64,000 nt of DNA from Prorocentrum cordatum (taxonomy: Eukaryota > Sar > Dinophyceae > Prorocentrales > Prorocentraceae). Within the stretch, counting starts at the first letter, position 1, and every line of letters begins with the position of its first letter. The stretch covers positions 137,112-201,111 of the forward strand of contig CAUYUJ010018567.1 in assembly GCA_963575745.1 (NCBI GenBank). Reading direction: 5' to 3'. The position numbers and the translations under genes were made by a program. The notes under the pieces are model-generated. The model was not told the DNA's origin, did not search any database, and saw only the letters and a program-made list of their open reading frames with translations. Positions 1-64,000 of the stretch are shown piece by piece.

Positions 1-304
1 ATACGAATAGTTTCGCATATCTAGCTCGGGCAACAACGAGTTCAGACCTCTGAATGACAGGCGAGCGCGCCTGATGGTTCCGAATTTGTTTCTGTAAGTA
101 TGAGCTCTGTAGCTGCCCTACAGCTCGAGTCAAATACAAAATACCGACAACGCGCGTCAAGAAAACTCAAAACAGCCGATCCCGCCCGTGTGTTTTTAGG
201 CAGAGAAAGGCACCCGATCGAGCTGAGATCGAGATGGCGAGCGGAAATAAGTTCGAATATCATGGCAAAAAATACGAGAGCTCTAACGAATAGTTGAACT
301 GGCG

Positions 305-337
305 CCGGCGGTGAACCGTCAACCTGGTCACCGCCGG
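305..337. repeat. Hairpin of module M1 (GTGA/TCAC type)
   Basis: A 10-bp stem, CCGGCGGTGA with TCACCGCCGG, encloses a 13-nt loop accgtcaacctgg. Full or slightly mutated copies lie near 2450, 2745, 3085, 16345, 20540, 23465, 24945 and 26990. Copies near 10675 and 17567 are split by LINEs B and C. The gtcaacct part of the loop is almost invariant. Confidence 0.9.
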
Positions 338-3300
338 GAACCTGGTAGAGCTCCGTTCACGCGTGAGAGAGCTCAGAGTCGAAAGAGAGAGAGAGCTTCT
401 GGAGGCATTTCTCGAACAAATCAAAATTCATTTTTTTCATGTCGACATAAAGTGGGTTCCGCCAAGTGTTTTGATAGTAAATTTCCGCCTACAGAGCTCA
501 CATTAAGACGCAGAGGCCCTCATAGTCGTTTACAGGTGCGAGCTTTCTCAAAATAAATGGTCAAATATCTTTCAAAAATTCGCAAAACCACCGAAAAGTT
601 ATCATTTTGTCCTTTCTGGTCGTGTCGACCAACTGGGCGCCGGCGGTAAACCGTCAACCTTTCTTGCCGCCGGGGGACTCGTAGAGCTCCCTGACAATAT
701 AATGTCGAAAAAATTTCAGAGAACGAATAATTTTTCAGGCCAAGCGATTTCAGACCTCTCGATGCAACAGCCGAACGCCCCCGATGCTTCTGGATGAAGC
801 TCTCCTACAGCCCGAGTTACGTGCGTAAATCGACAGCACCTCTCAAGATGACTCAAAACGAACGGTTTGGCAAACCCAGCTCGAGTATCAGACCGAGTTT
901 AGACCTCTGAATGCGACAGGCAGACGCTACTGATGTCTCCGAATCGATTCCTGTGAGAACCAGCCCTGCAGCCCCTACACCCCGAGTTAAGTGCAGAAAA
1001 CCGAGAGCACCTCTCAGGATGACTCGAACAATACGAACAGTTTCCCGGACCCAGTTCGGGCAGGAGACCGAGTTCGGAGCTCTGGATTCGACAGGCGGAC
1101 GCGCCTGATGTCCCTCAATCAATTCCTGTGATCACCTCCCTACAGCCCGAGTTCAGTGCAGAAAACCGACAGCACCTCTCAAGATGACTCGAAACAATAC
1201 GAATAGTTTCCCGATTCTAGATCGGGCAGCAGACCGAGTTCAGAGCTCTGCATTAAACAGACAAACGCGACTGATGATTCTGAATTGGTTTCTATAAACA
1301 TCAGCTCTGTAGTCCTGTAGCTCGAGTTTGATACAGAAAACCGAGAGCGCCTGTCAGGATGACTCGACCAATACGAATAGGTTTGCGGACCTAGCTCAGC
1401 TAGCAGACCGAGTTCAGACGCTGTGTAGCTGTCCTGTATCTCGAGTTAAGTCCAATATACTCACAGCGCGTATCAAGATGACTCGAAACGGCCGATCCCG
1501 CCTGGATACTAGAGCTCTAACGAATGGTTGAATTTCGAGAGCAAAATTTTCAACCGACCGAAAGTCAGCAAAAGTCCGTCGAGATTTTTCTTGCCAACTA
1601 GCTCTCCAGCGCCCCGGAATTACTCTTGAGCTTCCAGCAACAACTTGCTAAGGGAAGCTCTACGAGTTAAGTACAGAAAACCGAGAGCGCCTGTCAAGAT
1701 GACTCCAATAATACGAATAGGTTTGCGAACCTAGATCGACTAGCAGACCGAGTCCAGACCTCTGGATGCAACAGACGAACGCGCCTCATCATTTTGAATC
1801 GATAAGGTGTGCTTGCCAGCTCTGTAGCTATCCTATATCTCGAGATAAGTCAAATAAACCGACAGCGCATCAAGATGACTTCAAACAGCCGATCCCGCCT
1901 GGACGCTTTTTGGCAGTAAAAGGTACCCGATCGAGCTGAGATCAAGATGGCGATAAAATCGAATATCACGGGAAGAAATACCAGAGCTCTAACGAATGGT
2001 TGAATTTCGAGAACAAAATTTTCAACCGACCAAAAGTCAGCAAAAGGTCCGTCGAGATTTTTCTTGCCAACTAGCTCTCCAGCGCCCCGGAATTAATCTT
2101 AAGCTTCCAGCAACAACTTGCTGAGGGAACTTGGTAGCGTCGAAAACCCGGAGAGCAAAGAGGACACACACCGGAACCGGCACCGGCACCTGGTCACCGC
2201 CGGGAACCTCGTGGAGCTCCTTTCACGCGCGAGAGAGCTCAGAGTCGAAAGAGAGAGAGCTTCTGGAGGCATTTCTCGAAAAAGGCATAATTCATTTTTT
2301 TCATCTGGACATAAAGATGGTTCCTCCAAGCGTTTTGATAGTAAAGGTGCGCCTACAGAGCTCATATTAAGACGGAGAGGCCCTCATAATCGTTTACAGG
2401 TGCGAAAAATCTGTTTTCTCGAAATAAATAATCAAATATCTTCCAAACTGGCGCTGACGGTGGACCGTCAACCTGGTCACCTCCAGGAAGCTCGTAGAGC
2501 CCCTTCCACGCGTGAGAGTGCTCAGAATCGACAGAGAGAGCTTCAAGAAGAAATCTCGCGAAAGTGATTCTTTTCGTATGAAGTTCGTTCCCCCAAATGT
2601 TTTGATAGTAAATGTGTGCCTAGAGAGCTCATATTAAACGCAGAGGCCCTCATAGTCGTTTACAGGTGCAAAAAATCTGGTGTTTCAAAATAAATGGTCA
2701 AATACCTTTCAAATATTTGCAAAACCACCCAAAAGTTGTCACTGGCGCCGGCGGTGAACCGTCAACCTGGTCACCGCGGGGGACCTCGTAGAGCTCTTTG
2801 CACGCGTAAGAGTGCTCAGATTTAAACCAGAGAGCTCATTGGAGCATTTCTAGAAAAATCTAGAATTTTCATTTTCGGTTGTCAACTTCATGTCGGTTCC
2901 TCCTAATTTTCCGATAGTAAAACTGGCCCTACAGAGCTGAGCTGCTCTGGGAACAAATTTCGCATTCCAATGCTCGGCGTAAAAATCTGCTTTCTCAAAA
3001 TGAATGGTCAAATAGCTTTCAATTTTTTGCAAAACCGACCCAAAATTGCCACATCGTCTCATTTAGTCGGGTCGACCAACTGGCGCCGGCGGTGAACCGT
3101 GAACCTGGTAACCGCCGGGAACCTCGTAGAGCTCCTTGCACCCGTAAGAAAGCCCAGGATCGAAGTGGAGAGCTTTTGGAAGATTTTCTAGAAAATACCT
3201 CGCAGAGCTCTGATGGTAACAGAGCTAGAGGAATTCGGCGACAGGGTGAAGCTAGTTGGCGAAATTTCGAAAAGAGACGCGATCATACCTTCCTCGGCCT

Positions 3301-3479
3301 GGCTCAGCCGATTTTGCAGTTCCAACCATTCGTTTGGACTGATAATTGCGCAGATCGAAGCTTCATATCACAGAAGTTATCTCTCAAATTCTTAGCTCAT
3401 TCGGTCGACAAATTCTCCCGAGCGAAACAAGAACCTGACCTCAGATTGACATGAAACTCAAAACTCACGTTTTTAGGAA

Positions 3480-3596
3480 AATCTGCTAAGAAAAAAATCT
3501 GCTTGTATTCTGAGCGCTCATAAGCGTGCAAGGAGCTCTGCGAGGTTCCCGGCGGTGACCAGGTTGACGGTTCACCGCCGGCGCCAGTCGTAAAAT
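3480..3596 (-). repeat. Inverted fragment of module M1
   Basis: This piece reads as the reverse complement of the M1 module, including the ggcggtga/ccaggttgacgg hairpin, while its neighbours are in the opposite orientation. It marks a local inversion or rearrangement in the array just upstream of the LINE A insertion. Confidence 0.8.
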
Positions 3597-3977
3597 TGAG
3601 ATTTTTTTGAGTAAACATCAAGTCGGTTCCCGGAAGTGAACAAATACTAAACTAGCTCTAGAGAGCTGAACTGCTGAGGGAACAAAGTATACATGCCAAT
3701 GCTCGGCGTAAAAATCTGATTTCTCACAATGAATTGTCATATATCTTTCAAACTGGGCGCCGGCGGTAAACCGTCAACCTTTCTTTTTTGCGGACTTTGC
3801 GGTCGACTGTGCAGGCCTTCCAGCCTAGTCGGAAGCAAGGAGCGGGCGCATCGGGAGTAGGCGGAAGCCTCACCGATCCAAACGATCAGAGGCGAAAGCC
3901 AACTTTTATTAGGAGGATGAGAGGTCAAGCACACACACACGACAACGAAGGCATGGCGTGAGTGAGCACAATCAAAA

Positions 3978-6900
3978 TCACATCATATCCTGTCCGAAAT
4001 ACGCATGTACAACCCGCGGCAAGATCATAATCGTATGCTCAACGGCCGAGACCTCGGCATCAGTCACTGTTGAAGTTGGATCAATCGAGAGTGCCGCACT
4101 GTACACCTCCGTCCAAATAATCTCATGGCTGAGTGGCTGCCTTGAGAGCCTCGATACCCGTCCAACATCTATCCAGCACCCGACTCCCACGCCGTCGCAA
4201 GAGACACCACCATCGAATCCAGCTCTGATGGCACAAACGCGAAACACCTGTTGTAACTGAGGGGCGTGAAGCCCTATCCTATCTCGAATCACTGGTGGCC
4301 CGACACGGGCCGTGTGAGTGAGTACATCTGCACGCGTGTTCCATTCCCTATATGTGTGGTCTACAATTTCCCTCCCATGACAGGCAGGCCTAATTCCAAA
4401 CCTCTGACACATGTTGTCAAGTTGATTTATCATTCTGCTGATCCTATCCTGATAAGTACGATTGAGCACCCTCCAGACACCCTGCAGCCAAGACACCACC
4501 AGAAGACTGTCCCCAGAAATGTACACAGGGATCCCAAATGAGTCGAGGTCGTACTCAACCTCCTTCATATTTTGTAACGCAATACGTTTGGCCAGTTTGT
4601 CGTTGAAAGCCGCAGTGCCCTCTTGGGCCCCATAGGTGTGTAGGTCGTTTTGTGTGATGGTATGTACCTCCTGCAGGGCCCCACCTGTTGTACCGTACCC
4701 TTTTCTTTTCTGAAAATAACTCAGCATCGTCCGTGTACACATGTGTTCGCAGAACTGAACATACGCAGCATCTGTCGGCACAAAGGACTCCCACCATTTG
4801 AGTCCGTAGAATTCGCAGAAAGAAAATAGCCAGCATCTCTGGCCAATAGCTCGACCTGAGCTTACATGTCTCCTTTTTAGCTGCGAAGCCTCCTGGAAGC
4901 GAAACATACCCCGCAGGCACTCAGACGCATCCGTCCTGAGTCTGTCCCACAGTGGGCCGTATGCAACCGTAGTCATGTGGTGATCTCTCCACGTACGTTG
5001 CGTCGAAGATATTTCCTCATGAGAAGCAGTACACAACATAGAAATGAAATCTGCAGCGTCCTTAGCGGAGTTCCACACCATACGAAGAAATCGCTGCACC
5101 AAACTCGCAAATCCATAAGATCTAAATTGCTCTCTGGCCTCGTGGTACCGTCGTCGGTTCCAGTCCGCCATAGTCTCCTCCTCCCTCCTCGGCCGTCGAA
5201 ACATACGGCACAAACACCATCCCTCGAAGGCATTGAGCATGTGTAGCGAGGAAGTATCAGCAGTACATGTCTCTAGACAATACAACGCCATACTCTGCAC
5301 CTTGTCTTGATAACGACAAAACTTATCACGAACCGCTACCGCTCTGTTACGAAAGAAATCCGACTGTCCTATGAAACAAGCACGAGCCTCCTTGATGCGA
5401 TATTCCACATCAGGATGAGCGGGCACTAAGTAGGTGGAGAAAATCTCATGACCCAATACTTTCATTCTGCACACACGTCGAAGTCTAAAGTCATGATATC
5501 TCGAGCACGCAGGTATACACAAATCCTCGCTTGCAAGTATATGTCCGTCACCGTCCACTCTCGCATTTTCCCCACATGTCATGTACAACAGGCTGCTATC
5601 CTTCCATCTCATCCCCCAGTCATGTAGTGGTAGTGTTAGATCGTGCATCATCTGAGCCAACACAGTTGGGGAGGCAGAGACAAGGTAGCAGTTGTCCGCC
5701 CACACAAAGTGGTTCACGATTGTCCGTCGCTCATACTCACCACAGACGCCCTCCAGCACATACCCCACTCCCCTACTGTCCCAATCCCGAAATATAGGTC
5801 CCCACATGGCACATATGATAAGATTAAAGAGAAGAGGCCCCTCAGGGCCGCCCGTCCGTATGCAGACGTCCCAGTTGATGTCGTGAATGGCCATACCCTC
5901 GACAACTAACGACCCCGTAGTGCAAACCAGCGGTGGCAGCAAAGCATACTGGAGATAGGCAGGAATATTGGCATGGCACATAGCTCGCTTGGCGTTTTGA
6001 AGGCTGCAATGGTCGAACGCTTGTTTGATATCGGCGTTAGCGATATGGACCGTCTGATCCTTTCCCCAGATGTCCCCATGTTGAGCCAGAGCCTTGAGGG
6101 CCCCCACAATTTCCACCGTCTTACGTCCCTCCTGGAAGCCGTAGATGCCCAGGGGTCCCATGGGGCCAGCCCGAGACACAAATTGTTCGACCAGAATCAC
6201 CACACAAGCAGAATACCAACGGCTGAGACTGGTTTGCAGACAGAGGTACCGTGCATCTGTCAGTGATGTCAACCTCGGCAGCTTGGGCATGAAGGGGGTC
6301 CAAATCTGCCTCCAGTCCTGCGGATACTGCCGTGCCAAGCGAAATATCTCATCAAACATCCGAGCTACGCCACGCAAAGTCGCCCACGGCAATGCCTTGA
6401 GTATTTCACAAGGCAGCCTGTCGGGGCCAGTGGCACGCCTGGACTTGAGACGTGACCGTGCCTGGCATACCACCGCCATTGTCAGTCCCTCAGTGCAGTA
6501 CCCGTCACATAGGTTCTGTTGTGTATCCCTCCTCAACTCCTCCAACATCGCCATATCCCGTCCTCTGACCTCCTCCGAAGTATACCTCTGTCTGGTATGT
6601 GCTCTGATCTCCTCCACCCACTCCTCCCTGTCCTCAGATATCCGTCCCTGCACAATGAGGTGCTTGATACCATGACGCTCTTTGCGCCTGGAGGCAGGAG
6701 AGGTCCACGCGGCCAACGCCGCACGATACTCCCTCCGCAGTCCGTTGGCACGTCTGCGCAAGCTGGGCACGTCCACTGATGCTGGCAAAGGCTTCCGTCG
6801 CAAAATCTCCTGGCAGGCCGTGAGCCCTGCAGGCCTAATTGGCGGTAGTCCCCGCCCCGTGGTGGCAGTCGTGAATTTGATTTCCTCCTGCTCAGTACAG

Positions 6901-7949
6901 GCCCGAATAGTGGTCGACACAAGGTCCCCTGGAGAACAAGTAGTATTGGCATCTCCCAGGACCCGATCGATTTCCTTTCGCGCCATATTGAGGTCCCCCC
7001 AATTCACCGTCTTATAACCCGCCAAACTCTTTTCACGAGCTGCCGTCGGGATACGACGTTTGACCAGCTCAGCGCCTGTATCACTAAAAGTCCCCTGAAG
7101 CAGGCCATGGTCGCTGAGACGAATACGATTTGTCCTCCCCCCATTACTCATGATCGTTTCAACCGTCATCTTATCGATCACCCACGTCCTGGGAACAAAA
7201 ATGCAATCAAGAACCTTCTTACACGTCCCCCACCGAGATACTCCGTAACTCTCCCATGTGTGTAGTCGTCGTGGCAAGAACGAATTGGCAGCCTTCATCC
7301 CCAGGCGCCCTAGAAAGCATAGAACACGCTCGCGCAACTGTTGTCGTACGTCCCTCCTCACCCGCTGAGCACCTCCCTCCTCGCAAGTCCTCCTCTCCTC
7401 CTTGGTAGCACTTCCCACCGCCTCATAGACAGTCCCAGTGCGTGAGCACTGCAGCTGAGTTGATGGGGATAGCTCGACGTTGGCATCGAGCAGCACAGAG
7501 ACAGTCGCCCCCTTCCAACGGCTGCGCAGAGTGAGAATGACTGACTCGAGCGTGTCCAACGTCCCGCACTGCACATCTACGGCGTTCTCGACGCCGGGGT
7601 CCGGAAGATACGCAGAGGCAACTATCACAGGGGCACTTCCACTACCAAAGACCACCAGACAGAACCGTTCATATTGACATATTGATTCACGCACACATGT
7701 ACTCCACTCTTTGTTAAATAATAACCCACACTTACCGTCACAACTCACACGATATGATAGACCACACCGTCTGATATATGCATCGAATTTGCCTCCAAAA
7801 AGGTTCTGGCACTCCTGAACACCCCAGATGCAATCTCGCATTGAAAGGCTCCTCAGAATCTCATTCCCCTTGAAATTGGCCGACCCCGCCCGATTGAGGT
7901 TCCAGCTACCCAGTCGGATCCCCTTGAACGGTGTTCGGCGTCGTCGTCG
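3978..7949 (-). CDS. LINE A ORF2: APE endonuclease / reverse transcriptase / permuted RNase H
   Basis: This protein would nick target DNA and reverse-transcribe the element RNA. From the first ATG (7841) it has 1287 residues. The frame is open back to the UGA at 7950-7952, and the conserved endonuclease start GSWNLN lies in that upstream part, so the real N-terminus is probably not at 7841. Endonuclease landmarks are QEC, LLDANVEL and SDHGLL. RT landmarks are ADIKQAFD (motif A), RTGGPEGP (motif B) and FVWADN (motif C, where FADD is usual). The C-terminus carries RNase H blocks in the order GDS (D1111), RAD (D1172), FDGG (D1210), TDAE (E1263). That is a circular permutation of the usual order, in which the FDGG and TDAE blocks come first. 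Confidence 0.9.
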   Translation of the reverse strand, partial: RRRRRTPFKGIRLGSWNLNRAGSANFKGNEILRSLSMRDCIWGVQECQNLFGGKFDAYIRRCGLSYRVSCDGKCGLLFNKEWSTCVRESICQYERFCLVVFGSGSAPVIVASAYLPDPGVENAVDVQCGTLDTLESVILTLRSRWKGATVSVLLDANVELSPSTQLQCSRTGTVYEAVGSATKEERRTCEEGGAQRVRRDVRQQLRERVLCFLGRLGMKAANSFLPRRLHTWESYGVSRWGTCKKVLDCIFVPRTWVIDKMTVETIMSNGGRTNRIRLSDHGLLQGTFSDTGAELVKRRIPTAAREKSLAGYKTVNWGDLNMARKEIDRVLGDANTTCSPGDLVSTTIRACTEQEEIKFTTATTGRGLPPIRPAGLTACQEILRRKPLPASVDVPSLRRRANGLRREYRAALAAWTSPASRRKERHGIKHLIVQGRISEDREEWVEEIRAHTRQRYTSEEVRGRDMAMLEELRRDTQQNLCDGYCTEGLTMAVVCQARSRLKSRRATGPDRLPCEILKALPWATLRGVARMFDEIFRLARQYPQDWRQIWTPFMPKLPRLTSLTDARYLCLQTSLSRWYSACVVILVEQFVSRAGPMGPLGIYGFQEGRKTVEIVGALKALAQHGDIWGKDQTVHIANADIKQAFDHCSLQNAKRAMCHANIPAYLQYALLPPLVCTTGSLVVEGMAIHDINWDVCIRTGGPEGPLLFNLIICAMWGPIFRDWDSRGVGYVLEGVCGEYERRTIVNHFVWADNCYLVSASPTVLAQMMHDLTLPLHDWGMRWKDSSLLYMTCGENARVDGDGHILASEDLCIPACSRYHDFRLRRVCRMKVLGHEIFSTYLVPAHPDVEYRIKEARACFIGQSDFFRNRAVAVRDKFCRYQDKVQSMALYCLETCTADTSSLHMLNAFEGWCLCRMFRRPRREEETMADWNRRRYHEAREQFRSYGFASLVQRFLRMVWNSAKDAADFISMLCTASHEEISSTQRTWRDHHMTTVAYGPLWDRLRTDASECLRGMFRFQEASQLKRRHVSSGRAIGQRCWLFSFCEFYGLKWWESFVPTDAAYVQFCEHMCTRTMLSYFQKRKGYGTTGGALQEVHTITQNDLHTYGAQEGTAAFNDKLAKRIALQNMKEVEYDLDSFGIPVYISGDSLLVVSWLQGVWRVLNRTYQDRISRMINQLDNMCQRFGIRPACHGREIVDHTYREWNTRADVLTHTARVGPPVIRDRIGLHAPQLQQVFRVCAIRAGFDGGVSCDGVGVGCWIDVGRVSRLSRQPLSHEIIWTEVYSAALSIDPTSTVTDAEVSAVEHTIMILPRVVHAYFGQDMM

Positions 7950-9404
7950 TCACACCCTCCTGTTGACTTCCGTCTCGATATCAGCCTTCGTCTTAGTAAA
8001 CGCAGGTATGAGTTGATGCAACCTGTCGACAGTCTCACTCGACACCTCCCATGTCGCCCTTGTCGTGGTAAACTCGGCCAGAAGCATTGGCCTCGGAGCG
8101 GCCGTCGTGGGCACTGTCCATATAGTCGATTTGGGCGGTCCCATTTCCCCTCGCACAGCAATAACCTCTATACCAATCTGTGTACACATGCTCCGAATAG
8201 TGCCGCAGAATCTCCCCACCGCCTTAACGTGGTCCCTCTTCCACTCGGGGCACTCGACACTGACTTTGATCGACTCAGGGTTGATTACCTGCTTCATATT
8301 CTCAATGAGGCACTGTGGTGCAGCAATCTGGATTCCTGGAGGAGGCGCGGGGCGTTTAGCAGGGGGTACCGTCACAAGGTCGATGCACCGTTTGACCCTC
8401 CAAATAATATCCCTGTCGGTCCCTGGCTTGAATTTGATTTTGGCCGATCCGAACATGTAACGGCCAGCGTTAATGCGCTCCGTACCGTCAACACACACGT
8501 GCACACGATCATCCTCCGAAAGACAATGATTTGTAATGTTATCTATGAGCACCTTCACATCCTCCCACATGAGCATCTCCTGAGACCTCCTATCCCTGTC
8601 ACTCCAGTTGGTGACCCATCCCTTGAGTTCGGCATACGTCGGAGAGAAGTAGGTGGTTCCAGGAGCCTGGTATCTTCCCGTCCTGGTATAATCAGGCCTC
8701 GTCGAAGCGTCACTGGCAACGGAACCCGCACGAACCTGTCCCTGGAGTCCCTGGACGATCGTCTCGAGTCGATTATGTTTAGTCTCAAGCCCCTGAACGC
8801 TCGTCTCCAGATTAGAAATCGTAACACCCTGCTTCTGGACCTGGGCCTGAACGTTGTCGATTTTGGTCCCCTGAACTCCTATGGCATCCTGGATCCTTTC
8901 AGTGTTATCATCCATCTTGTGCATCATCTGCAATAGTAAACTCTGCATACCGTCTTTCCCCTCCAAGGCGGCCTTCCTTTCAGCAAGAACCTCCTCACGA
9001 TTGCGCTTCACAGGGGGGGCGCCGCCATCCACCGTCATGTTATCAGCATGCTCAGGCATTGTGTCGATGCACTGAGGTCCGTATCCCCACGAGTGCAACC
9101 ACTGTCGTGTCACCGTCCGTTCACAGAGAGGTGTAACAGATTCACTATCTGGAGTGGCGTCGGCAGTATTCAATCTTCCGTCCAATGGATAATCACCTGG
9201 GGTCTTCTCAATATCCTGAAGCTGTCTTTTACGAGAAGCTCTCTCGATAGCAGTATCTGGCTTCTGACCGTAATCCTGTGAGTACTGCAAATATGGCACT
9301 GTCGGTGATATATCCTCCAGCTGAAACCTTCTCGCAAGAACCGAAAAGTCGTGTCCGTCCGTCTTCACACACGAACAATAAAAGATAACAAGTGCAGCAA
9401 ACAA
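7950..9404 (-). CDS. LINE A ORF1: coiled-coil RNA-binding-type protein
   Basis: Up to 484 residues, ending in VNRRV before UGA (7950-7952). A heptad-like segment (about residues 150-235, with repeated LETSVQGLE-like spacing) predicts a coiled coil. It is followed by a charged domain whose layout, with a WVTNW-like segment and a later AVGRFCG-like segment, matches ORF1 of LINE B. The family role is to coat element RNA in a ribonucleoprotein. The start is uncertain: the listed start is a TTG, the frame stays open upstream, and the first ATG is well inside (MPEH, near 9060). The stop is in frame with ORF2, 36 codons before the first ORF2 AUG. Confidence 0.8.
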   Translation of the reverse strand: MFAALVIFYCSCVKTDGHDFSVLARRFQLEDISPTVPYLQYSQDYGQKPDTAIERASRKRQLQDIEKTPGDYPLDGRLNTADATPDSESVTPLCERTVTRQWLHSWGYGPQCIDTMPEHADNMTVDGGAPPVKRNREEVLAERKAALEGKDGMQSLLLQMMHKMDDNTERIQDAIGVQGTKIDNVQAQVQKQGVTISNLETSVQGLETKHNRLETIVQGLQGQVRAGSVASDASTRPDYTRTGRYQAPGTTYFSPTYAELKGWVTNWSDRDRRSQEMLMWEDVKVLIDNITNHCLSEDDRVHVCVDGTERINAGRYMFGSAKIKFKPGTDRDIIWRVKRCIDLVTVPPAKRPAPPPGIQIAAPQCLIENMKQVINPESIKVSVECPEWKRDHVKAVGRFCGTIRSMCTQIGIEVIAVRGEMGPPKSTIWTVPTTAAPRPMLLAEFTTTRATWEVSSETVDRLHQLIPAFTKTKADIETEVNRRV

Positions 9405-9538
9405 AGGAAGCAGCCTAGCTGGCCTCGAAGATGCCGTACTCGTCGATGGCAGCGATGGCTGCCGCGCCGTCTCCCCGCGACGCCGACACCCCCTGAGCCC
9501 CAGTGGGATCCTGGAGCCCTGGAGCCGAGATGTCTTGA

Positions 9539-10687
9539 GCCGGGGGACTCGTAGAGCTTCCTGACAATATATAATGTAAAAAAAAGTGTAGAGAACGAAT
9601 AATTGTTCAGCCCAAGCGATTTCAGACCTTTCGATGCGACAGCCGAACGCCCCTGATGTTGGATTGTCTTCTACACGAGCTCTGTAGCTCTCCTAAAGCC
9701 CGAGATACGTGCGTAAATCGACAGCACCTCTCAAGATGACTCGAACAATACGAATAGTTCGGCAAACCTAGCTCGAGTATCAGACCGAGTTCAGACCTCT
9801 GAATGCAATGATGGGACGCGTCTGATGTCTCCGAATCGATTCCTGTGATTACCAGCCCTGCAGCCCCCCCTACAGCCCGAGTTAAGTGGAGAAAACCGAC
9901 AGCACCTCTCAGGATGACTCGAACAATAGGAATAGCTTCGCGGACCTAGTTTGGGCAGCAGATCGAGTTCCGAGCTCTGGATTCGACAGACGGACGCGCC
10001 TGATGTCTCCGAATCGATTCCTGAGATTATCAGCCCTGCAGTCCCCCTACAGCCTGAGTTAAGTACAGAAAACCGACAGCACCTCTCAAGATGACTCGAA
10101 CAATACAAATAGTCTCGCGATTCTAGATCGGGCAGCAGACCGAGTCCAGAGCTCTGGATTCAACAGACAACGCGACTGATGATTCTGAATTGGTTTCTGT
10201 AAGCATCAGCTCTGTAGCTGTCATATAGCTCGAGTTAAGAACAAAAACCGAGAGCGCCTGTCAAGATGACTCGAATAATACGAATAGGTTTCCGGACCTA
10301 GCTCGGCTAGCAGACCGAGTTCAGACCTCTCGATGCAACAGGCGAACGCGCCTGATCATTCTGAATCGACACGGTGTGCTCACCAGCTCTGTGGCTCTTC
10401 TATAGCTCGAGTTATGTTCAGAAAACCGCCACCGCGTGTCAAGATGACCCGAAACGGCCAATCCCGCCGCAGTGCTTTTTGACAGTAATATCTACCCGAT
10501 CGATCTGAGATCAAGACGGCGAGCGGGAATAAGATCGAATATCACGGGAAAAATACTAGAGCTCAAACGAATGGTTGAATTTCGAGAACAAAATTTTCAA
10601 CCGACCAAAAGTCAGCAAAAGGTCCGTCGAGATTTTTCTTGCCAACTAGCTCTCCAGCGCCCCGGAACTGGCACCGGCGGTGAACCG
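9539..10687. repeat. Satellite mosaic, block 2
   Basis: This block resumes the M3 module cut by LINE A, then has three tandem copies of the 175-180 bp module (landmark atgactcgaacaat at about 9736, 9915 and 10090). It ends in an M1 module (hairpin arm near 10673-10683) cut by LINE B. No gene is seen. Confidence 0.9.
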
Positions 10688-13600
10688 TCAACCTGGTTTT
10701 TTGCGGTTTTGCGGGCAGTGAAGGCTCCGTCGAAGCCTGCCCGAGCCAAACGCCCAGCAGGTCTCAGCACGCACTCGGCCCCCCCAATGAGGCGCTCTAG
10801 CGCCGTCAGTTCGGCATCAGTGACTGTACTATCTCTAGGCAGGAGAAGGGCAGTCTCCGCAACATCTCTCCAAACTAGACCGTCACAGAAGGCAGCGGAC
10901 TGAGGCGAGTCGGGGGCAGCGGAATGCCGCAGGCGCTTGGAGCGATGTTCAGGATGGGGGAGAAAGGCAGCCTCGAGAAAGAAACCAATACCACAACCAG
11001 ACGCATCCACTCCGCCGTCGAAACGACCGCGGAGGGCAACAAGCTCATGATTCTCTAAATGATCGGGTGGAACAGGCCTCAATGTGTAACACTCGCGGCC
11101 TTCCCGCGCAAGATGTGCGAGGGCATCCGCCCTCTGGTTGTTCTCTCTGAATTCATGTTTGAGGAAGTCACGACCAAGGAAACTGGATCTAAGATGATAA
11201 CGATTTTCCAGCCACGCAATCTTATCCACCAGCTTATCGACTCTCTTCTGATACACGTTATTTCCCACCCTCCACTTCCCACAGACCCAATTTATAATAA
11301 GTAAGCTATCTCCGCAGAACTCCACAGGGAGCCCATCCGATACAACGTCCCAGACCGTCGCCCTTCCATTTAGAATGGCTAACCGTTTAGATAACTCCTC
11401 CGCCTCCGCTCCAGACACCTCCTGAGACATCAACTCATCCCAAGACTTCTTTTCCACCACGGAGTCCGTCCCCTTTCCAGAATACACGAAATACTCAAAC
11501 GCTTTCTCATGGCCACAGTGTTCCAGGTAGTCAGGCATCTTGTCGAGAAACGTTTTCCAGGAAAACTCACCGTCCTTCCACCACGAGGCCCCAAATAGAA
11601 TATGTGCCATATAACTCCAAGGTCTTCCCCCTGAAGCACCGGCTCCGATACGAATACGTTTCAGGGCACTGGCCTCCTTCCACGATCCCTTCTGCCTGAG
11701 GACCTCACTGAAGTCGGAACGCGCACCCTCCCACGATGGACAAGAACACAGCAGCATCCTTCTCGCGTCCCTCCAGGCACGGGCACCGATGGGAGGAGCA
11801 ATAGGGACAGCCAGCCGACGACGTTTGCAATCTTCACGATTCACATAAGCAGCACCCCAGTTTGTAGCATGATACTCCGCAACATCTTTGGCCAACAACC
11901 GCGAACGATGCAATAAACGTTGGACCGAACTCTGAAACCCATGATCGTGAAATAGCTTGCGGACCACATGCAAACGAGCGGGGCGCCATACATCCCAGGA
12001 CAGGCTGGCAGGTTTCGATTTATGACACATCCTCAACAAACATGTGCCCTCAAAGACATGTATTTTGCGAATCGAGTCCTTTTCCCACGTCAGCCCTTCC
12101 GAGCCGAAGAGCAGGGTAGATTGCACGATGGACTGATACCGCTTGAACTTCAGATGCCAATGCACCGCACGGGATCGAAAGTATTGGATATGCCCAAAGA
12201 ATGCCTTGCGAGCAGCGTTGAGACGACGATCCACATCGACATGCGGCTCGCGAAAAGAAACGGCGATGTCATTTCCCAGTACGTTGAGGACGGAAACCTG
12301 CTGCAGCTCGACACTGACATACTCATCCGCCCCGTCGGGGCCGATATCCCCAGGCATATTACAACGATGGATACTGGTAACGAACTTCCCAGGGGAGCAA
12401 CCAATAGCAGCAACCTGTAGGCTATCGAACTTCCAATCAAACTTCCAATGATGCAAAGCAAGAGTAAAGTCATCCAACTGTCGTTGAAAAGCTTCGGGGT
12501 TAAGGCCTGAGCCAATGATGTACACATTGTCAGCAAAGATGAGATGGTTTACCACGGCGGTCTCCGTTGTCTGGTTAGGGTTGATACACTCGTAGCCTAG
12601 GCCTCCCTTGTCCCAGCCCTGAACGATATCAGCCCACATGGCTGCCACAACAGCGTTCCAACATGCTGGGCTCTCGTTACCTCCCGTCCTAACGTGCTTG
12701 TCAACTTTTACCTCAGGGACCCCGAGACCCTCGAAGAGCACCGTGGAGACCTCGTCGGCAAGGGGTCCCAGAAGAGCCAGCTGGAGATACGGAGGAATAC
12801 CGAGTCTGTCAAACGCCTGTGAGATCTTCTGAATCGTCATATTCTGGAAAGCTTGTTCGACGTCCAAACTGGCGATCAGGAGAGACCGATCCTTTCCCCA
12901 GACGGCCGCGTGTTGGGCCGCACACTTGAGGGCCCCCGAGATCTCCCCACAGCAGCGCTCGGCCGCGAACCCGAAGAGCGAGATATGGGGCAACACCTTG
13001 GTACAGTAGGGATCGAGGACGACAAGGACCGACGACGAGTACCACTTCTTGATGGCACTCTCCACGGCAATACTCCTAGTAGCCTCCGAGAGACGGGTGA
13101 GCACTTTCAACTTTTTCGGCATCAGGGCAATGAAGGTCTGACGCCAAGATACAGGCACGGCACGAAGACCACGAAATATCTCATCAAAACGATCAGCAAA
13201 AATACGGACGGTCCGATACGGGAGTTCTTTGAGCACCTCCGCGGAGGTCCAATCTGGCCCTGCCGCCTTTGCCGTATGAAGACGAGAACGAGCTCGAAAC
13301 ACCGCTGAGACAGGCAGACGGGGAACATCCTGGGAACCAGCAGCCACGCGTGCACGCAGCGAGGCCAGAGAGAGATGGGTACGCTCACGCTCGTCCACAT
13401 CTGTGTAGCTCTGCGTGTGATCCAAGAGGGAGGCGTGCCAATCGACCCGATCCACGGACCCGTGGACGTTCTCTATCGCGTGCTTCTGTGTCCTCCTCCT
13501 CCCTTCCGAGAACCTCCAAGCCATCCATCTCCTATCGAACTTCCTCTTCTCCTGGTCCCTCCTCCTCCTGAGCTTCTTGAACTCCTCCGACGTCTTGTCC

Positions 13601-14682
13601 CCCTCCCACCTCTTCACTTCCTCCTGCAATCGAATAAGTTCAGGGTGCCGACGGGGAGGGAGCATAGACGAGCAAGGGGCAGTCGAAGTAGCAGACGCCT
13701 CACGATGACAACGTTTCTCAATCTCTCCGAGGCTGAGGCTCGCGTCGATTGACGAGTCGAGACGTGTCTGAAACGAGCAGCCGTCGTGCCAGGTCAGCGG
13801 CATCCATCTGGATAGGCACCGCACAGCCCGTGCAACGTATCTGGGCGCGACGACTGGTCTATCAAGCTGCAACTCCGTTCGCACCAATGCGTGATCACTG
13901 AACCTGCGAGTACTGCCCAACTCGCGAGGCCAGGACACCGAGGCAGGCGCGAACACGGTGCCACGAGATACAAGCACCTAATCCAAGACCTTCCCCGCCT
14001 CTCGTGCCCCTGTCCGATATCCGTACCATGTGAAATCTCTCTCCCTGAACGTGTTGCTGGCAATCAAGCTCTCCTCCATCATCCAGTCCTCCACCTTGAT
14101 ACGTAGTAACGAGTACCTCCTCCTCCTTTCCCTCTCCATCCCACCATCCCCATGACAAACATCGGCGCCTAGCAGGCCTGGGCCCGTCAAGGCGGTGCCT
14201 TCGATGTCCGTGAGATGTGGTCTGACTTCCACATTCGCATCTGTAGCAACAACCAACCTGAGAGAACCATGCAAGCCTTCCCAGTACCGCCTGAGAAGAG
14301 AAATAGAACGAAGACAAACATCCGTGATGTTGAGAGCCTCCCCCACTGAGCTGTCGGGAAGGTAGAGTGAGACGAAGATAACCCGATTGAAAAGGACAGC
14401 CACCCACCTGTCGCCACTAGACTGCTCACTTATTGCCGTTCCCCCACGGTGCAGTATGCCTGCCTTGCGACAGGAAGATAGCTGTGCAGAAACCCCCAAC
14501 TTAGCGAACCAGTCTGAATTAAAGTCGACATTCTCACACTCCTGCAAGCCCAGCAGGTCCCAATGGACATCGCGAGAGAGAAGACGCAGCACATTATACT
14601 GATGATTGGCGGCCTTTCCCGCCTTCTGGATGTTTTGCGAGGCGCAGGTGACGGAGACAGCACCCGAGCCCCGCGGCGTTTG
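10612..14682 (-). pseudogene. LINE B ORF2, interrupted by TAG in the endonuclease domain
   Basis: The endonuclease part (14682-13981) has LLGLQEC and VVATDANVEV and ends KVLD. An in-frame TAG (13978-13980) falls where LINE A has Cys in KVLDCIFV. The 1121-codon remainder continues with FSDHALV, the RT motifs (SLDVEQAF, RTGGNESP, LIFADN) and the permuted RNase H: GDS (D890), RAD (D951), FDGG (D987), TDAE (E1056). After the RNase H the frame runs out of the element into the flanking repeat, so the last 28 or so residues are host satellite. There is no AUG between the upstream UGA and the QEC motif. Confidence 0.85.
10688..10696. repeat. Target-site duplication, left copy (LINE B)
   Basis: The nine bases tcaacctgg abut the T-rich 3' end of LINE B and recur exactly at 16026-16034 on the other side. 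In uninterrupted modules they occur once, in the hairpin loop. Confidence 0.85.
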
Positions 14683-15741
14683 TCAACGACGGTTGACAGT
14701 AGCGAGCCTCGGCTCCATCGTTTCTGACGTGATGGCCAAACGAGGTAGCAACGCAAAGGCATCCCAGTTCTCTTTGATGATACGCCACTGGCCCGAACCA
14801 CCGTACTGGCCACCGGCGGTGAACTCACCCAACTGCTTTCGATTGCCGTCCTCCGCTGGGTCGGTCCACATCTCAGAGGGTGTAGCACCGCTGCCAGCCG
14901 TTCCTTTGAGCGAGATGTTGCGAAGACACGAGTCTCTGGCCCAGATCCCGTGGAAACGACCGATGGCCTGCAGGTGTGGTGTCTTCCACGGTGCACTCTC
15001 AACCCTGAACTTCACACGTGAGGGAAAGTTGGCACCATATCAAGTCATCTGATCCAGAAGCAAATTTTTCTGAGCCGCATCGTTCCAAGCATTTTCCCAA
15101 ATCGTCTTAGCGCCCCAAAGGTCATCGTTCTCAGCGTCCACATTAAATTTGATCCGAACACTCGCGTATGATGCACGATTACCCTGCAGACGACATGAGC
15201 CCATGGGGTCGACCTTAGCACGAAGAAGAGGATCTTTCATTTCCAGCACGGCTAACAAATTAGTGGCCAACCGGTAAGCATTCCTGTCAGAGATAGAAGT
15301 ACGATTACGCGTTTCAGCAGAAGTCCAGTCCTCCACCCATCCGTAAGCTTCCACGAAGGACGGCGCAAAGTCAGAGGGGGCACCCGAGCGAGTCGAAGCA
15401 CCCCCGAGGGAAGGAGAACCGTTTTTCATCTGCTGCTCGAGGGCCGTGATGCGCGCAGAATCAGCGCGCTGTTGCTTCTGGAGATCCACAACAGCCTTTT
15501 CCGTTTTATCCGTCTTCTCATGAAGAGTCTGAAGTAATTGACGGCTCTCCTCACTCTCGCGATTGGATCGATCATCTTTGTCAAAAGTCCATTCGAGGAA
15601 GGCCTTGAAACCTGAATCGCTAGATTGACTGAGGATCAACTGACGTTGCTGCAACTCTTTAGCTCTCTCCTCTGCCATCTCCAAATCTCGCCTCAGTTCA
15701 CGATCGTTGGCCTCCGCATCTGACATCCGAGCATCGGCCAT
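14683..15741 (-). pseudogene. LINE B ORF1, one internal TGA
   Basis: It starts at an ATG (15741). The first 100 or so residues are strongly charged heptad repeat (coiled coil), followed by a WVEDW segment that parallels WVTNW in LINE A ORF1. A TGA at 15040-15042 interrupts the frame after LLDQMT. The same frame then continues through AIGRFHG (LINE A has AVGRFCG) to a C-terminal VNRR immediately before the UGA at 14683-14685. LINE A ORF1 also ends in VNRR, plus one Val. The internal TGA is most simply a disabling mutation. Confidence 0.8.
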
Positions 15742-16025
15742 TGGTGCTGATAGAGTGCAACAGGGCGCTAGATGAATGAAGCACTGAATGATGAAATGTG
15801 AACGCGAAGCAGCACTGAAATCAGAGATGTGTACACCAAGAAAGAGTATGCCAGCAATGAATGGAGACCGCTAAATGAAGCACAGAATGGTCCTGCAATG
15901 AAGTAGCACTGAATGAATACCGCTGACCAAGACAGAGCGCGCCGACACGTGCAAAAAAAATGTACAGTACTCAGGCAAAACAGACACTGAAGCACCGTGT
16001 ACAGTATGAGGAACAAAAGAACACC
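15742..16025 (-). other. LINE B 5' leader
   Basis: This is the 284 bp between the 5' target-site boundary and the ORF1 ATG. It is rich in degenerate repeats of gaatgaagcactgaatga-like units and has no ORF. It occupies the place of the 5' UTR/internal promoter of non-LTR elements; no specific promoter motif is recognised. Confidence 0.6.
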
Positions 16026-16034
16026 TCAACCTGG
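16026..16034. repeat. Target-site duplication, right copy (LINE B)
   Basis: tcaacctgg, identical to 10688-10696, followed at once by tcaccgcc, the 3' arm of the M1 hairpin. Confidence 0.85.
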
Positions 16035-17578
16035 TCACCGCCAGGAACCTCGTAGGGCTCCTCACACGCGTAAAGTGCTCAGAGTCGAAAGAGAGAGCTT
16101 CTGGAGGCATTTCTCGAAAAAATCAACATGTATTTTTTTCATGTCGACATGAAGTTGGTTCCCCCAAGTGTTTTGATAGTAAATGTGCGCCTGCAGAGCT
16201 CATATTAAGACGCAGAGCCCCTGATGGTCGTTTACAGGTGCGAAAAATCTGCTTTCTTAAAATAAATGGCCAAATATCTCTCAAATCTTAGCAAAAGCGA
16301 CAAAAAGTTAACACTTTGTCATTTCTGGCCGGGTCGGCCAACTTGGCGCCGGCGGGAAACCGTCAACCTGGTTACCGCCCGGGACCTCGTAGAGCTCTTT
16401 TCTTGCCCAGCTGCTCGGAACACGTGAAGCAAGCTCAAGCGAGAGCCAAAAAACTCTAAAAAACGATCGCATACAAATAGTTTTGCGGACTTAGCTCGAG
16501 AAGCAGGCTCTGTTCAGAGCTCTAGATGCTTCAGCCAAACGCCCTTGATGATTCTGTATCGGTTTCTGTGCGTACCACCTCTGTAGCTGTGCTACACCTA
16601 GAGTTAAGTGCAGAATACCGACAGCGCCTCTAAAGAGATCTTGAGAAGTACGAATAGTGTTGTGGACCTAGCTCGACTAGCAGAACGAGTTCAGGCCTCT
16701 CGATGCAACAGACGCAAGCGCCTGGTGATACTGAATCAGTTTATGTGCGTACCAGCTCTGTAGCTCCTCTGAATCTTGAGTTGAGTACAGAAAACCGGCA
16801 TCACTGGTGAAGATGACTTTTACGGACCTAGCTCGAGTAGCAGACCGAGTTCAGGCCTCTGGATGCAACAGGCGAGCGCGCCTGATCATTCTGAATCGGT
16901 TTCTGTTAGTATCAGCTCTGTAGCTCTCGAAATCTCGAGTTAAGTGTCAAGATGACTCGGAACGCAGTTGGTTCCAGCAAGTCTTCTGATAGTAATATTC
17001 CAGCTACGGACCTGAGAATGTAACTGGCAGACGCGGCATAACACACTACACGTGACAAAAATACCGGTTCTCAAAATGAATTGTCAAATATCTTTCAAAT
17101 CAAAGCAAAACCGACCCAAGTTTATCACATTGTCTGTTGTGGTCGGGTCGGCCAACTAGCTCCACCCCGCGCCGGAATTCCTCTAGCTCATCGATGCCGA
17201 AGAGCTCTACGAGGTATTTTTGGACTGCCAACGTGAAGTCGGTCCCTGGCTTCGCTCGGGAGAATTTTTCGACGGAATGAACTAAGAATTTGTGAGGTAA
17301 CTTCTGTAATGCCAAGCTTCGCTGTGCGCACATAGCAGCCCAAACGAATTGGTAGAACTGCAAAATCGGCTGAGCCAGGCCGCGGAAGATATGATCGCGT
17401 CCCTTTTCGACATTTCGCCAACTAGCTCCACCCTGTCGCCGAATTCCTTTAGCTCTTCTACCATCAGAGCTCTACGAGGCACTAGGAGTGCAAGCAGACG
17501 CCTGAAGTGCAAGCAGATAGCCTCTGATGGCATTTTCTGCAAAACTGGAAAATTGCACTGGCGCTGGCGGTGAACCGT
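16035..17578. repeat. Satellite mosaic, block 3
   Basis: It contains the remainder of the M1 module split by LINE B, another M1-type hairpin near 16345, degenerate 175-180 bp modules (16480-16950), and one copy of the 350-bp module (about 17150-17520) with the landmarks ctccaccccgcgccgg and cgactgagccaggcc-like text. It ends in the M1 arm cut by LINE C. No gene is seen. Confidence 0.88.
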
Positions 17579-17586
17579 CAACCTGG
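17579..17586. repeat. Target-site duplication, left copy (LINE C)
   Basis: caacctgg directly before the T-run that ends LINE C. The right copy is 19153-19160. The target position is the same as in LINE B. Confidence 0.8.
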
Positions 17587-19152
17587 TTTTTTTTTGGGTT
17601 TTCGCACCGTTCGTCCAGCAGGGTCAGCTGGCGGTGAGGATCTGTCGTGCCAAATGCACAACAGCGCTTGAGAGCGCCTCAGCAGCACTGAGTTCGGCAT
17701 CGGTTATCGTAGCACCTTCCTCAAGGCACCACGCGGCTTCGCACGCATCCCTCCAAACGAGGGGGGTATTGGAGGGCACAGAGTAAGGAGAGGAGGAAAG
17801 AAGAGGGGAATAAGGAGTACTCTTATTACAATCGTAATCGAGATTCAAAAGCCCGATCTGAAGCCAGAACCCACATCCCGTCCCTTTGCTGCACACACCC
17901 CCGTCGAAGGCACCACGACAGGCGATAGGTTGAAGATAGCTTTCAAAGTTGAATCTGTATTCATACTCATTGTAGAAGCAATGGCCCTCACGGGCCAGGT
18001 GTGTAAGCTCGTCAGCCCGTGTGTTATCCTCCCTATACTCATGTTTGTACAGATCTCTCCCCAGCCCAGAGCATCTAATCCCCAACTCATTAGCGTTTCG
18101 TTCCATGACATCAATACATTGATCAATGCGGCGTTGCTATTGTTTGTTTCGACACCGCCATCGTCCCGTCAACCATGCGTGTACTAACATGCTATCCCCT
18201 TTCATTTCAACTGCAAACCCAGGGCTGATGATGTCCCACACGGTTTGTCTTTCATTGATCGTGGCCAGACGCTTGGCCATCCTCGCGGCCTCTTTCTCAC
18301 TCTGTGCACGTCCCTCCTGTCCGATCTCCTCTGGCGGCGTACTCTGGATAGCGGTCCCTTTCCAATTCTGAACGAAATACTCAAAGGTCTTTGTTTTATT
18401 ATATGTGCATAATATATTCTGCCACATGTCGAGAAAAGCTCTGTATGAAGGAACCACAGCCTGCCACCACATAGTTCCGTATGATAATATATATGGATAC
18501 TGCCAGCTCCTCTGACCCACGCTCTCAGGTCCACTGCGTATTCTCTTGCCAGATGATGCCTGCGTGCGATTTGCATGCAGACGAAGACATTCACTCAGAG
18601 TATCCCTGCGCGTAGTCCATTCAACATTATACATCAGAAGGCCTCTGCGAGAATCAACATATGCACGATTCTCCTGAGATTGGGCCATACTGCATGCAGG
18701 AGGCGGGGAGACGGAAGGCTCAGAAGCAAGCACAGAGGTCGCCGTCTGACTCCCCGATATTGTACCTCCAAAACCCAGCCTCAATCCTGAGAGCCTGCGT
18801 CTTTTGAGATTCTGTCTATTGATGTCCGTTCTCTGAATATTGATATGTTGTGCCAAGTTTTGAGAGATAACCTCCAGTCTATGTGTCAAAGAATCGGCAT
18901 CCTGTGCAATATGTGTCATATTCTGCTCCAATGGTTGTGATGATGGTCCCTCAAATCGGACTCTTTTCTGTGAAGGCTCGGCCCCGTCGTCAGTCCTCGG
19001 TGTCGCCACGTCTGCGGTAGGTGAACACCGCGCACGTGGGTCAGAAAGAATATAATTGCGAACGCTCAGCATCATCGTCCAGCTCTTCCATGCAATCATC
19101 TGCACGGCCGAAGGGAAGCTCCCGCTGGCGAAGTGCGAGCGTACCTTGTGGA
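17587..19152 (-). mobile_element. LINE copy C, internally deleted (about 1.57 kb)
   Basis: This element keeps the 5' part of ORF1 and the 3' part of ORF2 but lacks the endonuclease and reverse transcriptase. It has a T-rich 3' terminus (tttttttttgggttttcgc on the plus strand) and an 8-bp target duplication. It must have been mobilised in trans or deleted after insertion. The intact boundaries at the same hairpin loop favour retrotransposition as a short, non-autonomous derivative. Confidence 0.85.
17624..19152 (-). pseudogene. LINE C ORF1-ORF2 fusion with permuted RNase H, TAG-interrupted
   Basis: The upstream part has a Pro/Ser-rich, basic ORF1-like N-terminus (DDGAEPSQKRVRF) and a short coiled-coil-like stretch. 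It then passes without a frame change into the ORF2 C-terminal region (YFVQNWKGT, ERQTVWDI, GDSMLV). A TAG at 18137-18139 replaces the Tyr that A and B have in VYQKR/TYQDR. The frame continues unchanged to RAD (Asp codon 18011-18013), FDGG (17903-17905) and TDAE (Glu codon 17693-17695). All four RNase H residues are present in the permuted order. Confidence 0.85.
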
Positions 19153-19160
19153 GCAACCTG
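19153..19160. repeat. Target-site duplication, right copy (LINE C)
   Basis: caacctgg followed by tcaccgccggg, the intact 3' arm of the M1 hairpin. Confidence 0.8.
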
Positions 19161-19469
19161 GTCACCGCCGGGAACCTCGTAGAGCTCCTTTCACGCGTGA
19201 GAGAGCTCAGAATCGAAAGAGAAAGTTTCTGAAGGCAATTCTCGAAAAAGTGAACATTGATTTTTTTCATGTCGAAATAAAGTTGGTTGCTCCAAGTGTT
19301 TCGGTAGTAAAACTGCGCCTAGAGAGCTCATATTAAGACGCTGAGGCCCTCATGAACTTTGACAGGTGCGAAAAATCTGCTTTCTCAAAATGAATTGTCA
19401 AATATCTTTCAAATCAAAGCAAAACCGACCCAAAGTCACCACTTTGTCTCTTAAGGCCGGGTCGGCCAA

Positions 19470-20500
19470 CTAGCTCCACCCCGCGCCGGAGTTCCTCTAG
19501 CTCATCGATGCCGAAGAGCTCCACGAGGTATTTTTGGACTGCCAACGTGAAGTCGGTCCCTGGCTTCGCTCGGGAAAATTTTTCGACGGAATGAACTAAG
19601 AATTTGTGAAGTAACTTCTGTAATGCAAAGCTTCGCTCTGCGCAAAAAGCAGCCCAAACGAATTGTTAGAACTGCAAAATCGGCTGAGCCAGGCCGCGGA
19701 AGGTATGATCGCGTCCCTTTTCGACATTTCGCCAACTAGCTCCACCCTGTCGCCGAATTCCTCTAGCTCTTCTACCATCAGAGCTCTACGCGGCACTGGA
19801 AGTGCAAGCAGACACCTGAGAGAACTAGAAGTGCAAGCAGATAGCTTCTGATGGCAGTTTCTGCAAAACTGGAAAATTGCATTTTTTTGACTGCCAACGT
19901 GAAGCCGGTTCCTGGCTTCGCTCGGGAAAATTTTTCGACGGAATGAACTAATAATTTGTGAGGTGACTTCTGTAATGCCAAGCTTCGCTGTGCGCACATA
20001 GCAGGCCAAACGAATTGTTAGAACTGCAAAATCGGCTGAGCCAGGCCGCGGAAGGTATGATCGCGTCCCTTTTCGACATTTCGCCAACTAGCTCCACCCT
20101 GTCGCCGATTTCCTCTAGCTCTTCTACCATCAGAGCTCTACGAGGCACTAGAAGTGCAAGCAGACGCCTGAGAGAACTAGAAGTGCAAGCAGATAGCTTC
20201 TGATGGCATTTTCTGCAAAACTGGAAAATTGCATTTTTGGACTGCCAAAGTGAAGCCGGTTCCTGGCTTCGCTCGGGAAAATTTTTCGACGGAATGGACT
20301 AAGAATTTGTGAGGTAACTTCTGTAATGCAAAGCTTCGCTCTGCGCAAAAAGCAGCCCAAACAAATTGTTAGAACTGCAAAATCGGCTGAGCCAGGCCGC
20401 AGATGGTATGATCGCGTCCCTTTTCGACATTTCGCCAACTAGCTCCACCCTGTCGCCGAATTCCTCTAGCTCTCCTACCATCAGAGCTCTACGAGGCATT
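19470..20500. repeat. Tandem array of an about 350-bp module
   Basis: Three successive copies (about 19470-19850, 19880-20215, 20235-20500) share the landmarks cggttcctggcttcgctcggg, ttttcgacggaatg, aaatcggctgagccaggccgc and ctagctccaccctgtcgccg. A fourth copy lies before LINE C (17150-17520), and a diverged plus-strand-coding piece lies at 3200-3420 in the other orientation. Confidence 0.85.
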
Positions 20501-20807
20501 GGTAGCGTCCAAAACCCGGAGAGCAAAGAGACCTTCTGCGCTGGCGGTGAACCGTCAACCCAGTCACCGCCAGGAACCTCGTAGAGCTCCTTACAGGCAC
20601 GAACGTGCTCAGAATCGAAGCAGCTTCTCGCGGCCTTTGATGAAAAACATCAACTTTCCATTTTTCGATGTCACTCGATGTCGGTTCCCGCTCATTTTCG
20701 GACAGTAAAACTCTCTCCAGAGAGCTGAGCTGGTCTGAGAATAAAGTTTAGATACAAATGCTACGCGTAAAAATCTGCTTTCTCAAAATGAATGGTCAAA
20801 CTGGGCG

Positions 20808-20841
20808 CCGGCGGTAAACCGTCAACCTTTCTTACCGCCGG
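20808..20841. repeat. Hairpin of module M3 (GTAA/TTAC type)
   Basis: The stem is CCGGCGGTAA with TTACCGCCGG and the 14-nt loop is accgtcaacctttc. Compared with M1, the inner stem pairs changed on both sides (GTGA/TCAC to GTAA/TTAC), keeping the 10-bp stem. Other copies are near 640, 23885, 25565 (mixed), 27265 and 28855. The copy at 3757-3784 is split by LINE A. Confidence 0.9.
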
Positions 20842-23800
20842 GGGACTCGTAGAGCTTCCTGACAATATATAATGTGGAACGAAAATTGCAGAGAACGAAT
20901 AGTTTTTCAGCCCAAGCGATTTCAGACCTCTCGATGCAACAGCCGAACGCCCCCCGATGCTTCTGGATTCTCTTCTGCACGAGCTCTGTAGCTCTTCTAC
21001 AGCCCGAGTTACGTGCGTTAGTCGACAGCACCTCTCAAGATGACTCGAACAAAACAAATAGTTTGGCAGACCCAGCTCGAGTATCAGACCGAGTTCAGAC
21101 CTCTGAATGCGACAGGCGGACGCGTCTGATGTCTCCGAATCGATTTCTGTGATTACCAGCCCTGCAGCCCCCCTACAGCCCGAGTTAAAGTGCAGAAAGC
21201 CGACAGAATCTTTCAGGATGACTCGAACAATACGAGCAGATTCGCGGATTTAGTTCGGGCAGCAGACCGAGTTCCGAGCTCTGGATTCCAGAGGCGGACG
21301 CGCCTGATGTCTTTAAATCGATTGCTGTCACCACCAGCACTGTAGCCCCAGTACAGCCCGAGTTAAGTGCAGAAAACCGACAGCACCTCGAAACATGACT
21401 CGAACAATACGAACAGTTTCGCGATTCTGGATCGGACAGCAGACCGAGTCCAGAGCTCTGGGTTCAACAGACAAACGCGATTGATGATTCTGAATCGATT
21501 TCTGTAAGTATCAGCTCTGTAGCTGTCCTATAGCTCGATTTAAATACAGATAACCGAGAGGGCCTGTCGAGATGACTCGAATAATACGAATAGGTTTGCG
21601 GACCTAGCTCGGCTAGCAGACCGAGTTCAGACCTCTGGATGCAACAGACGAACGCGCCTGATCATTCTGAATCGATAAGGTGTGCTTACCAGCTCTGTAG
21701 CTGTCCTATATCTCGAGTTAAGTCCAATATACCGACAGCGCGTATCAAGATGACTCGAAACGGCCGATCCCGCCGCAATTGCTTTTTGGCAGTAAAAGGT
21801 ACCCGATCGAGCTGAGATCAAGATGGCGAGCGGGAGTAAGATCGAATATCACGAAAAAAATAGAGCTCAAACGAATGGTTGAATTTTTCTTGCCAACTAG
21901 CTCTCCAGCGCCCCGGACTTACTCTTAGCTTCCAGCAATAACTTGCTAAGGGAAGCTCTACGAGTTACTAGCTCCACCCCGCGCCGGAATTCCTCTAGCT
22001 CATCGATGTCGAAGAGCTCTACGAGGTACTCGTAGAGCTTCCTGACAATAATAAATGTGGGAGGAAAAAAAGCAGAGAACGAACAGTTTTTCAGCCCAAG
22101 CAATTTCAGACCTCTCGATGCAACAGCCGAACGCCCCCGATGCTTCTTGATTGTCTTCTTTGCGAGCTCTGTAGCTCTCCTACAACCCGAGTTACGTGCG
22201 TAAATCGACAGCACCTCTCAGGATGACTCTAACAAAACGAAGAGTTTGGCAAACCAGCTCGAGTATCAAACGAGTTCAGACCTCTGAATGCGACAGGCGG
22301 ACGCGTCCCATGTCTGCGAATCGACCCCTGTGATTAGCAGCCCCGCAGCCCCCCTACAGCCCGACTTAAGTGCAGAAAACTGACAGCACCTCTCCGGATG
22401 ACTCGAACAATAAAATAGTTTCGCGGACTTAGTTCGGGCAGCAGACCGAGTTCCGAGCTCTGCATTCGACAGGCGGACGCGCCTGATCTCTTCAAATCGA
22501 TTCCTGTGACCACCAGCACTGTAGCCCCCCCAGCCCGAGTTGAGTGCAGAAACCCGACAGCATCTCTCAAGATGACTCGAACAATACGAATAGTTTCGCG
22601 ACTCTAGATCGGGCACCAGACCGAGTTCAGAGCTCTGGATTCAACAGACAAATGCGACTGATGATTCTGAATCGGTTTCTGTAAGTATCAGCTCTGTAGC
22701 TGCCCTATATCTCGATTTAAATACAGATAACCGAGAGGGCCTGTCGAGATGACTCGAATAATACGAATAGGTTTGCGAACCTAGCTCGGCTAGCAGACCG
22801 AGGTCAGACCTCTAGATTCCACAGGCGAACGCGCCTCATCATTCTGGATCGATTAGCCGTGCTTACCAGCTCTCTAGCTGTCCTGAAGGCCGAGTTATCT
22901 TCAGAAAACCGTCATCGCGCGTCAAGATGACTTGAAACGGCCGATCCCGCCTGCCCGCTTTTTGACAGTAAAAGGTACCCGATCGAGCTGAGATCAAGAT
23001 GGCGAGCGGGAATAAGATTGAATCTCATGGGCAAAAATACTACAGCTCAAACGAATGGTTGAATTCCGAGAAGAAAATTTTCAACCGACCGAAAGTCACC
23101 AAAAGTTCCGTCGAGATTTTTCTTGCCAACTAGCTCTCCAGCGCCCCCGAATTACTCTTAAGCTTCCAGCAATAACTTGCTAAGGGAAGCTCTACGAGTT
23201 ACTTTACTGTCGGACGTGCCATAACCCACTACAGGTGCGAAAAATCTGCTTTCTCAAAATGAATTGTCAAATATCTTTCAAATCTTTGCAAAACTGACCC
23301 CAAATCACCACATTGTCTCTTAAGGTCGGGTCGGCCAACTAGCTCCACCCCGCGCCGGAAATCCTCTAGCTCATCGACAACGACGAGCTCTACGAGGCAC
23401 TAGCCAAGGGAAGCTCTACGAGTTATTTTTCTGGCCAACTAGCTTTCCAGCGCCCCGGAACTGGCGCCCGCGGTGAACCGTCAACCTGATCACCGCCGGG
23501 AACCTGCTAGAGCTCCTAGCACGCGTAGGAGTGCTCAGCATCAAAAGAGAGGGCTTTTCGAAGCATTTCTCGAAAAAGAGATATGTCTTTTTTCATGTCG
23601 ACATAAAGTTGGTTTCGCCAAGTGTTTTGATAGTAAGAGTGCATCTAGAGAGCTCATATCAAGACGCAAAGGCCCTCATAGTCGTCTGCAGGTGCGAAAA
23701 ATCTGCTTTCTGAAAATAAATGGTCAAATATCTTTCAAATATTCGCAAAACCACCCAAAAGTTGTCACTTTGTCCGTCGGGGCCGGGTCGGCCAACTAGC

Positions 23801-26800
23801 TCCGCCCCGCGCCGGAATTCCTCTAGCTCATCGATGTCGAAGAGCTCTACGAGGTACTAGCTCTCCAGCGCCCCGGAACTGGGCGCCGGCGGTAAACCGT
23901 CAACCTTTCTTACCGCCGGGGGACTCGTAGAGCTTCCTGACAACATACAATGTCGAAAAAAATTGCAGAGAACGAATAGTTCTTCAGCCCAAACGATTTC
24001 AGACCTCTCGATGCAGCAGCCGAACGCCCCTGATGCTTCTGAATTGTCTTCTGTACGAGCTCTGTAGCGCTCCTACAGCCCGATTTACGTGCGTAAATCG
24101 ACAGCAGCTCTCAAGATGACTCGAACAATACGAACAGTTTAGCAAACCTAGCTCGAGTATGAGACCGAGTTCAGACTTTCGAATGCGACAGGCGGACGCG
24201 CCTGATGTTACGAATCGATCTGTGATTCCCAGCCCTGCAGCCCCCCAATACAGCCCGAGTTAAGTGCAGAAAACCGACAGCACCTCTCAAGATGACTCGA
24301 ACAGAACGAATAGAACAGCAGACCGAGTTCGAGCTCTGGACTCGACAGGCGGACGCGTCTGATGTCTCCAAATCGATTCCTGTGACTAGCAGCACTGTAG
24401 CCCCCTTACAGCCCGAGTTAAGTACAGAAAACCGACAGCACCTCTCAAGATGACTCGAACAATACGAATATTTTCGCGATTCTAGATCGGGCAGCAGACC
24501 GAGCTCAGAGCTCTGGATTCAACAGACGAACGCGACTGATGATTCTGAATCAATTTCTGTAAATTTCAACTCTGTAGCTGTCATATAGCTCGAGTTAAGT
24601 GCAGAAAATTGAAAGCGCCTCTCAAGATGATTCGAATAATACGAATAGGTTTGCGGACCTAGCTCGGCTAGCAGACCGAGTTCAGACCTCTGGATGCAAC
24701 AGACGAACGCGCCTGATCATTCTGAATCGATTAGCTGTGCTTACCAGCTCTGTAGCTGCCCTACAGCTCGAGTTAGGTGCGAAATACCGACAGCGCGTAT
24801 CAAGATGACTCGAAACAGCCGATCCCGCCCGTGTGCTTTTTGGCAGTAAAAGGGACCCGACCGAGCTGAGATCAGATGGCGAGCGGGAATAAGATCGAAT
24901 ATCACGGGAAAAAATACTAGAGCTCTAACGAATGGTTAAGCTGGCGCCGGCGGTGAACCGTCAACCTGATCACCGCGGGATCCTCGTAGAGCTCCTTTCA
25001 CGCGTAAGAGTGCTCAGAGCCGGAAGAGAAAGCTTCTGGAGGCATTTCTCGAAAAATTGAACATGAGTTTTTTTCATGTCGAGATGAAGTTGGTCCCCCC
25101 AAGTGTTTCAATAGTAAATGTGTGCCTACAGAGCTCATATCAAGACGCAGAGACCCTCATAGTCGTTTACAGGTGCGAAAAATCTGCTTTCTCAAAATAA
25201 ATGGTCAAATATCTTTCAAATCTTAGCAAAACCAACCAAAAATTGTCACATTGTCCTTCCTGGTCGGGTCGGCCAACTAGCTCCATCCCGCGCCGGAATT
25301 CCTCTAGCTTATCGATGCCGAAGAGCTCTACGAGGTACTTGGTAGCTTCCAAAACCCGGAGAGAGAAGAGACCCTTCGGGGACGGGAAAAAGGAATATTT
25401 TTCCTGGAGGGCTCTGGGAAGCCCCCCTGCAGCGCCGCTGAAGCGCATATATTTCAAATATTCGCAAAACCACCCAAAAATTATCAGTTTGTCCGTTCTG
25501 GTCAGGTCCTCTAGCTCTCAGAGAGCTCTCCGGGAACTAGCTCCACCCCGCGCCGGAACTGGGCGCCGGCGGTGAACCGTCAACCTTCCTTACCGCCGGG
25601 GGACTCGTAGAGCTTCCTGAGCATATATAATGTCGAAAAAATTGCAGAGAACGAATAGGTTTTGAGCCTAAACGATTTCACACCTCTCGATGCAACAGCC
25701 AAACGCCCCTCATGCTTCTGGATCGTTTTCTGTGCGCACGAGCTCCGTAGCTCTCCTAAAGCGCGAGTTACGCGCGAAAATCGACAGCACCTCTCAAGAT
25801 CACTCGAACAATACAAACAGGTTCGCGAATCTAACTCGAGTATCAGACCGAGTTCAGACATCTGAATGCAACAGGCGGACGCGCCTGATGTCTCTTGAAT
25901 CGATTCCTGTGATTACCAGCCCTGCAGCCCCCCCTACAGCCCGAGTTAAGTGCAGGAAACCGACAGCACCTCTCATAATGACTCGAACAATACGAATAGT
26001 TTCGCAGACCTAGTTCCGGCAGCAGACAGAGTTCGGAGCTCTGAATGCGACAGGTGCGCGCGACTGATGTCTCTGAATCGATTCTAGTGATTACCAGCCA
26101 TGCAGCCCCCCATACAGCTCGAGTTAGGTGCAGAAAACCAACAGCACCCCTCAGGATGACTCGAACAAAACGAATAGTTTCGCGGACCTAGTTCGGGCAG
26201 CAGACCGAGTTCCCAGCTCTTGATTCGACAGGCGGACGCGTCTGATCTATCCGAATCGATTCCTGTGATTACCAGCACTGTAGCCTCCCTACAGCCCGAG
26301 TTCAGTGCAGAAAACTGTCAGCACCTCTCAAGATGACCTGCAGTAAACAGCACCTCTCATGATGACTCGAAAAATACGAATAGTTTTGCGGCCTAGCTCG
26401 GGCAGCAGACCGAGTTCAGAGCTCTGAATGCGACAGGCGGATGCGCCTGATTTCTCCCAATCGATTCCAGTGATTACCAGCCCTGCAGCCCCCTCAGTTC
26501 GAGTTAAGTGCAGAAGACGGACAGCACCTCTCAAGATGACTCGAAGAATACGAATAGTTTTGCGGACCCAGCTCGGGCAGCACACCGAGTTCTGAGCTCT
26601 GGATTTGGCATGCGGACGCGCCTGATGTCTCCAAATCGATTCCTGTGAGTACGAGCCCTGTAGCCCCTCTACAGCCCGAGCTAAGTGCAGACAACTGACA
26701 GCACCTCTCAAGATGACTCGCACAATACGAATACAAACCACCGACAACCCGTATAAGGATGACTCGGAACAGCCGATCCCGCCGCGACGCTTTTTGGCAG

Positions 26801-29389
26801 AAATATTTACCCGATCGAGCTGAGATTAAGCAGGCGAGCGGGCATAAGATCGAATATGGTCAGAAGAAATACTAGATCTCAAACGAATTGTTGAATTTCG
26901 AGAACAAAGTTTTCAACCGACGAAAAGTCAGCAAAAGGTCCGTCGAGATTTTTATTGCCAACTAGCTCTCCAGCGCGCCGGAACTGGCGCCGGCGGTGAA
27001 CCGTCAACCTGGTCGCCGCCGGGAACCTCGTAGAGCTCCTTGCACGCGTTCAGAGTGCTCAGAGGTACAGCAGACAGCTTCTCCGAGCATTTCGAGAAAA
27101 ACACAGCATTTGAATTTTTCGGTGTCAACATGATGTCGGTTCCTCCAAATGTTTGGATAGCAAAACTCCCTCTAGAGAGCTGAGATGCTCACAGAAGAAA
27201 GTTTAGATACTAATGCTCGGAGTAAAAATTTGCTTTTTCAAAATGAATTGTCAAATACTGGGCGCCGGCGGTAAACCGTCAACCTTTCTTACCGCCGGAG
27301 GACTCGTAGAGCTTCCTGACAATATATAACGTCGTAAAGAACATTGCAGAGAACGAATAGGTTTTCAGCCCAAGCGACTTCAGACATCTCGATGCAACAG
27401 CCGAACGCCCCCGATGCTTCTGGATTACCTTCTGTACGAGCTCTGTAGCTCTCCTACAGCCCGAGTTACGCGCGTGAACCGACAGCACCTCCAAAGATGA
27501 CTCGAACAATACGAATAGTTTGGCAAACCTAGCTCGAGTAGCAAACCGAGTTCAGACCTCTGAATGCGACACGCGAACGCGTCTGATGTCTCAGCATCGA
27601 TTCCTGTGATTACCAGCCCTGCAGCCCCTACAGCGCGAGTTAAGTGCACAACACCGACAGCACCTCTCGGGATGACTCGAACAATACGAATAGTTTCGCG
27701 ACCTAGTTCGGGAAGCAGACCGAGTTCCGAGCTTTGGATTCGACAGGCGGACGCGCCTGATATCTCCAAGTCGATCCCTGTGACTACCAACACTGTAGCC
27801 CCCCTTCAGCCCGAGTTAATTAAGTACAGAAAATCGGCAGCACCTCTGAAGATGACTCGAACAATACGAATAGTTTTGCGAATCTAGAGAGCAGTACACC
27901 GATTATTCGGCAGGCGGACGCCTGATGTCTTCGAATCGATTCCTGTGAGTACGAGCCCTGTAGCCCCCCTACAGCCCGAGTTCAGTGCAGAAACTGTCAG
28001 TACCTCTCAAGATGACTCGAACAAGACGATTAGTTTCGCGAACCTAGCTCGGGCAGCAGACCGAGTTCAGACCTCTAGATGGAACAGACGAACGCGCCTG
28101 ATGATTCGCAATCGATTTCTGCCAGAATGACCTCTGTAGCTGCCCTACAGCTCAAGTTAAGTACAAAAAACGACAACGCGTACCAAGATGACTCGAAACA
28201 GCCGATCCCGCCGCGATGCTTTTTTGCAGTAAAAGGTACCCGATCGAGCTGAGATCAAGATGGCGAGCGGACAATAAGATCAAATATGGCCAGAAAAAAT
28301 ACTAAAGCTCAAATGATTTGTTGAATTTCGAGATTGTCTTCTGCGCGAGCTCTGTAGCTCTCCTACAGCCCGAGTTGCGCGTAAATCAACAGCACCTTCA
28401 GAACTCTGGATTCAACAGCCACTAGTGATTCCTGAACAGATTCTGTGCGCATCAACTCTGTAGCTGTCCTAGCTCGAGTTAAGCCAGAAAAACCGAGAGC
28501 GTCTGTCAAGATGACTCGAATAATACCAATGGGTTTCCGGACCTAGCTCGGCTAGCAGACCGAATTCAGACCTCTGGATTCAACAGGCGAACGCGCCTGA
28601 TGATTATGAATCGATTAGCTGTGCTCAACAGCACTATAGCTGTCCTGAAGCTCGAGCTTTCTTGAACCCACAACGCGTATCAAGAAGACTCGAAATGGCT
28701 GATTCCGCCTGCGTGCTTTTTGGCAGCAAAAGGTAACCGATCGAGCTCAGCTCATCATGGCGAGCGGGAATAAGATCCAATATCACGATTAAAAGAAGAG
28801 TTTAAAAATTGTTCAATTTCGAGAAGAAAATTTCAACCGACCACTAGGCGTCGGCGGTAAACCGTCAAACTTTGTTACCGCCGAGGAACTCGTAGAGCTT
28901 CCTGACCGAATTCAGAGCTCTGAATGCGACAGGCAGACGCATCTAATGTCTCCGAATCGATTTCTCTAATTACCCTGCAGCCCTCTACAGTCTGAGTTGC
29001 ATCCAGAAAACCAAGAGTAACGCTCAGAATCACTCGAATAGTACGAAAAGTTTTGAGGACCTAGTTCGGGCAGGACGCGTCTGATCTTAAAATCGATTTC
29101 GCTGACAATAAGCACCCCCCTCAGCGCGAATTCAGTGAAGACAAATCTGAGAGCACTTCTCAAGATGACTCGTAGAGCTCTTCGGCATCGATAATAGTTG
29201 GCCTACCCGGCCGAGGCGCATAATGCGCAACTTTTGGGTGGTTTTTTTCGAAAATTCTAAAGATATTTGACCATTTATTTTGAGAAAGCAGATTTTTACG
29301 CCGAGCATTGGCATATAAACTCGTCTCTGGCAGCTCTCAGCTCTTCCGATGCATTTTTCCCACGAGTTGACTTCCGGGAACTGAGCGAA

Positions 29390-29640
29390 TGTATTTGTGT
29401 CTCTGTCTGTGCGTGTGTTTGTATCTGTCTGTGTGTCTGTCTCTCTCCCTCTCTCTTTCAATATCTGTGTGTATGTGTCTGTCTCTGTGTGAGTCTGTGT
29501 CCGTGTCTCTATCTGCGTCTGGCTTTCGTGTCTGTGTGTTTCTGCGTTTCTTTCTCTGTTTCTGTATGTCTGTGTGCTTGTGTCTGTGGGTCTGAGTGTT
29601 TTCCTCTCTTTGTGTCTTCATGTCTGTATGACTGGCTCTC
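29390..29640 (+). repeat. TG/CT-rich low-complexity tract
   Basis: About 250 bp made almost wholly of tgtctgtgtgtctctctc-like text with few A residues on the plus strand. Open frames in it encode only Cys/Leu/Val/Ser runs and are not genes. It lies at the edge between the satellite region and the following low-repeat DNA. Confidence 0.85.
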
Positions 29641-31098
29641 TGCAGGAAGCCGGGAATTTGTGTGGCGGCTGTTTTTGTGCATGGCAGTCCACTCACATTT
29701 CTGCTTCGGGGAATTTGTTGATGAAAAGGTGGAGCCCAAAAATGTCCCGTGGGAATTTATGATGGTATGACTCGTTTTCTACATTCCTCGCGTCAGAGGA
29801 ATAGGAAGATTTGTGCTTGCTCCAGAGATGTGTGGGATCAGCAAATCCACATATTAATCATACCGATCATCGGGTATTTGTTTGCTGGTGGGGTGATGTG
29901 TTGTGTAAGTAGGCGCAAACAAAACTATGCAGAAGGATAATATGAGGCAGTGGCTGTTCTGGATCCGATTACATATCCCAGACACAATGAAACGAGAGAA
30001 AAAGTGCTTTGCCACGAAAATGTGTGGGATCGGCCAGCCCTCGTCCGGCTATTTGTTTGCTGGTGGGATAATACGTGGGGGAAGCAAATGCAGAAACAAA
30101 AATGCGCAAAATCATGTTATTGTGTTGAACTCGTTTTTACATACGCGAATGCGTGGACCCTCACTGAAACGAGAAATTTTGTTCCAGACGGATATGTGTG
30201 CAGCACGAGATAAGCGCAGAAAGGGAAATATAATAACCTAGCTCGGCTCACAGATCAACTACAAAGAATATATACGCACGACGGACACCTTCCTGCAAAT
30301 ATGTGTGTTGTGTTCGGGCGATCTTTGGGAGTGACAGATAACAATTTGAAATGCTCTTTCGAAAATACTTTTGCACAAGACAGATATGTGTGTAGCACGA
30401 GATAAACGCATAAAGGGAAATATAACAACCTGGCTTGGCTCACAACTCCAAATACAAGGATATATACGGACGACGGACACCGTTTTTGAGAATATGTGTG
30501 TTGCATCATGGCACTCGGGCGAAATTCTATGGGAGTGAAAGATAATCATTGACGCAATTTGCGTGCATGCGCTCTGGCCAAGTGTGTGCCTTGCATGGAT
30601 CCTTCCCAGGTTGTGATAAGGGAAAAACAAAAGCACAATGTGACGCGTCAATGCGAAATGTGCATTGGTACAATTAAAGGAAATCAGAGAATGCGCATCA
30701 TCGGATAACACCTCTGTTCAAAAACTTTGTGTGCGGACAAAGACTGAGCCTGCACAGACTATGTGAAAATGCCGACTCGGCGATATGTTTATGGCTGCAG
30801 GAAAGGAAAGTGTAGATGTGCGTGCATGCCTCTCTCATAGTGTGTGAGGTTTGCCGCAGATCACAGAAGCTATAGTGTGCGCGAAATATCCTGCCAGGGG
30901 GAACGTCCAGGACGCAGGGAAATGTGTGCACAGGAATGGTAGTGCGGTTGTTGCGCTTGTGTGAAAGTGGGACTCGCTGACATAGTTAAAGGGATTCAAC
31001 TCACATAGTTTATTTCCCAAGCCTGTTCAAACATTCTGCTCGAACACAGACCGGTGATCGGCGAGTTCAAACAGTAGCTTTGAAACTACACTCGGATT
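29640..31098. other. Gene-poor stretch with degenerate direct repeats
   Basis: No convincing coding region is seen. Two partly duplicated segments are visible: tatttgtttgctggtggg recurs at about 29875 and 30050 after tgtgtgggatc; and tatatacg-acgacggacacc with aatatgtgtgttg recurs at about 30270 and 30460. These look like old duplications. The 3' end of the zinc-finger/nuclease gene follows at 31099. Confidence 0.6.
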
Positions 31099-31971
31099 TC
31101 ACAAGTTGTAGTCGCAATATAGCGCAGTCTCAGCAGGCACGACATATTGGCGCAAGCGATCGTCATAAGCGGTTTCGCGCACTACGTCGGGTAGCTCCCC
31201 CGAAGAACGACGATAAAAAAGATAAACAACAGTCACTTGATTTTGTGGCACATAACTCAGCATACGATGTATGACATCCTGTCTCTGCTCCTGGGTCGGC
31301 TTGACGACATGCCCGTTCTGTGCATAACAGTCTGGGTTGTAGCGCACGATTAGAATCTTCTTGTCAGGGCTTGCGCGCGAAAGCTCTGCGATGATCGCTA
31401 GCAGCCTCGCACACTCAACCTCTGTTGGAATACTCACGTGCATTTTCTCGTCGACCTCCCAAAGCAACCACCACGGCATCTGCCGAAACATGAAGTCTAC
31501 ACGTGCTCTCTTCCTGGGTGCGTTGTGCTCTAACAGCCTATCGAAAGTGACTGTGTGCTCCCTCACATATGCCATCTTCATCTCGTCGAAGGTGCGGGCG
31601 AGCTGTTCTTCTCTCCTCTTTCGTTTTGGCCGACCACCGTCATGCATGGCTTTTACGTGCATATCAATCTCGAAGCGGCGTTTCGCCGTGAAGGAACAAT
31701 GCGGACAAGAGAACGGTTTATCATCGGTGTGCAATCGCGTTCGATGTTCGTCTAGAGAGCGTTTATGTTGTGTAGTGAAGTCGCACAGGTCACATTTAAA
31801 CCATCGGCTCGGTGCGTGATACTCACGTATGTGCAAATTCCTGTTCGAGATCGTCTTGAACTTCCTGCAACAGATAGGGCACTCATACTTCGCCACGTCG
31901 TGGACAAGAGCATGTTTCCTGAGCCAAGCTGGGCACTGAGCCACATATGCGCATTGCGAACACTTCCACAT
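31099..31971 (-). CDS. C2H2 zinc-finger protein with NCLDV-type nuclease-like C-terminus
   Basis: 290 residues from the ATG at 31969-31971. At least four C2H2 or C2H2-like fingers lie in the first 125 residues (WKCSQCAY, YECPICCRKF, FKCDLCDF, FSCPHCSF). The C-terminal domain has RVDFMF, then LLWEVDEKMH (about residue 170), an ECARLL helix and ILIVRYNPDCY (about residue 209). That D...E-x-DE-x-x-H...RYNPD layout is one I associate with nuclease-like proteins of giant viruses and algae (PD-(D/E)XK-like); the assignment is by motif only. The ATG follows the SWIM ORF stop by one base. An upstream GTG extension would add 16 residues but no complete finger. DNA binding with targeted cleavage is inferred. 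Confidence 0.75.
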   Translation of the reverse strand: MWKCSQCAYVAQCPAWLRKHALVHDVAKYECPICCRKFKTISNRNLHIREYHAPSRWFKCDLCDFTTQHKRSLDEHRTRLHTDDKPFSCPHCSFTAKRRFEIDMHVKAMHDGGRPKRKRREEQLARTFDEMKMAYVREHTVTFDRLLEHNAPRKRARVDFMFRQMPWWLLWEVDEKMHVSIPTEVECARLLAIIAELSRASPDKKILIVRYNPDCYAQNGHVVKPTQEQRQDVIHRMLSYVPQNQVTVVYLFYRRSSGELPDVVRETAYDDRLRQYVVPAETALYCDYNL

Positions 31972-31972
31972 T

Positions 31973-32362
31973 TTACTTTGTGTTGCAGTCTTCGAACGAC
32001 AATTCGCACACTGCGCCACCGACTACGTCAGGTGCGTTACAAAGGAATTCCAGGAGGCTTTCTTGGTCCTCCGGTTCCCAACACAATTCACATAACGCGC
32101 CTTCGTCGACGCCCATGAGGCGGAGACAAAAACATATATGCTTGCAAAGGACATCTCCTCCTCTCCAAATATAATCCTCACATGTGCACGTTGGAGGCCA
32201 TAGATCAATGTTTTCTTGAATCTGCACTTTGTACTCATCACACTGTGTTCCCAGTACGGTGAAGATGAGGGAGTCTTCTGTGAAATTCAATTCCGTGCAG
32301 TGGATGTCATGATCTCTCGACCTCTTTGCGCGCGTTGCCTGCCACTCGCATAGCGATTCCAT
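31973..32362 (-). CDS. SWIM zinc-finger protein
   Basis: 129 residues from ATG 32362, beginning MESLCEW. The central CTCEDYIW...LCKHI gives the C-x-C...C-x-H ligands of a SWIM domain, known from MuDR-type transposases, bacterial helicase partners and plant and viral proteins, where it binds DNA or protein. The remainder is acidic. Its TAA stop (31973-31975) is followed by one A and then the ATG of the C2H2/nuclease ORF. The pair is therefore either dicistronic or one gene broken by a frameshift. A TTG-initiated extension of 16 codons upstream is possible. Confidence 0.65.
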   Translation of the reverse strand: MESLCEWQATRAKRSRDHDIHCTELNFTEDSLIFTVLGTQCDEYKVQIQENIDLWPPTCTCEDYIWRGGDVLCKHICFCLRLMGVDEGALCELCWEPEDQESLLEFLCNAPDVVGGAVCELSFEDCNTK

Positions 32363-33290
32363 TTTCCATACACAGTGCGCGCTGCGAACACCCGTGGAAC
32401 GAGTACACAAACGCTTATCTCAGATCTATGTCATCGTCGTCGCGCATTATTATTATTTTAGATTTGTTCCTCCGTCGGTTTTGTGGGGAGCGAATTAACT
32501 TCTCGGTGTCCCGCACAGACACAGCCCTATTCTGAACCTTATTAGCGACGACACAATTTTGATTTTCACCTCCAGCCCTTGCCTTTCGGCTTCGTGGACC
32601 CAGTGCAATTGTCTTCGTTCCTTCGTCCATTTAACTATCAGCAATATCTTCTACTCTACTGGTCTCCATTTCATCATCATGGTTAGTGTCGAGATTGGTA
32701 TCATTGGCAAGCGTTTCTACGGTGTGCTTATGTTCCTCTCCCTTTGGTCTCGCATCTCTTGCTTACGGCCTCATAATACTGCTTACGCTGCTCTTCATTC
32801 ATTCGTAGAACCGACTTTCCACAAGGGCATAGCATATGGTGTGACACGACGATTTTAATTGCATTCATTTATAATGTCACCAGAAATACGATACGTACGA
32901 TGCAAGCATATACTTCTCATACTCCAATCCTCGCGAGTTATATACTATTTCGCTGCAGGCACACCTTGCTCAAAAAAGTGACCCATGTGGTGTGTTTTTA
33001 CAGAGAGATCCGTTTGGGGGAAGCTCAACGTGGGCATGAGCAGGACCAATTTTAGAAACCGCGCCAAAGCTGTGCGGAATGCATACACATGAGTACCACC
33101 TGTAGATACAACGATACGGCACCTGTAGATACAACGATACGGCACCTGTAGATCTGATGCTGCTTGGGGGATGGGAAGCAGGCAGGTAGTTCACCACTAC
33201 CATGTGAGAAGGCGCAAGTATCTATGATAGAAGGTACTACCATGTGAGCGCTCTACAACCTATTTCCTGGAGCTGAGTTCATTGGAGATG
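32363..33290. other. Intergenic, no clear gene
   Basis: A 59-residue plus-strand frame from the ATG near 32679 contains a hydrophobic stretch but resembles nothing I know. A 23-bp direct repeat (cacctgtagatacaacgata and on) occurs twice at about 33096-33145. Nothing else is recognised. Confidence 0.5.
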
Positions 33291-33293
33291 GTG

Positions 33294-33830
33294 AGTACGC
33301 TACAACGTACACATGGGTACACGACTTTTGAAACTCTTTCCCTGGGCAAGGCGCATCGTATACTAAACGGTGGGTACAACGTATACATGGGTACACGACT
33401 TTAAAAACACTTTCCCTGGGCAAGGCGCATCGTATGCATCGTATACTAAACGGTGGGTACAGGGCACAGCGCTCTGCAAACTATTTCGCTGGGGCTATTC
33501 CCTCTCCATATGGTCTGGGCATTGAAACGGTGGGTACAAGGTACAGCGCTCTGCAAACTACTCCCCCCGGAGCTCTGTGCCGTTTCATCTTCTGGAGGAT
33601 AGCGCGCGCAAGCAGTCTCTGGCAGTGGGTACAGGGTACAGCGCTCTGCAAAACTATTTCCCTGGGATTCTTCCCTCTCCCTATGGTATGGGCATTGAAA
33701 CGGTGGGCACAGGATACGGCGCTCTGCAAAACTATTGGCCTCGGGCTCTGGGCATCCGATGGTCTGGGCGTTGAAAATGTGGGTACGGGGTACACCACTC
33801 TGCAAAACTATTTGCATGGGGGCACGTTCA
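33294..33830. repeat. Two adjoining minisatellites (about 83 and about 76 bp)
   Basis: 33294-33440 contains two copies of a unit with acatgggtacacgactt and ccctgggcaaggcgcatcg. 33450-33830 contains five diverged units with gtgggtacagggtacagcgc, tctgcaaaactatt and tctgggcattgaaac. Both families share gtgggtac, so they may be one expanded lineage. They lie on the left flank of the AT-rich patch. Confidence 0.8.
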
Positions 33831-33916
33831 TTTACTCCGCGATGGGGCTTCATAAGCAAAGAAGTATGGACTTGCTGCAAGAACTTACTCAGGATGATAG
33901 AGCAGAACACAATTAC

Positions 33917-34085
33917 ATATAAAATAACAATGAAAATAATAAGATAATCTAGAAAATAAGAAGATATATGTATTAATATTTAATAATAGTAAATCTAGTA
34001 TAAGATAATATACTTATAAAAATATAGATATACTATACTACAACATAATATAAAATAATGATGTTACAATAGAATACATTAATGT
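33917..34085. other. AT-rich patch
   Basis: About 170 bp consisting nearly only of A and T (aataataagataatct, tattaatatttaataat), in sharp contrast to the roughly 50 percent GC around it. It lies between two tandem-repeat arrays and 0.9 kb downstream of the D5-type helicase gene. Such a patch beside iterated repeats resembles a DNA-unwinding element, but a replication role is inference only. Confidence 0.6.
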
Positions 34086-34189
34086 TTTCAGTGATTTGCT
34101 AGAACGCCTCTTAAGTTTTCATCATCCTATTGTCTGCATTGTCAACCGCTTCCGTCAACCGCTCCCGGCCAGAAAGTTTCAGAGCGCTG

Positions 34190-34790
34190 TGCCATGCACC
34201 CACGGCCTTGTCTCAGGATAAGATTCCCCCGGCCAGAAAAGTTTGAGACCGGTGTACCCACGTATCGCTGTACCCACGGCCTTTTCTCAGGATGATGTCC
34301 CCCCAGCCAGAAAAGTTCGAGACCGGTGTACCCACGTATCGCTGTACCCACGGCCTCGTCTCAGGATAAGATTCCCCCGGCCAGAAAAGTTTGAGACCGG
34401 TGTGCCCACGTATCGCTGTACCCACGGCCTTGTCTCAGGATAAGATTCCCCCGGCCAGAAAAGTTTGAGACCGGTGTACCCACGTATCGCTGTACCCACG
34501 GCCTTGTCTCAGGATAAGATTCCCCCGACCCAGAAAAGTTTGAGACCGGTGTACCCACGTATCGCTGTACCCGCGACCTTTTCTCAGGATGATGTTCCCC
34601 CGGCCAGAAAAGTTTGAGACCGGTGTACCCACGTATCGCTGTACCCACGGCCTTGTCTCAGGATAAGATTCCCCCGGCCAGAAAAGTTTGAGACCGGTGT
34701 ACCCACGTATCGCTGCACCCACGGCCTTGTCTCAAGATAATACTCCACCGGCCGGAAAAGTGCCAGACCCGTGTACCCACGTATAACGTG
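34190..34790. repeat. 74-bp tandem repeat array
   Basis: About eight consecutive units of 74 bp, containing ttgtctcaggataagattcc, ggccagaaaagtttgagacc and ggtgtacccacgtatcgctg. Units differ by few substitutions (ttttctcaggatgatg in some). There are no unique spacers, so this is not CRISPR. The gtacccac text recalls the gtgggtac of the preceding minisatellite in inverse orientation. Confidence 0.9.
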
Positions 34791-34841
34791 TACCCACCGT
34801 ACCCACGACCTGTGTGATTCTGTCAGAACTGAGAATGCGCC

Positions 34842-34852
34842 TACTCAGAGTA
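34842..34852. repeat. Palindrome TACTCAGAGTA, copy 1
   Basis: An 11-bp odd-centred perfect palindrome between the 74-bp array and the end of the D5-type helicase gene. Other copies in the island are 38303-38313, 40488-40498 (reverse complement) and 43331-43341. Confidence 0.55.
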
Positions 34853-34991
34853 TCATGCTTGGTGACGCTACAATATTACTATCTACGGTAAGCCTTTTTT
34901 GCACTCATGGTTACAAGAACAACTGTACTGCGCTAGGAGATGTTGCTCTCCTACTCCTAGAAAGAAACGTCTTAGTCGCTCACTCACTCAC

Positions 34992-37900
34992 TCAAGATAA
35001 GGTAGCGATGCGCTTCATACTGCTAGCATCCATCATTTGGTACACGCGCACCTGATCTCTCTCAGCCCGGCTTCCAGGGGCTTTCCAAGGGGCTCCGCGC
35101 TCTTCCAATTTACTCTTGACGAAGGAGATGATCGGTTTCATCTGCTGTTGGCTCTGCGTATTGATGCCACCAACGACATCGGCGAAGGCTTCGTGGATCT
35201 CTTTCTGTGAAGAGGGTTTGCGACCAGGCCCCGGCTGGAAGGGTACAAGCCGTGTGACGAACTCTTGCCATTTCGCTGCGAAGGGGTTACTCTGCACCTC
35301 CAAAGCATTCTTCAGTTCCTCCACGTAGCTTGCGGGTTTTGGCCACATGCGCTTGCTGTTTCCAGTTTTGGCTTTTGTGGCACAGCCGAGGGTGCGGCAC
35401 CACTCAATGAACTCCACGGCGAAATCTTCCATCATGTGAGATCTTGAAACCAGCGCCCGATGGGTGGGATTGCCTGCTTCGTAAGGCAATATGTCATCGC
35501 CCGGAGTTCTGAACGTGCAGCCATAGTAAATCAAAGCGAACCTGCGTTGGTCTGGCTCGGCTAAGGCCTCGTCAAAAGAAGGGAAATCGTTTAGGATCAT
35601 GCGGAGCAACCAGTTGGTATCAAAATCGCGTCCACTTTTGTACTTAGCCATCGCGCTGATGACGCCACCACCAGTGCATTGCTTGCAAATGTTGTTGCAG
35701 AGTTTCTCTCCCTTCTTGATTTCATCAATGACTGCTTCACGACAGCCTTTGGCCTTGTAAATATCGTCTTGGTTTTTATCGCCCGACGCCGTGAGCATCT
35801 TACTGTTGCAAACAGCAATGTAGCCGTTGCTGGTCTCGCTGCCCAGTTGGCATGTACCACAAGCGTGTTCGCGCACACTCTTCTTCTGTCCCTTCCCATT
35901 CGATCCAGAAGGCCCCCATTCAATCAACAACTCTTCCAGACCTGCACGCAAGCCTGTCGCGGCCCCGACATCTTGCCTCAATGAATAGAGGGCTTCCATG
36001 ATTTTGTCTTCTGGTGCATCGCCGTCTAGCTGACCACCCGCAGGTTCATAGTAAACAGACCTAAACATAGGTCCCCTGCCCTGCCTCAGCATCTCCAGCA
36101 AGGTAGGGACGCAGAATTGCTCAACATCTTCGGGAGTTTTCGGCTGCTCCTCACACTGCAGCAAGAAGCTGGTGATAGCCCGCCCGGCGCGGTGTACATG
36201 TTCATCGGTGCATTGGGTGAAGCTCATTGGACTCTCTCGCGTATTTCGGTCTTCTGGCATTGGTGCACGTAGCTGCTGATCGTAAGGTTTGCGGAAGTCC
36301 AGCGTCACACGGTTCTTGAAGGTCATCGTGCCAGTGTTTTGTGAATCAAGGGCAGTTGTAGCAAATCTAGAAGGCACGCCCTGTAAGGACGAAAAGACAT
36401 TGGAGTGCACTGTGGGGTCCAGGAGGAAAAGGTCAGTTGGCTCAGCGCAGGCAACATATTTTACTTTGTTATCTTTCTGCTCTGGCACGATCTTGTACGA
36501 AACTAGCCTTTCTGCAAGTGCCTTTTCCATTTTTTCTTTGAGCTTGGCCTCGGCGCCTTCAGTGATCCACACTCCCTTTGACTCTTCGTAGAACTCGCAA
36601 GTCTTCCCAGAATAACTGTAGTTCAAATACGGGGCAACTGCGCGTGCAAAGAGGGCTAAGGGCCTGCCACCACGCAGGCTGTCGTTGATTTTTGATTTGA
36701 GCCATGCGACCGCCTTGATGCCGCAGCTGTGGGCAGTGATTTCCTCGGGCATCAAGGGGGCCCAGCCAGCATCGAGAGTGAGTCCAAGTTTATCAGTCAC
36801 GAATTGTTTGTAATCTTCGACGGACATGGCCAACGAAGATGTCTTGAGAAGTATGCCTTCGGAGCTCAGTAACTGGTTGGCTTCGTCTGCAGCCTCCCTA
36901 GCATTGAGAGAAACGCCATGCCCAGAGTACCCAGAGTACGTAATGCAGGAATCATATATGAAACCACCAAGGCGGCACAAGGGGATTCCTTGGTGCACTG
37001 TTGCTGCACGTTCCACCCATGAGCGTTCTCTCTCCTGTAGCTTCAGAGAGAGATAAGTGGTCTTGCCTTTGCGAGCATCGCACGCGGCTCGTTGTTCTGG
37101 GGTAGCCTCTTCGCACATCGCATCGGCAAGCTCTTCCATTGTGTTGCGCACAGCCACCACCTTTGATGGCACGGGTCTACCTGTTTGCTCCTCGAAGGCG
37201 TGGCCTCTAGAGCCATAGCCAGTAGCATTGTAGAGAGATTTGATTTGAGTGACACTAGCGCCTGTCTCGGCGGCCAGCGCTGCTCGTGTGGCTTCGATGC
37301 TGCCTGGTGTTTGAACATATTCCTGTAGTTCGCGACACGGTATGTTCCTGGAGCCTGCTTCTTGCCGAGCTGCACGCAAGTGCGCGACCATGAGGTCGTG
37401 CTCCAGAATGGGAACTTCACTGTCTACAAAGAAAAGGAAGCGGCATACTTTGGGCATTTGAAGGACAGACCGGCCAAGCAAACAATCTGGTACTCCTCTT
37501 GCTTGCTCGTTTGCTATAGAGGTTGGCGTGTCAGTTTCCTTTTCGATATGGTAGCCACTGTATAGGCGGGTGCTCATGGAAAGCTCGCGGGATACTCCAC
37601 CCAGTCGATAGTAATCTGTTGTGTGGATGACGCGACCTCCCTCTCGAGTGCGGGAGGCCCTTAGCTTGATGTACTGCACCAACGTCATTGCATCCATTTG
37701 ACCCCAGACTTGTGTCTTGCCAAACTCTGTGTTTACCAGAAGTTCTGCATTTGCGATCTGTATCGGCGGCGATTCAACAGTGACGTACTCCGTAGCTCTC
37801 CTAGATTCTGATTGATGGGTCGTAGACTCTCCAATGATAGGGTCCGACCTGCCTTTGCTCTTTCCTTTGGCTCTACCATGATCGCGCGGAGGTGGTGGCA

Positions 37901-38345
37901 CCACATTAGCCACTACAGGACGCAAGGTTCTGCCACCAATCAAGTACCCACAGGTGTGCAAATCAGCACGACAGGCAGGGCATTGTGGACGATCGGCAGC
38001 TGCGGCCACTAAGCATGCGGCGTGCATCTTCACCATGCAAGCGCCACATCGACCCTCTGCTCCAGGATACACAAATTCTTGGCAAACGCAACAAGTTACA
38101 TTCGATACTCCATCGGACGAAACAGTCCCTGAGTTGGACGGTGTCGCTGTCTCAGATACACGTGCTGTCTCCCTAGAGCCAGAGTCAGCATCGACATCCA
38201 TGGCATCATCCGAGTGACTCGTCTCTTCCTTCTGCGAGAGAGATGACAATCCCGAGACAGGGGCAGCTGCCATGGGCGACGCTGCAACCCCGTCTTCTTC
38301 CATACTCAGAGTATCTGTCACCATCCTAGAGGCTTGTCCAGACAT
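34992..38345 (-). CDS. D5-like SF3 primase-helicase with N-terminal RING/PHD-like finger
   Basis: 1117 residues, ATG at 38345, no intron. Residues 1-80 are Ser/acidic-rich and probably disordered. Cys/His ligands from C85 (CCVCQEF...CGACMVKMHAAC...CPAC) form a RING- or PHD-like finger. FLFFVDSE further on could be a remnant primase acidic motif, unproven. FYEESKGVW followed by a Lys/Glu-rich helix resembles the D5 N-terminal domain. The ATPase has GPSGSNGKG (K818, Walker A), AVIDEI (Walker B), KQCTGGG (about 886) and RMILNDFP before RRFALIYY. These are the landmarks of D5/phage-P4-type helicases of large DNA viruses, plasmids and transpoviron-like elements, where the protein opens and primes replication forks. 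The Walker A is slightly unusual, with GQK after GK. Confidence 0.75.
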   Translation of the reverse strand: MSGQASRMVTDTLSMEEDGVAASPMAAAPVSGLSSLSQKEETSHSDDAMDVDADSGSRETARVSETATPSNSGTVSSDGVSNVTCCVCQEFVYPGAEGRCGACMVKMHAACLVAAAADRPQCPACRADLHTCGYLIGGRTLRPVVANVVPPPPRDHGRAKGKSKGRSDPIIGESTTHQSESRRATEYVTVESPPIQIANAELLVNTEFGKTQVWGQMDAMTLVQYIKLRASRTREGGRVIHTTDYYRLGGVSRELSMSTRLYSGYHIEKETDTPTSIANEQARGVPDCLLGRSVLQMPKVCRFLFFVDSEVPILEHDLMVAHLRAARQEAGSRNIPCRELQEYVQTPGSIEATRAALAAETGASVTQIKSLYNATGYGSRGHAFEEQTGRPVPSKVVAVRNTMEELADAMCEEATPEQRAACDARKGKTTYLSLKLQERERSWVERAATVHQGIPLCRLGGFIYDSCITYSGYSGHGVSLNAREAADEANQLLSSEGILLKTSSLAMSVEDYKQFVTDKLGLTLDAGWAPLMPEEITAHSCGIKAVAWLKSKINDSLRGGRPLALFARAVAPYLNYSYSGKTCEFYEESKGVWITEGAEAKLKEKMEKALAERLVSYKIVPEQKDNKVKYVACAEPTDLFLLDPTVHSNVFSSLQGVPSRFATTALDSQNTGTMTFKNRVTLDFRKPYDQQLRAPMPEDRNTRESPMSFTQCTDEHVHRAGRAITSFLLQCEEQPKTPEDVEQFCVPTLLEMLRQGRGPMFRSVYYEPAGGQLDGDAPEDKIMEALYSLRQDVGAATGLRAGLEELLIEWGPSGSNGKGQKKSVREHACGTCQLGSETSNGYIAVCNSKMLTASGDKNQDDIYKAKGCREAVIDEIKKGEKLCNNICKQCTGGGVISAMAKYKSGRDFDTNWLLRMILNDFPSFDEALAEPDQRRFALIYYGCTFRTPGDDILPYEAGNPTHRALVSRSHMMEDFAVEFIEWCRTLGCATKAKTGNSKRMWPKPASYVEELKNALEVQSNPFAAKWQEFVTRLVPFQPGPGRKPSSQKEIHEAFADVVGGINTQSQQQMKPIISFVKSKLEERGAPWKAPGSRAERDQVRVYQMMDASSMKRIATLS
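38302..38314. repeat. Palindrome ATACTCAGAGTAT inside the helicase gene start
   Basis: A 13-bp palindrome within codons 9-14 or so of the D5-type helicase gene. It is identical, as reverse complement, to 40487-40499. Confidence 0.55.
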
Positions 38346-38555
38346 ATCATCATCATTGCCGATACTCGAAGCAGGTGCGTGGTTGCGCTGAGCGTATACT
38401 TTAGGCCTACTTTCGATGGCTTCGTGCTGGTCAAGCGCGGCTTCGATTCGCCGGCATCCACCTGACGTGTTGCTCAGATTACCACAGAACGTGTCGACAG
38501 AGCTGTCGCGCGTGGCTGCACTGGGTGCTGGAGATGGCGAATGTAGCCGTTTTGT

Positions 38556-38858
38556 CTAGCCTCCAACGGCACCCTTTTGTCTTAGAGAGAGAGGCACCGT
38601 ACTCATGATAGGAGGCGGTGGCATGGTGCTCGATGATGCAGAGTACTCTCCTTCTCCTACTTCTTGCTCGGACGAAGCGGGAGCGGTACCATGAGTACCA
38701 TGAGACTGACTCGCCTCCTGCTGCTTCTGCATCGAAGACTCCATCGTGCGTTGCTTCAAAGCCTGACTATGTGGGCTGTCGTGAACATTCGGAGGGGAGA
38801 GGTCCCCAGCCTCCGATCCCGAATCTGTGAACTCCGAAACTCCAGTCATGTCAGCCAT
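38556..38858 (-). CDS. Small Ser/Pro/Gln-rich hypothetical protein
   Basis: 100 residues from ATG 38858 (MADMTG), low-complexity throughout (Ser, Gln, Glu, PPPP), without a recognisable domain. It lies 210 bp upstream of the D5-type helicase gene, same strand. Its composition is like the disordered first 80 residues of that helicase, so it could be an independent small protein or an upstream exon of it. The frame is open 40 codons further upstream. Confidence 0.4.
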   Translation of the reverse strand: MADMTGVSEFTDSGSEAGDLSPPNVHDSPHSQALKQRTMESSMQKQQEASQSHGTHGTAPASSEQEVGEGEYSASSSTMPPPPIMSTVPLSLRQKGAVGG

Positions 38859-39548
38859 CTGCCTACGCTGCCTACGGGCGACGATGAGCAACCCTTGACC
38901 CTTGATAGGAACTATAGGAAGTAGAGTCTGCGACTGGGTGAGCGAATTGTTAGCTTGAGCAGTAGCGGCTAGGTACAATATTCTCTCACTACCATAGATA
39001 CCATGGATAGGCAGTCAGCGATGAGTGAAGTAAAGTATATACACGAAAAGCATTTAATCACACACTACCATGGATGGGATAGGATAGGATACATCGGATG
39101 CGAGCAAGAGTACTATACTGTTCATGACGTCGCTGTGTATGTGCTATGGCTAAGGGAACATGGCCTATGGTATGATACTATAATATTCTAAAGTAGAATG
39201 GGGGATACTCTCGGGGTATTTGGACGAGGGGAGTTTTACTGGGATACGGCCCCAATATAGACACTGCTCATTATACCGCGTCTGTAACACTGGTGCTGTC
39301 TGTGTCATGATGCTACGCACAGCGACTACGCGGACAACGCTCGCCGATCAGAATACTAGATCACAGTCGTACTGACAGCGCCCCCCCTAGAGTGAGCGAT
39401 GGCAAATGCGATTTTCTTGAACCGCTCAATAGTCGTGAGGTCGGCGCTCACTATGATAGGGCAGGCTTTATGCTGTCACTCAGAGCCAATTGTCCTACTC
39501 AGAGAATCAAGTCCCTATTGCCCTACTATCGATACTAGCACAAACTTG

Positions 39549-40401
39549 CTAAAGGTTTCTACCGCGCTTGAGGAACTGAGTGGCACCAACAATGCCCTTT
39601 GCTTCGCCGACATCCTGCTTCTGCTGCACACACTGGCGACAGAAGAAGCGCTTCAGCTCAGCTTTTCCATTCTTCAGAACATCCGTCTCCGAAGCGTCCT
39701 TCTCACAGATGGCACATGGCATCGGCTTCTCGGCACACTCTACACAGACAACCTTCGTATCGATCCTGCGATGCTTCGCAACGGTTGCCCCTGTCGCCCA
39801 AGATGCATCGCAAAGATAACACTGTCCCTTATAGCGAGTGACAAAGGTACCATTGCCACGGTTCACTTCTGGTGCACTCGCCTGTCCTCCGATCTGCAGG
39901 TCTGCAGCGTCTCGTTTCGGACGTAACTTGGACTCCGCATGTTCCTTCGGAGCCACCGAGGATGCGATCTGGGAACGGATGTCTTCGCGACAGATCGGGC
40001 AGGTCTGGCAAGGTTGCTGTTTGATGTTGTGCGCGCAGCCGCCGCACAGAATGTGACCACAGTAAAGTATCTTCATGAAGTGCTTGTGCTCTGGATTCAT
40101 CTCGGCCGCTTGAACTTCCTCGTAGCAGACCGGACACTTGCACTGCCGTCCAAGCTCTTGGACAAGTTGTTGGAACTTCTTCAAAGTCTCCTCCAGAGTA
40201 TCGTTGCTCCCTGCGGCTGCAGCAGCATCTACAGCCTGAGATGCCGCGCGCACTTGACCCCACTCTGTATGCGAGCGACGCACCTCGTCGAAGAAGCAGG
40301 CTTTACTTCATGTTCCGGCGATAGAAATTGGCCTTGGCCAACAGCTTCCGATGCCCGTCGGGAGTGCAAGGATATTCTCGCTCTGTAAGCTCTCCAGCCA
40401 T
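39549..40401 (-). pseudogene. RING-finger protein, apparently frameshifted near its N-terminus
   Basis: The downstream frame (to 40283) encodes CKCPVC...YCGHILCGGC...CPICREDI, a good RING (E3 ubiquitin ligase type). It is followed by a second Cys-rich module (CYLCDASW, VVCVECAEKPMPCAIC, FFCRQC). This frame has no ATG before about residue 60. Immediately upstream, a different frame gives a plausible N-terminus from ATG 40401 (MAGELTERE...FYRRNMK) that ends at TAA as the RING frame begins with CFFDEVRR. A one-base indel near 40305 would join them. A very short non-canonical intron is the alternative. The function of an intact protein would be ubiquitin transfer or regulation. Confidence 0.65.
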
Positions 40402-40486
40402 GGCGTCGCGAATGAACAAAGGTTTCTGGACTACGCTTGTACACGCGCTTCGATCGCTCGAGAAGCACGTGCCGAAGTGGGAATAC

Positions 40487-40499
40487 ATACTCTGAGTAT
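40487..40499. repeat. Palindrome ATACTCTGAGTAT upstream of the RING gene
   Basis: Thirteen-base palindrome 86 bp upstream of the proposed RING ATG (40401), in the gap between the RING and AlkB genes. It is the exact reverse complement of 38302-38314. A regulatory or origin-type binding site is possible. Confidence 0.55.
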
Positions 40500-40774
40500 G
40501 CAGACACGCACACAAATAACACAAAACGTAATGTATGAGACACGACCCATTTTGCAATTTCAAGAAAAACGTTAGCCTATAAAGAAATTCAACTAGATCC
40601 GAGGGCGGTAAACTTACTATCATGATAGGATTAACCCTACGAGTTTTTGATTGTCGCCTGCATGCATGTATTTGCATTTTTCAATGCGACGGTTGAGACT
40701 GTATACGTATACGTGGGGCTGCTCTAACTATGCATCGCCTACGCCTTTCATTCAATGACATGATAGGTTCACGC

Positions 40775-41638
40775 TTACTGTCCAACCCTCGGCCGTGCGG
40801 ACTCGTTTTGAATCCGACTACGCTTAGCGACCCTTGCGGTTGACGTCGACTCGCGTTTCAATCTATGGTAGGCAACCCTCTCCGTAATTGTGCGGAACAC
40901 AAGCGAGCCAGAAGGTCCAGCTTCATCGACGGCGGGCACGCCGTGCTGAGTCAGGAGATTTGCTTCGAGCGTCATGATTACGGCTGTGCCTGGAGCGAGG
41001 GTTTGGTCGAAGAAAGGCTTTTCGATTGCTTGTGCCTTGTCTGATCGTTTCTTGAACCCCTTCTCATCTTCGCCTGGCTGCTTTTCTAGGAAGACTCGAT
41101 CACGCAACTGGAAGGGGCGACCATGAGCGCCAATTTTCACGACTGTAATCAACGAGCCAGCCTGGATCGATTTGGGCTTATCATAATGCCAACCGATGTG
41201 ATGATCTCCATCGACATACCTCGTTACGATGTAATGGTTAGCTTGGGGGTAGCCGACACCTCGTACCCACTCGTCATACTTGTCTGCAATTGGTGCCAAC
41301 TCTGGGCATGCGTTGATTTCAGAAGTGGCTCCAATAATGCGATGTTGCCAACCTGTGTAGAAATATTTGACAAAGCCGTCGGTTTCTGGGTTTCCTCTTT
41401 GAAACCACATCTTGCTTCGCTTCAGTTCGTTGCCGCGATAGTTCAAGGCCTTGTTGGACCCATCGACCCATCCTCATGGTTGTGCCTTGCATGGCACGAT
41501 CTGCTCGTTCCTGCCAACGACTGAATAGTTTGATTCCAAGTCTGTCTGTAGCTTCGACGGATCGAACCCAAGTACCTCTTGGGCAAACTTGGGGATGACC
41601 CAGATATCCAAACCCGATCGCACGCGGTATTCGTCCAT
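40775..41638 (-). CDS. AlkB-like 2OG-Fe(II) dioxygenase, with in-frame TGA or a 36-nt intron
   Basis: From ATG 41638 the frame encodes MDEYRVR... to KAQP, then TGA (41474-41476), then continues without a shift through NYRGNELKR, YFYTGWQ, NHYIVTRY, HIGWHYDK (Fe ligands H-x-D), TQHGVP (distal His) and FRTITERV (2OG-binding Arg). These are the AlkB landmarks for oxidative removal or modification of methylated bases. The TGA lies in a 36-nt stretch starting GCACAACC and ending AACAAG. Removing it as a GC-AG intron joins PCK to ALNYRG in frame and leaves AG|GC on both sides. A nonsense mutation or recoding is the alternative. It lies between the RING and helicase genes; whether it acts on DNA or RNA is unknown. 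Confidence 0.75.
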
Positions 41639-42039
41639 GAGACACGCTGGCATTACGAACTACCTAACCGAACCTCTTAGTAAGCAGGGCGGGTGTGGTT
41701 GGGAAAGGTCAGCAATACTACGTGCTTGAGAACACAAAGGCTATAAATTAAAAAGCGGAGAACTTGGGAAACAAGAGCCCTCCTGCTTCAGCCAGCTTCA
41801 GCTTGGGTGGTTGGGTATGGACCATTGTTGTAGACGGCTTTATTATACTTTGAATATGGGTGGTGGGTGGTGGGGGGGATGCCTGATAACGCGCGCTTTT
41901 CTATCTGAGAATGCACAATTCAATAAGAGTCAAATGTCAATACTACAATTGGGCGTCATGCCCCCCCGCCATGAGACTATTCTAGCCTACTCACTCTCAA
42001 TCATCGTGAGCGACGCTGGCCCCAGTTTCTTGTGCTCAC

Positions 42040-44709
42040 CTACCGCGCCGCTGCCTGCTTCTTCAAGCCCTTCTTACACTCACAACACTGAACTTGTAAG
42101 TCGTGGGCAGTCAGTGGTCGCAAGCGCATCTCTTCCCGCCCTTTCTGGAGGCCGTTGTGCAGCCCGCTTTCGAGGACCTTGTTTACGACGTCTCTCAACT
42201 CACGGACAATCTCCAGGCCCTCCTGTTGCGCATCCCGGAACTTCAAGCCCATCGTCCGCAAATAATCTTCACACCCATTGCCGACCGTGGTGTAATTCTC
42301 CAAGTCCACAATCGCAGGGGCGATGTGCTGACCAATGTCGCCGTAGATATACTTGCACCAATATGGCCCGAAGCACGGGATCGCCTTCATGATCTCCCTG
42401 AGGAATCTCTGATGCCAGATGGCTGGTGTGGTAGCTGGATCACTCAGGATTTCAGCGGCGTGCTGAGCCGCCCGCCACCAAGCCTCCAGCGAATTGACCA
42501 CCGCCTTCCTCCAAGAACCATGAGCGCCACTGCAGCGGATGGCATCTTTGTTTTCCCTTCTACCGCTGAAGAGGTGGGACTTGCTCTGTGCCTTCGTGGG
42601 TCCCTCTGCGTGGTACATCGCGGCCACGCCTTGCCGCAGCGCTTCCATGTCCCCACTTTCACAGAACTTCAGAAGGAGAGGTCGCATATGGGTCCACGCC
42701 TCAACGGTATTATGATACCTCCAGAGGACGATGCCAAAGATTTGATGCTGTACGTCTGGGCCAAGCGTGTCGACGATCTCCTTGGCGATAATCGTCCTCT
42801 TCCTGGTATCACCGTTCGGGTGTGGGAACTCATGGCCTCCGACTAATAGGAAATCGTAGCCTTCTGGGGTTCGCCCAGCGTTCGATGGCTTCGCGTAGCT
42901 GGCCGCCACAAGATGGGCAATGAAGTCAGATACGTGCTCCGTCTGCTCCTTCTTGACCCACTTGTTCCCAGCACAAGCCTCACGCACAATGTTCTGCACA
43001 GCAAGGAAGTCGATGCGGCCCTGGTCCCTGCGCCAACCTTTGTTGCCGCCAGGTGGGCATAGCTTGCAGCTTTTGCACACGGCGCCCTTACGCGAGCGGG
43101 GGAGAGTGCGCTTGCAGCGCAGGCAGCTTCGCTCGATGTGGTCCGTGCCATCTGCCGTCCGAGTCGGGGCAACACCGCCTTCGTCGTCTGATGACTCGTC
43201 GCTGCTCCAGAGAGACTCCAATGCCCCGATGGAGTCACTGTCGGACTTGCCGGAAATGGAAGAGCTACCTGCAGACGTCGAGGGCTCCTCATTCAGGACT
43301 GTGCTCGACACTTCGATGTCCATTGCCGAGTACTCAGAGTAGTGCTCCAACCTGCGTCGTTTGCCCGCTTTGACAATGTCATCCAGATCTGCTTCGTATG
43401 CTGCTACAGCTTCTGGAGATATGACCAGCTCGTCCACATGTACGAACAGGACACGCTTCTCCAGCGGTAGCTTGTCTGTGTCCTTCACACCCTCGATAGC
43501 CCGGAGCCATTCTTTTGGAGTGTCATTGACGCAGATAATGCGAGGCTGCAGCGGCTTGAAATGGAGCATGACATTGCGGACGCGCACCTGTCCACCATTG
43601 CGAGCATCCAGGAGGTGCTTGAAATAGTTCGCAGAAAGTTTCTTGCCATGCTGTGCGACGTCGTCCGCCGAGAACTCTTCGAAGATAACAGTGACGAACC
43701 TTTCGAATTCATCCTGCACTTTCTTCAAGGCTTCGGGGCCGTTACCCTTGATGTACCTGGTGTCGTACCTGATGGCAAAATCTTTCGCGATCGCTTCGGC
43801 AGATGGCGTCTTCTGATTCCCGCCAGCCCCCCACAGCACAAGCGTCTTCTCCAAGTGGAGCCTTGACTCAACGTACTCGGACAGCGTCACTGTCTCGTTC
43901 TGCTTGGTCAGGGGGTTATAGATGCGACCAGGCTTGGCAGCGAGGGCCCGCACATCGTCTGGATAGATTAATTTGGTGCAACCAGGCTCACCAACCCTGA
44001 AGACAATGCCATCTTGAAGTTTGCGTTTCGACTCGCGTTTTTCCTCGAGACGTCGGAGCTTCTGAATTTCGGGGCCGCACTTCAGTAGCGCATGACCCTG
44101 TGTGCCTGGGCTGCGGTCATGTTTGTCAGCCAGCTTCGCTTGCGCCTTGAGCTGTATCAACTCCTCTTCATCCAAGTCCTTCACGCTGTCAAACAGTGTT
44201 TCGAACTCAACGGGGGGCTCGTCGTTACCATGGATAGGCATGTCGTCGACCTCCTTCGGGGATTCGATCGCGAAGTTGGAAGTGATCTGGCTGTAATCTT
44301 TGAACCATGCCCGCGCGAAATCTTCGATCGCCCTTGTTCCAGCTTTGCCCCGCCCGGGTTTCAGGATTTCTGATGAAGCCACGGGCCGAACCTCTTCAGG
44401 TAAATCTCCCAGATTCACTTTCGCCTGATCAGCTTTGTGGATAAGAGCCAGGACGGCATCCCTGTCGGATCCACGCCGTACGCTGAGTCGGCGGTGTCCT
44501 TTGGCGAGCAGTGGATCCCACAGGAGGTCGAATACTTCCTCCGTTGTCTTCTGGGTATTAATGCGGCACACGAGCCACTGCATCCTCGAGCTCATGCACG
44601 AGTCTTTCGTATCATCGAGGCTGCCCTCGTTTACCTCCACTCCACCTTCGGCTCGAGTTGTAATCTTGTTCACGGACATGAAAGGGCTACGAAGAAAAGT
44701 CGAGGCCAT
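42040..44709 (-). CDS. SF3-type helicase fused to an aGPT-PPlase/HMUDK-like domain
   Basis: 889 residues from ATG 44709, uninterrupted. Residues 1-200 have no recognised nickase (HUH) motif. The ATPase has VLWGAGGNQKT (Lys 300, a Walker A with Gln where Gly is usual), VIFEEFSADD (about 345, Walker B) and RIICVND (about 393, motif C), as in SF3/Rep-type helicases. A Ser/Asp linker and a four-Cys ribbon (CLRCKR...CKSCKLC) follow. The C-terminal 270 residues carry VLWRYHNT, IMKAIPCFG, VGNGCEDYL and HDLQVQCCECKK, matching in order the landmarks I know from aGPT-PPlase / 5-hmdU DNA kinase helical domains (N..R..D, pGFG, GPGarrGL, CEF.K). The helicase call is firmer than the C-terminal one. A DNA-modifying replication protein is inferred. 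Confidence 0.65.
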   Translation of the reverse strand: MASTFLRSPFMSVNKITTRAEGGVEVNEGSLDDTKDSCMSSRMQWLVCRINTQKTTEEVFDLLWDPLLAKGHRRLSVRRGSDRDAVLALIHKADQAKVNLGDLPEEVRPVASSEILKPGRGKAGTRAIEDFARAWFKDYSQITSNFAIESPKEVDDMPIHGNDEPPVEFETLFDSVKDLDEEELIQLKAQAKLADKHDRSPGTQGHALLKCGPEIQKLRRLEEKRESKRKLQDGIVFRVGEPGCTKLIYPDDVRALAAKPGRIYNPLTKQNETVTLSEYVESRLHLEKTLVLWGAGGNQKTPSAEAIAKDFAIRYDTRYIKGNGPEALKKVQDEFERFVTVIFEEFSADDVAQHGKKLSANYFKHLLDARNGGQVRVRNVMLHFKPLQPRIICVNDTPKEWLRAIEGVKDTDKLPLEKRVLFVHVDELVISPEAVAAYEADLDDIVKAGKRRRLEHYSEYSAMDIEVSSTVLNEEPSTSAGSSSISGKSDSDSIGALESLWSSDESSDDEGGVAPTRTADGTDHIERSCLRCKRTLPRSRKGAVCKSCKLCPPGGNKGWRRDQGRIDFLAVQNIVREACAGNKWVKKEQTEHVSDFIAHLVAASYAKPSNAGRTPEGYDFLLVGGHEFPHPNGDTRKRTIIAKEIVDTLGPDVQHQIFGIVLWRYHNTVEAWTHMRPLLLKFCESGDMEALRQGVAAMYHAEGPTKAQSKSHLFSGRRENKDAIRCSGAHGSWRKAVVNSLEAWWRAAQHAAEILSDPATTPAIWHQRFLREIMKAIPCFGPYWCKYIYGDIGQHIAPAIVDLENYTTVGNGCEDYLRTMGLKFRDAQQEGLEIVRELRDVVNKVLESGLHNGLQKGREEMRLRPLTAHDLQVQCCECKKGLKKQAAAR
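43331..43341. repeat. Palindrome TACTCAGAGTA inside the helicase-fusion gene
   Basis: Fourth copy of the island palindrome, within the codons for HYSEYS of the SF3-type fusion protein. Confidence 0.5.
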
Positions 44710-44774
44710 TGTTGTTCAAGTGCTAAGACCACGCCCGCAAAGGGACGCAACTGCAAAGATTTGAGACTCTATGG

Positions 44775-44885
44775 CTAGAGCAGAAACATAGAAACATAGT
44801 AACCTAGAAACATAGAAATATAGAAACATAGAAATTCTGTGCGATCTGTGTTCAAGGTTTCTAGGTTTCTAGGCTTCTAGGCTTC
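44775..44885. repeat. Inverted minisatellite (agaaacat / gtttctagg)
   Basis: A run of agaaacatag-like units, including cctagaaac, is followed 50 bp later by ggtttctaggtttctagg, its reverse complement. The two arms could pair as a stem. It lies directly upstream of the last island gene and may mark the island edge. Confidence 0.6.
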
Positions 44886-45229
44886 AAGGGTGGATAAGCT
44901 GCGGGAATGCTGCGGATATGCTGCAAGCCCCCCTGGACCCCCGGCGCGCGCCCCAGGACCTCCAGGACCCATAGGACGCCCCCAGATCTCCCTCCCGGTA
45001 GCCCACGCAGCTCCGCTACCATGTGATACTTGAGCCAAACATACATCGAAATTCACGTTTGCTTTATATGTTTATTTAATGTAAACGAACGAATTACCTG
45101 AATTACCTTGCATTACCTGCTGCATTACTCATAGATGCAGAAGCAAATCCATCAGGTTTCAAGAATTTACGGCGAGTGGGAATCGATTGGGATTGACAAC
45201 GGGGGATTAATAGGAAATTGACAGGGAAT

Positions 45230-45305
45230 TGGACTTTGGAGTTTAGAATTTGGAGTGTGGGCTTTGGACTTTGGAATTTAGAGTTTGGACTTTGGATTTT
45301 GGAGC
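45230..45305. repeat. Short GGA-TTT-rich repeats
   Basis: Tandem variants of ggactttggaatttagagttt. No coding potential is seen in 44.9-45.5 kb apart from repeat-borne frames. Confidence 0.6.
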
Positions 45306-45504
45306 TTGCATCCAATTCCCTATCGAAGTCCCTATCCGGTCCTCCATCCAAAACCACATAGAAAGTCACGTAGAAAGTCACAGCGATTGTCACAGCGGCT
45401 TCTTTTACATAGAGGAAGTGTCAAATTAAACTGTTTCAAAAATTTACGATCGCTGGGCTCGACGTTTCCAATTGTTCAACCATTCTGGTGCCCCCCATAA
45501 GCAT

Positions 45505-47060
45505 TGTCAAGGGTTTTTTGTGTTTCATTTGTCTTTATCTTCATCTCTACCTTAGCAGGAGAATTTTCAGATGTTTCATTAATTTACGAATCCACTTGGC
45601 CAAAAAGAATTGAATTCCCTATGCAATCCTTTATAAGCATTTTGAAATGTTTTTTGTGTTTCATGTGTCTTTATCTTCATCTCTACCTTAGCAGGATCAT
45701 TTTCAGATGTTTCATTAATTTACGAATTCACTTTTCCCAAAAGTACTTTGAGGGAAACCTTATAATATAAGCATTTTGGAGTGTTTTGTGTGTTTCAGCT
45801 GTCTTTATCTTCATCTCTACCATAGCAGGAGAATTTTCAAATATTTCATTAATTTACGAATCCACTTGTTCGTAAAAGGACTTTGAGGGAAACCTTAAAA
45901 TGTACGCATTTTGAAGTTTTTTTGTTGTGTTTCATCTGTCTTTACCTTCATCTCTACCTTAGCAGGATAATTTTCAGATGTTTCATTAATTTACGAATCC
46001 ACTTTTCCCAAATGTACTTTGACGGAAACCTTACAATGTAAGTATTTTCAAGTGTTTTGTGTGTTTCATGTGTCTGTATCTTCATCTCTACCTTAGCAAG
46101 AGAATTTACAGATGTTTCATTAATTTACGAATCCACTTGTTCGCAAAAGTACTTTGAGGAAAACCTTATAATGTAAACATTTTGGAGTTTGTTTGTGTGT
46201 TTCATTTGTCTTTATCTTCATCTCTACCTTAGCAAGAGAATTTTCAGATGTTTCATTAATTTACGAGCCCACTTGTTCGCAAAACTACTTTGAGGGAAAC
46301 CTTATAATGTAAGCATTTTGAATTTTTTTTTGTGTTTCATGTGTCTTTATCTTCATCTCTACATTAGCAGGAGAATTGTCAGATGTTTCATTAATTTACG
46401 AATCCACTTGTTCACAAAAGTACTTTGAGGGGAACCTTATAATGTAAGCATTTAAGTGTTTCGTGTGTTTCATTTGTCTTTATCTTCATCTCTACCTTAG
46501 CAGGAGAATTTTCAGATGTTTCATTAATTTACGAATCCACTTTTCCCAAAGTACTTTGAGGGAAACCTTATAACGTAAGCATTTTGGAATTTGTTTGTGT
46601 GTTTCATTTGTCTTTATCTTTATCTCTACCTTAGCAGGATAATTTTCAGATGTTTCATTAATTTACGAATCCATTTTTCCCAACAATACTTTGAGGGACA
46701 CCTTATGATGTAAGCATTTTCAAATGTTTTGTGTGTTTCATTTGTCTTTATCTTCATCTCTACCTTGGCAGGATAATTTTCAGATGTTTCATTAATTTAC
46801 GAATCCACTTTTCCCAAAAGTAATTTGAGGGAAACCTTATAATGTAGGCATTTTCAAATGTTTTGTGTGTTTCATGTGTCTTTATCTTCATCTCTACCTT
46901 AGCAGGAGAATTTTCAGATGCTTCATTAATTTACGAACCCACTTTTCCCAGAAGTAATTTGAGGGAAACCTTATAATGTAAGCATTTTCAAGTGTGTTGT
47001 GTGTTTCATTTGTCTTTATCTTCATCTCTACCTTAGTAGGAGCAAATCCTACATGTTTCA
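45505..47060. repeat. 135-bp satellite, about 12 tandem copies
   Basis: The landmark tttcattaatttacgaatcc recurs at about 45571, 45711, 45841, 45979, 46112, 46247, 46382, 46517, 46656, 46787, 46917 and 47055, a mean spacing of 135 bp. Each unit also holds tttatcttcatctctacctt, agcaggagaattttcagatg, ctttgagggaaaccttataa and gtgtttcat. Units are closely similar with indels of a few bases. No conserved frame is present. Confidence 0.92.
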
Positions 47061-47159
47061 TTAATTTATCAGGTTTTGCGTAAAATTATGTACAGCTTAT
47101 TTACAGCTTATTTAAAGCTTTTGATGTTTCCGGGGCTGGATTTGAGGCCTCCGGGGCTG

Positions 47160-47850
47160 GAGTCTACCGATTGCCGATCCGTGGACACCCTACCAGCCCA
47201 ATTCTACATCCGTGGACGGCCTCCCCCAGTCCAGCCCCAGCCCACCCCCCCAGCCAACCCAGCCCAGTGCAGACCAGGCTAATCCAAGTAGCAAGCCAAC
47301 CCGCCAATTCTACGATGGATTGTCGATCCGTGGACGGATTCCCCCTTCTCCCCGGACACCCTGCCAGCACAATTCTACATCCGTGGACGGCCTCCCAGCC
47401 CCCAGCCCCCCCCCAGCCAACCCAACCCCCATCAAATGGCATTGAGGAAGTTCCTTGGGTGGCCCGGAAGGTATTGAGGAAGTTGCGCGGTCTGCCTGGA
47501 GAGCATCCCATAGAGAGAGAGGCAGTTCATGGGGTACGTCAAAGGGCATTGAGGAAGTTCCTGGGGAGCTTTGGAAGGAGTTGAGGAAGTTCCTTGGGTG
47601 TCCCGGAAGGCATCGAGGGAGTTCCTCGGGTGTCCCGGAAGGCATCGAGGAAGTTCCTGGGGAGCTATGGAGGGCATCCCATAGAGAGAGAGGAAGTTCC
47701 TGGGGTGCCCCGGACGGTCCCATTCCACCACGGATTGCCCATCCGTGGACGAATTCCCTTCTCCCTGGACACCCTGCCAGCTCAATTCTACCACGGATAA
47801 TCCGCGGACGGCCTCCCAGCCCCCAGTCCAGTCCCAGCCAACCCAGCCTC
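47160..47850. repeat. GC-rich interspersed short repeats
   Basis: Two phrases alternate: atccgtggacg with ctgccagctcaattctac, and ttgaggaagttcctgggg with tgtcccggaaggcat. Long open frames on both strands arise because the units are near multiples of three and poor in stops; no domain is recognisable. Confidence 0.8.
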
Positions 47851-47929
47851 CTGCCGGAACCCTGCCAGTTGATAAGGATCTTGATAAGGATCTTGAAACA
47901 ATTTTGAAACAATCTTGACATGACAGATA

Positions 47930-48345
47930 TTATGAGCAGAAGTCTGGGCAGATCTTCTGAGCATAAATCTGAGCAGAAATCTGAGAGCACAAGTCTGAGC
48001 GGAAGTCTGAGCAGATATTCGAGGCAGAAGTCTGAGCAGATATTCTGAGCAGAAGTCTGAGTAGATATTCTGAGCAGAAGTCTGAGCAGATATTCTGAGC
48101 AGAAGTCTGAGTAGAAATTCTGAGCAGAAGTCTGAGCAGATATTCTGAGCAGAAGTCTGATCAGAAATCTGAGCAGATATTCTGAGCAGAAGTCTGAGCA
48201 GAAATCTGAGCAGAAGTCTGAGCAGAAGTCTGAGCAGAAGTCCAAGCAGAAGTCCAAGCAGAAGTCTGAGCAGAAGTCTGAACAGAAATCTTAGCAGAAG
48301 TTTAAACAGAAATCTTAGCAGAAGTCTGATCAGAAATCTAGGTTC
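47930..48345. repeat. Minisatellite of tctgagcagaag units
   Basis: Nearly pure repetition of gagcagaagtctgagcaga with inserted tattc. The minus-strand frame of Leu/Arg/Ser/Cys repeats is a by-product of the period. Confidence 0.9.
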
Positions 48346-48539
48346 AGAAAGCCAGCCCTGCCCCCCTGGCTCCCTGCCCTGCCAGCCCCCCAGGAAGATC
48401 TGCCGCCTCCGGGGGTGGGATTTCAGGCCTCTGGGGCCGGATTCTACCGAATGCCGATCCGTGGACGGCTGGGAGCTCAATCCAGCCCAGCCCAAGCCCC
48501 TGGCCAGCCCAAAAAGTTCGATGCTGGGCTTGGGATACT

Positions 48540-49740
48540 GATTTGAGGCTGCTCAGTGGCGGAAGCTGTATTTGGAAAACGAGATTCAGGGATACTGGAT
48601 TCGAAGAAACTGGATTCAGGGATATTGGAATCAGGGATGCTGAGGGATTGATCGAAGATGCTGGATGGATAGAAGTATGCGCTGGTATGCTGATTTTGAC
48701 ATTCTGGATGAAGGGCTCCTGGATGTGGGATGCTGACAGATCCTGGGAGGATACCGGATGAGTTATGCGAGAAATCTGAATGAGGATGCTGGATGTCAGA
48801 TTGAGAATGCTGGATTGAGGGATGCTGGGCGGGTGGGTTTCAGAATGGGCGAGCATGGCTTTCAAAGTGGGGGAGGCTGGATGAGTTAAGTTGGAGATGC
48901 CAGATGTTGGAACATAGATGCTGACTAAAGGATGTCAAGTCATGGGAGCAGGGAAAACAAGTAATGAATGTACAGGGGTCGGCGGCATGGGCCAGGAAGG
49001 ATATGGCAGCGTCCAGTTTGAATAAGTTGCCTGCGTCACAATAGGGGGTAAAATATGGGGAATTGGCATGGATTTGGGGTGGATTTGGCCTCCAGGAGCT
49101 ATCCCGGGACCCTCCGGTGGGATTTCCCAGCTCTGGTGTCCGCTCCGGCAGGCCATTTCGAAAAAAATCCTAAATTTTTGACTTCTTTTGATTTTTGGAT
49201 TATTTTTAAAGTATAAATAAGTTGCGATTGAGGGGTCGGGACCCCTCTAGAAAGATTCGCAGCGCAATTCTGTGCAAAATCCCGCGACAAATGCCCCGAG
49301 ATCTTTTATGGCGACCCATTTCCTGAAGATTTTGTCCCGATTGGGGTGGGTCAGCGTTCCGGAGCCAGCTCGCACACTTTTTTCCTGGCCAGATACCAGA
49401 TCGGGAATTTTTCCACCTGCGTCGGGAATTTGGTTTTTCCTTTCTTTTAACATCAGATTCAAACCGGACGCGGCCATACGTAAGCTCCAACATCATCTTA
49501 ATCAGAACTCCGCATTCTGTATCTTGATGCAGAGGACCCCCCTGCTCGAGCCCACAGACAAGTGGGCTGTCATAAACAGCAGAACTATACGGTTAGGCTT
49601 TGGTTCGGCGGGATTCCCGGGGTCCCATGCCAGCCTGGCGACATAGAGCCGGGGCCTGACAATCGGACTTGAGCGGGAGCTTCCTCTGGGAATGGCGGAT
49701 CAGATTATGGAATACTCCGTAGTGACTTTGAAGCTCCTAG
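48540..49740. other. Gene-poor stretch with diffuse ggatgctggat repeats
   Basis: 48540-48930 is rich in degenerate ggattcagggatactgga and gatgctggat text. 48930-49740 has no repeat I can define and no frame with a recognisable domain. Confidence 0.55.
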
Positions 49741-49806
49741 AACTCCAAGGGTGGAGGCTCTCTTTCTGAGAGAAGCTCCACATCAGCCAGAACCCCTGCG
49801 TACAAT

Positions 49807-49925
49807 GCACCACATGTGGTGCTGTCCCCTGAGCACCATGCCTGATCACCACGGCAACACTTATATTTTCCTACATACATGTCAAATGTCAACTTTCATA
49901 GGCATCCTAATGGGATGGGTGGTCA
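49807..49925. repeat. Downstream cassette copy 1 (palindrome plus tail)
   Basis: It begins with the palindrome GCACCACATGTGGTGC (49807-49822), followed by tgtcccctgagcaccatgc, tgatcaccac and acatgtcaaatgtcaact. The same order recurs at 51125-51240, each copy lying beyond the 3' end of one of the two paralogous genes. The whole gene unit with flanks was therefore duplicated in tandem. Confidence 0.85.
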
Positions 49926-49989
49926 AACGTCAATGGGGTGACGGTCCCGCTGTACCTGGGCCGTATGTCAATCCTATGCACTATGTCCC

Positions 49990-50934
49990 TCACTCATCAT
50001 CCGATTCCATAGTACAGCTCGGGAAGAGCTCTTCAGGGTAGAGCTCTGCAATGCGGGCGCTCTTGAGCGCTCGGGGGTTCAAATCGTCTTTCTCGCTCTT
50101 TTCTTCTTCACTCTCTTCTTGCTCTTCTTTCTCTTCTTTCGCCGCATCACTCTGCTCCTCTTCGTCAGTCTGCTCCTCTTCGTCACTCTGCTCCTCTTCG
50201 TCACTCTCCTGGCTAATAACCTTCTCTTTACCAACGAGGTGGTACTTGTCATCAGCCAACTCGTTGAAAGCCTCAACCTCTTTCTCGAACCGGGCTCGCT
50301 GATATTGGCTACAACATGCTTTGGTCAACAGCTCGCGGTGCATATTTGCGAGCTTCTCACAAACATCCTGTGCTTCTTCATAGTCGTCCTGATTGTCATA
50401 CTTGACGTTGTCCCGGATGTCCTGCATGATCCTTTTCTGAGACTTCACGTTCTTATCCAGATCCTCCAACCTTTCATTCTGATCTGCGATGGCCAGAGTG
50501 ACTGGCTGCTGGTTTACCTGGTACTGTTCCCACATTGCCTTCAATTCCCCACGAGTGATTGGCCTGTTGTCGTCTGAGGAGCTGCCGGGAGTCGGCTCGA
50601 CTGCACCTGCGCTCACCTTCTCCTTTACCGCCTCTAGGGTCTTGAACTCTCGCTTCCAACCGAAAACCATTTCTTTGAATGGTGCGACTCGAGCCTTGAT
50701 TTTCTCTATGTCCTTCTCATACCTTTGCTGCAAGTCTGCCTTCTCCTCTTCACTTGAACACTTTTTCATGTCAGAGCGCAGTTTCTCATTCAAGTTGTGC
50801 TCATCTTTCTTCTGCCCCATGTCCAGACAGTACAAGAAGTAGGTCAGATCATCTTCCTTGTCTTTTTGTGACCAATTTTTCTGGTAGGTTGCAGAATCGA
50901 CCTGCGCCTTACCATTTTCGATCGCCTTTGCCAT
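49990..50934 (-). CDS. Charged coiled-coil protein, short paralogue of the MORN gene
   Basis: 314 residues from ATG 50934 (MAKAIENG), the position that matches the paralogue at 53185. Residues 1-150 are nearly identical to that paralogue (WSQKDKEDDL, CSSEEEKADLQQRYE, VFGWKREFKTL, GELKAMWEQ). The C-terminus then diverges into an acidic tract (SDEEEQSDEEEQTDEEEQSD) and has no MORN repeats. An upstream extension of 29 residues (hydrophobic, from 51021) covers only this copy and is not conserved, so I do not use it. No enzymatic motif is seen; a scaffold or regulatory role is plausible but unproven. Confidence 0.75.
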   Translation of the reverse strand: MAKAIENGKAQVDSATYQKNWSQKDKEDDLTYFLYCLDMGQKKDEHNLNEKLRSDMKKCSSEEEKADLQQRYEKDIEKIKARVAPFKEMVFGWKREFKTLEAVKEKVSAGAVEPTPGSSSDDNRPITRGELKAMWEQYQVNQQPVTLAIADQNERLEDLDKNVKSQKRIMQDIRDNVKYDNQDDYEEAQDVCEKLANMHRELLTKACCSQYQRARFEKEVEAFNELADDKYHLVGKEKVISQESDEEEQSDEEEQTDEEEQSDAAKEEKEEQEESEEEKSEKDDLNPRALKSARIAELYPEELFPSCTMESDDE

Positions 50935-51087
50935 GGCTACAGAGAGAGTCAGAGACAGCGAGACGCGAGGAAGAGAAGCAAGAAGCGTACAAGCACACAC
51001 TTGGGCCAAGCGTGTGCGCATGATTCATGAAAACAAAAAGATGCAAGTGCAGACGCCTACTCGGGAGGTGGGCGCATGTACGCACAT

Positions 51088-51140
51088 GCACCACATGTGG
51101 TGCTCTACTGCTACCCTACTAAATGCACCACATGTGGTGC
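51088..51140. promoter_or_regulatory. Paired 16-bp CACATGTG palindromes upstream of the short paralogue
   Basis: GCACCACATGTGGTGC occurs at 51088-51103 and again at 51125-51140, 154 and 191 bp upstream of ATG 50934. The core is an E-box-type CACATGTG. The second site is also the start of the downstream cassette of the MORN gene. A transcription-factor site is inferred from conservation of sequence and distance between paralogues. Confidence 0.6.
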
Positions 51141-51337
51141 TGTCCCCTGAGCACCATGCATGATCACCACAGCAACATATATATATATCTTTCTACAATA
51201 CATGTCAAATGTCAACTGTCGAAGGCATGCTAATGGAGAGGGTCTCCTGAGACAGAACGTCTCAGATTTACGTCCCAAACCACCTAAGCCTGCACTCACT
51301 CTGCCTCAGTCCTACGCTTCAATATAAAACCATTCTC

Positions 51338-53185
51338 TCATTGACCCTCGAAAGAGCGACCATCAGCAAATGTCCTGATGCCCTGGCCATGTTTCTTACC
51401 ATTCTCCCACTGGCCCTCGTAAGAGCCACCAGACTTCCAAATCTTTTTGCCCTGGCCATGGAGCCCGTGATTCTCAAACTGGCCCTCGTAAGAGCTACCA
51501 TCCTTCCAAATCAATCTGCCCTGACCATGGAACTTGTTATTCTCCCACTGGCCCTTATATGACTCACACGCATGACCCTTTGACAAAATGGCCTCGCCGT
51601 AGCCATGGGCCTCGCCGCTCTTGTTGACCTCACCAAGATACTGATCGCCGTCTTGGGTGGTGAACTTTACCTTCTTCGCCTGCCTCTCCTCACCGAAGTC
51701 GTCAGCCTTGCGCTTGCATGTCTGTACATCCCGCCACTTCTCCGCCCTCTCCTCGATGAGGCCGAAGCACCCCTTCGGAAAAGTCGCTGAGAGCCACCCA
51801 ACGTCATCGATCCAGTAATCCACTTCGAACTCATCTTCCGCCACACGAATGATTTCGGCGTACTGGCCGGAGAGCAAGAGGAGATTGGCTGTGACGTCGG
51901 TCCCTGCGAAATCCGCGAGGTCTGTATGGTCGAAGGTCTTGAAGACGATGGCCTCGCCCTCGGCAAACTCGGGGGCATTGGACAAGAACTCCACTAGTTT
52001 CTGAAGATTAGATTCGATGGTCTCTGAGCGGTCGCACACGAACTCAGGCACGACCTTCTCCATCGAGTTGAAAGCAATTGTTTCTCCCAATATCTCGAGG
52101 TTCCATAAGAAAGACCTGGTATGATCGTATTGCTGGTAGTCTAGATTCTTCATTGCCATCGAAATCACACGGCGAACCATTCGAGACAAATTATCGTCCA
52201 CGGATCGATCGTGATCGAACTTGAACTTCGTGAACTTCTTACACAACTTCTTGAGGCCAAGGCCTTCGCAGTCGGTCGAAACGTTGTCGCCTTCTTTTTT
52301 CAAGTAGCTGCTGATTGCGGCAGCAGCCACGCGGTGAACCATTCGAGACAAGTTCTCATCCACAGTTCGATCGTGATCGAATGTGAACTTCTCTTTCTTT
52401 TCCCCTTTATGTTTCAAGTAGCTGCTGATTATGTCAGCTGCTACCCTACTCTTGAAGGTATCTCCGCCGACAAACTCCTTAAGCCGTTCGGCCACAGCGG
52501 CTTTATCCAATAGACTTTCGCTCAATTTCTCAACAGCCTCAGCTAAGTAGTCTTCGCCGACAAGCCTCTCAACGAGCTCATCCTCCAAGTCTAATGTGTC
52601 AACGATCTCTTCGACGCTATGGTCTTCGAATATTTGTTTTAGGGCCGCTTCTTTGTCTACCAAATCTGCCACGCCCTGCACGGCTTTCGTTTGGGCCTCC
52701 AACTTTTCAGTGACATTCTGCAACTTCTTATTCTGATCTGCGATGGCCAGAGTGACTGGCTGCTGGTTTACCTGGCACTGTTCCCACATTGCCTTCAATT
52801 CCCCACGAGTGACAGGCTTGTCGTCTGAGGAACTGCCGGGAGTCGGCTCGACTGTACCTGCGCTCACCTTCTCCTTTACCGCCGCTAGGGTCTTGAACTC
52901 GCGCTTCCAACCGAAAACCATGTCTATGAGAGGCTTGACTCGTTCACTGATTTTCTCCTTGTCAGTTTCATACCTTTGCTGCAAGTCTGCCTTCTCCTCT
53001 TCACTTGAACACTTTTTTATGTCAGAGCGCAGTTTCTCGGACAAGTTGTGCTCATCTCCCAACTGCCCCATGTCCAGACTGAACAAGAAGTACTTCAGAT
53101 CATCTTCCTTGTCTTTTTGGGACCAATTTTTCTTGTGGGTTGCAGAAGCGACCTGCGCCTTACCATTTTCGATCGCCTTTGCCAT
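51338..53185 (-). CDS. MORN-repeat protein with duplicated internal repeats
   Basis: 615 residues from ATG 53185. The N-terminal 150 residues are shared with the neighbour. A middle region repeats FDHDR(T/S)VD(E/D)NLSRMV at least twice (with a third weaker FDHT), probably a helical repeat domain. The C-terminus has four to five MORN repeats (YLGEVNKSGEAHG, YKGQWENNKFHGQG, YEGQFENHGLHGQG, YEGQWENGKKHGQG, FEGQ). MORN arrays bind membranes or scaffold proteins. The stop TGA (51338-51340) stands where the next repeat should have Trp (FEGQ then TGA then ENG), so the array seems cut short by TGG to TGA. Confidence 0.85.
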   Translation of the reverse strand: MAKAIENGKAQVASATHKKNWSQKDKEDDLKYFLFSLDMGQLGDEHNLSEKLRSDIKKCSSEEEKADLQQRYETDKEKISERVKPLIDMVFGWKREFKTLAAVKEKVSAGTVEPTPGSSSDDKPVTRGELKAMWEQCQVNQQPVTLAIADQNKKLQNVTEKLEAQTKAVQGVADLVDKEAALKQIFEDHSVEEIVDTLDLEDELVERLVGEDYLAEAVEKLSESLLDKAAVAERLKEFVGGDTFKSRVAADIISSYLKHKGEKKEKFTFDHDRTVDENLSRMVHRVAAAAISSYLKKEGDNVSTDCEGLGLKKLCKKFTKFKFDHDRSVDDNLSRMVRRVISMAMKNLDYQQYDHTRSFLWNLEILGETIAFNSMEKVVPEFVCDRSETIESNLQKLVEFLSNAPEFAEGEAIVFKTFDHTDLADFAGTDVTANLLLLSGQYAEIIRVAEDEFEVDYWIDDVGWLSATFPKGCFGLIEERAEKWRDVQTCKRKADDFGEERQAKKVKFTTQDGDQYLGEVNKSGEAHGYGEAILSKGHACESYKGQWENNKFHGQGRLIWKDGSSYEGQFENHGLHGQGKKIWKSGGSYEGQWENGKKHGQGIRTFADGRSFEGQ

Positions 53186-53335
53186 GGCTACAGCGGAAGT
53201 CAGAGACAGTCAGGGACAGCGAGGGAGAGAAGCAGATGAGTACAAGCACTTGAGCCGAACGCGTGCGCATGATTCATGAGCACACAAAGATGCCAGTGCA
53301 GACACCTACTAGGGACCTGGCATGTGCACACACGT

Positions 53336-53402
53336 GCACCACATGTGGTGCAACCTACACATCCTCCAATCCTACCTACCACCCGTGCACCACGTATGGT
53401 GC
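53336..53402. promoter_or_regulatory. Paired palindromes upstream of the MORN gene
   Basis: GCACCACATGTGGTGC at 53336-53351 and a variant gcaccacgtatggtgc at 53387-53402 lie 151 and 202 bp upstream of ATG 53185. A half-site cacatgtggtgc follows at about 53486. Positions mirror those of the paralogue. Confidence 0.6.
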
Positions 53403-53769
53403 TGAAAGCCAGCGCACCCTCTCGGCTAGCGCCCCCCTTGAGCCAACTGCTACAGACGCGTTACATGCGGCGCACACACCCTTTCACATGTGGTGCTGAA
53501 GCGCTCGACCACAAACAGGAAATTGCTCATATCAAAACATGTTATTTCCGGAATGAAGCACCAACAAAACATCTGAAACACCAAGGATGGCCTACATGGG
53601 TAACGCCTGCGTGTCGGGGGGGATCTAAAAACAATTATCTACCAAGAGGGTTACTGTTAGCTCGCCATGCCTTTCGTCAAAAGCCACGCAACTAAACAAA
53701 ACCGTCTGTCCCGCAAGACCCCAAACAGCAATCTACGAGCCTGCAGAATCCTAAGACCCAGAGGTTAGC

Positions 53770-53995
53770 GTCAGGACCGATCTGGCTCAGGCATGCAAGC
53801 TGCTCCAGTATCCGTGGACCCAGAGATCAGCATGCATGCCTGAACAGCAGCGCCTTGTGGCTTAGCACCCCACTTGCCTATCTCACGTACCCAAATAATA
53901 GCGTCAGAGGCGATCTGAATCAGGCATGCAGGCTGCTCCAGTATCCGTAGACCCAGAGATCAGCATGCAAGCCTGAACGACAGCGCTCATGTTGA
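53770..53995. repeat. Direct repeat of about 80 bp, two copies
   Basis: ctccagtatccgt-gacccagagatcagcatgc occurs near 53800 and 53935, preceded by caggcatgca-gctg and followed by gcctgaac. No gene is seen between 53.7 and 54.2 kb. Confidence 0.75.
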
Positions 53996-54189
53996 TACAT
54001 AACTTCTCTGACGCATGTTTACGTGCATGTTATCTTTCCCTTGGGGGGAAGGCCTTGTGGAGGAAGTGGGGGAGGGTCAGTTAAACAGACGCGCACTACG
54101 CATTCCTTTGTGACCCCAAGCAGCGAGTATCCGGCCAGCGTGCAGAACCTGCTCCTACACAGATTCCCTGAGACCTCCTAGAGCTTCCT

Positions 54190-54560
54190 GGACCCAAACG
54201 CCACCGCTAGTCTCGATTCCGAGGAGCAGATCTCCGCGGGTCACGAATCGAGAAAAGCTTTGGCAAGATCGCGTAAATGACCTAGGACCTCCGAGAATGC
54301 CCCCCTGGACCTCCGAGAACTCCTAAAAAAAAACACATGCCATCGCCAACCTCGATTCCGACACTGGGAGGAATCTCCGCGGGTCTCTCATCGAAAAAAG
54401 CTTTGGCAACATCGTGTACACAATGACCTCGGACCTCTGAGAATGCTCCCTGGGACCTCCGAGAATTCCTGAAAAACACATGCCATCGCTAACCTCGATT
54501 CCGACTCTGGGAGGAGCTCCGCGGGTCTCGAATCGAGGAAAGCGGCGACTGTGGACATGC
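54190..54560. repeat. About 140-bp repeat, three copies
   Basis: Units contain ctcgattccga, ctccgcgggtctc, tcgag/aaaagctttggcaa, gacctccgagaatgc and aacacatgccatcgc. They begin near 54210, 54347 and 54495; the last is truncated. The region from 54.6 to 55.18 kb has no recognisable feature. Confidence 0.8.
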
Positions 54561-55177
54561 TCCTAGACAGACCTGGTCATCTTGCCCCCCCCCCCCACCA
54601 CTTCTTAAATCATATTTCCTTGGACCTCTGAGAACCTTTCGGACCCACGTCAATGCAACCGCGGGATTGCTGAGATGGGGACGCGCATGGACAAGCCTCA
54701 GAGGCACCACACAAAACTTAATGGTTCCCTTCCGCATCACCTCAAAAGGATACCCTTGGCAAAATCCTATTGACCACCCCCTCAACCCTATCTCAAGATT
54801 CTCGGATGCACGAATGAAGTCAACGGTTCCCATCATTACATTTCTTCTTTTACCATGTCCCAATTCACCCCCGAATTCTGACCCCTATGCGAGTCTTTCC
54901 AAATTAATCCTGCCATTTGACAGCGGCTGCTGGAAAAAGTGAAATTCCTATATTGCTTCGCTGTGTGGTGCTCAGGGCTGCAAGTTAAACGATCAACTAG
55001 TGCTGTGGAAAAACAAATCTCCCTATCTCTCTAGTTAGTATTATGGATGTAACCCTTCTCCATGGCATGTTAGATCGAGGTCCTGCCGCCACCCTTCTTC
55101 GGGTAACCAAGCAACGGTTCTGCGTGTCAGTGCATATTCCACCCGCCCCTTCCCGCATCCCGATTTGTTTTTGTCAT

Positions 55178-55372
55178 GGAACGGATCGTGTGAATTCCCT
55201 TGGCGCGTTATGATTGTTTCTTGTTGTTGGAGGGCCCAGCTGTATAAGCCAGCGCCCCTCGATAATGACTTTTTATTTTTTCACAATCAGTCACCAATCC
55301 GGTTTGAGATCAATTGCATATGCATATGAATTCGCACGCAAACGAATCTCAAGTCTAGCTTGCGGTTGCCCC
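55178..55372. repeat. Long direct repeat, copy 1 (195 bp)
   Basis: From ggaacggatcg to cggttgcccc this is nearly identical to 57239-57432 (a few substitutions such as tcttg/tctgg and aatctc/cacctc). The two copies bracket 1.87 kb of tandem repeat. No terminal TG...CA or flanking duplication is obvious, so I do not call LTRs. Confidence 0.85.
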
Positions 55373-55389
55373 ACATTTGACTTAAAAAA

Positions 55390-55830
55390 CAAGTCATATG
55401 GACGTGTTAAAGGCTACTGCCAAAAAAAGTGTCGTACGGACGTTTTAGAGGCTTCTGCCAAAAGATGGGGTGTCGTGTTGACGTTATAGAGGCTACTGCA
55501 AAAAAGTGTCTCATGGGCATTTTGGAGAGTACTACCCTAAGAACCTTAAGAGGAAACTGTCAAAAATTAGAGTGTCGCATCGACGTTTGAGGGGATGGGT
55601 CCAAAATCAAGGTCTCACATGGACGTTTTAGAGGGCGATGTCAAAAATTAGGGTGTCGCATGGAAGTTCTAGAGGGCACTGCTAAAAATTAGGGTGTATG
55701 TGTCAAAAAATCAGTGTGTCACACATAGACGTTCACGGGGATGTGTCTAAAAATCAGGGTGTCACATGGGCGTTTAGGGGGGTGTGTCCAAAAATCAGGA
55801 TGCCACATGAACGTTAAGGTGGTTGGACAG
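55390..55830. repeat. Short diverged repeat with gtgtcgcatggacgtttta
   Basis: About eight diverged units of 45-60 bp, each with a version of catggacgttttagagg and tcaaaaattagg. No frame is conserved. Confidence 0.75.
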
Positions 55831-56935
55831 CATGAACAGTGACATAGTGCTTAAACCATGAAACAATAATTCGAAAATATGTTCAAACCGAATCTATATA
55901 TAGAATGTTTGAAAGTTAAGGTGGTTGGACAGCATGGAAAGAGCGCCACCCTCACAAGGAAAGTGACTCACATAGAGTGTGCTCAAACCATGAAAAACAA
56001 CTTGTTCGAACATATGTTCAAACCGAATCTATACATAGAATGTTTGAAAGTTGAGGTGATTGGACAACATGGAAAGTGACACAGTGCTCAAACCATGAAA
56101 AACATGTTTTTCGAACATATTGTCAACCCGAATATATACATGTAATGTTTGAGAGTTAAGGTGGTTGGACAGCATGGAAAGAGCGCCACCCTCACAAGGA
56201 AAGTGACATAGTGCTCAAACCATGAACAACAATTTGTTCGAACATATGTTCAAACCGAATCTATGCATAGAATGTTTGAAAGTTGGGGTGATTGGACACC
56301 ATGGACAGTGACATAGTGTTCAAAACATGAAAAAAAGTTTTTCGATAATAGTTTCAAACCGAATCTATACAGAGAATGTTTGAAAGTTAAGGTGGTTGGA
56401 CAGCAAGGACAGTGACTCCCATAGAGCGTGCTCAAACCATGAACAAATAATTCGAACATATTTTCAAATCGAATCTATACATAGAATGTTTGAAAGTTAA
56501 GGTGATTGGACAGCATGGAAAGAGCGCCACCCTGACAAGGAAAGTGACATAGTGCTCAAACCATGAAAAACATGTTTTCGAAAATATGTTGAAACCGGAT
56601 CTACACATAGTATGTTCAAAAGTTAAGGTGGTTGGACAACATGGAAAGAGCGCCACCCTCACAAGGAAAGTGACATAGTGCTCAAACCATGATAAAACAC
56701 AATTTCGGAAATATGTTCAAACCGAATCTATACATAGAATGTTTGAAAGTGAACGTGCTTGGGCAACATGGAATGTGACATAGTGCTCAAGCCATGAAAA
56801 ACATGTTTTCGAAAATATTTTCAAACCGAATATATACACCGAATGTTTGCAAGTTAAGGTGGTTGGGCGACATGGAAAGAGCGCCACCCTCACAAGGAAA
56901 GTGACAGAGTGCTCAAACCATGAAACTTGAAACTC
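55830..56935. repeat. About 120-bp tandem repeat
   Basis: Nine or so units with attcgaacatatgttcaaacc, gaatctatacatagaatg, tttgaaagttaaggtgg, ttggacagcatgg and gtgacatagtgctcaaacc. Some carry an extra insert with gagcgccaccctcacaagg. Two further related segments (landmark tggaatt...caagaatc) follow at 56935-57100. Confidence 0.85.
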
Positions 56936-57238
56936 GAAGAACCAAATTAACCAACTATGTTCTAACAGATAAGCTGGAATTAGCAAGAATCGGATTGATG
57001 TCCAAACCGCGAAATACGACAACTCAAAAAACCAATTAAGCAAGCAAATTGCAACGCATGAGTTGGAATTCACAAGAATCAAGTTAATGTCCAAACTGCG
57101 AATCCCCCAAATCCCAACAGTACGCCGCACACAATATCTATTGAAAATCTTACCAGAACATTCGAAAGCTGAAGAGTAAGATGTAGAGGTTAAGAAAGGT
57201 TTCCCAGAGTGTTGTGCAATGAAAAACAACGAAAACAC

Positions 57239-57432
57239 GGAACGGATCGCGTGAACTCCCTTGGTGCGTTATGATTGTTTCTGGTTGTTGGAGGGCCCAG
57301 CTGTATAAGCCAGCGCCCCTCGATAATGACTTTTTATTTTTTCACAATCAGTCACCAATCCCGTTTGAGATCAATAGCATATGCGTATGAATTCGCACGC
57401 AAACGCACCTCAAGTCTAGCTAGCGGTTGCCC
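57239..57432 (+). repeat. Long direct repeat, copy 2, next to a gene start
   Basis: Second copy of the 195-bp repeat. It ends 21 bp before the ATG at 57454 and contains gactttttattttttcacaatc, a T-rich stretch of the kind reported in dinoflagellate promoters. It may be the gene's promoter/5' leader. If so, copy 1 is a promoter duplicate now without its gene. Confidence 0.6.
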
Positions 57433-57453
57433 CGCGACTCTCGGGCAGATCGC

Positions 57454-59080
57454 CATGGCGCAACCGCTGGAAAAAAAAAAAAAACAGAGGACGGGCAGCA
57501 TGCCGTCCGAAATGAAAAAGGAAATCGAGCACGCTCTAGAGCAACTAGGAGAGGTGCATCGATATAAACGCCCACACCGCAAAGGTGCCGGGCCCGTGCA
57601 AGCCACCAGAAGATCTTGTGCACGAGAAAACAGAAACAAGTGGCCACGGGGCCGGGAATCGGATCCATTAACAATGCTCTAACGCGACTTGTAAGGAACC
57701 GATCAGGTCCGACAAATGGGAGACGCATTGCATCGCTGCCAAGAGCGACCGACATCTCCAAGAATCAACCGAAGACGTGCTTGAGCGTGGCATGAATTTC
57801 GCTCCCGGACCAGAATGGGACGACGTTGACAGCCGCAAGCAGCGCATCATCACCTTCATGGAAAATAGGCAACAGATATCGCCGAGAGATTGACAAAGCA
57901 AAATGCCTTCCACATTCGCATCGCGAACATGGTCCGCAATCTGGATCCTACGACGAAGATCTTCTTGGCACACTACGCCAAGCACTACAAAGCAGAAAAG
58001 CTGGAGGACTTGTCTCTCAACGTGATGTTCTTGAGAAACACTATGTCGAAAAAGTTGATAAATGTGTGTGAGCTCGGACACGTCCCATGGCTCACGGTGG
58101 AGAACGGGCATGTGTCGGAAAAGAGCAAAAGGATGTTGACATCATATTCTTGCGCTTGTCCGGTAAGGTTTTTTTCGAGATTGTGGAGCCGCAGAAGACA
58201 AGGTCCAAGGCGCCTCGGCGCGGGCGGTCTGAGTTGATTGCCGGGGTCATCTCGTTCGCCAAGAAGGCCAACACTCTTGCCGACTTGTGGCAAGGAGATA
58301 AACCGATCGACCAAGTCTCGAAACAAATTCGGAAGATTGCTGGATTCGGGGGCAAGGTGGCAGAGATCATTTACCTGAAAGGTACCTGGAACCCCCGCCG
58401 CTTTGAATGGGGGGGCGGTATTGTGTGATTCTATGCCTTCTCAGGGCTTCCGCATGAAAGAGATTCTCTTCGACATGGCGGAAGCGACGAAGAAACAGTT
58501 CAAAGACATCGAGATGCAATTGGTTGATTTTGGCGTGGTGGGACTGGGCCCACGACGGTGTCTGAATTTCATCGCGAATCGGCGGTGGTTTGACAATGGT
58601 TGCGGAGGACAAACACATGTACTCGTGATACCGTGATGGCATTGGCCACAAAACCGCCGTTGCATTATAACCGAGATAACCGAGATAACTAAGATAATCG
58701 TGACTGTGTCGTTTTGCCAACAGGAATATGACCGTAGCGATGTGTGCGAGGCAATGTATGTGCAAGAGCTGCGCTCCTTCCGGGATTATGTGCAGCAGCA
58801 CACCAAAGTGCAAGCGCTGAAAGACCTCAATCTCCCCGGCGTCCAGTTCGCCATCTGCGAAGCGAGCAAATACATCTTTTACCTCCAATACGAGAGCGGC
58901 AGCATCTACCGACCGAGTACACGCGAGTTCGAGTTGCAGGTTGCGGAGCCGTCAGACAGCGACCTCAGACGACTTGCGGCAATTTGGGTAGTCTGGGAGA
59001 AAGGGGAGAAAGACGATGTGAACGAGGAGGCGATCGTTGATCAAGAGTTGCACCCCGACAGCGTGAGCGGGCTTGGATAG
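57454..59080 (+). CDS. Multi-exon aGPT-PPlase/HMUDK helical-domain-like protein
   Basis: The coding signal switches frame in a way that fits exons: 57454 on (MAQPLEK, then a 14-A run); about 57735-57866 (LERGMNFAPGPEW); 57869-58131 (HIRIANMVRNLDPTTK, NVMFLRNTMSKK); 58203-58381 (RKIAGFGGKVAEIIYLK); 58446-about 58578 (GVVGLGPRRCLNFI); 58724-59080 (GVQFAICEASKY, TAG stop). Proposed introns are 58132-58202 (GA...AG, AG|G at both ends) and 58382-58445. The ordered landmarks match the aGPT-PPlase2 / 5-hmdU DNA kinase helical family, related to HhH glycosylases and known from phages that hypermodify thymine. Here the family CEFDKY reads CEASKY. Early exon joins are uncertain, so a frameshifted pseudogene is possible. 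Confidence 0.55.
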
Positions 59081-59231
59081 CGTCGTTGTGCACGCCCGTC
59101 TAGCGCACAGCCCCTTGAGCGCGAGCCGTCATGCATCTTTTTGCTGAGTGACCAGGTGCATCGCAAGGGAACAAGCGCCTTTCAAGGTATCGGCAAAACT
59201 TTCTACCGAGATGGGTTATCGAACAGAACAT

Positions 59232-59747
59232 CTAACAAACAGGTATCCTTGTTTGAAGGGCGGCAAACCTTTCGCCTCCATTATAGAGCAGATTACTTGG
59301 TAGCCGCAGGAGCCCCCATTGTAAGCTTGAGTCTGCAATGTTCGTTGCTGCTTCCTCTCGCTTGCCCTCTTCACCGTCCGTTGTGTGCTCACGTCCAGAC
59401 GTCGAATCATCGCTCCGTGTTGGTCGATCTTCTGCTTCGACTCCTGATGGCTTTTGCGCGCCATCGCGCGAAAGTGTATCGTATTCGCTTGGTGTTAACA
59501 GTTTGATCCATCCCTTCTGCTCACCCGTGTCTATCCCCCAATTTCTCAAATTTGTTAGCATTAGCCTTTGTCTTGCCCTCAAGTCTTTCTCATCATTCCT
59601 GTGTGCGATGAGCAAGTACTCGTCATCACATGTCCGGAGCAAATTGCAATGCACGCAATGCTGTTTGCCCCACTCATAACACTTGGACAGCTGATCGTCT
59701 GTAGTGTCTCCAGGCAGAGCAACACTGAAGTAAGCAGATGTGTTCAT
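59232..59747 (-). CDS. Hypothetical protein, convergent with the aGPT-like gene
   Basis: 171 residues from ATG 59747. The first 85 residues look like a folded domain (DDQLSKCYEWGKQHCVHCNLL, DDEYLLIAHRN). The rest is a Ser/Thr/Glu-rich low-complexity tail. I do not recognise the family. It may be only the first exon, since the last 30 residues look unlike the rest. It ends 150 bp from the end of the aGPT-like gene on the other strand. Confidence 0.5.
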   Translation of the reverse strand: MNTSAYFSVALPGDTTDDQLSKCYEWGKQHCVHCNLLRTCDDEYLLIAHRNDEKDLRARQRLMLTNLRNWGIDTGEQKGWIKLLTPSEYDTLSRDGAQKPSGVEAEDRPTRSDDSTSGREHTTDGEEGKREEAATNIADSSLQWGLLRLPSNLLYNGGERFAALQTRIPVC

Positions 59748-59929
59748 TTATTTGATCGAACATTTTGAAAAAGAAGTCTGTGAACATACAAATGGGTCTC
59801 GCGTGGGCTCTAGCGATGTTGATCGTTGTTGTGGTTTTCGCTTGTGCCTGGCGTGGTAACGACCGCACGGCATACACAATCTTGCAAGTTGGGAGTCACC
59901 TGTCTTAGCCTGACGAACATGCACATTAT

Positions 59930-60052
59930 ACACCATCGACACCATCGACACCATCGACACCATCGACACCATCGACACCATCGACACCATCGACACCATC
60001 GACACCATCGACACCATTGACACCATCGACACCATTGACACCATCGACACCA
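59930..60052. repeat. 9-bp minisatellite caccatcga, about 13 units
   Basis: Nearly perfect caccatcga units, with cattga variants near the right end. All frames stay open, giving Met-Val-Ser or His-His-Arg repeats; no evidence that any is translated. Confidence 0.92.
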
Positions 60053-60059
60053 CATGGTC

Positions 60060-61177
60060 GTGCCAGCGCGAACCGAGGAAAAGGCAACGCGAAAAGCAGA
60101 CGCGGTTATCTGTCGCCATATATGAAGAAACAGATCGCTTACGATTAAGGCTGGAAGTGTTCTTGTGGTTGCGGAAAGACTCTGCAGCCATTACACCCTC
60201 GATGCCATGTCTTTCAAACGTCACTTGAAAATCAACTTTGAAGATGCAGCGGGCCCACAACATGAGAGCCACACTGCCACAAAATGACAGCCGGAGTGCT
60301 CTTATCTGGCGAGTCTGCGTCCAGGAATCGGCTGTAAGCGGTGGGTAAACCTCATGAGGTTTGGGTCCAGGAACACCTAGAAGGCACCCAGGGAACGTTC
60401 TCAAGGCGATTCTGCACATGCTGGGGCACGGGGGCCATCCTAGAAAGTGGGGCTTGCAAACGAATCAAGAAGGGCGGCCGATAAGGTCGATCTTGCGCTC
60501 CGAGGCACGATCTACTTCGGGAGTGTGGAACGGAAGCCGATGCTGCTCGCCTTCGCTCGATCTGAGCGCATCGGGGGGATTGAGCCAGCGTCGAGGAGGA
60601 GAGGGCGAGAATTTCCATCCAGACCTCCAAATATAATCAGATGCATCGTAAAACAAAGCGCGCCTGGTACGCTGTAGTCCCCGTAGTCCCCGTCGCTTGA
60701 CCCTCACTCGCACACTTTGAGCCATCTGGTTTGCTTTGGAGGCAATTCGACCAACGAATGCTGAAGATTTGCGAGCAGCAGGCGCTGATTGTCTCGGGCT
60801 GACTTTTTCCGGATCGCCAGCAGCTGCGCGCACCCCTTATACGGTCACCGTGCCCACTGTGCCCACCTCACAGGGCGAGTGAGCTGTTCGTCCGTGATGG
60901 ACTCGGGGGCAAGAGCAACAAAAACTGTCGATGTCATTGATTGATGATCAAATTGGGCTTTTCTAGGCGGTTGCAACCATGACGCTCGTCATGGTTCTGA
61001 TGTGGGCTGTAATTATCCAGGTGGGACGCGAAATCTGTAGTCGGCGTTCGCTTGGCGACCCGAGCGCAGTTACCTTTCGCCCTACACGAGAAAAACACCG
61101 CTTTCAAACAAAATTTGACCAGCTGCTGCGGGGGCGCCTGCTACCCGACTTCCACATCCATCACAAGATACTTCTGT
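60060..61177. other. No firm gene; possible exon fragments
   Basis: A plus-strand segment near 60470-60640 reads VDLALRGTIYFGSVERKP and could be an exon, but no flanking frame supports it. At 60979-61206 a plus-strand 75-residue frame starts with a hydrophobic segment (MTLVMVLMWAVII, possible signal anchor) and runs into the 56-bp repeat. Neither is recognised. Confidence 0.35.
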
Positions 61178-61345
61178 GGAAGGTAGGCGCTGATTCCCTT
61201 GAATAACCGCCATTCCGTCCTGTCATTTACGGAGGAAGGTAGGCGCTGATTGCCTTGAATAACCGCCATTCCGTCCTGTCATTTACGGAGGAAGGTAGGC
61301 GCTGATTCCCTTGAATAACCGCCATTCCGTCCTGTCATTTACGGA
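61178..61345. repeat. 56-bp tandem repeat, three copies
   Basis: Units start at 61178, 61234 and 61290 with ggaaggtaggcgctgatt and end in gtcatttacgga. They are virtually identical, so the expansion is recent. Confidence 0.95.
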
Positions 61346-61799
61346 AGGCAGCGCTTGAACAACAGAGGATGCATTGCAGCCGTCAAAGCACGTGCCCAAT
61401 TTGATGTAACGGCGAGGAACGGCTTGGAGGAGCATGCGTTCCTTTACAACCGTTAATCATGGGTGCCCCGGCTGCGCAGGACCGCTTGTGCTGCTGTATT
61501 TGTCTGCGTGCTTCGGCCACTCCCGGCCACTCCAAACTCGAACGCATTCCTTGAAGCTTCCGCGTTGCTGTTTTCAGCGATCCATTGCAGTCGTTGACTA
61601 CAATGCTGATTTGGAGAACCAGAAACTTGAGTAGGGGGCTGGTGCCTATTGTGGAAGACCTGTACGCGGGCATCCGATACTCGTACGCCGAGATATACAG
61701 CCGCCCAGCGGACAGCTTCTCGCACGCGACACCATCGAAATGCACGTGTGAGGACATCATGGGCTGTCGAGGAGAGTCGATGCCGGCGAATCTGCGTCG

Positions 61800-62345
61800 T
61801 CCAAGACTCGTCGGAACGTTGGCGACGTTGGCGACGTTGGCGACGCTGGCGACGCTGGCAATCCGTGCAGTGTGGAGTCTGTGCCGATGTCGTTCATGAC
61901 GCGACGGAACGTTGGCGACGTTGGCGACGTGGGCACGCTGTGGAATCCATGCAGCGGGGAGTCTGGGGAGTCTGTGCCGATGTCGTTCATGACGCGGCGG
62001 AACGTTGGCAAGCCGTGGAATCCGTGGAATCCGTGGAAGCCGTGGAATCCGTGCGGAGGGGAATCTGCACCGATGTCGTTCAAGACGCGACGGAACGATG
62101 GCAAGCCGTGCAGTCCGTGGAATCCGTGGAATCCGTGCAGAGGGGAGTCTGTGCCGATTTCGTTCAAGACGCGACGGAACGTTGGCAGGTCGTGCAATTC
62201 GTGCAGTCCGTGGAATCCGTGCAGTCCGTGCAGTGGGGAATCTGCAGCGACGTTGTCCAAAACCCGACGGAACACTGGCAGGTCGTGCAATTCGTGCAGT
62301 CCGTGCAATCCATGCAATCCATGGAGTGGCGAATCCGCAGGCGCG
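61800..62345. repeat. Nested VNTR: 9-bp units within about 92-bp higher-order units
   Basis: The phrase gacggaacgttggc recurs at about 61808, 61902, 61994, 62087, 62170 and 62266 (spacing 83-96 bp). Between the phrases lie runs of 9-bp units (ggcgacgtt at the left, ccgtggaat and ccgtgcagt at the right). Most lengths are near multiples of three, so frames on both strands stay open. The minus strand gives a Phe-Arg-Arg-Val ... His-Gly-Phe pattern. Confidence 0.85.
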
Positions 62346-62718
62346 ACAGGCGCGACCGGCGCGACCGGCGCGAGGCGTTTGATGACTGTGGCTGTATAGA
62401 ACCCATGCCCTCGCTGCAGACGATGGACGAGGCGCACACACGAGGCACACACGAGGCAACAGCTCGAGGGCCCGCGTAGACTCGCCCTTCTTGATCCAGA
62501 GGCCAGCCCTGCACCCGCAGCAGCCGCCGCAGCACCCTCTCCCCATCCCGCACCCGCGCGACGTGCGCAACGCAGATGATCGGACGGGGTTGCAGGGATA
62601 GTCGGCGGAGATTGCCCGTACTTCCGATCTGGACGTAGCCCGCGCATGCCAGTGCAAATAACCCAGGGCCGCAATCGATGTGGGCGCAGAAGCTTCGGAA
62701 CTCGGAAGGCGTCGCCAT
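62164..62718 (-). CDS. GIY-YIG-like (T5orf172-type) protein, second of a tandem pair
   Basis: ATG 62718. Residues 1-100 parallel the upstream ORF in order and spacing: SEFRSFC against HEFVRFC, GLFALACAGYVQIGSTGNLRRL against GGLYAIQ...IKIGYAQNLLQRL. This is the GxxY/F-A...KIG-type core of the GIY-YIG/T5orf172 group (bacteriophage and Mug113-like proteins). The catalytic Tyr of the first block is replaced by Phe here. After about residue 110 the frame runs into the VNTR (CTDCTNC repeats), so the real C-terminus is unknown. It starts right after TAATAA ending the upstream ORF, in the same frame. Confidence 0.5.
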   Translation of the reverse strand: MATPSEFRSFCAHIDCGPGLFALACAGYVQIGSTGNLRRLSLQPRPIICVAHVARVRDGERVLRRLLRVQGWPLDQEGRVYAGPRAVASCVPRVCASSIVCSEGMGSIQPQSSNASRRSRRSRLSRLRIRHSMDCMDCTDCTNCTTCQCSVGFWTTSLQIPHCTDCTDSTDCTNCTTCQRSVAS

Positions 62719-62721
62719 TTA

Positions 62722-63315
62722 TTATAGCTGCGGACTCTCCCGTGCGACGCACCGGCCTCTCGGCCGAGCTTTCTCCCAAACGCAGCCTGGGTCGTCCTCG
62801 CACCTCGGAGGCACTGTCTTGCGGCGCGAGAGGCACGGCTTCAAAATAGGGTGAATCATTGCGGTTGCAAGCAGGCCCTGCTTCAAAGAGGCAGCCGACG
62901 GCGGGGCGGCGGCCTCCTGTTCAAAGGCGTAGAAATGTTCCCTCAGGTTGGGGCTGAGCGAGCGCTGCAGTCGCCGCATCGTTTCGAGTATCTTGCCCTT
63001 CGCGCTCGGGTGCATCCACTCGTCGCGCGCGAAAACAAAATCCCTCAGCTCGTATTTCAAGGCCGCCTCAGCGAGCTGCAGGACGCGCCTCTTGCCGATG
63101 TGTGTGTCGTTGGGCCGGTTCATCCGCGCGACAGCGAGGATCTTGATGCCCTGCGGATACGCGTAATGCCACGCGGCCAACCGTTGCAGGAGGTTTTGAG
63201 CGTAGCCGATCTTTATCGGCTCGCCTGCAAGGCCGACGGGCTGGATCGCGTAAAGCCCCCCCTTCTCGCAAGCGCGCCCCTGGCAGAATCGGACGAACTC
63301 ATGGTAGGAAGCCAT
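62722..63315 (-). CDS. GIY-YIG-like (T5orf172-type) protein, first of a tandem pair
   Basis: 197 residues from ATG 63315. GGLYAIQPVG (about 19-28), PIKIGYAQNLLQRL (about 34-47), ILAVARM, an AEAALKYEL helix and DEWMHPS match the T5orf172/Mug113 branch of GIY-YIG proteins, which cut or bind DNA. The C-terminal 60 residues are basic and low-complexity. It follows the upstream hypothetical gene by 67 bp and is followed by a second TAA and the ATG of its paralogue, giving an operon-like look unusual for a eukaryote. Confidence 0.6.
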   Translation of the reverse strand: MASYHEFVRFCQGRACEKGGLYAIQPVGLAGEPIKIGYAQNLLQRLAAWHYAYPQGIKILAVARMNRPNDTHIGKRRVLQLAEAALKYELRDFVFARDEWMHPSAKGKILETMRRLQRSLSPNLREHFYAFEQEAAAPPSAASLKQGLLATAMIHPILKPCLSRRKTVPPRCEDDPGCVWEKARPRGRCVARESPQL

Positions 63316-63382
63316 TATTTTTCCATAATACCATTTCTTCTCAGCGAGGTGTTAGGGATCTTGGGTGAGTGCTGCGATCGAA

Positions 63383-63973
63383 TCAGCGAAGCGCGTCAGC
63401 AAATTCGCGCAATCTCGAAGCGAGGCTTCTCAGCGCAGAGCCATCCGCGCAGACCGCAGTGACACGCATGGAAATGCCGAAGCGAAACTGGTATTCGACT
63501 ACCGCCCCAGCGGCCTCTAGCAGGTCGGCACAGTCACGCACGTCGTCTTCGCAGACGGAGCCGGAAAGATTGCGGAGCCAGAGCACTGCCCGTTCGAGTT
63601 CTTTGCTGGTGCAAGCGAACGCGGCGCCGCTGAACGTCTGGCAAGGTTGACTGTGGAAGACGGAAGCAACACGGTCGAGCCGGCGGGACAAGTCACAAGT
63701 CGTTTCTGGGTCGCTGAAGTCCCAATCCAGATCGAGCTCCTCGCCGACCCGATAGTAAACGTAGGCATCGCGGTCGTCGGCCACGAACTTCAACGCGCGA
63801 GCGCTGGCGCACACGATGTCTTGGTAACGCCGCGCCGCGTCCCGCAGCGCAGACAGCTTCAACTGTTCGCGCAGCAGCTGCGCCCTCGCGTGGTCGCACA
63901 CGGAAAGCAACGCCTCCGACAAGAGCACTCCAGCCTGACAAACGGCCGACTTGTTGAAATAGCCCCCGAGCAT
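63383..63973 (-). CDS. Hypothetical protein, mostly helical
   Basis: 196 residues from ATG 63973 to TGA 63383. Alternating Leu/Ala/Arg-rich stretches suggest a helical bundle. Visible pieces are ELDLDWDFSD and a C-terminal ADLLEAAGAVVEYQ. I do not recognise the family. It is first of three same-strand ORFs with short gaps (67 and 3 bp), so it may act with the GIY-YIG-like pair. Only 27 bp of sequence remain upstream in the window. Confidence 0.55.
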   Translation of the reverse strand: MLGGYFNKSAVCQAGVLLSEALLSVCDHARAQLLREQLKLSALRDAARRYQDIVCASARALKFVADDRDAYVYYRVGEELDLDWDFSDPETTCDLSRRLDRVASVFHSQPCQTFSGAAFACTSKELERAVLWLRNLSGSVCEDDVRDCADLLEAAGAVVEYQFRFGISMRVTAVCADGSALRSLASRLREFADALR

Positions 63974-64000
63974 TTCTCCGCTGAGCCGAACGCGGCGCCG

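Follow-up and report, generated by a model that had tools for sequence, protein, structure and literature searches.

A probable circularly permuted archaeal-like RNase H at the C-terminus of ORF2 in a clade of dinoflagellate LINEs

The ORF2 proteins of a clade of LINEs in Prorocentrum cordatum very probably end in a circularly permuted type 1 (archaeal-like) RNase H. This conclusion draws on the order and conservation of the catalytic blocks, on the predicted fold, on the matches of both halves to known structures and on purifying selection in LINE A. Three LINEs (A, B and C) are found on the minus strand of the window, i.e. the whole stretch of 64,000 nucleotides that was analysed (contig CAUYUJ010018567.1, positions 137,112 to 201,111, assembly GCA_963575745.1), and in each the catalytic blocks follow one another as GDS, RAD, FDGG and TDAE, the motif positions having been checked. 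In the customary naming of RNase H strands and helices and of their catalytic roles, the canonical order is β1-β2-β3-αA-β4-αB-αD-β5-αE; the LINE domain has a permuted order instead. It is on account of this element order that we regard the domain as a permuted variant and not as a canonical member, its catalytic set, Arg and PDB neighbours being archaeal-like. As in a circular permutant, the old termini are joined, the new termini lie elsewhere and each element occurs in a single copy.

LINE A is made up of ORF1 (7950..9692, minus strand; 580 amino acids stop to stop) and ORF2 (3978..7949, minus strand; 1323 amino acids stop to stop), the latter specifying APE-like endonuclease motifs, a reverse transcriptase (RT) and the putative permuted RNase H. 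The half that corresponds to the C-terminal part of an ordinary RNase H (C-half; β4-αB-αD-β5-αE) comes first, at residues 1136–1225 (4275..4544, with D1147 at 4509-4511 and D1208 at 4326-4328), followed by the N-half (β1-β2-β3-αA) at residues 1236–1322 (3984..4244, with D1246 at 4212-4214 and E1299 at 4053-4055). LINE A residues are numbered here from stop to stop; counted from the first Met, an offset of 36, the four catalytic residues become D1111, D1172, D1210 and E1263. The ORF2 frame of LINE B (10612..13977, minus strand; 1121 amino acids) carries the C-half at 11080..11340 (D890, 11308-11310; D951, 11125-11127) and the N-half at 10753..11037 (D987, 11017-11019; E1056, 10810-10812), and its ORF1 frame occupies 15040..15870 on the same strand (276 amino acids). 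LINE C (about 19.2–17.6 kb, minus strand) is a broken copy, since one stop codon separates its GDS from its RAD block; its putative permuted RNase H has approximate limits of 17640..18220, and the codons at 18194-18196, 18011-18013, 17903-17905 and 17693-17695 translate as D, D, D and E. The sequence-only reading had proposed the order GDS, NTRAD, FDGG, TDAE for these elements, and all 12 residues that it named were located where it had placed them.

Pfam recognised the RT of LINE A (RVT_1, E 2.5e-07) and, just under the cut-off, that of LINE B (RVT_1, E 1e-06). The endonuclease motifs SWNLN, QE, LLDAN and SDHGLL upstream of the RT were identified by eye and had no Pfam match; also by eye, the endonuclease part of LINE B is interrupted by a TAG just upstream of the ORF2 frame. 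The Pfam matches of LINE A ORF1 were all sub-threshold, several being to coiled-coil families. Elsewhere in the window, inspection by eye revealed a motif resembling a superfamily 3-type helicase P-loop (ORF 42040-44715), a RING-like cysteine cluster (ORF 34992-38555) and, at the end of ORF 51338-53209, repeats resembling MORN repeats.

The sequence-only reading had noted no second D-G block upstream of GDS, and Pfam and motif scans showed no conventional RNase H elsewhere in ORF2 of LINEs A and B: each block is present once, and Pfam found no RNase H besides the C-half of LINE B. This half matches positions 62–122 of the 123 in the RVT_3 profile (E 0.11, below the cut-off), which make up the model's second half, situated where the whole domain would sit in a normal protein. 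Whether or not the halves were swapped, the RVT_3 match in constructs of LINEs A, B and C was limited to the GDS-RAD half, and in constructs of the homologue P0001 it was absent. Three of the 13 rows of an alignment of relatives (A3) matched RVT_3 at E up to 1. Since Pfam misses the permuted domain, annotation would list LINEs of this kind as having no RNase H.

AlphaFold2, supplied with an alignment of 13 relatives, predicted one compact domain (pLDDT 87, pTM 0.81) with the element order β4-αB-αD-β5-αE-linker-β1-β2-β3-αA. The predicted fold, a five-stranded sheet with flanking helices, is that of an RNase H, in line with the sequence-only reading, and D1246, E1299 (or E1304), D1147 and D1208 fall on elements β1, αA, β4 and αE of the model, respectively. 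That a single chain gives so compact and confident a model speaks against a domain-swapped dimer, in which the halves would complement each other between two ORF2 molecules; we consider such a dimer improbable, though it is compatible with a single-chain prediction and the linker between the halves measures only about 20 residues.

When modelled alone, the N-half found RNase H in 44 of the 50 structure matches listed, these covering the N-terminal half of RNase H1 chains, and the C-half modelled alone likewise matched RNase H1 chains. The Z values of the matches to RNase H1 were middling, and the halves were matched separately. Sorted by E-value, the top Foldseek rows for the N-half were COMMD9, LeuA and CapZ. 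These rows, the commonness of three strands plus a helix, and the lack of recognition by Pfam would fit an FDGG-TDAE segment that is an unrelated domain of chance likeness, only half an RNase H remaining. We give this slightly less credence still than the dimer: RNase H dominates the matches listed, the segment supplies the part that is missing from the GDS half, its catalytic residues lie on the expected elements and, when the N-half was taken alone and its columns permuted, the observed score against conventional RNase H was reached in 0/300 cases (0/200 with 13 sequences). When the N-half columns were permuted and the C-half was kept, it was reached in 1/300.

The two halves were also exchanged and the resulting profiles compared with known RNases H. 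Against the PDB, a swapped 4-sequence profile gave eight matches, six of them to RNase H or related proteins (best E 0.016); a swapped 12-sequence profile gave seven, five of them to RNase H, with LC11 RNase H the best (E 1.2e-4) in an alignment spanning helix A, the artificial junction and the sequence on to helix E. In natural order, a 3-sequence profile had no PDB matches and a 13-sequence profile had four, the best of which (E 0.11, via the C-half only) does not form a matched pair with the 12-sequence swapped value. Against the conventional RNase H of six other loci of the same genome, including two near-duplicate pairs, the swapped 4-sequence profile aligned over 136 columns (score 41.4) with the four catalytic blocks in register, versus 64 columns (score 33.0) in natural order. 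Enlarging the profile to 13 sequences removed the difference against that set (33.3 swapped, 33.2 natural), which counts against permutation; against the conventional locus L039 alone the swapped score was the higher (40.7 versus 36.8). Most forms of the swap comparison proposed in the sequence-only reading thus favour a permuted domain, the 13-sequence scores against the six loci being the part that does not.

Three rounds of protein search yielded 34 homologues (P0001, then 10, then 29, six of which were already known). P0001, of 1184 amino acids, shows 44% identity to LINE A and 32% to LINE B. Both AD.L[TA][HN] and [FYC]DGG occur in 24 of the 34, and the AD motif comes first in 23 of these; the sole exception, the 141 amino acid P0034, has its Pfam RNase H domains in the ordinary order and is an ordinary RNase HI. 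The remaining ten, mostly fragments, are without one or both patterns, and one of them (P0012) has the permuted order by eye. In alignment A3, whose 13 rows are 31–57% identical to LINE A except for one 95% row, the equivalents of D1208, D1246, E1299 and a second Glu (E1304) are invariant (13/13), and the GDS Asp (D1147 position), covered by 12 rows, is kept in 11, the one without it being P0006. The latter, deposited as Prorocentrum cordatum, has a 98% match in the assembly over residues 21-240; its family is a further permuted one, 51–52% identical to LINE A copies.

Additional families occur in the same genome. Locus L042 contains an intact 1445 amino acid ORF with the same permuted order; it is the nearest relative of LINE C among those fetched (79% identity in the final 170 residues, 50% in the preceding part) and is 31–35% identical to LINEs A and B. 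Judged by these identities, LINE C is a relative of the L042 family and not a member of it. GDS, AD and DGG stand in permuted order in L043; L045, a relative of LINE B, possesses AD, DGG and TDAE with GDN in place of GDS; and in L044 only the first half is visible before the frame breaks. The earlier proposal that three diverged copies keep all four residues, and that the permutation is accordingly old, stands as regards the residues, although the LINE C copy is broken. With LINEs A and B 32% identical across a 1083-column alignment, the permutation is, on this sequence divergence, old relative to the families found. EukProt entries labelled Pyramimonas sp. (P0021, P0023, P0026, P0030-P0032) include pieces 80–98% identical to LINE A, P0021 at only 39% excepted, which suggests either a Prorocentrum-like dinoflagellate as contaminant or transfer.

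The 4.13-Gb assembly (21,875 contigs) was scanned for LINE copies; whole-genome counts are lower bounds, the scoring having covered 35 out of 9129, 150 out of 5424 and 150 out of 4807 candidates. Every one of the 35 LINE A loci that were scored matches along the full length, at 96–100% protein identity, and 34 are without stops. This refutes the notion that the permutation is an artefact of assembly or annotation, whose likelihood we put close to nil; the order is likewise retained by the other families of the genome, in so far as they were read, and by proteins from other sources (ENA, JGI and NCBI).

For the analysis of selection, 28 LINE A copies of equal length were used out of 30 fetched, two being dropped for length; their mean DNA identity is 0.980. 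The pN/pS ratio was 0.159 for ORF2 and 0.143 for the RT. Within the RNase H it came to 0.056 in the C-half, 0.229 (0.07-0.88) in the N-half and 0.102 (0.05-0.19) when both halves were taken together; all of these absolute values lean low because the copies were ranked by protein score. The permuted domain had been supposed to be under selection, and the value for both halves indicates purifying selection in LINE A. One copy carries E1299Q, the other 27 retaining all four catalytic residues, and E1304 is replaced by Asp in one copy. Such occasional altered copies, together with the observation that non-LTR elements often use host RNase H, reverse-transcribing in the nucleus (available text of PMC5348765), would be in keeping with a domain that folds as RNase H but is not a nuclease, being retained as a hybrid- or protein-binding module. 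We regard this as unlikely, given that A3 shows no variation at three catalytic positions and, at the fourth, a change in P0006 alone, and that the residues are so widely kept among LINE A copies under purifying selection.

Once the halves of the LINE domain are swapped back, its closest PDB sequences are archaeal and archaeal-like RNases HI (Halobacterium, 4e19; Sulfolobus, 3aly and 2ehg; compost-metagenome LC11, 3u3g and 4h8k), with which it shares the catalytic Asp/Glu set and the secondary structure elements. Both have the Arg of the motif [FY]RE.N..AD.L, which is invariant in 13/13 rows of A3, aligns with PREKNARADEL of LC11 RNase H and, from the alignment, is presumably the equivalent of the E. 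coli His. Unlike those enzymes, the LINE domain has β4...αE before β1...αA, with new termini between αA and β4 and a linker joining the old ones. Replacement of the conserved His by Arg (D-E-D-R-D) characterises archaeal-like RNases H in the available text of PMC4640811, and by its sequence the LINE domain would belong to this subgroup. LINE-borne archaeal-like RNase H is described from plant L1 and from oomycete L1 and Utopia elements (PMC5348765 and PMC4640811, text available), which the dinoflagellate LINEs resemble in this respect. According to the same portions of these papers, the RNH of Utopia lies upstream of the RT, whereas the domain described here is C-terminal and, in all probability, permuted; neither text, as far as available, mentions permutation of the plant or oomycete LINE RNase H ('permut' is absent from that of PMC5348765).

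Conventional RNase H is encoded at other LINE loci of the P. cordatum genome. In L040 (G000:C13927:108247-111990; RVT_3, E 4.1e-21) and L041 (G000:C13383:82480-86475; RVT_3, E 8.1e-14) it precedes the Pfam RT match and, by eye, is apparently nested in the RT between blocks 1 and 2; in L039 it is at the C-terminus. These three are of the RVT_3 type, in normal order and above the Pfam cut-off, unlike the permuted LINEs, and unpermuted and permuted RNase H are therefore found side by side in one genome. By ORF2 profile comparison the nested group is closer to the permuted LINEs (E 6.9e-9, two rows) than is L039 (E 4.9e-6, one row). The nested and permuted groups have in common the [AS]DN variant of RT motif C, which reads [WF]ADN or WSDN, not the usual xxDD, in the six proteins examined (LINE A, residue 750 region; LINE B, residue 481 region; L040, L041, L042 and P0001); in L039 it is CDD. 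No intermediate between unpermuted and permuted RNase H was found in this genome.

The phrase 'permuted RNase H' is absent from the open PMC literature, and no permuted RNase H in a retrotransposon was found there. In the portions available, PMC3985635 contains no 'permut', 'circularly permuted' in the bdelloid paper PMC5408684 refers to a scaffold and not to RNase H, PMC3578095 is irrelevant to permuted RNase H, and the dinoflagellate retrotransposon and genome papers PMC5890265, PMC10449503 and PMC11453091 show no such domain. The 2025 CIRPIN preprint (PMC12667903, in part) reports 137,020 domains with at least one permuted pair and, in AlphaFold DB, one pair of Ribonuclease H-like domains related by circular permutation. 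Like the LINE domain, that pair is a circular permutation of the RNase H-like fold; it was found by structure, and the accessible text gives no family, retrotransposon or catalytic-residue analysis. The earlier remark that no LINE lineage with this arrangement has been described thus holds for the open PMC literature, with the qualification that permutation of an RNase H-like fold is in itself known.

LINEs A, B and C look target-site-specific. Each abuts at its 3' end the same repeat, AGGTTGACGGTTTACCGCCGGCGCCCAG, at 3753..3780 for LINE A, 10667..10694 for LINE B and 17557..17584 for LINE C (all minus strand), with 3' junctions at about 3781, 10695 and 17585. The window has 17 such sites, spanning 298-27285, uninterrupted copies among them. 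At 24 of 30 LINE A loci the repeat has the exact start AGGTTGACGG, and a diverged version is seen by eye at the other six. LINE A copies possess a short A-rich tail directly abutting the target repeat, as expected of target-primed reverse transcription. The reading frame of LINE B runs past the 3' end of the element (10612-10694), and its last 27 or so residues are therefore encoded by target DNA. In the window copy of LINE A, ORF1 and ORF2 share one frame with a single in-frame TGA (7950-7952) between them; a TGA immediately precedes ORF2 in all 28 equal-length copies, whereas the reading of ORF1 itself comes from the window copy alone. In L042, too, ORF2 is directly preceded by a TGA, upstream of which the frame stays open for at least 80 or so codons. 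Since the first Met of LINE A ORF2 is residue 37, downstream of SWNLN, translation would seem to require UGA readthrough or initiation at a non-AUG codon.

In the proposed permuted RNase H the chain would enter at β4, at whose end lies the GDS Asp, and pass through αB, αD and β5 to αE, with the RAD Asp. A linker of about 20 residues would tie the old C-terminus to the old N-terminus; past it would come β1 (FDGG Asp), β2 and β3, with αA (TDAE Glu) at the C-terminal end of ORF2. We expect the four acidic residues to meet as in an ordinary RNase H, and infer that the domain binds two metal ions and cuts the RNA of RNA:DNA hybrids. Acting after target-primed reverse transcription, it would strip the LINE RNA template and thereby make the first cDNA strand available for synthesis of the second; removal of the RNA template from the cDNA:RNA hybrid is the role given to retroelement RNase H in the available text of PMC5348765. 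The swap would leave a free C-terminus after helix A and move the point of tethering to the RT, while the active site should stay. It most likely arose once, before the split of the families found, and may have been produced either by a template switch or by duplication of the RNase H, after which the two outer halves were lost.

With less assurance than for the domain itself, we lean towards the view that a target-site-specific dinoflagellate LINE clade lives by an active permuted RNase H, in a genome with three arrangements: conventional C-terminal, conventional nested in the RT between blocks 1 and 2, and permuted C-terminal. If true, this would be a natural series of a nuclease domain moved and re-threaded in a working retrotransposon. 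Permuted pairs seem numerous in predicted structures (PMC12667903, in part), and few of them are open to study as evolving enzymes; the abundance of near-identical copies with open frames, alongside several diverged families, would make the rearrangement described here datable, the selection on it measurable and its enzymology testable. Claims of LINE clades without RNase H would merit rechecking with permuted profiles, and the break between αA and β4, together with the linker of the old termini, may bear on the folding of RNase H and on its placement relative to the RT.
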